Positions 1 through 45,000 of a DNA stretch of 45,000 nucleotides are shown piece by piece. Numbering within the stretch: position 1 is the stretch's first letter; each line of letters opens with the position of its first letter. The position numbers and the translations under genes were made by a program. The DNA is taken from contig NC_087080.1 of assembly GCF_026151205.1 (NCBI RefSeq), positions 269,812 to 314,811 of the forward strand, given 5' to 3'. Below the pieces are notes generated by a model. It made no database searches. It saw only the letters and a list, made by a program, of their open reading frames with translations, and was not told the DNA's origin. This DNA is from Bolinopsis microptera. Lineage: Eukaryota > Ctenophora > Tentaculata > Lobata > Bolinopsidae.

Positions 1-2
1 AA

Positions 3-2894
3 CAGGAGTTAGCTCACTCAGCCTTCCTGCATCATAATGATGTTATCTCCTTGCAAGAGCATCGCCAACACCACAAAGAATCCCTAAGAATTGAAAACAT
101 CTTATCATATCAGCTCACCACTGCTTCTGCTACGAAGAATTCAGTTAATGCATCGGTTGGTGGTGTTGGGTTTCTTTTATCTCCTAGAATTCAGAAATCT
201 CTCCTATCTGTAGAGAAAGTTAATAGCAGAATCATCTTGCTCCATGTAAACGGGAATCCTCGCCTCACAGTCCTCTCATGTTATGCTCCTACTAACTGCA
301 GTGATATTGAAGAAAAAACTGCATTCTACAACGCTCTAACCAGGATCATCTCTAAGGTACCTCCTCACAACATGCTAGCAGTGTGCGGTGATTTCAACGC
401 GAAGCTCAGTAATAGCTACGGTTTCACATACCATATGTCAACCAACGACAACGGTGAACGACTACTGGATCTGGTAGACCAACACCAGCTGATAGTTGCT
501 AACCGCTGTTTCCAGAAACCGGCTAATAAAATTTGGACCTATGAAGACCCCAAAAGAGCAAAGCATCAAATTGACTTTGTACTCTGGCGGAAGAAGTGGG
601 CAAATAGTGTGAAGAACTGTCAAGCGTACAACATCATGCAAACTGTCGGTTCAGATCACCGGATTGTAACATGTTTTGTTCAAGCCAGCTACAGAGTCAA
701 CAAAACTCCAGCACGGGACCCTCTTAGGAGCATTGACTGGACTCCACTGATCCACGATTCCAACATGAAACACCAGTATGCAGTGGAAGTGAAAAACAGG
801 TACAGTGCACTCCTAGAGGAAGCAGAGCTCGAGTCCGACTACGACCTGCTCGTTAAAAGCGTTACAAGCACAGCACTTAAGGTGTTGCCAAAAAAGAGGA
901 AGAGGAAACGGGAAAATCCTTACAACGATCCTAATATTGCACACCATCGCAATATCCTAAAGGATGCGTCCCTGAGTCACAGGATTTCCCCCTCTTTTTC
1001 GTCCAAGGAAAAGCTTGAAGACGCAAAGAAGCAACTGGACGAAGCCTATAATACTGCTACTTCACAGCACATTCGACAACAGACTGACCTGCTGGAGAAA
1101 ACTAACCCTGAGCACAGGCATCGCAGCTCCTGGCACATCATCAGGCAACTAACATCTTCCGACACTGTGCCATACTGCAAAGTGCCAGGAGGCACTACCG
1201 AAGAACGGCTCAACATCTGGTTCGAGCACTTCAAGTCCCTTCTAGGCACAGAACAGCCTCCGCCGGACCTCACCCTCCCCTTCTTCAACCAGCGAGTCTC
1301 TGACACCCTGCCCATCAGCTGCTCATCCTTCAGCATGTCAGAACTCGACACGGTTCTGAAGTCCGCCAAGTCCTCCAAGTCACCCGGTCTAGATAGCATC
1401 CCTCCCTCAGTCTGGAAGCTTCCCCAGCTACGTGAAAACCTCCTCGGATTCTGTAATAAAGCACTCATGGATGGTGTGATCCCCCAAGCCTGGAAAACGG
1501 CCTCTATCATTCCTATCCCCAAAAAGGGTGATCTTACTAATCCAGGAAACTACCGTGGCATTTCACTGGCACCGGTTGCAGCGAAAGTTTTTAACAAGCT
1601 CATCCTCAACCGGATCTACCCATTCATTGATCCCCTCTTGCGGCCAAACCAAAATGGTTTCCGTAGAGGAAGATCCACACTCCCACAGGTCCTTGCCCTA
1701 CGTCGTATACTCGAGGAATGCAAGATCGGAAATCGTTCAGCCGCAATTGTGTTTGTCGATTTTTCGAAAGCGTTCGACAGCATTAACCGGGATGCCCTTT
1801 TCCACATCCTCTCCCTCTACGGTATCCCTACTCCACTTGTAGATGCTATCAGGCTTCTTTATGACTCATCGTTCTCTCGTGTCCAGACCATCGACGGCCA
1901 TACTGACTTTTTTAGGACACTTATTGGAGTTCTTCAAGGGGACACTCTAGCACCCTTTCTCTTCATCATCGTCCTTGACTATGTCCTCAGAAGCTGCATG
2001 GGTGACGAATTCGGTCTTACCATCGTGCCTAGGAAAAGCCGAAGAGTGCCTGCGGTCAAAATCACAGACCTTGACTTTGCTGATGATTTGGCCTTAATTT
2101 CAGACACCATAGAGCAAGTCCAACTTCTGCTGACAGACCTTGAAAATGCAGCCGCACAAGTTGGTCTTGCTATGAATGCTTCTAAGACCGAGTTCATGAC
2201 CATCAATATCCCTGACACTGTCGACTTACATTCTATCTCAGGCCGCCAGATTAAACAGGTTGATGACTTTAAATACCTCGGCTCTTTCATTGCGGACAGT
2301 AGAAAGGATTTCAACACAAGGAAAGGAATGGCCTGGTCAGCCTGTATTAAACTGCAAAAAGTCTGGTCCTCTGGCATTTCCGAACAACTGAAAGTCAAGT
2401 TCTTTAGAGCCTGTGTCGAACCAGTATTGCTCTATGGATCAGAGACATGGACCATAAACAAGCAGCTTGAGAAACGCCTCAACGGATGCTACACCCGTCT
2501 TTTAATGAAGGCCAAGAACATCTCGTGGAAGAAGCATCCAACCCTCAAGCAGATCTATGGCAACCTTCCATCTATTGCCTCAGTGGTTGCGTCGAGGCGT
2601 TCCAGATTTGCTGGGCATTGCATGAGAGCTTCTGACCAAGTTATCTCCACTATCCTCCCCTGGCGACTTGCCCAATCGGGCCGTGGAAGGAGACCACTCA
2701 CCTTCCTGGACGTAGTAGCTCGTGACACTGGGCTCCAGTTAGACGACCTTCGAACTGTTATGTGCGATCGAGACGTGTGGAGGCAGACAGTGAATGGGAT
2801 TTCGATTGAGGATCGCCAAACAACAAACAACATTATACTTACTGCTCGACATCTCAAAATGTGTTACTCAGCACTCATTTTCGAACAAATATAG
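3..2894 (+). CDS. APE-type non-LTR retrotransposon polyprotein (endonuclease + reverse transcriptase), 5' part outside window
   Basis: The frame is open from base 3 without an initiating Met, so the ORF enters from outside the window. Residue numbers count from base 51. An apurinic-like endonuclease comes first: a LQE-type acidic motif near base 51, CGDFNAK near residue 111, QIDF near 173 and GSDHR near 200. The reverse transcriptase follows: FVDFSKAFDS near 567, a GVLQGDTLAPFLF segment, and the catalytic FADD near 676. The C-terminal part has the LYGSETW and RRSRFAGH stretches typical of these LINE proteins. The product would nick target DNA and copy its own RNA. No stop or frameshift is seen up to the TAG at 2892. 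Clade is uncertain (RTE-like or a neighbouring group). The 3' UTR is short and runs into a minisatellite after about 55 bp. Confidence 0.9.
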   Translation, partial: QELAHSAFLHHNDVISLQEHRQHHKESLRIENILSYQLTTASATKNSVNASVGGVGFLLSPRIQKSLLSVEKVNSRIILLHVNGNPRLTVLSCYAPTNCSDIEEKTAFYNALTRIISKVPPHNMLAVCGDFNAKLSNSYGFTYHMSTNDNGERLLDLVDQHQLIVANRCFQKPANKIWTYEDPKRAKHQIDFVLWRKKWANSVKNCQAYNIMQTVGSDHRIVTCFVQASYRVNKTPARDPLRSIDWTPLIHDSNMKHQYAVEVKNRYSALLEEAELESDYDLLVKSVTSTALKVLPKKRKRKRENPYNDPNIAHHRNILKDASLSHRISPSFSSKEKLEDAKKQLDEAYNTATSQHIRQQTDLLEKTNPEHRHRSSWHIIRQLTSSDTVPYCKVPGGTTEERLNIWFEHFKSLLGTEQPPPDLTLPFFNQRVSDTLPISCSSFSMSELDTVLKSAKSSKSPGLDSIPPSVWKLPQLRENLLGFCNKALMDGVIPQAWKTASIIPIPKKGDLTNPGNYRGISLAPVAAKVFNKLILNRIYPFIDPLLRPNQNGFRRGRSTLPQVLALRRILEECKIGNRSAAIVFVDFSKAFDSINRDALFHILSLYGIPTPLVDAIRLLYDSSFSRVQTIDGHTDFFRTLIGVLQGDTLAPFLFIIVLDYVLRSCMGDEFGLTIVPRKSRRVPAVKITDLDFADDLALISDTIEQVQLLLTDLENAAAQVGLAMNASKTEFMTINIPDTVDLHSISGRQIKQVDDFKYLGSFIADSRKDFNTRKGMAWSACIKLQKVWSSGISEQLKVKFFRACVEPVLLYGSETWTINKQLEKRLNGCYTRLLMKAKNISWKKHPTLKQIYGNLPSIASVVASRRSRFAGHCMRASDQVISTILPWRLAQSGRGRRPLTFLDVVARDTGLQLDDLRTVMCDRDVWRQTVNGISIEDRQTTNNIILTARHLKMCYSALIFEQI

Positions 2895-2947
2895 CTTTAT
2901 ACATTTCAACGATGGATGGTGATTAATCACTTTACAATCAGCTGTCA

Positions 2948-3602
2948 GGGTAGCTAGGTATTCGGGTAGCTAGGTAGCCGGGTAGCTGGGTAGCTGGGTA
3001 GCTGGGTAGCCGGGTAGCTGAGTAGCTAGGTAGCTGGGTAGCTGGGTAGCTGGGTAGCTAGGTAGCTGGGTAGCTGGGTAGCCGGGTAGCTGGGTAACTG
3101 TGTAGCTGGGTAGCTAGGTAGCTAGGTAGCAGGGTAGCAGGGTAGCCGGGTAGCTGGGTAGCTGGGTAGCTGGGTAGTTGGGTAGCCGTGTAGCTGGGTA
3201 GCTGGGTAACTGGGTAGCCGGGTAACCGGGTAGCTGGGTAGCTGGGTAGCTGGGTAGCTGGGTAGCTGGGTAGCTGGGTAGCCGGGTAGCCGGGTAGCCG
3301 GGTAGCCGGGTAGCTGGGTAGCCGGGTAGCTGGAGAGCTGGGTAGCTGGGTAGCCGGGTAGCTGGGTAGCCGGGTAGCTGGGTAGCTGGGTAGCTGGGTA
3401 GCTGGGTAGCTGGGTAACTGGGTAGCTGGGTAGCTGGGTAGCTGGGTAGCTGGGTAGCTGGGTAGCTGGGTAGCCGGGTAGCTGGGTAGCTGGGTAGCTG
3501 GGTAGCCGGGTAGCTCGGTAGCTAAGTAGCTGGGTAGCTGGGTAGCCGGGTAGCTGGGTAGCCGGGTAGCTGATAGCTGGGTAGCTGGGTAGCTGGGTAC
3601 CC
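2948..3602. repeat. 8-bp minisatellite, GGGTAGCT unit (block 1)
   Basis: About 80 copies of GGGTAGCT with point variants (GCCGGGTA, GCTAGGTA, GCTGGGTT). The phase is kept almost throughout, so the minus strand reads as long Pro/Tyr/Ala/Thr-rich open frames (24-nt, 8-residue period). These are repeat translations, not genes. The array starts about 55 bp after the stop codon of the preceding LINE. Confidence 0.97.
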
Positions 3603-3616
3603 TCTCCAACTCTCAG

Positions 3617-5116
3617 ATGACCGGTATGTTTGCAGCAATTTCTAATCACGGGGGTGGGGACATTAACAAAATATCTCTCAGTAAATCTACAGCAAGACGA
3701 CATCGTGCTACTGCGAGGAAGGAGGTTGCTGCTACGATCAAGGAGAACTATACCTGTGACGTCGGTCAGATAAACTTCGACGGGAAGCTCCTACCAAACT
3801 TGTACGGTTTTGGGAAGGTGAACAGACTAGCTGTTGTCCTGATTCAGCATCCGGAGAACAAGATCCTCAGCATCACTAAGACTGAATCCTCGACTGGGAA
3901 GGTGGAGGCAGAGACGGTCAAAGCAGTCCTGGACGAGTGGGAGTTGACGGATAAGATCATAGCTTGTGGTTTCGATACCACATCCTCCAATACCGGGATA
4001 CGAAATGGGAGCTGTGTCCTTCTTCAGCAACTCCTTTCCCGTCAACTCCTGTGGCTCGCCTGCCGTCATCACATCATGGAGCTTGTGATTGGAGCAGCCT
4101 TCTTCCAGCTATTCGGGGACACGAAAGCTCCTGAAGTGGTCCTCTTCAAAACCCTAAAGAAGAAATGGGACTCTCTCAACCTGGACGACCTGAAGCTTCC
4201 GGAGATCCCTGCCGCCTACAAAGAAGAGACGGAAGACCTTCTTGCTTTCATCGACCTTCGGTTGTCACCTCAGCACGTGAAGAACCTGGCCAGAGGAGAC
4301 TACAAGGAATACCTGGAGCTCACGAAGATAATCCTTGGAGGTTCCATCGATAGGAAAAAGGGATACACTTACCACATCCAGAGACCAGGAGCAGACCACC
4401 ACGCTCGCTGGATGAGTAAAGCCATCTACATCCTGAAGATGTCACTTCTACGCCATCAGCTTGGACTTCACTGGAGGACGAAGAAGAAGATCCAACAAAT
4501 GGCGCTGTTTGCCGTCTTCGTTTACCTGGAAGCATGGTTCACCTCTGGATCACTCTTCTCTGCTGCTTCCAACGACCTCAAGCTGCACAGGAGAATCCAG
4601 AAGTTCTCGAAGGTGAACAAGAAGGTATCCTGTTCCACAGCTAGTGTTATCAACAGGCACACTTGGTACCTAACTGAAGATCTCGTCCCTCTGGCTGTGT
4701 TTGACGAATCCTTACCTTTGGAGACGAGGAACCTGATCGCAAAGAAGATTGGTCAACTTCCATCAGTCCTCCCTGAAATCAGAAAACCGACTCTTCCAGC
4801 CCTCGCTAAGGAATCTTCCCTGATTGATTTCGTCGGTCCTCGTTCAACCTTGATCTTCAGCCTACTTGAAGTTCCACACACATTCTTGGATGCTGAGGAT
4901 TGGATATCTACCCCTTCTTACAGCAAATCACGTAGTTTACTTCAGAAACTAACTCCTCTGAATGACTCATCAGAACGGGCACTAGCCTTAGCAACAAGAC
5001 TCAACTCACACATGACGAGAGACGAGGAGTCCTTTCAGGAGCTGGTCCAAGCGGTGGAGTCACACAGGAAGAGATTTGGACTGGAGACCAAGGACGATCT
5101 TAGGAAGCTTTATTAG
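3617..5116 (+). CDS. transposase-like protein with RNase H-type (hAT-like) motifs, 499 aa
   Basis: This is one uninterrupted frame. The ATG at 3617 lies 14 bp after the end of the minisatellite, so the true N-terminus may be missing. Visible motifs are FDGK near residue 54, FDTTSSNTG near 118-126, CRHHI near 148-152 and HHARWM near 262-267. A first Asp, a second Asp, then a Cys/His motif is the order seen in hAT-type DDE transposases (D, D, CxxH). I recognise the type as a widespread invertebrate transposon-derived family but cannot name it. No inverted repeats or target duplication were found around it. Absence of stops over 1.5 kb suggests a young or constrained copy. A fragment of a related copy lies downstream at 5380. 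Confidence 0.7.
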   Translation: MTGMFAAISNHGGGDINKISLSKSTARRHRATARKEVAATIKENYTCDVGQINFDGKLLPNLYGFGKVNRLAVVLIQHPENKILSITKTESSTGKVEAETVKAVLDEWELTDKIIACGFDTTSSNTGIRNGSCVLLQQLLSRQLLWLACRHHIMELVIGAAFFQLFGDTKAPEVVLFKTLKKKWDSLNLDDLKLPEIPAAYKEETEDLLAFIDLRLSPQHVKNLARGDYKEYLELTKIILGGSIDRKKGYTYHIQRPGADHHARWMSKAIYILKMSLLRHQLGLHWRTKKKIQQMALFAVFVYLEAWFTSGSLFSAASNDLKLHRRIQKFSKVNKKVSCSTASVINRHTWYLTEDLVPLAVFDESLPLETRNLIAKKIGQLPSVLPEIRKPTLPALAKESSLIDFVGPRSTLIFSLLEVPHTFLDAEDWISTPSYSKSRSLLQKLTPLNDSSERALALATRLNSHMTRDEESFQELVQAVESHRKRFGLETKDDLRKLY

Positions 5117-5379
5117 ATTTTATGTGTAAATGTTGTTTGATATTGATTTTATTTTATTCTTAAACATAAACTGTCGTATTTAATCTATTAGCAAACCAAA
5201 TATATACTTTGTCTTGACGTATCCTCGTTAGTCGTTAGTCTCGAAGAAATCATCAGACCTTATTAAAAGTGATCGGTTACCCTGTCAGTGACGAGCTATG
5301 AAGGAATTATTGGACCTCATCGATGCTGATCCTATCAGTGACGAGTTATGAAGAAATAAGAACCTCATTTAAATCCTAG

Positions 5380-5525
5380 TTTGACGAAAATATTCCTCTG
5401 GCAACGAAGATTAGACAGCTTGCTTGCGAAGGCATCCGAAAGCCAGGGTACCTAGATTATAACCTGCTGACTTCTTTTAACGATTTTAAAGGATCAGTTC
5501 CACTTTTACAGGCAAAATCCATATG
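5380..5525 (+). pseudogene. fragment of a second copy of the transposase-like protein
   Basis: The frame starting at base 5380 reads FDENIPLATKIRQL and then GIRKP before a TGA near 5524. This resembles the C-terminal part of the protein encoded at 3617-5116 (FDESLPLETRN ... EIRKP, near residue 355-390). The match is diverged and covers only about 45 codons, so this is the remnant of a related, older copy, not a duplicated end of the intact gene. Confidence 0.6.
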
Positions 5526-5580
5526 ATTGTTGTTTTAAGGATGAAGGAATGTGTTTAGAGCTCTGAAACTGTGATACTCA

Positions 5581-5758
5581 AATAGTAATGGTAGAAAAAG
5601 GTTAACTTTAGTCGAAGTCTCATGTCTCTACGACCTTTAGTTTTGGCGCAACAAATCTCGCGGCGGAGGCGCGAGACGCGAGATCCGGTGCGCCTAAACC
5701 AAGCGCCGTGGAGACTTGAGACTTTGACTAAAGTTAACCTTTTTCTACCATTACTATT
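5581..5758. repeat. nested inverted repeat (MITE-like fold-back)
   Basis: The left arm beginning AATAGTAATGGTAGAAAAAG pairs with the right arm ending CTTTTTCTACCATTACTATT. The arms match for about 45 bp with few mismatches. A second GC-rich palindrome sits inside (GGCGCA ... TGCGCC and ATCTCGCG ... CGCGAGAT, 5643-5696). It could be a small non-autonomous transposon or a strong RNA hairpin. I saw no clear target duplication. Confidence 0.75.
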
Positions 5759-5980
5759 AGACCCCAAACTGTTGGAGCACTAAAAGCACTCCTTCATGCC
5801 TAAATTGATGATATGAAGATTTTTACCTGTTAAAAATTGATGAAAAAAATGGGCGTGGCATGTGGGGGTGTTTCCGGTTGGAGTTGAAGCTTCAAAATTT
5901 TTTTGGTAGTTATTTGGCCTAAGGAACAACAGATAAGCCTATCGCCGTAATTATTGGATAATATTTTTGTTTTATGAACC

Positions 5981-6607
5981 GGGCTACTGGGTAGCTGGGT
6001 AGCTGGGTAGCTGGGTAGCTGGGTAGCCGGGTAGCTTGGTAGCTGGGTAGCTGGGTAGCTGGGTAGCTGGGTAGCTGGGTAGCTGGGTAGCTGGGTAGCT
6101 GGGTAGCCGGGTAGCTGGGTAGCTGGGTAGATGGGTAGCCGGGTAGCTGGGTAGTTGGGTAGCTGGTTAGCTAGGTAGCCGGGTAGCTGAGTAGCTGGGT
6201 AGCTGGGTAGCTGGGTAGCTGGGTAGCTGGGTAGCTGGGTAGCCGGGTAGCTGGGTAGCTGGGTAGCTGGGTAGCTGGGTAGCTGGGTAGCTGGGTAGCT
6301 GGGTAGCTGGGTAGCTGGGTAGCTGGGTAGCTGGGTAGCCGGGTAGCTGAGTAGCTGGGTAGCTGGGTAGCCGGGTAGCTGTGTAGCTGGGTAGCTGGGT
6401 AGTTGGGTAGCTGGGTAGTTGGGTAAATGGGTAGCTGGGTAAATGGGTAGCTGGGTAGCTGGGTAGCCGGGTAGCTGGGTAGCCGGATAGCTGGGTAGCT
6501 GGGTAGCTGGGTAGCTGGGTAGCTGGGTAGCCGGGTAGCCGGGTAGCTGGGTAGCCGGGTAGCCGGGTAGCTGGGTAGCTGGGTAGCTGGGTAGCTGCGT
6601 AGCTGGG
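5981..6607. repeat. 8-bp minisatellite, GGGTAGCT unit (block 2)
   Basis: Same unit and same orientation as the block at 2948. It ends exactly at the 5' edge of a hAT element, whose flanking 8-bp duplication TAGCTGGG (6600-6607 and 7887-7894) is itself a permuted repeat unit. Blocks 2 and 3 were therefore one array before the insertion. Confidence 0.97.
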
Positions 6608-7886
6608 CAGGGGTGTAGGAATGATTTTCTTCATGAGGGGGCCAAAATCTTAGAGTTTTTCAAATTTAGCATGCGCTTTGGCCACAGCCTGAAAACGTGT
6701 AAAAGGCCTAGCTGAGCAATTTGGCAATAGAGATCATTTTCAAACACAGTTTCAAGAATGATTAAAATAATACGATTTTAAATGCATTTTAATTATTAGG
6801 GCCTGCAAGCAGCTCTTGCGAAATAAGTGTAGTTCGAAAAATGGGTGCCTATTGCATTCTCTGGAAAAGAATTTCAGGAAATTTGCTTCCAGAATTGAAA
6901 TCTAGCAATGTGAAATGATAAATCCAAAAAGATTTTGTTGTGCCCATTTAATTAAGGGTCAAAGGAAATGTCCTGCAAATTTTGAAAAATATTCTTACAG
7001 TTATAGGTCTCACTCTCAAAGAGGGTACAACATGCAAGGAAGGAGAAACTGGAACAATTCTTGGAAAATTTGTTTTAAGGAACGAATTCTAGCAATGAGG
7101 TAATGTAAATTTGGACTACAAGGGGCAAACTGTGTCTTACTAATTTACTCCCACGGCATAAAAAAGTAATCAGTAATGTTATCTGAATTTTATACTCGCT
7201 AGGCTTCTGAACTTCTGATGAATCCAGACATGTAATATGTTTTGTTTTAAAGACCCGAGGGCCACTGTGTCCTGCTAATTTACTCCCACGGCATAAAAGA
7301 GTAATCAGTAATGTTATCTGAATTTTATAATCGCTAGGCTTCTGAACTTCTGATGAATCCTGACATGTAATATGTTTTGTTTTAAAGACCTTTTATTCAC
7401 ACACCAAAACTTTAAATTTTATCAAATTACAAATGTCCTAATATATACATTTTACGTCTCTTATTAAGTTAAAAAGTCAGGGGTGCAGCCGTTGTACTTC
7501 AATTAAAATAATTGATCACGCCGGATCACGATGTTATTTTATCAAAATCAGCTACCCGTTTAATATCAGAATATGTAATATAAATTAACAGGTTTCTGGT
7601 TCATTGAAAGATTCTGGTATTGAAATTACTGAACACGGCATAGAAGAGTAACCAGCAATGTTATCTGAATTTTATAATCGCTAGGTTCCTGAACTTCTGA
7701 TGAATCCTGACATGTAATATCGGAATATGTAATATAGATTATCAGATTTCATGTTCATGCCAGCTCACAGCTGGATTGTATCCTGCTAATTTACTTGAAA
7801 AAGTTGGCCCCTTTTCGCCCCTTTTCCAGATTTTATGGGGGGGGGGGGCGGTCGCCCCCCCTGCCCCCACTCTTCCTACACCCCTG
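6608..7886. mobile_element. non-autonomous hAT-type DNA transposon
   Basis: The left end is CAGGGGTGTAGGAATGATTT; the right end is the inverse complement of CAGGGGTGTAGGAA. The element is flanked by a perfect 8-bp duplication, TAGCTGGG, at 6600-6607 and 7887-7894. CAGGGG-type ends with 8-bp duplications are the hAT signature. No transposase frame is present; the interior is AT-rich. A segment containing CCCACGGCATAAAA recurs at about 7150 and 7270 and a diverged copy starts near 7630. The right subterminal region is an extreme G/C palindrome (7840-7870). The same ends, in opposite orientation, bound the element at 31372-32707. Confidence 0.9.
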
Positions 7887-9714
7887 TAGCTGGGTAGCTG
7901 GGTAGCTGGGTAGCTGGGTAGCCGGGTAGCCGGGTAGCTGGGTAGCTGGGTAGCTGGGTAGCTGGGTAGCCGGGTAGCTGGGTAGTTGGGTAGCTGGGTA
8001 GCTAGGTAGCTGGGTAGCTGAGTAGCTGGGTAGCTAGGTAGCCGGGTAGCCGGGTAGCTGGGTAGCTGAGTAGCTGGGTAGCTGGGTAGTTGGGTAGCTG
8101 GGTAGCTGGGTAGCTGGGTAGCTGGGTAGCTGGGTAGCTGGGTAGCTGGGTAGCTGGGTAGCTGGGTAGCTGGGTAGCCGGGTAGCTGGGTAGCTGGGTA
8201 GCTGGGTAGCTGGGTAGCTGGGTAGCTGGGTAGCCGGGTAGCTGGGTAGCTGGGTAGCTGGGTAGCTGGGTAGGTGGGTAGCCGGGTAGCTGGGTAGCTG
8301 GGTAGCTAGGTAGCTGGGTAGCTGGGTAGCTGGGTAGCTGGGTAGCTGGGTAGCTGGGTAGCTGGGTAGCTGGGTAGCCGGGTAGCTGGGTAGGTGGGTA
8401 GCCGGGTAGCTGGGTAGCTGGGTAGCTGGGTAGCTGGGTAGTTGGGTAGCTGGGTAGCCGGGTAGCTGGGTAGCTGGGTAGCCGGGTAGCTGGGTAGCCG
8501 GGTAGCTGGGTAGGTGGGTAGCCGGGTAGCTGGGTAGCTGGGTAGCTGGGTAGCTGGGTAGCTGGGTAGCTGGGTAGCCGGGTAGCTGGGTAGGTGGGTA
8601 GCCGGGTAGCTGGGTAGCTGGGTAGCTGGGTAGCTGGGTAGCTGGGTAGCTGGGTAGCTGGGTAGCTGGGTAGCTGGGTAGCTGGGTAGCTGGGTAGCCG
8701 GGTAGCTGGGTAGCCGGGTAGGTGGGTAGCCGGGTAGCTGGGAAGCTGGGTAGCTGGGTAGCTGGGTAGCTGGGTAGCTGGGTAGCCGGGTAGCCGGGTA
8801 GCTGGGTAGCTGGGTAGCCGGGTAGCTGGGTAGCTGGGTAGTTGGGTAGCTGGGTAGCTGGGTAGCTGGGTAGCTGGGTAGCTGGGTAGCTGGGTAGCCG
8901 GGTAGCTGGGTAGCTGGGTAGCTGGGTAGCTGAGTAGCTGGGTAGCCGGGTAGCCGGGTAGCTGGGTAGCCGGGTAGCTGGGTAGCTGGGTAGCTGGGTA
9001 GCCGGGTAGCTGGGTAGCTGGGTAGCTTGGTAGCTGGGTAGCTGGGTAGCTGGGTAGCTGGGTAGCAGGGTAGCTGGGTAGCTGGGTAGCTGGGTAGCTG
9101 GGTAGCCGGGTAGCTGGGTAGCTCGGTAGCCGGGTAGCTGGGTAGCTGGGTAGCTGTGTAGCTGGGTAGCTGGGTAGCCGGGTAGCTGGGTAGCTGGGTA
9201 GCTGGGTAGCCGGGTAGCTTGGTAGCTGGGTAGCCGGGTAGCCGGGTAGCTGGGTAGCTGGGTAGCTGGGTAGCTGGGTAGCTGGGTAGCTGGGTAGCTG
9301 GGTAGCTGGGTAGCTGGGTAGCTGGGTAGCTGGGTAGTTGGGTAGCTGGGTAGCTGGGTAGCTGGGTAGCTGGGTAGCTGGGTAGCTGGGTAGCTGGGTA
9401 GCTGGGTAGCTGGGTAGCTGGGTAGCTGGGTAGTTGGGTAGCCGGGTAGCCGGGTAGCTGGGTAGCTGGGTAGCCGGGTAGCTGGGTAGCTGGGTAGCTG
9501 GGTAGCTGGGTAGCTGGGTAGCTGGGTAGCTGGGTAGCTGGGTAGCTGGGTAGCTAGGTAGCTGGGTAGCTGGGTAGCCGGGTAGCCGGGTAGCTGGGTA
9601 GCCGGGTAGCTGGGTAGCTGGGTAGCTGGGTAGCTGGGTAGCTGGGTAGCTGGGTAGCTGGGTAGCTGGGTAGCCGGGTAGCTGGGTAGCTGGGTAGCTG
9701 GGTAGCTGGGTAGC
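7887..9714. repeat. 8-bp minisatellite, GGGTAGCT unit (block 3)
   Basis: About 228 copies, continuing block 2 in phase after the hAT insertion. Common variants are GCCGGGTA and a GGTGGGTA type that recurs at intervals (about 8275, 8395, 8515, 8595, 8725), pointing to local amplification of larger sub-blocks. Two very long minus-strand frames here (more than 560 codons of LPSYPATQ repeats) are repeat translations only. Confidence 0.97.
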
Positions 9715-10325
9715 CGAGGTAGTGCTGGAAAACTTTCCAAATTTTACCAAATTACTGATAGTTGACCAAAACTGTCGACGAGTTCATTTCTGCGCGCGTC
9801 TTGGTAGATTATAAATCTACAAGTTTCTGTTTGGCATTAATTATAAACGTTGTGATATCATAAAAAGGCTAATTTACTGTGATTCAAGCCTCGTCAAATC
9901 CCTCGTCAAATTTTAATCTTAAGCTTTTAGATCCATATATTTTATATTTTAGATATTTAAAATAAAACAGTGTAGTTAGGCGAGTTTACTTCTTGATTTT
10001 GTAACTCAATCTTGTCAACATATAACCAATTTAAAATACTGAACCAATTTAGACATGAAGAGTCGTCTACAATTTTGTGAATCTAATTAGCGATCAGGGC
10101 GAGCTGGGAATGACTAATTAGTAACCATGGTAACGAGCAAGTAACACCTCCTCGTCTGACAGGTGGTGCTCTAACTAGAGGGTGTGAAGATACCCAGTCC
10201 TCTATTCCTCTTCTCACTAAACCACCTTTACTTCAAATCCTCCTCACAAACCAGAGTCTAGCAACTTAGTAACCTAGTAACCAGCTATAGCTACCAGAAC
10301 GAACCTCCGACTAAACATCAAAACA
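9715..10325. other. intergenic stretch, probable promoter/5' UTR of the following gene
   Basis: No reading frame or repeat of note up to about 10140. The stretch 10140-10325 is less AT-rich, lacks ATG codons close to the start and leads into the first exon at 10326. I see no clear TATA box. Confidence 0.4.
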
Positions 10326-10367
10326 TGGGAGGTGCTGTATTGTTTGTCCTGTTTTCTTGTGTCCAGG
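10326..10367 (+). CDS. exon 1 (signal peptide) of a putative secreted protein
   Basis: The ATG at 10326 gives MGGAVLFVLFSCVQ, a short hydrophobic stretch like the core of a signal peptide, followed at once by a consensus donor (CAG|GTACGTG) in phase 0. The next acceptor that keeps the frame is TTACAG|GTG at 11096/11097. The two-exon model is inference from splice sites and frame only. Confidence 0.5.
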
Positions 10368-10417
10368 TACGTGCTGCCTAGTGTTACTATGGTAACTAAC
10401 TTACTCAATTATGGTTA

Positions 10418-10560
10418 TTGTAAAATAGTTATTTTAACTATGATAACTATACTACTATTATTTTTTGTAATTTATAGCGCACCTATGGTAACTGTTATTC
10501 TTTCTTACTTTTAGTGTAACTATGGTAACTGTTATTCTTTTTTACTTGTAGTGTAACTAT
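10418..10560. repeat. left copy of a ~143-bp direct repeat flanking the SINE
   Basis: The segment starting ATTGTAAAATAGTTATTTTA and ending TAGTGTAACTAT recurs nearly unchanged at 10829-10974, with the SINE exactly between the copies. Confidence 0.85.
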
Positions 10561-10826
10561 ACAAGATACAAGATACAAGGCCAGGTCTCTCCCGAACGTT
10601 GGGATGGCTTGAGGTGCTTATCTCCTTTTCAGTAACCCTAAGCCACTCTGTGCCGAGGCACTATACTAGCTGTAGGGGGGTTAGTCCTACGAGCCAGAGA
10701 GTGTGTATCACCAGCCGAAGCTGTACCAAATCACAGCTTGGTAACTGGCCGACTTGCATCCGACCGTATTTGAACCCAGGTCTTCTGCTTGGGAGGCGAT
10801 CGTGTTACCACTACACCACCCGGCTA
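10561..10826 (-). mobile_element. tRNA-derived SINE
   Basis: Read on the minus strand, the 5' end has a tRNA-like head with an A box TGGTGTAGTGG (10808-10818) and a B box GGTTCAAATAC (10766-10776), spaced as in a tRNA. The anticodon-loop region resembles tRNA-Gly. A tRNA-unrelated body follows, ending in a short tandem tail (TCTTGTA type, 10561-10580). It interrupts the intron of the putative secreted gene. RNA polymerase III promoter activity is expected from the boxes but not shown. Confidence 0.85.
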
Positions 10827-10828
10827 CT

Positions 10829-10974
10829 ATTGTAAAATAGTTATTTTAACTATGATAACTATACTACTATTATTTTTTGTAATTTATAGCGCACCTATGG
10901 TAACTGTTATTCTTTCTTACTTTTAGTGTAACTATGGTAACTGTTATTCTTTTTTACTTGTAGTGTAACTATAG
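10829..10974. repeat. right copy of the ~143-bp direct repeat flanking the SINE
   Basis: Near-identical to 10418-10560. Beyond it lie further degenerate TGTAACTATGGTAACT units. Confidence 0.85.
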
Positions 10975-11096
10975 TAACTGTTATTCTTTTTTACTTGTAG
11001 TGTAACTATAGTAACGAGTAGTGTAACTTTGGTAACTAGTAGTGTAACTATGGTAACTAATAATGTAACTATAGTAACCAGTAACGTGTGTTACAG

Positions 11097-11169
11097 GTGA
11101 TACGAGCAGGGGACGGGTGTAATGACGGATCTGTTCTTGTTGATGGTATCTGTACACTTTGTAACCCAG
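11097..11169 (+). CDS. exon 2 of the putative secreted protein (Cys-containing, EGF/TNFR-like start)
   Basis: Bounded by TTACAG|GTG and CCAG|GTACTT. In the frame set by exon 1 it encodes AGDGCNDGSVLVDGICTLCN, with cysteines and glycines spaced as at the start of an EGF- or TNFR/GCC2-type module. It ends in phase 1. No further exon of this gene is visible: the next coding sequence belongs to SMC2. The gene is thus truncated, chimeric, or the assembly is joined wrongly here. Confidence 0.5.
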
Positions 11170-11177
11170 GTACTTAC

Positions 11178-11553
11178 TTTAATGTGTAACTATGGTAACT
11201 AGTAGTGTAACTATGGCAACTAGTAGTGTAACTATGGTAACTAGTAGTGTAACTATGGTTACTAGTAGTGTAACTATGGTAACTAGTAGTGTAACTATGG
11301 TAACTAGTAGTGTCACTATGGTAACTAGTAGTGTCACTATGGTAACTAGTAGTGTAACTATGGTAACTAGTAGTGTAACTATGGTAACTAGTAGTGTAAC
11401 TATGGTAACTAGTAGTGTCACTATGGTAACTAGTAGTGTCACTATGGTAACTAGTAGTGTAACTATGGTAACTAGTAGTGTCACTATGGTAACTAGTAGT
11501 GTAACTATGGTAACTAGTAGTGTAACTATGGTAACTATCAATGTAACTCTGTA
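11178..11553. repeat. 21-bp minisatellite (TGTAACTATGGTAACTAGTAG), intron before first visible SMC2 exon
   Basis: About 17 tandem copies of the 21-bp unit, few variants (TGTCACTATGG). The period is a multiple of three and lacks stops in several frames, so both strands show spurious open frames (VTMVTSS and LLVTIVT repeats). The same unit is found in the introns at 12210, 12486 and 13310. Confidence 0.97.
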
Positions 11554-11554
11554 G

Positions 11555-11720
11555 GTTCTAAACATGAAGCCTAAAGAGATATTATCGATGATAGAGGAGG
11601 CAGCTGGAACGTCTCTTTACGAGAGTAAGAAACAATCTGCTCTTAAAACTATTGAGAAGAAAGATAACAAACTAACTGATATAAACAAGATACTAGATGA
11701 AGAGCTGAACCCTACTCTTG
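11555..11720 (+). CDS. SMC2: SMC2 exon a: end of N-terminal head, start of coiled coil
   Basis: Acceptor CTGTAG|GTT, donor CTTG|GTACAT (phase 1). Encodes [20 protein letters not shown] and onward to DEELNPTL, the highly conserved SMC2 stretch leading from the head into the coiled coil. Confidence 0.85.
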
Positions 11721-11930
11721 GTACATATACATTTATTTAATACACAGCAATACTCTTGTTCTTTATACTGTTTTATTATCCCACAACCAAACTTAGTTTG
11801 CTGAGTTATTTACAATTTTATTTGTTATCACGTTGTATAAATACTAATAAATACTAATACTGTGTTCTGATTTGTGCTCACATATTACTACGTGCTACCA
11901 ATACTCGGTTCTGATTTGTGCTCACTTCAG

Positions 11931-12209
11931 AGAAGTTGAAAGCAGAGAGAGCGTCCTATTTGGAGTACCAGAAGATACAGCGACACATAGAAACATTAAC
12001 CCGACTAGTGGTTGCCTACAAATACACACGTGCTCAACACGTGGACCAGAACGCTGCGGGGGAGGTGTTGTCTTTACAGGACCAGATAAACACTGTGGAT
12101 AACGATGTGGGTGCAAGTAAGAGTGAGATAGAACGGCTGAAGGAGGAGATCAGTAGACTGGAACAAACCAGGAAAGGACAGGCTTCTTCTAAGTTGGAGG
12201 AGCTGGAGA
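11931..12209 (+). CDS. SMC2: SMC2 exon b: proximal coiled coil
   Basis: Acceptor ACTTCAG|AG restores the frame of the previous exon (E-K-L-K-A-E-R-A-S-Y-L-E-Y-Q). Rich in heptad-like Glu/Lys/Leu. The likely donor is GAGA|GTGAGT at 12209, but it does not join any following acceptor in frame, so the 3' boundary is uncertain. Confidence 0.75.
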
Positions 12210-12245
12210 GTGAGTGTCACTATGGTAACTAGTAGTGTAACTGAG

Positions 12246-12485
12246 ATGACGGATATTAGTAAGAGGGAGGTAAAGGCTACGTCAGATCTGGATAACGTGC
12301 TGGACGCTGTTAGACAGGAGGAGAAGGAGAAGGAGAGCATGCTGAGAAGTATCGCTAACACTGAGAAACTCATCTCTAATAAATCAGAGGAGTTGACAGC
12401 AGTGAGAGAAGAGGCAGAGAAGTACAAGGAGTTGGAGGAGAAAGAGAGAGGAAACGTGGAGAGAGCAGAGTCTAACTACACCCAG
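12246..12485 (+). CDS. SMC2: SMC2 exon c: coiled coil
   Basis: The frame MTDISKREVKATSDLDNVLD continues coiled-coil sequence to ESNYTQ, ending at CCCAG|GTAACT in phase 0. The 5' boundary is unresolved. A 36-base gap with one minisatellite unit and in-frame stops separates it from the previous exon. Confidence 0.7.
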
Positions 12486-12740
12486 GTAACTATGGTAACT
12501 AGTAGTGTAGCTATGGTAACTAGTAGTGTAACTATGGTAACTAGTAGTGTAGCTATGGTAACTAGTAGTGTAACTATGGTAACTAGTAGTGTAACTATGG
12601 TAACTAGTAGTGTAACTAAGGTAACTAGTAGTGTAACTATGGTAACTAGTAGTGTAACTATGGTAACTAGTAGTGTAACTATGGTAACTAGTAGTGTAAA
12701 CACTGAGTGTAACTATGCTAACTAGTCTAACTACACCCAG
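12486..12740. repeat. SMC2 intron made of the 21-bp minisatellite, flanked by a duplicated exon end
   Basis: About ten 21-bp units. The exon end TCTAACTACACCCAG|GTA at 12471-12488 is repeated at 12726-12743. The first copy supplies the 5' splice site and the second ends in the AG used as the 3' splice site. Confidence 0.9.
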
Positions 12741-13309
12741 GTACAAGCGGGTCAGATGGAGGGAGAAGACGGAGAGCAGCTGACCTACACTGAACATCTG
12801 ATGAAGCTAAAAGACTCGCTGAGCGAGGCACAGACAGCAAACCAACAAGCTAACCTGAAACTAGCGCACTCTCAGAGCACTATCAAGAAGATGGAGACTG
12901 ACTGCAGGAAGGCGGAGAGGGAAATAGCCCGGGAGAAGGGCGAGTTTGACACGGCTGTAACAGTTGTGGAAGGTGTGGAGAGGAGAATTGAGAAGCTTGG
13001 CTTCTCTCAAGAGGTGCATAGTGAGCTACAAAATGAGAAATGTGAACTAGAAAACAAGGTGGCTAAAGCTTCAAAACAGGTAAACGAGCTAGTGAACAAG
13101 TTCCCGCAACTCCAGTTCGACTACGTGTCCCCAGACAGGCACTTTGATAGGTCCCGTGTAAAGGGGCTGGTAGCTGATCTCTTCACTGTACCGGATAATC
13201 AGTACGCGATGGCTCTAGAGGTTGCCGCTGGGAGGAGGTTGTATAACGTGGTGACAGACAACGAGGACACCAGTGCTCTGCTCATCAAACACGGCCAACT
13301 CCGCAGAAG
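12741..13309 (+). CDS. SMC2: SMC2 exon d: coiled coil into hinge
   Basis: Opens in phase 0 with VQAGQMEGEDGEQLTYTEHL. It runs through coiled coil to the first half of the hinge dimerisation domain (KGLVADLF, GRRLYNVV) and ends at CGCAGAAG|GTACGT in phase 2. Confidence 0.85.
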
Positions 13310-13515
13310 GTACGTCATGATATTGTAACTAGTAGTGTAACTATGGTAACTAGCAGTGTAACTATGGTAACTAGTAGTAAATAAGTAGTGTAACTATGGT
13401 AACTAGTAGTGTAGCTATGGTAACTTGTAGTGTAACTATGGTAACTAGTAGTGTAACTATGGTAACTAGTAGTGTAACTATGGTAACTAGTAGTGTAACT
13501 ATGGTAACCCCGCAG
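13310..13515. repeat. SMC2 intron of 21-bp units bracketed by a duplicated junction
   Basis: The sequence AGGTACGTCATGATA at 13308-13322 is repeated at 13514-13528. The left copy is the donor (AAG|GTACGT) and the right copy is the acceptor plus exon start (GCAG|GTACGTCATGATA). Between them are about eight 21-bp units. Confidence 0.9.
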
Positions 13516-15016
13516 GTACGTCATGATACCCCTCAACAAGATCCGCAGCAATGTTATAGACAGGGAGGTGGTTAACAGCGCCAAGAGACTGGTCGGTGGT
13601 GACAACTGTCACCTAGCTCTGGATGTCATCCAGTTTGATAAACAGGTGGAACCGGCCATGAAGTTCTGTTTTGGAGGGGTTCTCATCTGTAAAACTAAGG
13701 AGCAAGCTAAGAAAGTAGCATTCGACAAGTCAGTGAAGAGGAAGGTTATTACTCTGGAGGGAGATGTATACGATCCGGCAGGTACTCTAACGGGAGGGTC
13801 CAGGAACACTTCTAGATGTGTTCTTAAAGAACTCTCTGCCTGCAAACAGTCCAGATCTGATCTCACTCAGTACAAAGAGCAGTACAGACAGGTAGAGGGA
13901 GAGTTGAGTAAAATGGAAAGAGTTGTCCACGAGTGGGAGGAACTGAAAGGTCAGCTGAGGCTGAAGAAGCACGAGCGTGATTTATTAGAAGAAAGATTGA
14001 AGCAGACCTCTCATTACAAGGACATAGAGGAGTTGAGGAGGACTAAGGAGGACCTGGCAAAGCAAAAGGAAATTGTGGATAATTTTAACGACAAAGAAAA
14101 GAGTCTCTTAAAGAAGTGCGCGGAAGTGGAAGCTAAGATGAAGAACTTCAAATCTGAACAAGAGAAAGAACTGAAGAAGTCGGAGAAGAGGATATTAGAC
14201 GCAAAGAGTAAATTAAACAAGTGTTCGAAGGAGGCGAAAGCAAAGGTGAACAAGTTGAAAGAACTAGAGTTGGAGGTGAGCAGTGAGCTAGCTAAGGAGC
14301 TGGAGGGTCTGCGAGAGCAGCTGCCTAAGTGCGAGGAGGCTATAGCTGCTGCTCAGGAGCTTGTGGAGGGAGCCCAGTTAAAGCTGACTGAGTGCGCGGC
14401 GGTGAGGGAGGCACTGGCTGCTGAACTTGGGGCTCAGCGTGAACTGATACAACAGTGTTCTGCTGAGATAGAAAACTTTGTGAAGGAGCAGAAAGCAGCG
14501 GAGAAGCTGATAAGTAGCTGCGGGATAAAGCTGAAGGAGCTGACTCACAAGCTGAGTAAACTGAACAAGGAAGCGAGCGAAGCAAAGCAGCAGGTCCAGT
14601 ATTACCTCAACAACTATGAGTGGATTGCTTCTGAAAAACAGTACTTCGGACAGAAGGACACTGCCTACGACTTTGAGAAACAGGACCTGAAAGAAAGTGA
14701 TAAGAAGTTGGAGCGACTGAAGGCAAGTAAAGAGAAACTGTCCAAGAATGTGAACATGAGAGCAATGCACCTGCTAGGAGAAGCGGAGAAACGGTACATC
14801 GACCTGGTGAAAAGGAAGGACATTGTGACTAACGACAAGCACAAGATAAACAAGGTGATCAAGGAACTGGACGAGAAGAAGAACAGAGCAGTCAGGAGAG
14901 CCTGGGAGCAGGTGAACAAGGATTTCGGCTCTATATTCTCTACGCTGCTTCCTGGAGCGAGGGTTAAACTGCAGACTTTGGAGGGGAGACCTGTTACTGA
15001 TGGTTTAGAAGTCAAG
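13516..15016 (+). CDS. SMC2: SMC2 exon e: second hinge half, C-terminal coiled coil, start of C-terminal head
   Basis: The largest visible exon. It encodes YVMIPLNKI, FDKSVKRKVITLEGDVYDPA and GTLTGGSRN (hinge), about 300 residues of Glu/Lys-rich coiled coil, NVNMRAMHLL, then NKDFGSIFSTLLPGARVKL of the head. It ends at GTCAAG|GTAAGT (phase 0). The last 40 bases are the founder of the downstream 61-bp array. Confidence 0.9.
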
Positions 15017-16563
15017 GTAAGTGCTAATGTTTATATCTTTGGAGGGGAGACCTGTTACTGATGGTTTAGAAGTCAAGGTAAGTGCTAATGTTTATATCTT
15101 TGGAGGGGAGACCTGTTACTGATGGTTTAGAAGTCAAGGTAAGTGCTAATGTTTATATCTTTGGAGGGGAGACCTGTTACTGATGGTTTAGAAGTCAAGG
15201 TAAGTGCTAATGTTTATATCTTTGGAGGGGAGACCTGTTACTGATGGTTTAGAAGTCAAGGTAAGTGCTAATGTTTATATCTTTGGAGGGGAGACCTGTT
15301 ACTGACGGTTTAGAAGTCAAGGTAAGTGCTAATGTTTATATCTTTGGAGGGGAGACCTGTTACTGATGGTTTAGAAGTCAAGGTAAGTGCTAATGTTTAT
15401 ACCTTTGGAGGGGAGACCTGTTACTGATGGTTTAGAAGTCAAGGTAAGTGCTAATGCTTATATCTTTGGAGGGGGGACCTGTTACTAATGGTTTAGAAGT
15501 CAAGGTAAGTGCTAATGTTTATATCTTTGGAGGGGGGACCTGTTACTGATGGTTTAGAAGTCAAGGTAAGTGCTAATGTTTATATCTTTGGAGGGGGGAC
15601 CTGTTACTGATGGTTTAGAAGTCATGGTAAGTGCTAATGTTTATATCTTTGGAGGGGAGACCTGTTACTGATGGTTTAGAAGTCAAGGTAAGTGCTAATG
15701 TTTATATCTTTGGGAGGGAGACCTGTTACTGATGGTTTAGAAGTCAAGGTAAGTGCTAATGTTTATATCTTTGGAGGGGAGACCTGTTACTGATGGTTTA
15801 GAAGTCAAGGTAAGTGTTAATGTTTATATCTTTGGAGGGGAGACCTGTTACTGATGGTTTAGAAGTCAAGGTAAGTGCTAATGTTTATATCTTTGGAGGG
15901 GAGACCTGTTACTGATGGTTTAGAAGTCAAGGTAAGTGCTAATGTTTATATCTTTGGAGGGGAGACCTGTTACTGATGGTTTAGAAGTCAAGGTAAGTGC
16001 TAATGTTTATATCTTTGGAGGGGGGACCTGTTACTGATGGTTTAGAAGTCAAGGTAAGTGCTAATGTTTATATCTTTGGAGGGGAGACCTGTTACTGATG
16101 GTTTAGAAGTCAAGGTAAGTGCTAATGTTTATATCTTTGGAGGGGAGACCTGTTACTGATGGTTTAGAAGTCAAGGTAAGTGCTAATGTTTATATCTTTG
16201 GAGGGGAGACCTGTTACTGATGGTTTAGAAGTCAAGGTAAGTGCTAATGTTTATATCTTTGGAGGGGAGATCTGTTACTGATGGTTTAGAAGTCAAGGTA
16301 AGTGGTAATGTTTATATCTTTGGAGGGGAGACCTGTTACTGATGGTTTAGAAGTCAAGGTAAGTGCTAATGTTTATATCTTTGGAGGGGAGATCTGTTAC
16401 TGATGGTTTAGAAGTCAAGGTAAGTGGTAATGTTTATATCTTTGGAGGGGAGACCTGTTACTGATGGTTTAGAAGTCAAGGTACGTGCTAATGTTTATAT
16501 CTTTGGAGGGGAGACCTGTTACTGATGGTTTAGAAGTCAAGGTAAGTGCTCATGTTTATATCT
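15017..16563. repeat. 61-bp tandem array of exon end plus 5' splice site (~26 copies counting the exon itself)
   Basis: The period is exactly 61 bp (14977, 15038, 15099 ...). Each unit carries 40 bp of exon e (TTTGGAGGGGAGACCTG to AGAAGTCAAG) and 21 bp of intron beginning GTAAGTGCTAATG. Almost every copy keeps the near-perfect donor CAAG|GTAAGT. A few carry substitutions, such as GTACGT near 16482. Because 61 is not a multiple of three, reading into the array meets a stop in the second copy. Confidence 0.97.
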
Positions 16564-16647
16564 TTATATAGGTTATTATTGTTGCTAAGTAAACATATCT
16601 TACTTTGTAAACCTATACTACCTTACTTTAATAGTTTACAATTGCAG

Positions 16648-16776
16648 GTTGGGTTCGGTGAGGTATGGAAAGAGTCACTAACCGAACTGAGCGGGGGACA
16701 GAGATCTTTAGTGGCCCTCTCTCTTATCTTATCTCTTCTTCTCTTCAAACCCGCTCCTCTATACATTCTGGACGAG
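16648..16776 (+). CDS. SMC2: SMC2 exon f: ABC signature and Walker B
   Basis: Acceptor TTGCAG|GTT, donor GACGAG|GTAATT. Encodes [20 protein letters not shown] and onward to LYILDE, containing the LSGGQ signature and the Walker B strand with its catalytic Glu. Phase 0 at both ends, so it joins cleanly after the first donor of the 61-bp array. Confidence 0.92.
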
Positions 16777-16837
16777 GTAATTATACTAATTATACTAATT
16801 ATACTAATTATACTTATTATACTAATTATAATCCTCT

Positions 16838-17725
16838 GTTAGGGAATACTAAAACGTTTCTGTTAGGGAATACTAAAACGTTTCTGTTAGGGAATACTAA
16901 AACGTTTCTGTTAGGGAATACTAAAACGTTTCTGTTAGGAAATACTGTAACGTTTCTGTTAGGGAATACTTAAACGTTTCTGTTAGGAAATACTGTAACG
17001 TTTCTGTTAGGGAATACTAAAACGTTTCTGTTAGGAAATACTGTAACGTTTCTGTTAGGGAATACTAAAATGTTTCTGTTAGGAAATACTGTAACGTTTC
17101 TGTTAGGGAATACTAAAACGTTTCTGTTAGGAAATACTGTAACGTTTCTGTTAGGGAATACTAAAATGTTTCTGTTAGGGAATACTAAAACGTTTCTGTT
17201 AGGAAATACTGTAACGTTTCTGTTAGGGAATACTTAAACGTTTCTGTTAGGGAATACTTAAACGTTTCTGTTAGGGAATACTAAAACGTTTCTGTTAGGG
17301 AATACTAAAACGTTTCTGTTAGGAAATACTGTAACGTTTCTGTTAGGGAATACTTAAACGTTTCTGTTAGGAAATACTGTAACGTTTCTGTTAGGGAATA
17401 CTAAAACGTTTCTGTTAGGAAATACTGTAACGTTTCTGTTAGGGAATACTAAAATGTTTCTGTTAGGAAATACTGTAACGTTTCTGTTAGGGAATACTAA
17501 AACGTTTCTGTTAGGAAATACTGTAACGTTTCTGTTAGGGAATACTAAAATGTTTCTGTTAGGGAATACTAAAACGTTTCTGTTAGGAAATACTGTAACG
17601 TTTCTGTTAGGGAATACTTAAACGTTTCTGTTAGGAAATACTGTAACGTTTCTGTTAGGGAATACTAAAACGTTTCTGTTAGGAAATACTAAAACGTTTC
17701 TGTTAGGGAATACTGACACGTGTTT
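16838..17725. repeat. 24-bp minisatellite with higher-order structure in SMC2 intron
   Basis: 37 units of TTCTGTTAGGGAATACTAAAACGT and variants. Main variants: A (GGGAATACTAAAACG), B (GGAAATACTGTAACG), C (GGGAATACTTAAACG), D (GGGAATACTAAAATG). The order A B C B A B D B A B D A B C occurs twice, at units 4-17 and 20-33, i.e. a block duplicated with a 384-bp period. Each unit holds a pyrimidine-rich stretch ending TTAG|G, like a 3' splice site. Confidence 0.95.
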
Positions 17726-17733
17726 CTCTCCAG

Positions 17734-17736
17734 GTG
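17734..17736 (+). CDS. SMC2: first codon of SMC2 exon g, cut off by retrotransposon insertion
   Basis: CTCTCCAG|GTG gives the Val that follows Walker B Glu in SMC2. The next codon of the same exon (GAC, Asp) is only found at 21247, after the RTE element. Confidence 0.75.
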
Positions 17737-20700
17737 GTAGCAAGAGATTATTTATAATCTCAGGGAATAGTGATCGTGAAGGCAGTGAAGCCAATAACCT
17801 CTCCTATTCCAATGACCATAGTGCGTGATGAAGAATCACATCCTTTTCGAGGTGCTACTATTAAGCATTGTAATCTGTCCTGGGTGACTCCAGTATAAAC
17901 AGATGACGTGCAACAAAACACTATGGATCTAGACAGGCAAAGGTCGATAAAAAACCGGGTGCGAGATGCTGGCAACTTCTCCTCTCTAAAAGTTTGCTAC
18001 TGAAACATTACACACAAATCAAGGACGGTGTGCTTCTACCTCTGCAAGGTCGGGTGAGACCAGGATGACGGCAACTGGGCAAAGCCTCAGGGACCCCAGT
18101 GGCCTGATGAGAAGAGTGGTTGCTCGTCATAACAACAGAGTAATTAGTCAACAGATCGCTCATGTTGACACTGATTTCAGCAAGTCCAATCCTATCAACT
18201 ACAGCAAACACTCAATGTACTTTGGAACCTGGAATGTTTTATCTTTAGTCAGCTCATCTTCACAGCTTTATCAACTCAGTCAGAACATTGATCACTACAG
18301 TCTTGATATTTTGGGTATTACTGAAACTCATATGCCAGGATCTGGAAGTACACTTTTGGACAATGGTAGTCTACTTATTCATTCTGGTAGGGGAGATGGT
18401 ATCAAAAGGCAAGGGGTTGGCCTATGTCTTTCCAAAAAGGTCAGGAACTCCCTGATCTCTTATGTACCTACATCAGAGCGGGTCTTAACAGCTAGGTTAC
18501 ACGGCAAACACCTCAACATATCTGTTGTTGTAGCCTACGCTCCGACTGACGGTGCTGATGACGGAGAGAAAGATCGTTTTTACAACGTTGTATCAGACAC
18601 GTTTGGTGAACTACCCCGACATGATCTGAAACTGCTACTGGGTGACTTCAATGGAAAAGTTACTTCAAACAGATATGGATTCGAGGGAGTTATTGGTGGA
18701 GAATCTCTCCATAGTTCATCAAGCGACAATGGGACCAGGCTCATGGATTTCTGTGCAGCCAATCAACTTGTTATTGGTGGAACTCTGTTCCAGCATAGAG
18801 ACATCCATAAGGGTACATGGCGGTCTCCTAACGGGTTAACTGTGAATCAAATAGATCATATTTGTATTAGTGGACGATTCCAACATTCGCTACTCGATGT
18901 TAAGGTATGTCGTGGGGCTGACATTGGTTCAGATCACTATCTTGTTCGTGGACGGCTGCAAATCAAACTGCAGTCGGTAGCTAAGATCACTGCTAAAAGG
19001 CACGATGTGCCTGCTATCGAACATTTGCGAAACTCGTCTAAGGTTCAAGAGTACAACGTGGCTCTTCAGAACCGTTTTAATTGTCTGGCGAATGAGGTCA
19101 ACCTTGAGGACATGTGGGATAATTTCAAGCAGACAGTCACTGATGTCTCGATGGAAGTGCTTGGAAAGCGTCCCCGGAAGGTTAAAGAACAACACCTTTC
19201 GCAAACCTCTAAGAACTTGATAGAGCAACGGGGAATGTTCAAACGGAGGGATCCCACTTCAAACGTCAATAGATCAGCCTACTCTAAGCTTAATAAATTA
19301 GTTAAGAAAAGTTGTAAGATTGACGACAACAACTGGGCTACTAAAATAGCGACTGATCTAGAGGAGGCTTCTAAGAAAGGCCAGCAAAGGGAAGTTTGGG
19401 ATAAGATAAAGAAGATTTCTGGGAAAAAGAAGAAGAAAGTGGGTATGTCAGTTAGGGATAAGGATGGTCATTTTATTACAGACCCGGACAGTCAGAAGGA
19501 AAGGTGGAAGGAGCACTTTACTGAGCTCTTAAATCCTCCACTATCGGATGCCAATCTTGATGACCTCGATGGTGTGCCCTCACAACCGAGTTTTGACTAC
19601 CTTTCTTGTTTTGACGGACCTCCTTCTAGAGATGAGATTAGTTATGCTCTAAAGAAACTGAAGAACTGCAAAAGTGCAGGGGTTGATGAGATAACTAATG
19701 AACAACTTAAGTATGGTGGAAGTGCTCTTGTTGGCCAACTAGAGCTACTGTTTAAAAAGGTATGGGAGGAAGAGGTGATCCCTGAGGATTGGCTTAAAGG
19801 TGTTATAGTGGTTATCGGAAAGAAGGGAGACACCTCATACTGCTGCAATAATAGGGGTATAACTCTTAGGGCAACGTCTTCTAAGGTTCTTCAAATGGTT
19901 CTTCTTAAGAGGCTGGATGTTGGAATGGAGTGTCTTCTTAGGGAAAATCAGTGTGGGTTCAGACGGAACCGCTCATGTATTGATCAGATTTATTCCATCC
20001 GCACCATTATTCACAACTGCATTGAGTTTAACATTCCACTTTATGTTAATTTCATTGATTTTAAGGCAGCGTTTGATTCCATCAGAAGAGAGTTTATTTG
20101 GTCAAGCATGAGACACTATGGACTTCCTGAGAAATATGTTAGAATCTTTCAGGCATTCTTCAACGGAACCATGAGTGCTGTCAGGGTTAATGGTGAAATG
20201 TCTGATTGGTTCTCTGTTAATTCGGGCACTGGACAGGGTGATATCCAGGGCCCTCCTGTATTTAATTTTTGTCTGAACTTTGGAATCTTTTTGGCCGAGG
20301 TTCACAAAGCAATCAGTCATGGTGCTGTACTGCAAAAGGAACTAAAGGGTGCAGATGAAAAAGTTATCATGGACAGTGACTACGCTGATGATCTGGCAGT
20401 GATGGACAATACTGAAGAAGGGCTGCAAGAGTCCACTGATCTTATAGCTTATTACACCTCTTATGCTGGGTTGAAGATCAACGCTAAAAAGACACAATGC
20501 ATGGCGATCAGCAAGTGTGCGTCCCAGCGACCTTACACCGAAAGAGACAGTATAAAGCTAACAGTGGAGGGAGAACCTGTTGAACAGGTCAGCAACTTTG
20601 TTTATCTTGGTGCCAACATCAGTGGGGATGGTACCATTGACCGAGATCTTGACATCAGGATCCAGCGTGCTAATGGTGCGTTCCATCAGCTTTGGAAGAT

Positions 20701-21246
20701 ATGGAACAGTCGAACTATAAGAACGCCCACCAAGATCCGTATCTACAAGGCTGCTGTTATTACTATTCTGTTATATGGAGCCGAAGTGTGGAACACAACA
20801 AAGAAGCAGATGAAACGGTTTGAGGTCTTCCATCTGACCTCCCTGAGAAGAATCTTGAAGATAAAGTGGTTCTTCCATGTCTCCAATGAAGAAGTTCTCA
20901 GGCGTGCTGGAATTAAGTCTATCGAAACTTTCATCGGTGCGGCTAGACTAAGGTGGTACGGACATGTTGTCAGAATGCCAGAGACGCGGTTTCCCAATTT
21001 CTTACTGGATTGGAAACCAAACTATGGAAAGAGACTGAGAGGACGACCCCGCAAAGGCTGGATGGCCTGTGTACTCGAGGATGCGGCTGAATTTACAGGT
21101 GTCGATAACATCAGCAGAGATGCAGTAAAACAGTTGGCTCTAAAGCGAGTGGAATGGAGGAACATGTTACGCCGTAGAAGAGATGTGTGTGATGCAGGCC
21201 ACTCCAACGACTAGGAGGAGACCTCTTCATGTAGCATGTATGTATG
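17737..21246 (+). mobile_element. RTE-type non-LTR retrotransposon inserted in an SMC2 exon
   Basis: Everything between GTG (17736) and GACGCAGCG (21247) is foreign to SMC2. It consists of a 5' leader of about 330 bp, one long ORF, and a short 3' UTR ending in a small ATG/TGTA-type tail (CATGTATGTATG) rather than poly(A), as in RTE-clade elements. A target duplication longer than 1-2 bp is not evident. Confidence 0.85.
18065..21214 (+). CDS. RTE-clade endonuclease/reverse transcriptase, intact, 1049 aa
   Basis: The ATG at 18065 is the first in a frame with no stops. An APE-type endonuclease carries FGTWNVLSL near residue 52, a GITETH acidic motif near 93, LLLGDFNGK near 190, NQIDHI near 262 and GSDH near 287. 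The reverse transcriptase carries KKGDTSYCCNNRGITL (590-605), ENQCGFRRNRSC (628), NFIDFKAAFDSI near 660, GTGQGDIQGPPVFN and the catalytic YADD near 771. The C-terminus holds LLYGAEVW and RWYGHV motifs. The order and wording match RTE/BovB-type proteins, the same family as the craniofacial development protein 2-like entries. Full length with all catalytic residues, so potentially active and recently inserted. Confidence 0.93.
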   Translation: MTATGQSLRDPSGLMRRVVARHNNRVISQQIAHVDTDFSKSNPINYSKHSMYFGTWNVLSLVSSSSQLYQLSQNIDHYSLDILGITETHMPGSGSTLLDNGSLLIHSGRGDGIKRQGVGLCLSKKVRNSLISYVPTSERVLTARLHGKHLNISVVVAYAPTDGADDGEKDRFYNVVSDTFGELPRHDLKLLLGDFNGKVTSNRYGFEGVIGGESLHSSSSDNGTRLMDFCAANQLVIGGTLFQHRDIHKGTWRSPNGLTVNQIDHICISGRFQHSLLDVKVCRGADIGSDHYLVRGRLQIKLQSVAKITAKRHDVPAIEHLRNSSKVQEYNVALQNRFNCLANEVNLEDMWDNFKQTVTDVSMEVLGKRPRKVKEQHLSQTSKNLIEQRGMFKRRDPTSNVNRSAYSKLNKLVKKSCKIDDNNWATKIATDLEEASKKGQQREVWDKIKKISGKKKKKVGMSVRDKDGHFITDPDSQKERWKEHFTELLNPPLSDANLDDLDGVPSQPSFDYLSCFDGPPSRDEISYALKKLKNCKSAGVDEITNEQLKYGGSALVGQLELLFKKVWEEEVIPEDWLKGVIVVIGKKGDTSYCCNNRGITLRATSSKVLQMVLLKRLDVGMECLLRENQCGFRRNRSCIDQIYSIRTIIHNCIEFNIPLYVNFIDFKAAFDSIRREFIWSSMRHYGLPEKYVRIFQAFFNGTMSAVRVNGEMSDWFSVNSGTGQGDIQGPPVFNFCLNFGIFLAEVHKAISHGAVLQKELKGADEKVIMDSDYADDLAVMDNTEEGLQESTDLIAYYTSYAGLKINAKKTQCMAISKCASQRPYTERDSIKLTVEGEPVEQVSNFVYLGANISGDGTIDRDLDIRIQRANGAFHQLWKIWNSRTIRTPTKIRIYKAAVITILLYGAEVWNTTKKQMKRFEVFHLTSLRRILKIKWFFHVSNEEVLRRAGIKSIETFIGAARLRWYGHVVRMPETRFPNFLLDWKPNYGKRLRGRPRKGWMACVLEDAAEFTGVDNISRDAVKQLALKRVEWRNMLRRRRDVCDAGHSND

Positions 21247-21374
21247 GACGCAGCGCTAGACTTGTCCCACACTCAGAACATCGGACAGATGTTGAGGGCT
21301 CACTTCAAACATTCTCAATTCGTCGTGGTCTCCCTCAAAGATGGCATGTTCCAGAATGCTAACGTTCTCTTCAG
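21247..21374 (+). CDS. SMC2: SMC2 exon g (remainder): D-loop and C-terminal head
   Basis: Encodes [20 protein letters not shown] through [14 protein letters not shown], including the D-loop, and ends at CTTCAG|GTAAAT in phase 2. Its first codon lies 3.5 kb upstream, beyond the RTE element. Confidence 0.9.
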
Positions 21375-23202
21375 GTAAATTGAATATCTTTATTGTGAAT
21401 ACTGGGCTCTGATTGGTTACTTTGTGTCACGTGGTGTGAGTACTGTGCTCTGATTGGTTAGTTTGTGTCACATGATGTGAGTACTGTGCTCTGATTGGTT
21501 ACTTTGTGTCACGTGGTGTGAGTACTGTGCTCTGATTGGTTAGTTTGTGTCACATGATGTGAGTACTGTGCTCTGATTGGTTACTTTGTGTCACGTGGTG
21601 TGAGTACTGCGCTCTGATTGGTTACTTTGTGTCACATGATGTGAGTACTGTGCTCTGATTGGTTACTTTGTGTCACTTGGTGTGATCTTCAGGTAAATTG
21701 AATATTTATATTGTGAATACTCTGCTCTGATTGGTTACTTTGTGTCACATGATGTGAGTACTGTGCTCTGATTGGTTACTTTGTGTCACATGATGTGAGT
21801 ACTGTGCTCTGATTGGTTACTTTGTGTCACGTGGTGTGAGTACTGTGCTCTGATTGGTTACTTTGTGTCACGTGGTGTGAGTACTGACTACTGTGCTCTG
21901 ATTGGTTACTTTGTGTTACATGATGTGAGTACTGTGCTCTGATTGGTTACTTTGTGTCACATGATGTGAGTACTGTGCTCTGATTGGTTACTTTGTGTCA
22001 CATGATGTGAGTACTGTGCTCTGATTGGTTAGTTTGTGTCACGTGGTGTGAGTACTGTGCTCTGATTGGTTACTTTGTGTCACATGATGTGAGTACTGTG
22101 CTCTGATTGGTTACTTTGTGTCACATGATGTGAGTACTGTGCTCTGATTGGTTACTTTGTGTCACATGATGTGAGTACTGTGCTCTGATTGGTTACTTTG
22201 TGTCACGTGGTGTGAGTACTGTGCTCTGATTGGTTACTTTGTGTCACATGATGTGAGTACTGTGCTCTGATTGGTTACTTTGTGTCACGTGGTGTGAGTA
22301 CTGTGCTCTGATTGGTTACTTTGTGTCACGTGGTGTGAATACTGTGCTCTGATTGGTTAGTTTGTGTCACGTGGTGTGAGTACTGTGTTCTGATTGGTTA
22401 CTTTGTGTCACGTGGTGTGAGTACTGTGCTCTGATTGGTTACTTTGTGTCACGTGGTGTGAGTACTGTGCTCTGATTGGTTACTTTGTGTCACGTGGTGT
22501 GAGTACTGTGCTCTGATTGGTTAGTTTGTGTCACTTCGTGTGAGTACTGTGCTCTGATTGGTTAGTTTGTGTCACGTGGTGTGAGTACTGTGCTCTGATT
22601 GGTTACTTTGTGTCACGTGGTGTGAATACTGTGCTCTGATTGGTTACTTTGTGTCACGTGGTGTGAATACTGTGCTCTGATTGGTTACTTTGTGTCACGT
22701 GGTGTGAATACTGTGCTCTGATTGGTTACTTTGTGTCACGTGGTGTGAATACTGTGCTCTGATTGGTTACTTTGTGTCACGTGGTGTGAGTACTGTGCTC
22801 TGATTGGTTACTTTGTGTCACGTGGTGTGAGTACTGTGCTCTGATTGGTTAGTTTGTGTCACGTGGTGTGAGTACTGTGCTCTGATTGGTTAGTTTGTGT
22901 CACGTGGTGTGAGTACTGTGCTCTGATTGGTTAGTTTGTGTCACGTGGTGTGAGTACTGTGCTCTGATTGGTTAGTTTGTGTCACGTGGTGTGAGTACTG
23001 TGCTCTGATTGGTTAGTTTGTGTCACGTGGTGTGAGTACTGTGCTCTGATTGGTTACTTTGTGTCACGTGGTGTGAATACTGTGCTCTGATTGGTTACTT
23101 TGTGTCACGTGGTGTGAATACAGTGCGCTGATTGGTTACTTTGTGTCACGTGGTGTGAATACTGGGCTCTGATTGGTTATAATAAGACCCTCATCATATC
23201 AG
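21375..23202. repeat. 41-bp minisatellite filling the last SMC2 intron (~43 copies)
   Basis: The unit contains CTCTGATTGGTTACTTTGTG followed by TCACGTGGTGTGAGTACTGTG. Two unit types alternate irregularly (TCACGTGGTG and TCACATGATG). Each has an inverted CCAAT box (ATTGG), and most have a CACGTG E-box. The exon end/donor sequence CTTCAGGTAAATTGAATAT from 21370 recurs inside the array at about 21687. Confidence 0.97.
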
Positions 23203-23329
23203 GACGAAGTTTGTTGACGGAGTATCAGCTGTTACACGACACACTCAACATTCCTCCACAAAACCTGTTCTGTCTGAGAAGGAGAATATTCAGCCGCTCG
23301 TTAAGAAAAACAAAAAACAAAAGGTTTAG
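23203..23329 (+). CDS. SMC2: SMC2 terminal exon
   Basis: Acceptor ATATCAG|G completes the Arg codon of the previous exon. It encodes TKFVDGVSAVTRHTQHSSTK and a Lys-rich tail ending KKNKKQKV before TAG at 23327-23329. FVDGVS is the conserved end of the SMC2 ATPase head. Confidence 0.88.
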
Positions 23330-23957
23330 TTACCATGGTGACTGGTGATGTGAAACCTACGTAGTCTTACTTTTTAAACAGTTGCTATTCAAGTAGCTTC
23401 TTTTAAGTTTAAATTAAGCAAATTGTCAAGTTGAGAACTAAGGTGATGTTACCATGGTTACGGATTATTAAAACTGCGTATCAAGTTCAGTGCGCGGCTT
23501 AATGACTATAAGTGTGTACATGACTAGGGAGCACTGAGTTGCTAACTTTCTCTTGTTTAATATTATTGCACACTTTGCAAAGCAGCCTTACATTTACAAC
23601 CTTATGTATGGAGTGCTCGTAATACAAAGTAAAAGTAATATACACTGGTATTAATTATTTGTTATAGTTAATTGTGCTCACGTGGTATTTATCTACGTGT
23701 GTCTTATATTTAATACAAAATTAATACTTTTAATCGGTTAAAGCTTAGATTTTAAGCTTTTTTCTTTGTAAATTTTAAACGACCCAGTTTTTAAGTCACA
23801 ATTTTTTAAATTACTTGTTCTTTATTATAGTTATCCTACGTTTCCCCTAGTTGATGGCAATGCCGTTGACTTTAATAAAAAACGTGCTAATAAAAACAAT
23901 CATCAGTATTTCTCAGTTTATTATGAGATATTTACGTTTGAAATTATGTACTGACGT

Positions 23958-24003
23958 TGATAAGTTTGTGTCACGTGGTGTGAATACTGTGCTCTGATTG
24001 GTT
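23958..24003. repeat. stray single copy of the 41-bp unit
   Basis: AAGTTTGTGTCACGTGGTGT followed by GAATACTGTGCTCTGATTGG, alone in AT-rich DNA about 0.8 kb beyond the array. Confidence 0.9.
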
Positions 24004-24544
24004 AATATCTCAAATCTTTAGAGCAACATTTTAAATCCTGCACCTTTTGTTTGTACCATCATCTTTAAGACTTTATTTTTAGTCGCAATGTATTCTGCTT
24101 TACCTGGACTGTTTTTATATTTATATTGTTGTATTTCAGTTACATTTCATTGGAATCTACCGAAACATTACAATTATTTTACTTTTCTTTGTTCATTAAG
24201 TAGAAATTTGTAAGCGATACAATATAGCAATAGTGAATAGCACTATTCAACGAAACATTTGGAAGTATCTCGTCGCTTTAAGTATCACATCGCTTTAAGT
24301 ATCACATCGCTTTAAGACTGTTATTTGAGCAACATGTTCGCTCGTATCTCCAATATATATCCAGTGGATATTAGTGCAGTGGAGATAATTATTATCACAG
24401 AAAGCACATCCAAATAAACAGTATGGAATGTGTAATTTATTTCAAACAAATATTGGAGGCAGGTCATAGTGATTGACAAATTTAAACTATAAATTTAAAT
24501 AAGAAAAATTGTAATTTTCATAAATAAACCGATTAAAAAAATGT

Positions 24545-24985
24545 AATCGTATTCAAAATATTCAATCGCATTCAAAACATTTAAACGTATTCAAAATATT
24601 TGATCGTATTCAAAATATTTATTCGTATTCAAAATATTTAAACGTATTCAAAATATTTATTCGTATTCAAAATATTTAATCGTATTCAAAATATTTAATC
24701 GCATTCAAAATATTTAACCGTATTCAAAATATTTCATCGCATTCGAAATATTTATTCGTATTCAAAATATTTAATCGTATTCAAAATATTTAATCGTATT
24801 CAAAATATTTAATCGCATTCAAAATATTTAATCGTATTCAAAATATTTATTCGAATTCAAAATATTTAACCGTATTCAAAATATTTAATCGCATTCAAAA
24901 TATTTAATCGCATTCAAAATATTTAATCGCATTCAAAATATTTAATCGTAATCAAGATATTTAATCGTATTCAAGATATAATATA
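24545..24985. repeat. 19-bp AT-rich tandem array
   Basis: About 23 copies of CGTATTCAAAATATTTAAT with CGCATT and TTATT variants. Confidence 0.95.
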
Positions 24986-25123
24986 ATATAATAAGTCACT
25001 GAAATATCAAGCACTCTGGAAGTGTTTGGATAATCGTATTTAAATATTGTTCACGTTTCCCGTTATACTGACAAGGTTCTACTTCTTAATTGTTAGTTGG
25101 TTTGAGATTCTAAAAATTGTGTG

Positions 25124-25172
25124 GATACTGTGCTCTGATTGGTTAGTTTGTGTCACGTGGTGTGAATACTGT
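25124..25172. repeat. second stray copy of the 41-bp unit
   Basis: ATACTGTGCTCTGATTGGTT then AGTTTGTGTCACGTGGTGTG, about 2 kb beyond the main array. Confidence 0.9.
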
Positions 25173-25346
25173 GCTTCTGAGATTCTGTATCCTGGCACCT
25201 TCCTAACAGTTCTTCTGATAAACTTTTCTTATCCACAGAGTTGCCAAACTGAAATAGTGGCTGTCTGATTTTGGTGCTGTTACAGTGGGCTCTTACTAAT
25301 TCGCTCGGCCAAAAATTTCACGTGACTTTGGTTTTTATGGTTTTGC

Positions 25347-25354
25347 AGCCGCGT
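25347..25354. repeat. target-site duplication (left) AGCCGCGT
   Basis: Perfect match to 33593-33600, directly abutting the 20-bp terminal inverted repeats. Confidence 0.9.
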
Positions 25355-25894
25355 GGGGGGGTACCAATGGCATAAATGGCATAATGGAGAATTGGCCAAA
25401 CAAAATTTCCATTTATGCCATGAAATTTCTATGCCATTTGATGAATTTTATGCCATTTGTCTCCATTCTATGCCATTCGAAATATTAAATTTTAAAACTT
25501 TGAACTGAGAATTTAATAACGAATAGTCTGCACCCCACTAGTATTGTCCACCTTTATCTCTATTTGTTGTACTGACCCTGGTCATTAGAAACACCCCTAA
25601 AAGTTCGTTTTTTGACAAAAAATTTAAAACTTCTGTAATTTCATTTCTGTTTTAGTTACGCATTTGATTTTTGGTATGCGTATAGAAAATCGACACGGCT
25701 TTAAAATGAGATGTTCGGCGACCTCCTAGCTCACTCACTAGACTCAGTAGGAGTGATTTAACTGCGAGGGACAATTGAGGCTAACAAATTAGCCTCACCA
25801 CTTTCAAAAAAGAACTTTCTCATGTTACGTCCATGATATCCAAGTTGCAAGTATAATCCATAGTGATTATACTTGATCGAGATCTAAGCTTTAA

Positions 25895-26760
25895 ATATTC
25901 GAGGTGAAAATGAGGCTAACCACCTTTTGAGAGGGTGAAATGAGGCTAACAAGTATACTTTTGTGTATATTTTCGAGTTGGTTCGGTATTGTGACTATCT
26001 AATATGTCAACAATAAAGATTGATTCATCCTCTTCAAACTCAACATTTCAGAAATCGCCGAGTCTACTTGTAGGAGGCCAAAATGAGGCTAATAAATAAT
26101 TCGACCGCATTTTAACTTTAATGTACGGAAACAGGTTAACAGCTCACACGTTACTTGATATCCATGTTGCACATGAAATTCCTTGGGATTATATTTAATC
26201 GCTATTTAAGCTTCAAATATTCGAGGTGAAAATGAGGCTAACCACCTTTTGAGAGGGTGAAATGAGGCTAACAAGTATACTTTTGTGTATATTTTCGAGT
26301 TGGTTCGGTATTGTGACTATCTAATACGTCAACAATAAAGATTGATTCATTCTCTTAACTTCAAACTCAACATTTCAGAAATCGCCGAGTCTACTTGTAG
26401 GAGGCCAAAATGAGGCTAATAAAAAAGTCTACCGCATTTTAACTTTAATGTACGGTAACAGGTTAACAACTCACAAGTTACTTGATATCTATGTTGCACA
26501 TGAAATTCCGTCGGATTATAGCTTCAAATTTTCGAGGTGAAAATGAGGCTAACCACCTTGTGAGAGGGTGAAATGAGGCTAACAAGTATACTTTTGTGTA
26601 TATTTTCGAGCATGTTCGGTATTGTGACTATCTAATGTGTCAACAATAAAAATTTATTCATCCTCTTCAAGCTCAACATTTCAGAAATCGCAGAGTCTTC
26701 TTGTAGGAGGCCAAAATGAGGCTAATAAATGATTCGACCGCATTTTAAGTTTTAACTTTA
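25895..26760. repeat. ~315-bp tandem repeat, three copies, with AAATGAGGCTAAC motifs
   Basis: Copies begin at about 25899, 26218 and 26534 with TTCGAGGTGAAAATGAGGCT. Each contains three AATGAGGCTAA motifs plus a common GTGACTATCTAAT segment. Further single motifs lie at about 25780 and 26880. They are inside the DNA transposon and may be subterminal transposase-binding sites. Confidence 0.85.
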
Positions 26761-27147
26761 ATGTACGGAAACATGTTATAGACCCACTATAAAACTTGTA
26801 ATTGTAGCCCGAAGGTTATTGAGACTTTATCGAAACTTATGTGAGGTTGGATTGACGCTACCTTCCCTCCTTGAGACAAAATTGAGGCTAACAGATACAC
26901 TACGCAGACAATTGTCACTGTGCCAGCTATCAAGTAGTTGCTGAGCAGCAGCAGCAGTTAGATGAAGAAAATGAAGTTGAGGAAGGAAATGTATTAGAGC
27001 TGTTGGCTAGAGTAGGCCCCTTGCTTCTATGGAGCTCTCTGGCCAATTGCTCTGGCAATGCTCTCCATGGGGCCATGTAATATCACATGATCTGATATCA
27101 TGCCAAATTAGAATCTAAACTATAAAGTATAATAAAAATGGAACTGT

Positions 27148-28092
27148 TTGAGAAAAAACATTTTTCGTTACTTGGAAAGAGAATACTTCCCTAATGCTGA
27201 AATCGTCACTTATTACCTTGGAAGTGATCAGAATGAGCAGCTGTTTGCATTTATTCGGGTTTCTTTTTCATCTGGTCGCTCAAGAAATATGGATGCGATA
27301 ACTATGGCCCATGGAATGGAGAGAAAGAATGTGTACAGTGCTTTATCATTACATGAAGACACATCTGCAATTGCACATGCACGTGGAAGTACAGTTTTGC
27401 ATCCTACAGTTCACCTCAAAAAGGTTAAATCTACAGGCCAGAAAGCAGAACGAGTGAAATGGACTGGTGGTATGATAAGCCTAGGCAAGTTGGCAAAAAC
27501 GCTGGACAGGGCATCGAGGGACTGCATTCGAGAAGGGAAAAGAAACAATTTCCCTGTGTTCGCCGCAGTCGCAGATCCTGAAGAACAGAGTGGGAAGCCA
27601 ATCGTCCATGGCCAAGAACTTTCTTGGGAAGCTTTAGATGATGAAGCTGGATGCCTCGAGGATGAGGACGACTTAGCTTATGAGGTAGAACCTGGAGTTG
27701 ATGATTGTGATGATGGAGAAACGATATCAACAGATAAATATGGAACACTATCCTTCCGGTCTTTTGAGACACTCACGCTCAATGGAGGAAGAAGCACTTT
27801 ATCAACAAAATCTCGTCTTTCAAGATTCAAGGGGGACGCGTTTGGAGTGTCTTCTGATGTTCGCATATACAATCAACCTGAATGCGGATGTTCAACAGTT
27901 TTGAAAGCTGGCAGTACAGAAACTCTTAAAGTCTTCAAATCTCAGCAGGACTTTGCAACAGGAGTGGTTAGATTTATTTCTTATAAGTCATGCCCGATGA
28001 AGTACTACTGCCAGGAACATAGCCTAATCAATGGATCTCCTAATGTTTGGCTACTCGTCGAAGACAAATACATCAGATGCATTGTTCCTTGA
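27148..28092 (+). CDS. C-terminal fragment of a transposase-like protein in the DNA transposon
   Basis: Open for 314 codons to TGA. No ATG is found at its beginning (the frame opens after a TAA at 27133), so the N-terminal part is missing or in another exon. LGSDQNEQLFAFIR near residue 24-37 resembles the final acidic helix motif of P-element/THAP9-type transposases (G-x-D-x-x-E-x-x-F). The middle has an acidic tract (about 180-200). Near the C-terminus are ECGCS and CPMKYYCQEH, a possible zinc site. A possible upstream coding piece (EQQQQLDEENEVEEGNVLEL) lies around 26941-27010. Function beyond transposition is not suggested. Confidence 0.5.
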   Translation: MRKNIFRYLEREYFPNAEIVTYYLGSDQNEQLFAFIRVSFSSGRSRNMDAITMAHGMERKNVYSALSLHEDTSAIAHARGSTVLHPTVHLKKVKSTGQKAERVKWTGGMISLGKLAKTLDRASRDCIREGKRNNFPVFAAVADPEEQSGKPIVHGQELSWEALDDEAGCLEDEDDLAYEVEPGVDDCDDGETISTDKYGTLSFRSFETLTLNGGRSTLSTKSRLSRFKGDAFGVSSDVRIYNQPECGCSTVLKAGSTETLKVFKSQQDFATGVVRFISYKSCPMKYYCQEHSLINGSPNVWLLVEDKYIRCIVP

Positions 28093-28349
28093 TGACATTC
28101 AAAATCGTTGTGTTGTCAATGTTTGTATTCTGTACATTTTGAACTTCTCACAATTTGCTTTTCTTGAATAGTGAAATGTTTGGTATATATTTGATATAAT
28201 ACATTTCTATTTTCTTTATTTGTCATATGAATCTTTGACTTTAACGATCATTCCAAGCGTTATAAAGCACGAAACATGTCTCTTATTCAAGTACTAATAA
28301 TATTTGCGAATTTAAAGTCATCCTAAAGGTCAAATATGAAGACCTAAAT
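28093..28349. other. 3' flank of transposase-like ORF
   Basis: AT-rich, no gene seen. It leads into the right subterminal repeat at 28350. Confidence 0.5.
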
Positions 28350-28419
28350 TCATGGCATAAATTGGCATAAATGGAGAATTGGCCAAACAAAATTTCCATT
28401 TATGCCATGAAATTTCTAT

Positions 28420-28852
28420 AAAGCAATGCAATGAAAGGCATTAGTTTGGTCAAATCAAACGGAACATATGCTATCAGACTTTCAACTGACTAAGGCAGGG
28501 TTAAGACAATCTCGACGCTAGCAACGATCCCCTTTTACATAGTTCCACTAAAATGATAATTTAAGATTAAATATGTATAGTAATAGGTAAATAAAGAAAA
28601 TGTAATAAAACGGTAGGGATAAAGTATACCGAAACGTAGTCGACACGTCATAAAACGAACTGACCCAATAATTAAACTAATAGATCTCCCGCGTAATCTC
28701 CCGCGCAATTCTAGAACTCCGATTTGCGCCGTTGCAAAGTTATTATAAAACTAAATTCAACACGTGCAACAAATATTGCGCAACAATAGAAATAGATGCC
28801 AATAGGTCAAGCTATGGCATTAATATATTTCCACACCCAATACCAAACTTAT
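28420..28852 (-). repeat. terminal direct repeat of Penelope-like element, 3' copy
   Basis: Near-identical to 33113-33542. It contains the last codons of the reverse transcriptase ORF (KFGIGCGNILMP, stop) plus the 3' untranslated part. A 5-base GCAAT duplication (28421-28432) distinguishes it from the other copy. Confidence 0.93.
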
Positions 28853-31363
28853 TCTTTAGCCCATGCCTCTTTACCACAGATAAGTATATTTTACTAAGAC
28901 GATCCCGTCTAAAACCCAACTCAATTAAATCATCAGTAAATTTCAAAACCCTATCAGAAAAAGCAACAACGTTATTACAGATCCTAGAATATCTCACAAC
29001 CTGTGAACAGTACGTGCCATATAATACACTACTAGCTTGATTACTCATCAAAGGTTGAAACTTAACCACTTTAAAACCAAACTTATCCCTTTTATCATAA
29101 ACTCTACAAGAAAACTTCCCCTCTCTATTTATCGAAATATCAAGATCTAATACATTGGCGGCACTATCTACTTCATTTTCCTTATTAAGAGTAAGTGAGT
29201 CTGGATATATTAACTTAAAATATTCCTCTAAGTAACCATCAGAGTTAAGGGTAGTAATATCATCTATAAGTCTAAATGTATTATTTAACTTCTTTACAAT
29301 ATAGTATCTATTTTTATACGTACTATCTAGGAAACTGTTCTCAAAATACCAAAGTGTTAAGTTAGCAATATATGGACCAGGGTTGATTCCAATAGGTACA
29401 CCGATATGTTGCCGATATAAGATCTCTCCTACTTTAAAGTAACAATTATCCAGTAGAAACTCAACACATTTAATCAACTTAACTTCATCAAAAGCCACAG
29501 TCCCATCTCTAAAGCTATTTACCCAAGCAGACCCTTTATCGTAAACAGCTATAAACTTCTTCCTACTATTCCTAAAGGCTAATTTAACAGTAAACTTGAG
29601 AGCATCCTTGATATCTTTATGGGCTAAATTCGTGTATAAAGTAGAAAAATCAAAAGTTTGGATGTTTCTCGCTAAGCTATTATCATTAATTTTATCTAAA
29701 GCTTCTAAAATCGGCTTATTATTCAAAATGACCTAATTCCTATTAACTCCTGTTACTTTAAACAACATGTTAGTATATCGGCAGATCTCTGAATAAACAG
29801 CCTTTAAGGCTAAAGAAATCTTTACTGCCAAGGGCTTAATACTACAATTAGCATAAGAAATAACATACCTAAACTTTAAAATTGGCTTATGAAATTTAGG
29901 ACTCGAAAACATGTGAGGCAAATTATCAATATTAGAATCTACTTTTATCCCAACGTCTTCTATGAACTTGAAAATATCTCTGTTAATATCACGAACATCA
30001 TGTTCCCCACTAACATCATCAATACCCTCATTAGATTGACACTCTTGTATAATATCACTTAAATAATAATGTTTACAAATTATAGCGACGTTCTTAGTTG
30101 CTTTGTCCACCGGACATAAAACAAAATACTTTCTAATAAACGCTAATTCTTCACAAGCTTTATCATTACTAAACACAGATTTCCGTTTAAGCTGTTTAGG
30201 ATATTTCATTTTAAGAGCTTCAGTATTCTTCTTAACAATATCACTAAATTCATTAAACCAACCATTTAAACATGCACTATCGATTTTCTCTTTCCTACTC
30301 CAAGGTTTTAAGATTTCTTTAACATTATCTATTACGGAATTACAATTCTTATCAAAATCAATCGTTTTAGGTTCTTTATAAGAAGGACCTTTCTCTAGCA
30401 GACTTCTCAAGGCGTCGTGCTTTACAAAATTAACATCCCCAGTCACAACATGACCACAATCCTGATTTACGAAATCAGTAAACATATGACATTTGCATTC
30501 TAAAGGTTCAGTGTCTCCCTTAACAACGTTATTATAATTAAATAACTTCTTAGAAACATTATCAGTACCTTTATATACAACAGTAGGTTCCTTAATGTTA
30601 CAAAAATTAACAAACGATTTCAAACTAGGAGATCTAAAAACTCTAGGTAAATTTAACATTTCAATACCCTTGTTCACAAAATCAATAGAACATAAAACTT
30701 TAGGCTTACGGACGCTCTTACTTTTATCAGTTCTCGAGTTAAAAGGTCTAATTTTATAAGTGAATAAGTCCATTATAATACAATGTATCTGAGATCTACT
30801 AGGGTCTAGGTTATCAATTTGAAAAACTTTATTTAAATAGCTCTCTTTAAGTTTAACTAGTGTAGACTTATTTAAAGGAAACAATAATTTACGTAATAAA
30901 ATATTAATATCACTGTGAAATGGTTCACCAACTAAACGTAGTAATTCACCCAAAATATTGTCAATATCAAACTGAGATAAATCGCTTTGCTGTCTATCAG
31001 CCCAGGATCTCTTTCTAGAACTATCTTTACATGAAATAAATTTAGCATATTCACAATTATAACTATCTTTATTAGCTAAACTATCAATCCTATCATTAAC
31101 CCCATAAGGAAATTGTGTTTTAAGTACTCTGATCCAACGATCTTCATGTCCTTTCCTAATTTTAGAAATATTTTCATCAATAACAAATTTAGTAGAATTA
31201 GGACGCTTAACACCAGTTCTCCCCGTACCTGCAAGTTTCTGAATAATTTGAACACTAAACGAATTACAATTAATAGATTCTAAAAAATGCTGTCTCAATC
31301 TAAAATTTCCCGAATTTCCAGTAGGATTCGTAGTCCCACGGTGTTGCGACATACGATCCTTAA

Positions 31364-31371
31364 GTTCTTGC
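31364..31371. repeat. target-site duplication (left) GTTCTTGC
   Basis: Perfect match to 32708-32715, abutting CAGGGGTG ends. It falls within the GIY-YIG coding region. Confidence 0.93.
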
Positions 31372-32707
31372 CAGGGGTGTAGGAAGAGGGGGGGCAGGGG
31401 GGGCCATCGCCCCCCCCCCATGAAATCTGGGCAAGGGGCCAAAAAGGGCCAACTTTTTAATTTAGGCTTCTAAAAATTTTTGGGAAAAAATTTTTTTCCC
31501 CCGTAAATTTTTAAGTCAAAAATTTTTTAAGTCAAAAATTTTCCAAGTTTTCTTGAAAAGTACTTTTGTTCATGTTTCATGCTACCCTGATCATTATGAG
31601 CCAAAAATATTTTTTTCGGTTTTCGAAGTTCGATATACGATTTTGGACTCGAGGGTTCCCCTTTGTAATGCGATCTCGGAAGGCAGGCCTCCCCTTCGCA
31701 ATACGAGCTCGGAAGCGGGAGCTCTGCTTTCAGAGGTACGTATCGAGAATGACTCGGACCGAAAATTTTCTGAGTCAAAATTTTTCAAAGTTTTCTTGAA
31801 AACTACTTTTGTTCATGTTTCATGCTACCCTGATCATTATGAGCCAAAAATATTTTTTTCGGTTTTCGAAGTTCGATATACGATTTTTGGACTCGAAGTT
31901 TCCCCTTTGTAATGCGATCTTGGAAGGCAGGCCTCCCCTTCGCAATACGAGCTCGGAAGCGGGAGCTCTGCTTTCAGAGGTACGTATCGAGAATGACTCG
32001 GACCGAAAATTTTCTGAGTCAAAATTTTTCAAAGTTTTTCTGGAAACTACTAAATTTGTTCATGTTTCATGCTACCCTGATCATTCTGAGCCGAAAATAT
32101 TTTTTTCGGTTTTCGAAGTCCGCACCTACCCTTCGATATACGATTTTGGACTCGAGGGTTCCCCTTTGTGATTCGATCTCGGAAGGCAGACCTCCCCTTC
32201 GTAATACGAGCTCGGAAGCAGGAGCTCTGCTTTCAGAGGTACGTATCGTGAATGACTCGGACCGAAACTTTTCTAAGTCAAAATTAAAAAAAGTTTTCTT
32301 GAAAACTACTTTTGTTCATGTTTCATGCTACCCTGATCATTATGAGCCAGAAATAATTTTTTCGGTTTTCGAAGTTCGATATACGATTTTGGACTCGAAG
32401 TTTCCCCTTTGTAATGCGATCTTGGAAGGCAGGCCTCCCCTTCGCAATACGAGCTCGGAAGCGGGAGCTCTGCTTTCAGAGGTACGTATCGAGAATGACT
32501 CGGACCGAAAATTTTCTAAGTCAAAATTTTAAAAAGTGTTCTTGGAAACTACTTTTGTTCATGTTTCATGCTACCCTGATCATTATGAGCCAAAAATATA
32601 TTTTTCGGGTTTTTTTTCCTTACCCTCGAAATTCAGGCTTTGGCGCGAAGCGCCAAAAAAATTTAGAATTTGGCCCCCCCATGAAGAAAATCATTCCTAC
32701 ACCCCTG
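31372..32707. mobile_element. non-autonomous hAT-type DNA transposon inside the Penelope-like element
   Basis: Both ends read CAGGGGTGTAGGAA inward, flanked by GTTCTTGC. The subterminal sequences (a G/C-rich palindrome near 31390-31420 and TTCTTCATGGGGGGGCC at the right end) match the element at 6608-7886 in inverted orientation, so the two belong to one family. The interior is different: a four- to five-copy ~245-bp tandem repeat. No transposase is encoded. Confidence 0.92.
31550..32615. repeat. ~245-bp tandem repeat inside hAT element
   Basis: Four full copies and a partial one, each starting TTTTGTTCATGTTTCATGCT (31564, 31807, 32055, 32311, 32552). Each also carries CGATCT/AGCTCGGAAG short repeats. 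Short open frames here are repeat translations. Confidence 0.93.
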
Positions 32708-33112
32708 GTTCTTGCACAGTCTCTCCTACATATTGAGAATTACAACATTTACAGCTCAAAAGATAAATAACATTAGTACTTTTACAATTAATAACTTTTT
32801 CTTCTCCAACATCAAACTCAAATATACAGTCAAATTTAGTCCCAGATACAGATGACCTAAAGTCCGTACAAAACACCATATCAGCACAGGTTTTACAGCG
32901 ACGAGAGCAGCGAAGGAAGGACACATCCTGTGACTTAGAAGAAGCAGCAGCAGCAGTAGTAACCATAGACATCAAAACCATCAGAACCAAACCAAAAGAC
33001 AGGAAGAGAAGCCAGACAACAATGAACCATCCAAATTAACAAACAAATACCAGTCTCCAGAGTTATCCCTCGGCCAGAGAAATCTCTTAAGCACAAGTTC
33101 CAACTCCGATGC

Positions 33113-33542
33113 TTATAAAGCAATGAAAGGCATTAGTTTGGTCAAATCAAACGGAACATATGCTATCAGACTTTCAACTGACTAAGGCAGGGTTAAGACA
33201 ATCTCGACGCTAGCAACGATCCCCTTTTACATAGTTCCACTAAAATGATAATTTAAGATTAAATATGTATAGTAATAGGTAAATAAAGAAAATGTAATAA
33301 AACGGTAGGGATAAAGTATACCGAAACGTAGTCGACACGTCATAAAACGAACTGACCCAATAATTAAACTAATAGATCTCCCGCGTAATCTCCCGCGCAA
33401 TTCTAGAACTCCGATTTGCGCCGTTGCAAAGTTATTATAAAACTAAATTCAACACGTGCAACAAATATTGCGCAACAATAGAAATAGATGCCAATAGGTC
33501 AAGCTATGGCATTAATATATTTCCACACCCAATACCAAACTT
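33113..33542 (-). repeat. terminal direct repeat of Penelope-like element, 5' copy
   Basis: Matches 28420-28852, placed upstream of the element's ORF on the minus strand. Its start in coding-strand direction lies within the reverse transcriptase C-terminus, so it is the 3' end of an upstream tandem copy. Confidence 0.93.
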
Positions 33543-33592
33543 TGATGAATTTTATGCCATTTGTCTCCATTCTATGCCATTGGTACCCCCCC

Positions 33593-33600
33593 AGCCGCGT
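33593..33600. repeat. target-site duplication (right) AGCCGCGT
   Basis: Pairs with 25347-25354. Confidence 0.9.
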
Positions 33601-33617
33601 ACAAAACGGTTTTACAT

Positions 33618-33697
33618 AAACCCTAATCCCAACCCTAACCATAACCCCGAAGCTAACCATAACCCTTACCACAACCCTAACCCTAACCCGGGCCCTA
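33618..33697. repeat. degenerate telomere-like CCCTAA repeats
   Basis: Runs such as AACCCTAACC and CCTAACCCTAACCC, interspersed with AACCATAACC variants, start 18 bp beyond the right end of the DNA transposon. About 80 bp in all. Confidence 0.75.
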
Positions 33698-33699
33698 AA

Positions 33700-34540
33700 C
33701 AATCGAATTCGTATTTTACTAGCCTGTCACGTGACCAAAACGGTTTTTTGCCCATAACTCTCCAGGGAAGCATTTTAACCCTACGTCATGGGGGGTGATT
33801 CGGAATCAGCGTCCAAAAATACACCGATCCAAATCACTTTCATGCCGAAAGGGCCTTTTCAGAAGAATTTTCTTAAAATTTGGGCGAGCGATTTAGTAGG
33901 ACTAGGAGCGGTTACAGTGTTATGTTTTATCTTTATAAATATATATCTACTATAATTATATAGTTTCATAATATTTAATATAGTATGTAAGTATGTATTA
34001 GTAATATTATAAATATATATCTACTATAATTATATAGTTTCATAATATTTAATATAGTATGTATTAGTAATATTATAAATATATAGTTACATATACAATA
34101 TAGTTTCATAATATTTAATATAAGAAATTTAAAAACTAAGCTTTTAATATTGTCGTTATGACTTGGCGGGAAGTTACGTAAATCATGATTTTTACTCTGA
34201 AAAATTAAATCTAATTATAAAGTATTGTAAACCGTATTTTATAGGTATACAGATAAATATTATTTTACTTAAACAATTGCATTTAAAATTGATGAATAAT
34301 TACCATTTTGTCTGTAAAGTGGACTACGTAAACACCCCTTCCAGTATTCCCTAGACTCTGAAATAGTATGTACTAGTTAGTAGTGTTAGTAGAACAGATA
34401 AATCTACACCTAATATAATTTAGAACATTAGCAAATCGGATGTTATTGAACATTGCGTGAACTAAACATACTAGATTCTAGAATAATAATAAGTTAGTCT
34501 CCAGCGTCTAATTTAGTCCTAATCCATGGACTGAAACATA
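33700..34540. other. intergenic, AT-rich
   Basis: No gene supported. A ~110-bp AT-rich unit with CTACTATAATTATATAGTTT is repeated two to three times (33947-34125). Confidence 0.6.
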
Positions 34541-37512
34541 CCAGAGGTAATGCTAACACTGCAACAAGTAGTGTATACATTACCCAGAAGTAATGCTAAC
34601 ACTGCAACAAGTAGTGTATACATTACCCAGAAGTAATGATAACACTGCAACAAGTAGTGTATACATTACCCAGAAGTAGTGCTAACACTGCAACAAGTAG
34701 TGTATACATTACCCAGAAGTAATGCTAACACTGCAACAAGTAGTGTATACATTACCCAGAAGTAATGCTAACGCTGCAACAAGTAGTGTATACATTACCC
34801 AGAAGTAATGCTAACACTGCAACAAGTAGTGTATACATTACCCAGAAGTAATGCTAACACTGCAACAAGTAGTGTATACATTACCCAGAAGTAATGCTAA
34901 CACTGCAACAAGTAGTGTATACATTACCCAGAAGTAATGCTAACACTGCAACAAGTAGTGTATACATTACCCAGAAGTAGTGCTAACACTGCAACAAGTA
35001 GTGTATACATTACCCAGAAGTAATGCTAACACTGCAACAAGTAGTGTATACATTACCCAGAAGTAGTGCTAACACTGCAACAAGTAGTGTATACATTACC
35101 CAGAAGTAATGCTAACACTGCAACAAGTAGTGTGTACATTACCCAGAAGTAATACTAACACTGCAACAAGTAGTGTATACATTACCCAGAAGTAATGCTA
35201 ACACTGCAACAAGTAGTGTATACATTACCCAGAAGTAATGCTAACACTGCAACAAGTAGTGTAAACATTACCCAGAAGTAATGCTAACACAGCAACAAGT
35301 AGTGTATACATTACCCAGAAGTAGTGCTAACACTGCAACAAGTAGTGTTTACATTACCCAGAAGTAGTGCTAACACTGCAACAAGTAGTGTATACATTAC
35401 CCAGAAGTAATGCTAACACAGCAACAAGTAGTGTATACATTACCCAGAAGTAATGCTAACACAGCAACAAGTAGTGTATACATTACCCAGAAGTAATGCT
35501 AACACTGCAACAAGTAGTGTATACATTACCCAGAAGTAATGCTAACACTGCAACAAGTAGTGTATACATTACCCAGAAGTAATGCTAACACTGCAACAAG
35601 TAGTGTATACATTACCCAGAAGTAGTGCTAACACTGCAACAAGTAGTGTATACATTACCCAGAAGTAATGCTAACACAGCAACAAGTAGTGTATACATTA
35701 CCCAGAAGTAATGCTAACACAGCAACAAGTAGTGTATACATTACCCAGAAGTAATGCTAACACTGTAACAAGTAGTGTATACATTACCCAGAAGTAATGC
35801 TAACACTGCAACAAGTAGTGTTTACATTACCCAGAAGTAGTGCTAACACTGCAACAAGTAGTGTATACATTACCCAGAAGTAATGCTAACACTGCAACAA
35901 GTAGTGTTTACATTACCCAGAAGTAGTGCTAACACTGCAACAAGTAGTGTATACATTACCCAGAAGTAGTGCTAACACTGCAACAAGTAGTGTATACATT
36001 ACCCAGAAGTAATGCTAACACAGCAACAAGTAGTGTATACATTACCCAGAAGTAATGCTAACACTGCAACAAGTAGTGTAAACATTACCCAGAAGTAATG
36101 CTAACACTGCAACAAGTAGTGAATACATTACCCAGAAGTAATGCTAACACTGCAACAAGTAGTGTATACATTACCCAGAAGTAATGCTAACACTGCAACA
36201 AGTAGTGTATACATTACCCAGAAGTAATGCTAACACTGCAACTAGTAGTGTATACATTACCCAGAAGTAATGCTAACACTGCAACAAGTAGTGTATACAT
36301 TACCCAGTAGTAATGCTAACACAGCAACAAGTAGTGTATACATTACCCAGAAGTAATGCTAACACTGCAACAAGTAGTGTATACATTACCCAGAAGTAAT
36401 ACTAACACCGCAACAAGTAGTGTATACATTACCCAGAAGTAATGCTAACACTGCAACAAGTAGTGTATACATTACCCAGAAGTATTGCTAACACTGCAAC
36501 AAGTAGTGTATACCTTACCCAGAAGTATTGCTAACACTGCAACAAGTAGTGTATACATTACCCAGAAGTAGTGCTAACACTGCAACAAGTAGTGTATACA
36601 TTACCCAGAAGTAATGCTAACACTGCAACAAGTAGTGTATACATTACCCAGAAGTAATGCTAACACTGCAACAAGTAGTGTATACATTACCCAGAAGTAA
36701 TGCTAACACTGCAACAAGTAGTGTATACATTACCCAGAAGTAATGCTAACACTGCAACAAGTAGTGTATACATTACCCAGAAGTAGTGCTAACACTGCAA
36801 CAAGTAGTGTATACATTACCCAGAAGTAATGCTAACACTGCAACAAGTAGTGTATACATTACCCAGAAGTAATGCTAACACTGCAACAAGTAGTGTATAC
36901 ATTACCCAGAAGTAATGCTAACACTACAACAAGTAGTGTATACATTACCCAGAAGTAATGCTAACACTGCAACAAGTAGCGTATACATTACCCAGAAGTA
37001 GTGCTAACACTGCAACAAGTAGTGTATACATTACCCAGAAGTAATGCTAACACTGCAACAAGTAGTGTATACATTACCCAGAAGTAGTGCTAACACTGCA
37101 ACAAGTAGTGTTTACATTACCCAGAAGTAGTGCTAACACTGCAACAAGTAGTGTATACATTACCCAGAAGTAGTGCTAACACTGCAACAAGTAGTGTATA
37201 CATTACCCAGAAGTAATGCTAACACTGCAACAAGTAGTGTATACATTACCCAGAAGTAATGCTAACACTGCAACAAGTAGTGTATACATTACCCAGAAGT
37301 AATGCTAACACTGCAACAAGTAGTGTATACATTACCCAGAAGTAGTGCTAACACTGCAACAAGTAGTGTATACATTACCCAGAAGTAATGCTAACACTGC
37401 AACAAGTAGTGTATACATTACCCAGAAGTAGTGCTAACACTGCAACAAGTAGTGTATACATTACCCAGAAGTAATGCTAACATTGCAACAAGTAGTGTAT
37501 ACATTACCCAGT
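34541..37512. repeat. 43-bp satellite-like array, ~69 copies
   Basis: The unit is AGAAGTAATGCTAACACTGC followed by AACAAGTAGTGTATACATTACCC. Copies are highly uniform, with a few recurring variants (AGTAGTGC, GTGTTTAC, ACAGCAAC), suggesting recent homogenisation. No spacers differ between units, so it is not a CRISPR-like structure. Confidence 0.97.
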
Positions 37513-38433
37513 CACTAAGGAGATCTATATTTGAATTGAAATTTATTAATACATGTTTAATATAAGACACAATCAGATGGTTATTAAAAAGTAGATTTAA
37601 ATAATTAATCTCACAACATTCTGCACGTTTTTAACTTACCACTTCACCAGATATTTCGTTGCACGTGCAGAAACGCTGTTTTAGTTGAACATCTGGTATC
37701 CGTCTGGTATCTGATATCATCTGATCTTCTAGACATCTGATCTTCTAGACATCTGATCTTCTAGACATGTCACATATTGTTAGATGATTTCACTGTTAGA
37801 ATAAGATAATAAAACTATTGACTATTCTGCAGTATTATGTATATTTGAAATTAGAAATTAGAAAGATCTTTACAATTGAACACTGATTAAAACCGAAGTT
37901 TTAAAAGGTAATTAGTTATCTTATTAATTAATTGTCTAATTAAAGACAAAGTAATCAAACACAAGTAAAACGTTTAAATAACGAGTCTGTAACATATGCT
38001 CAGATACAGTTAGAAAAGTAGTAGTATTCAACTGAATATACACATAATACACCAACAATAAAGCAGTAACGTTCACTGTTCACTCATATCACGAACATAC
38101 AATTGGTAAATACATTAGAATCGTGGAGAAAAGCGACATAACAAACGTAAGGTAAATTTATAGAGATAAGTTTGATTTCTATCGATGGATAGATGGAAGA
38201 ATTTCAGAAGGTGCACGCGATGTACCCAGGTCAAATTAACCAAAATAATTGGTATGTTTATAATATTATAGATAGATCATATCGACAAAAGGGAAATAGG
38301 TTGCCGATAGATCCAAATAAAAGCAGACTCGACTCTGAGATCTGGATACCACCATAATATTACCTTACATGGTAGCGTTACCATGGTAACACTCTTGGGA
38401 GAGATATAGACGCGGTAAACAGATTGAGTCTAA

Positions 38434-38487
38434 CACGTGACATTGATTAACCAATCAGCTTCCGGCATTACCAATCTCAGTCACGTG
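38434..38487. promoter_or_regulatory. paired CACGTG / CCAAT cluster
   Basis: CACGTGACA, five bases, TAACCAATCAG at 38434-38458, followed by CCAATCTCAGTCACGTG at 38471-38487: two E-boxes facing outward around two CCAAT boxes. The first half has the same motifs at the same spacing as the reverse complement of the 41-bp SMC2 intron unit. Regulatory function is inference. Confidence 0.45.
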
Positions 38488-38524
38488 TCTTAACATCTAG
38501 CCAAATACATTATCAAGAGGGGTG

Positions 38525-38740
38525 ATTAACATAATAATGTAATTAACATAATAATGTTATTAACATAATAATGTTATTAACATAATAATGTTATTAACAT
38601 AGTAATGTGATTAACATAATAATGCAATCAACATAATAATGCAATCAACATAATAATTTAATCAACATAATAATGTTATCAACATAATAATGTTATTAAA
38701 ATAGTAATAACATAATAATGTAACTAACATAATAATGTTC
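38525..38740. repeat. 17-bp AT-rich array (AACATAATAATGTTATT)
   Basis: About 12 copies with variable last bases (TTATT, GATT, CAATC). Confidence 0.9.
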
Positions 38741-39055
38741 ATTTGCACGCGGAAATAGTTTTGGGTTCTGGGTACATTCGAGATATTCACTGTTCATATT
38801 ATAAATTAAAACTGCTGCACACCAATAATGTAGTAATGATGTTACCTTATTACTAATAAAGTAATATAAGTGCTAATAAAGTAATTTCATTATCAATAAA
38901 GTAACATCATTTCTAATAAAATTATATCGGTATCATTAACTACTGAGATAAAGTAATATCATTTCTAATAGAATTATATCATTATTACCTAATTATTACC
39001 GATAAAGTAATATCATTACTAATTATAGATTACACAATAGAACTTCAAGGTGTGG

Positions 39056-39061
39056 TTTATT
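39056..39061 (-). terminator. candidate polyadenylation signal of the ARM-XKR gene
   Basis: AATAAA on the minus strand about 210 bp beyond the stop codon. Only the hexamer supports it. Confidence 0.35.
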
Positions 39062-39197
39062 GAATATAAGACAGAAAATATGGCATTATGTAAGTTTCTA
39101 AATACTTATTTGTAAATATCTAGTTAGAATGGAGAAGTTATGTAAATCTAAAGAAGCCGTCCACAAATTATAATCCTGACAGGAGGAGGAGGTGGAC

Positions 39198-39242
39198 CAC
39201 ATTTTACCACATTACCACATTACCACATTACCACATTACCAA
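39198..39242. repeat. short tandem repeat CCACATTA(C)
   Basis: Five copies of ACCACATT(A) just downstream of the ARM-XKR stop codon. Confidence 0.9.
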
Positions 39243-39272
39243 TAAACTTCAAACATTGTATGAACTGACAAA

Positions 39273-42200
39273 CTAAACTGCTGAATTAACAATATCTTGT
39301 CCTGTTTCTATGGTAACAATATCTTGTCCGACAGGCTGATACTTTGTTTGTCCTGATGTTGAATTCCTCCTGTTTCTATGGTAACAGTTCCTCAGTTCCG
39401 CAACTTTTCTAGTTACCCAGCCGTGTTTTGGGGGTGTCTTAACCCCGTTGATGTGGAAATTAGAGTGTTTCTCATCGTACAGCACAATAGTAGTGTCAGG
39501 AAGGTTTGATGCGTTATTATTGTAAGGGTTCAAGTACACTGCAAGTCTTTCTTTTTCTGTTATCCACTTCTCAATATCCTTTATACATTGAGCTGAACCC
39601 CATTTTCCATAGTGGTATTTAGTAAGAATCTCAGTGGGAGCTGTTTCACACCAGGCAAGAACCTTATTTTCCCATTGCTGCTCTTTTAATGAAAAGTATT
39701 CTTCGCAGAGGTTACTGATCTGTTCAACCAGCTCATCATTGAGAATGTCACATTCAGTCGCATCAGTGTACTTGTTTTCTATTCTAACTTTCAGTTTGTT
39801 GCACGCTGGTACGAGATTAGGACTCAACTCATCGTCCCTGATATCTTCAATACTGCGGAACACATTTGAACCAATCGCTCTACACCTCGAGATAAGCAGC
39901 TTGGGGTCCACTTTTTCAATGTTCTCAATACCAGGAAATGATTCTAACAGATGAAGATGAATATTGTCGTACTTTCTCACTTTAGTAATGAGCAAATCCA
40001 CGTCCTTACGACGCAACTGAAGATTCTCAGCAAGATTCTCAGCATCACTAATTGAGGGCGAGAGTCTCCTGTAACTGCTATTAAATGGTCGAGTAAAACA
40101 GTTTCTAAAATTCTTCAGAAAACTTGATCGTGAGCAGCAATTGCTCTGACTAACAGGTTTATCTTTATCTGTGTGTTCCCTACCCAACATGCAGTCATAA
40201 CAGGGATCTAGAACTTGGAGTCTGTAACTATACTGATTGGATGAGTAGACTTTTGTGCTGTTTATCTTTGTTGCTTTTTCAGTTACATGACAAAATTGAT
40301 GTGTTTTCAGGACCTGGGATTTATATCCAAACTGCTTCAACCTGGGGTTGATTGAAACCGACAATAATTTAGATGTCTTGTCTGGATTAAGAACTGTAAA
40401 GTACAGCATATACATTGCACCAGATATGAGAAATAGTGCCAACGATACATACACCAAATCCATTATCCATCGTTTAGAGTTGAGAGTGTTTGCTAAAACC
40501 GTGACAGTTATCACTTCTAACAGGTGAAACACATAAATCAAGAAGAATTGTCGACTTGATCTCAGATGATAAGTGCTTGGAACACTTCCTGACACCAGAT
40601 CTATAGGATGTCGGAGGCTCACTATAAAGGATTCACTCCATGATAGACAGAACACTAGTGCGCAGCGTCCAATCACAACAAGTTTACTGTTTCTGTTACT
40701 GCCTTCTTTCAGAATAAAATCCTTTATCACAAATTTTCTTTTTACCATCGAAAAGTCATAAGGAGACTGCCACTCGTGATGAGATAGTAAGTGAGTAGCA
40801 GAAGATAACAATATGTGAAGCAATACACTGATGTTAAAAATCCACATAGTTTCATTATCACGCATCACGCTGAATAGAACAAGGCACATGATGAGTCGTG
40901 AATTAAGTGAGAGCAATACTCCTATGAACGACACTAGTTTCTGACATGTCGTGAGGGCTCCAGGAGAAATGTCTGCACTCCTGCACAACTCTTCAAAACT
41001 TGCTACTTTATAGCAGAGTGTTAGTATACCATATACAGTTGACAATAGGGTAACAATTTCATCCGATCCCAAACTAAAATCAACATTACTTTTGTTGTTG
41101 TCGATAAATTTATACAAAATGATACCCTTGATAAGAGTGCAGGGCACATTCTCTAGGATCTTCTCTTGAGTGGAGACTCTTCCAAAATGAAATTTATTAG
41201 TTATGATTGTACTCAGCAATTTACTCCGATGAAACACCAGCTCAAAAGCTGTTATGAGGGGATGCAGCTGTAATACTGTTAAAATGTTCAAGATGGTGTG
41301 TTTTACGCTGTCAAACCTCCAAGGACAAAATAACTTCATTATTCGTCCTCTGTTTGATCCCTGTAAAGATATCACAGGATCAACAGTTATTATGCTCCAG
41401 CATTGAATGTAATACCGTAAAACAGATTGATAATTTAAATAAATCAAAGGTAAAATACTAAATAAAAGTAAACAATAACCCTCATACCGTGTGCTTAAAG
41501 TAGCATCATTAACAGCGTTCAACCCTACTTTAATGTCTAAAACAATGTCTACAATATATAGAGCAAAAAATTTCAAGATATTTAATATAAACAGTGTGTT
41601 GACCAAAACACAGTTATGTCGCTTTTCTCCACAACTTAAGTACGTATTTATCAACTCTGCAGCAAGTCTAGATAACTCACTGTCAGTGTCTAACTCGGCG
41701 ATTTCCTTCAAAGAATGTGTGTGTGGAACTAACAATGCAGCAACTTTAGCAGGGTGGTTGCATGTGAGTTTGGTGACAATAAACCGTAATATCATGATTT
41801 TGTACTCAGAAGATAACACATCAGATCTGATCCGGGAGATACACGTGTCTATGAGTTGTTTGGTGGAGAAGTGCTCATGTAAAGCCATGCTCCCTTGTAA
41901 CATGTTATCAATACAACGAATAGTGCTCTCCAGTACCTTCACATTACTGCTTGTTTGGAAAATATTTGTCACTAGTTCGGGTATATCTCCGTACTCTGTA
42001 CTGTTAGCTATTAACTCACAGATATCCACCCTATTACAGATACTGTTCTGTAAAGTTACAAGTAACGTAACCATCACAGTGTCATCTTCACTCCACTTCT
42101 GTAGTAGTTTAGATATAAGGGTTAGTACTCCCTCCCCAACAAGGTGGTCAACATGTGAGAGATCACCGTTATCGTATGCAACGTAACATAGAGTCTCTGA

Positions 42201-44117
42201 TATATTGCACATAACCTCACTGTCAGTGCAAAGTTCCCATGTTGTTATCAAATGTTTCATTACACCACTTTTAACCAGTGAGCTTCTTACAGCTGTATCT
42301 CCTAGATCAGCTACTCTACTTAGCACATATGTCAGGTTTCTACGATACACCTCCTCAGTATTACTGTCGTACTGTTCAATAAACTTGTTGATAAATTCAG
42401 CTGAAACAACCTCTCTGATTACTTGTTTTTCAAATTCTTCTTCTCTACCAGGTATCGCTTTTATGTTACTAGCTAGCTTTACAATACCGCCCTCAGTGAA
42501 CATTTCATTTGTAGGTGGTATTAACAGTTGTAATAGCTCACTTTCCTCAATACTGCCCAGGTATTTATTTAACAGTATCGCAGCATTTACTCTTAACACA
42601 CTATCACTCCCCGTCTTGGCTAATTCTTTCAGTGGTTGAGAGTAAGGAATCAGAAGATCTTTCATTTTATCAGTATTCGTGTTTGCTAATGTACATATTA
42701 TACCACACAGCAGGCACTGCTTACTATCACTGTTTAGTGTAGTTGATTGCAGGTGTCGGAAAGCTGTGGTAAAGAAGCTTGCGTGTAGAAACACTGTGTG
42801 AAGTACATCAATCCCCAGTACTAAAATCCTGATCACCTTAATAGTCTGCACAATAACACTGTCACTGGAAGCTGTTTCTAATAACTCTTGTAGGAGTAGT
42901 GGTATATTTCCGTACTCTGTACTGTTAGCTATTGACACACTGATATCCTTCCTATTACAGGTAATGTTCTGTAAAGTTCCAAGTAACTTAACCATCACAG
43001 TGTCATCTTCACTCCACTTCTGTAGTAGTTTAGATATAATGGTTAGAGCTCCCTCCTCAACAAGGTGGTCAACATGTGAGAGATCACCTTTATCGTGTGC
43101 AATGTTCTGTAGAGTAACTGATATATTGAACATAACCTCACTGTCAGTGCAATGTTCCCATGTTGTTATTAAATGTTTCATTACACCACCTTTAACCAGT
43201 GAGCTTATTACAGCTGTATCTCCTAGATAAGCTACTGTTGCCATCACATATGTCAGGTTTCTACGATACACCTCCTCGGTATTACTGTCGTACTGTTTAA
43301 CAAACTTGCTGATAAAGCTAGCTGAAACAACCTCTCTGATTACTTGTTTTCCAAATTCTTCTTCTTCATCAGGTATCGCTTTTATGTTACTAGCTAGCTT
43401 TACAATACCGCCCTCAGTGAACATTTCATTTGTCGGTGGTAATGACAGTTGTAATAGCTCACTTTCCTCAATACTACCCAGGTATTTATTTAACAGTATC
43501 GCAGCAGTTACTTTACAACTTGTGTCCGAACTTATTATTTCTCTAAGAAGTTGATGTTTATTTCTCAGTATATCAACCAATCTAGGCTGGTTTAATGAAA
43601 CAATATCTTCACCTAGTGACATCTCATAAGAACATATCGTGTAGATCAAGGAAAGTATTCTCTCAGCTATATCATCGTTACTTTTCCAGGTCTCCAGCAG
43701 GTATATCACTTTATCATAAAGACCCTCCTCAGCAATGTCTGACAAAAGAACCCTGTTATGTTTGGAACATACATCTCTTAAGACTGTCACTACGTTTGTT
43801 ATGAGATCTGCATCTGTTGAGTGAACACAGTCTGTAAGGATGAGCCTCACTATACCTCTATGAACTAGCTCCTTTAAATCTTCCTTATCACCGAAGTATC
43901 CGACCCTTCTCAAAATGAAAGTTGCATCCCTCCTAAATTGCAACTCCTCATTACTCTTATACAAATCAACAACCACACTGTAAAACTCAGTTTGTTTCAG
44001 CTTCTTTACCACATCTGGGCATACTGTGTCGTTCTTATCATCAGGAACTGAGCGAAGTTTGGTAGCGAGAGAAGATATTTCCTCTTTTGTACCAAGTTTA
44101 CTATTTATAGTAATCAT
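39273..44117 (-). CDS. armadillo/HEAT-like repeat protein fused to an XK-related (XKR) scramblase-like membrane region, 1614 aa
   Basis: One intronless frame. Residues 1-834 are helical repeats of ARM/HEAT type (VMFNISVTLQNIAH, HVDHLVEEGALTIISKLLQ), with a ~308-residue block duplicated (about 204-410 and 512-717, very similar). Residues about 835-1245 hold roughly ten hydrophobic segments. Their landmarks follow the XK family: YIVDIVLDIKVGL, LFSILPLIYLNY, LQLHPLITAFEL, EKILENVPCTLIKGIILY (family: E-x-x-P-Q-x-x-L-Q), LLSTVYGILTLCYK and NSRLIMCLVLFSV. XKR proteins are plasma-membrane phospholipid scramblases. Here the usual PQ/Q of the fifth landmark is P-C-T-L-I-K. The tail (1246-1614) is hydrophilic and unrecognised. 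The ATG at 44117 is the first in frame after a TAA. An upstream exon joining at TTTCAG (44183) is possible, since the frame continues 22 codons 5'. Family assignment is by motif order only. Confidence 0.65.
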   Translation of the reverse strand: MITINSKLGTKEEISSLATKLRSVPDDKNDTVCPDVVKKLKQTEFYSVVVDLYKSNEELQFRRDATFILRRVGYFGDKEDLKELVHRGIVRLILTDCVHSTDADLITNVVTVLRDVCSKHNRVLLSDIAEEGLYDKVIYLLETWKSNDDIAERILSLIYTICSYEMSLGEDIVSLNQPRLVDILRNKHQLLREIISSDTSCKVTAAILLNKYLGSIEESELLQLSLPPTNEMFTEGGIVKLASNIKAIPDEEEEFGKQVIREVVSASFISKFVKQYDSNTEEVYRRNLTYVMATVAYLGDTAVISSLVKGGVMKHLITTWEHCTDSEVMFNISVTLQNIAHDKGDLSHVDHLVEEGALTIISKLLQKWSEDDTVMVKLLGTLQNITCNRKDISVSIANSTEYGNIPLLLQELLETASSDSVIVQTIKVIRILVLGIDVLHTVFLHASFFTTAFRHLQSTTLNSDSKQCLLCGIICTLANTNTDKMKDLLIPYSQPLKELAKTGSDSVLRVNAAILLNKYLGSIEESELLQLLIPPTNEMFTEGGIVKLASNIKAIPGREEEFEKQVIREVVSAEFINKFIEQYDSNTEEVYRRNLTYVLSRVADLGDTAVRSSLVKSGVMKHLITTWELCTDSEVMCNISETLCYVAYDNGDLSHVDHLVGEGVLTLISKLLQKWSEDDTVMVTLLVTLQNSICNRVDICELIANSTEYGDIPELVTNIFQTSSNVKVLESTIRCIDNMLQGSMALHEHFSTKQLIDTCISRIRSDVLSSEYKIMILRFIVTKLTCNHPAKVAALLVPHTHSLKEIAELDTDSELSRLAAELINTYLSCGEKRHNCVLVNTLFILNILKFFALYIVDIVLDIKVGLNAVNDATLSTRYEGYCLLLFSILPLIYLNYQSVLRYYIQCWSIITVDPVISLQGSNRGRIMKLFCPWRFDSVKHTILNILTVLQLHPLITAFELVFHRSKLLSTIITNKFHFGRVSTQEKILENVPCTLIKGIILYKFIDNNKSNVDFSLGSDEIVTLLSTVYGILTLCYKVASFEELCRSADISPGALTTCQKLVSFIGVLLSLNSRLIMCLVLFSVMRDNETMWIFNISVLLHILLSSATHLLSHHEWQSPYDFSMVKRKFVIKDFILKEGSNRNSKLVVIGRCALVFCLSWSESFIVSLRHPIDLVSGSVPSTYHLRSSRQFFLIYVFHLLEVITVTVLANTLNSKRWIMDLVYVSLALFLISGAMYMLYFTVLNPDKTSKLLSVSINPRLKQFGYKSQVLKTHQFCHVTEKATKINSTKVYSSNQYSYRLQVLDPCYDCMLGREHTDKDKPVSQSNCCSRSSFLKNFRNCFTRPFNSSYRRLSPSISDAENLAENLQLRRKDVDLLITKVRKYDNIHLHLLESFPGIENIEKVDPKLLISRCRAIGSNVFRSIEDIRDDELSPNLVPACNKLKVRIENKYTDATECDILNDELVEQISNLCEEYFSLKEQQWENKVLAWCETAPTEILTKYHYGKWGSAQCIKDIEKWITEKERLAVYLNPYNNNASNLPDTTIVLYDEKHSNFHINGVKTPPKHGWVTRKVAELRNCYHRNRRNSTSGQTKYQPVGQDIVTIETGQDIVNSAV

Positions 44118-45000
44118 CTTACCTGGTTCTTGCTCTGGATTGTCTATTCTTATCAGACTGTTCTTATCTTCGACTGAAATGTATTATAAAAAGTTTTCAC
44201 ATTTATAAGATTAGAAATGCGCCAGTCGACAGCTTTACTCGAAGATATTTAAAATCAGTTATGTTTTAATTTCTCTTCATTTAGCTCCGCACTGTAGAAA
44301 GTGTGGATGTTATTTGACAATTGACAATGACAACAAAGTTTCAAGTTTTTTCTAAGCGATACTTTTCACCACATCAAAAATATAGATCACATTAACCAAA
44401 GTTATGAAAAGTCATACTCATAGCATGGGCGTAAAACGGAGCTACCTTATCGGATTTTGTTTGAGCGGACATAAATTGGACGCCGGAGGCCCAAGCGTTT
44501 TTTCTCGTCGATAAAGGGCGACTTAAGTTGTCGTAATTTATTAATCATCTTAAGAATATTGCTTTGACAGAGCAAATTGGCACAGAATGCAAGTTTTATA
44601 ATTCTGTTTCTTTAGAGAAAGAATGGATAGCAGCGTTGTGTTTACACTATCTGTTATTTAGAACTTTGGTATATCTATAAGTATATAATATTTTAAACTC
44701 GAAAAAACATTGTATCACGTGGTGACCCCCACGGTCGTTTCACTATAGTCTTCGTGCGCGGCGGGTCATACAACGTATGACAAAAAAAACACTGATAATT
44801 TAAAGGTTAACTACGTCGTTGCGTAGCAACATCAAGAGATTACACGTGCGCGAGCAACCACAGTACAACACAGGTTAGCAACGCGCGTCGCTGTGTTTTA
44901 TAACCTGCCTCATAAGTGCGTCATAACTACGTCATAACTAGCTCACATTACAATTACGCTATGACTATCCATAACTTTGGTTGTGATTGATGTTTTTTGA
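44118..45000. promoter_or_regulatory. probable upstream region of the ARM-XKR gene
   Basis: No gene recognised. Just upstream of the ATG the minus strand has a CCAG|GTAAGA donor-like site overlapping the frame. Further out, 44745-44930 is relatively CpG-rich for this window (CGCGCG, CACGTG, CACGTGCGCG) and holds two TACGTCA/GCGTCA-type CRE-like sites at 44917-44935. Promoter role is inference from position and composition. Confidence 0.35.

Follow-up and report, generated by a model that had tools for sequence, protein, structure and literature searches.

The window analysed here is a stretch of 45,000 nucleotides of Bolinopsis microptera DNA (C9:269812-314811). Its longest reading frame is an uninterrupted ORF of 1,614 codons on the minus strand, counted from the candidate start ATG and without an internal stop, and the same frame extends 22 codons 5' of this ATG without a stop to give 1,636 codons (Table 1). 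The 1,614-aa protein is laid out as an armadillo (ARM) solenoid at residues ~1-825, a hydrophobic domain at ~834-1245, and then a tail. By hydropathy (19-residue mean > 1.4), only residues 290-308 and 418-450 stand out before residue 834, from which a run of hydrophobic segments continues to 1245. The initial annotation had described a frame that passes from ARM repeats into a membrane domain without a stop, with parts of 830, 410 and 370 residues; the open passage is confirmed over the 1,614 codons, and frame and hydropathy place these boundaries about right. It had also called the gene a single exon, a term that is best read as a statement about the frame, which is indeed uninterrupted. At 44117-44183, a donor-like CAG/GTAAG adjoins the ATG, with an acceptor-like TTTCAG ~56 bases 5' of it, and the residues that immediately precede the ATG are found again in L025, L026 and L027.

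Table 1. Positions of the features of the ARM-XKR frame in the window.
Feature	Residues	Position	Strand	Remarks
Whole ORF: ARM solenoid, XKR-like membrane domain and tail		39273..44117	-	One frame
N-terminal ARM unit	1-207	43497..44117	-	Helical rhythm in the model; alignable in L026, L018, L017
Complete 307-residue ARM supermodule	208-514	42576..43496	-	Self-diagonal of 307
H3 of repeat a	282-298	43224..43274	-	Variable contacts 293, 294, 297; 287 and 290 invariant
H3 of repeat b	326-341	43095..43142	-	Variable contacts 334, 337, 338, 341; 331 invariant
H3 of repeat c	372-388	42954..43004	-	Variable contacts 377, 380, 383, 384; 387 less so
H3 of repeat d	419-434	42816..42863	-	Variable 424, 427, 431, 434; 430 invariant
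Second, incomplete supermodule and C-terminal ARM unit	515-819	41661..42575	-	Anchor motifs repeat at +307
Predicted XK/XKR-homologous membrane domain	820-1260 (hydrophobic part 834-1245)	40338..41660	-	Hydropathy, homology
DxxxD in first membrane helix	D857, D861 (= Xkr8 D26, D30)	41535..41549	-	Conserved in 8/8
Path-helix stretch, PQ...Q replaced by PC...K	E985, E989 (= Xkr8 E137, E141), P992-C993, K997	41127..41165	-	HMM alignment
C-terminal tail	1261-1614	39276..40337	-	Cys-containing block, then region alignable to L018 and L020

The ARM part follows a plan of an N-unit, 307-residue supermodules and a C-unit; the self-diagonal of 307 reaches 92% identity over its best 60 residues, and residues 565-823 are homologous to residues 71-336 of the paralog L020. 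The C-terminal tail matched no Pfam family, and the D..D string that occurs in it once (residue 1425) has no weight as proof of caspase or kinase control. Residues 1261-1330 (40128-40337) form a conserved block after the last helix with the elements C-H/D-V, I-N and Y-R-L-Q...C..C, which is common to L018 and L020 and has a short similarity even in L021.

Elsewhere in the window, two LINE-type frames that encode endonuclease and reverse transcriptase domains lie on the plus strand at 3-2894 and 18065-21214. Two further plus-strand frames (12756-15061) split one SMC hinge domain (profile positions 2-51 and 59-116) and are probably exons of one gene. A 61-base array of 26 copies (14976-16565) begins at the end of these frames, and large tandem arrays are present at 2948-3599, 5987-6607, 7886-9714, 21394-23179 and 34541-37511, with units of the 8-base GGGTAGCT type three times, of 41 bases (x 44) and of 43 bases (x 69).

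The N-terminal half was assigned to the armadillo fold from sequence and fold taken together, because repeat proteins may reach ~Z 13 in VIA-align through their common arrangement alone. When the whole protein was compared with the PDB by phmmer (E up to 1), four sequences were matched, all of them designed armadillo proteins, with the best at E 3.2e-8 over window residues 255-436. An AlphaFold single-sequence model of residues 1-839, of moderate confidence (pLDDT 59.5), is all helical with an H1-H2-H3 rhythm, and with Foldseek and VIA-align it matched designed armadillo proteins, importin-alpha, beta-catenin and HEAT karyopherins, the top VIA-align row being the designed armadillo protein 4v3r (Z 16.5, 272 residues, rmsd 4.4), which was nearly tied by many others, importin-alpha among them. 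The Pfam Arm models did not match the window protein at E 10, and a Pfam scan of the whole protein gave no row above its cut-off, the best being a cohesin HEAT model (E 0.0097; score 16.3 bits, cut-off 25); the paralog L020 matched Arm_3 at E 0.044, also under the cut-off. The phmmer match, the model helices and the fold match thus point to H1-H2-H3 repeats stacked in a solenoid, and bear out the earlier description of this half as ARM/HEAT-like.

The relation of the membrane half to the XK/XKR proteins is seen through relatives and by profile-profile comparison. PF09815 did not match the window protein at E 10, whether the whole protein or residues 820-1260 were used, and the curated Pfam score was not reached. 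It did match one of the eight aligned membrane domains of the subfamily (E 3.1e-18, 60.8 bits, profile positions 6-337), namely that of L021/L009 at C9:3902148-3903263, which is 28% identical to the window's. A tblastn search with window residues 820-1260 recovered L021 (1.4e-40), L011 (5e-21) and L016 (8.6e-10), and a PF09815 search of the genome gave 15 places, 14 of them above the cut-off, with 60.8 bits for L021, 34.8 for L011, 29.9 for L016 and 28.7 for L022. With hmmscan (PF09815 cut-off 24.8), the L009 frame scored 63.8 bits, L011 (23.9) and L022 (18.0) fell below, and nothing was found for the second gene of L021, L018 or L020.

A profile built from six ARM-fused domains, with L021 left out, of which the hhalign filter retained four, aligned to four XKR proteins of the genome at 100% (E 5.5e-44, 412 columns), compared with 0.08% for the reversed control. 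The ARM-fused profile also aligned to the single XKR proteins L011 (99.91%), L016 (99.77%) and L022 (98.04%), while L012, another PF09815 place in the genome, gave no alignment (0.33%); profile A3 aligned to A2 at 100% over 390 columns. Against the PDB, the mixed profile A4 (ten sequences) matched XKR4 (3.6e-5), 7p14 (0.011), a designed helical protein (0.23) and Xkr8 (1.8); 7p14 is an XK-related protein, which we take to be Xkr9. Profile A1 (the ARM-fused domains and L021) had no PDB match at E 1, L021 by itself had none with phmmer at E 10, and the direct comparison of the window protein with the PDB gave no XKR match. As to the eight membrane helices and two half-membrane helices of XKR proteins, the colinear profile alignment spans the domain; the single-sequence model of this part (pLDDT 38) is unusable for the fold. 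The other Pfam rows obtained for the eight domains were weak (Sid-5 0.0021, HAAS_TM 0.0036, YjeJ 0.031), and Sid-5 and HAAS_TM remained under their cut-offs with the longer proteins. Significant homology over the whole membrane domain, by way of L021, the hhalign comparison and the XKR4 match, therefore leads us to regard the domain as almost certainly homologous to XK/XKR, as the initial annotation had proposed. On sequence grounds it is classed as a divergent XK/XKR homologue with a new architecture, and not as a PF09815 member by the Pfam cut-off.

The union of the two halves recurs in divergent paralogs. The ARM and membrane parts stand in one continuous frame also in L026, L018, L020 and L017, whose membrane domains are 93%, 49%, 36% and 52% identical to that of the window, respectively, and in these four and the window copy the frame is open across the ARM-to-membrane junction, where the alignment has no gap. 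In L018 and L020 an alignable tail follows in the same frame, and in L017 the tail runs on in a different frame. Since the junction is ungapped in five members, we are highly confident that the predicted ARM-XKR fusion, put forward earlier from the window alone, is real at the gene level.

Individual residues of the membrane domain were placed in register by an HMM alignment to Xkr8 (7dce). Six residues, D26, D30, K/R134, E137, E141 and R183, are described as essential for scrambling in the Xkr8 study (PMC8500837). The window protein retains four of the six, which are the acidic ones of the lipid path; the equivalents of D26, D30 and E141 are kept in all eight aligned domains and that of E137 in seven. 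R214 also has an equivalent, R1074, kept in 8 of 8. The basic residues are not conserved in place in this HMM register: the R134 position is S982 in the window and varies, with K in one of the eight domains, and the R183 position is E1043 and varies, with K in three. An R or K is found in all eight domains two residues before the R134 position (R980 in the window), and again at the R186 position (R1046, three residues from the R183 position). A PQ motif in the path helix is a feature of XKR proteins and is visible in XKR4 and Xkr8. It reads PC in all eight domains, and K997, four residues on, is a lysine in all eight, so that the absence of the PQ/Q pattern remarked on in the initial annotation is a property of the whole set and PC...K is a subfamily signature. 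Because it is invariant across the subfamily, the change from PQ is not a random loss; it does mean that activity may differ or be lost.

Based on this architecture, we propose a tentative reading in which a recognition solenoid gates an XKR-type scramblase. According to the Xkr8 work (PMC8500837), this protein crosses the membrane with eight helices, and its C-terminal helix is cytoplasmic and bears a caspase site. Caspases or kinases switch it through its tail, and it has a separate chain, basigin, as its partner. The window protein would belong, as a membrane protein, to a divergent XK/XKR subfamily, with its N-terminus turned into a long armadillo solenoid. If Xkr8 is a guide, both termini would be cytosolic, and if this topology is conserved, so would be the ARM solenoid. 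The acidic path of D857, D861, E985 and E989 would, by the same analogy, carry lipid head groups. The concave ARM groove may bind a protein or an extended peptide, and such binding could switch or position the scramblase core, a role that in Xkr8 falls to a separate partner or a cleavable tail. Topology, scrambling, ligand binding and gating are thus steps that we infer. We lean slightly towards a predicted scrambling activity and, given scrambling, consider control by an ARM ligand likely; the tentative standing of the whole corresponds roughly to the product of the odds for homology, fusion, scrambling and control, all of which are judgements.

The residues of the lipid path also bear on a different and rather unlikely explanation, in which the domain is an XKR-type membrane anchor without scramblase activity that holds the ARM scaffold at the membrane for docking or trafficking. 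The alteration of the R134 and R183 equivalents and of the PQ motif across the subfamily is in line with an anchor, as is the new invariant K997 in the stretch bearing the path glutamates, but seven or eight of eight divergent domains retain the four acidic positions and the R214 equivalent, which is beyond what an anchor would need.

A search of the genome (264.65 Mb) with the whole protein found at least 43 matching places (29 of 51 candidates were scored), with recent copies on the contigs C9, C2 and C13. A degenerate DNA pattern for a silicatein active-site string, taken as a pointer to demosponges, had no match. The number of ARM modules varies between copies: two module anchors were counted in the window copy, one in L026, two in L002, and three each in L005, L006, L007 and L028. 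L005 and L006 were cut from a single locus, overlap, and have two anchors in common, so that this locus has four, and L007 is a cut region with at least three. A paralog on C4 (L017:1002-5705, plus strand) has 89-residue tandem ARM repeats instead of the 307-residue modules, and several of these units are 97-100% alike over their best 60 residues. On C11, L022:1266-6374 (minus strand; C11:12077000-12083500) holds a frame of 1,703 codons in which an XKR-like domain comes after many ankyrin repeats (Ank_2 1.4e-88), and L024:1269-2675 (plus strand) contains a near-identical copy of its XKR part. Judged by its sequence, L022 shows that this genome has another type of solenoid-XKR fusion.

Variation among the ARM modules is not evenly spread. 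We take the ligand-contact positions of an ARM repeat to be 30, 33, 36, 37 and 40, in a register that comes from the phmmer alignment to a designed ARM protein and is independent of the variation. From 17 half-modules that were cut, two same-DNA duplicates (from the L005/L006 overlap) and two frameshifted ones were dropped. In the remaining 13, over three repeats, mean entropy was 1.25 bits at contact positions compared with 0.32 elsewhere (permutation p 1e-5; 3e-5 within helix H3), and among 21 slides of the register the unshifted one was highest, followed by +3 at 1.17. In the second half of the module, with the register set by eye from the model helices and the partly out-of-frame row L028_1639 dropped (n=8), the helix of the fourth repeat followed the same trend (p 1.2e-4); p was 0.008 when two helices were included and 0.033 with three, and the final two H3 helices were not hypervariable. 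Within this sample, variation is clearly concentrated at the ARM ligand-contact positions, which fits control of the putative scramblase by protein binding. The permutation p is not a test of selection, because the copies are related and may exchange sequence.

By parsimony, the 15 contact positions underwent 56 amino-acid and 9 silent changes (dN/dS 1.76), and the other 159 positions 144 and 45 (dN/dS 0.92); the excess at contacts was not significant (p 0.07; Fisher test against the rest, p 0.06), and silent changes were also denser there (0.60 vs 0.28 per codon). With the Nei-Gojobori method, dN/dS among three recent copies was 0.48, 0.55 and 0.72 for the membrane domain and 0.49, 0.49 and 0.78 for the tail, and for the last ARM block of three recent pairs it was 1.38, 1.06 and 1.00, with about four silent changes in each pair. 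In comparisons of older members, the last ARM block gave 0.21-0.31 in the computable pairs, and the membrane domains of L017 and L018 gave 0.165 (dS 1.7, near saturation). The first 150 residues ranged from 0.23 to 1.68 in ten pairs.

These patterns could suggest a special case of the solenoid-gated scramblase, namely a diversifying family of multi-copy intracellular receptors whose ARM modules would detect foreign or self ligands, whose groove would diversify by gain and loss of modules and by substitution at contacts, and whose XKR effector would expose phosphatidylserine. We consider this unlikely. Variable module number, recent copies on three contigs, the focus of variation on contact positions and the ankyrin-XKR fusion in the same genome would all suit such receptors, as would the higher ratios of the last ARM block (1.0-1.4) compared with those of the membrane domain and tail (0.48-0.78). 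However, positive selection at the contacts is not significant, the ARM-block ratios depend on about four silent changes per pair, the first 150 residues span low and high ratios alike, gene conversion may shape the differences between modules, and all evidence comes from one genome. If true, the family would represent an animal recognition system with cell-surface lipid exposure as its output. Pattern scans of viral and prokaryotic contigs, in which 62 and 39 stretches matched and none was confirmed, have no bearing on animals.

It is less probable still that this is a young, decaying family of repeat genes under relaxed constraint, whose copy in the window may not be functional. Several recent copies are indeed broken, with stops or frameshifts in L002, L008, L006 and the ARM part of L028, and the membrane-domain ratios among recent copies would agree with relaxed constraint. 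Nevertheless, the window copy is intact over all its codons and L026 over 1,312, the older paralogs L018 and L020 have no breaks, L017 is open through the ARM part and membrane domain, and the L017-L018 comparison indicates strong purifying selection. That two genes or exons have been read as one, and no fusion protein exists, is highly improbable, as the splice-like signals just 5' of the ATG have against them an uninterrupted frame and a junction without gaps in five members, the most distant only 36% identical in the membrane domain.

In the literature covered, which was partial and included few subscription papers, no work on XKR proteins fused to ARM or ankyrin repeats was found; protein databases may hold predictions of such fusions without comment. 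A relative of the scramblases that carries a recognition solenoid itself would suggest that the XKR fold can be gated directly by protein binding, and the recurrence of ARM-XKR in divergent paralogs, together with an ankyrin version in the same genome, adds to this suggestion. It would bring ligand, gating and scrambling within one chain, where all three can be tested at once.

Among known systems, the armadillo proteins (importin-alpha, beta-catenin and designed ARM proteins) have in common with the window protein the H1-H2-H3 repeats, the sequence match to designed ARM and the fold match, whereas the window protein is without a Pfam Arm match and varies between modules at its contact positions. 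In designed ARM proteins, by contrast, the groove has a conserved asparagine ladder (PMC6838082). Within the same genome, the L021/L009 XKR proteins (C9:3893500-3903900) have a membrane domain 27-28% identical to the window's and share PC...K and an H-x-C block before helix 1, but their N-terminal regions (at least 293 and at least 465 residues) show no detectable relation to the ARM part (hhalign 0.07-0.41%). The ankyrin-XKR protein L022 resembles the window protein in having a long repeat solenoid and then an XKR-like domain in one open frame, and differs in that its repeats are ankyrin and not ARM, its motif is PE...Q, and its repeat part does not align with that of the window protein (hhalign 0.10%). 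Neither these N-terminal regions nor the ankyrin part thus showed homology to the ARM part with hhalign. The earlier statement that XKR proteins carry no such repeat domain must be qualified to allow for this ankyrin-XKR fusion. With the XK-related scramblases (Xkr8-basigin, XKR4; PF09815), the window protein has in common a homologous membrane domain that is colinear with theirs, the DxxxD of helix 1, the E...E of the path helix and the R214 equivalent; in contrast to them, it has PC...K for PQ, does not conserve R134 and R183 in place, has no direct PF09815 match, and adds an N-terminal ARM solenoid of ~825 residues and a tail of ~350.
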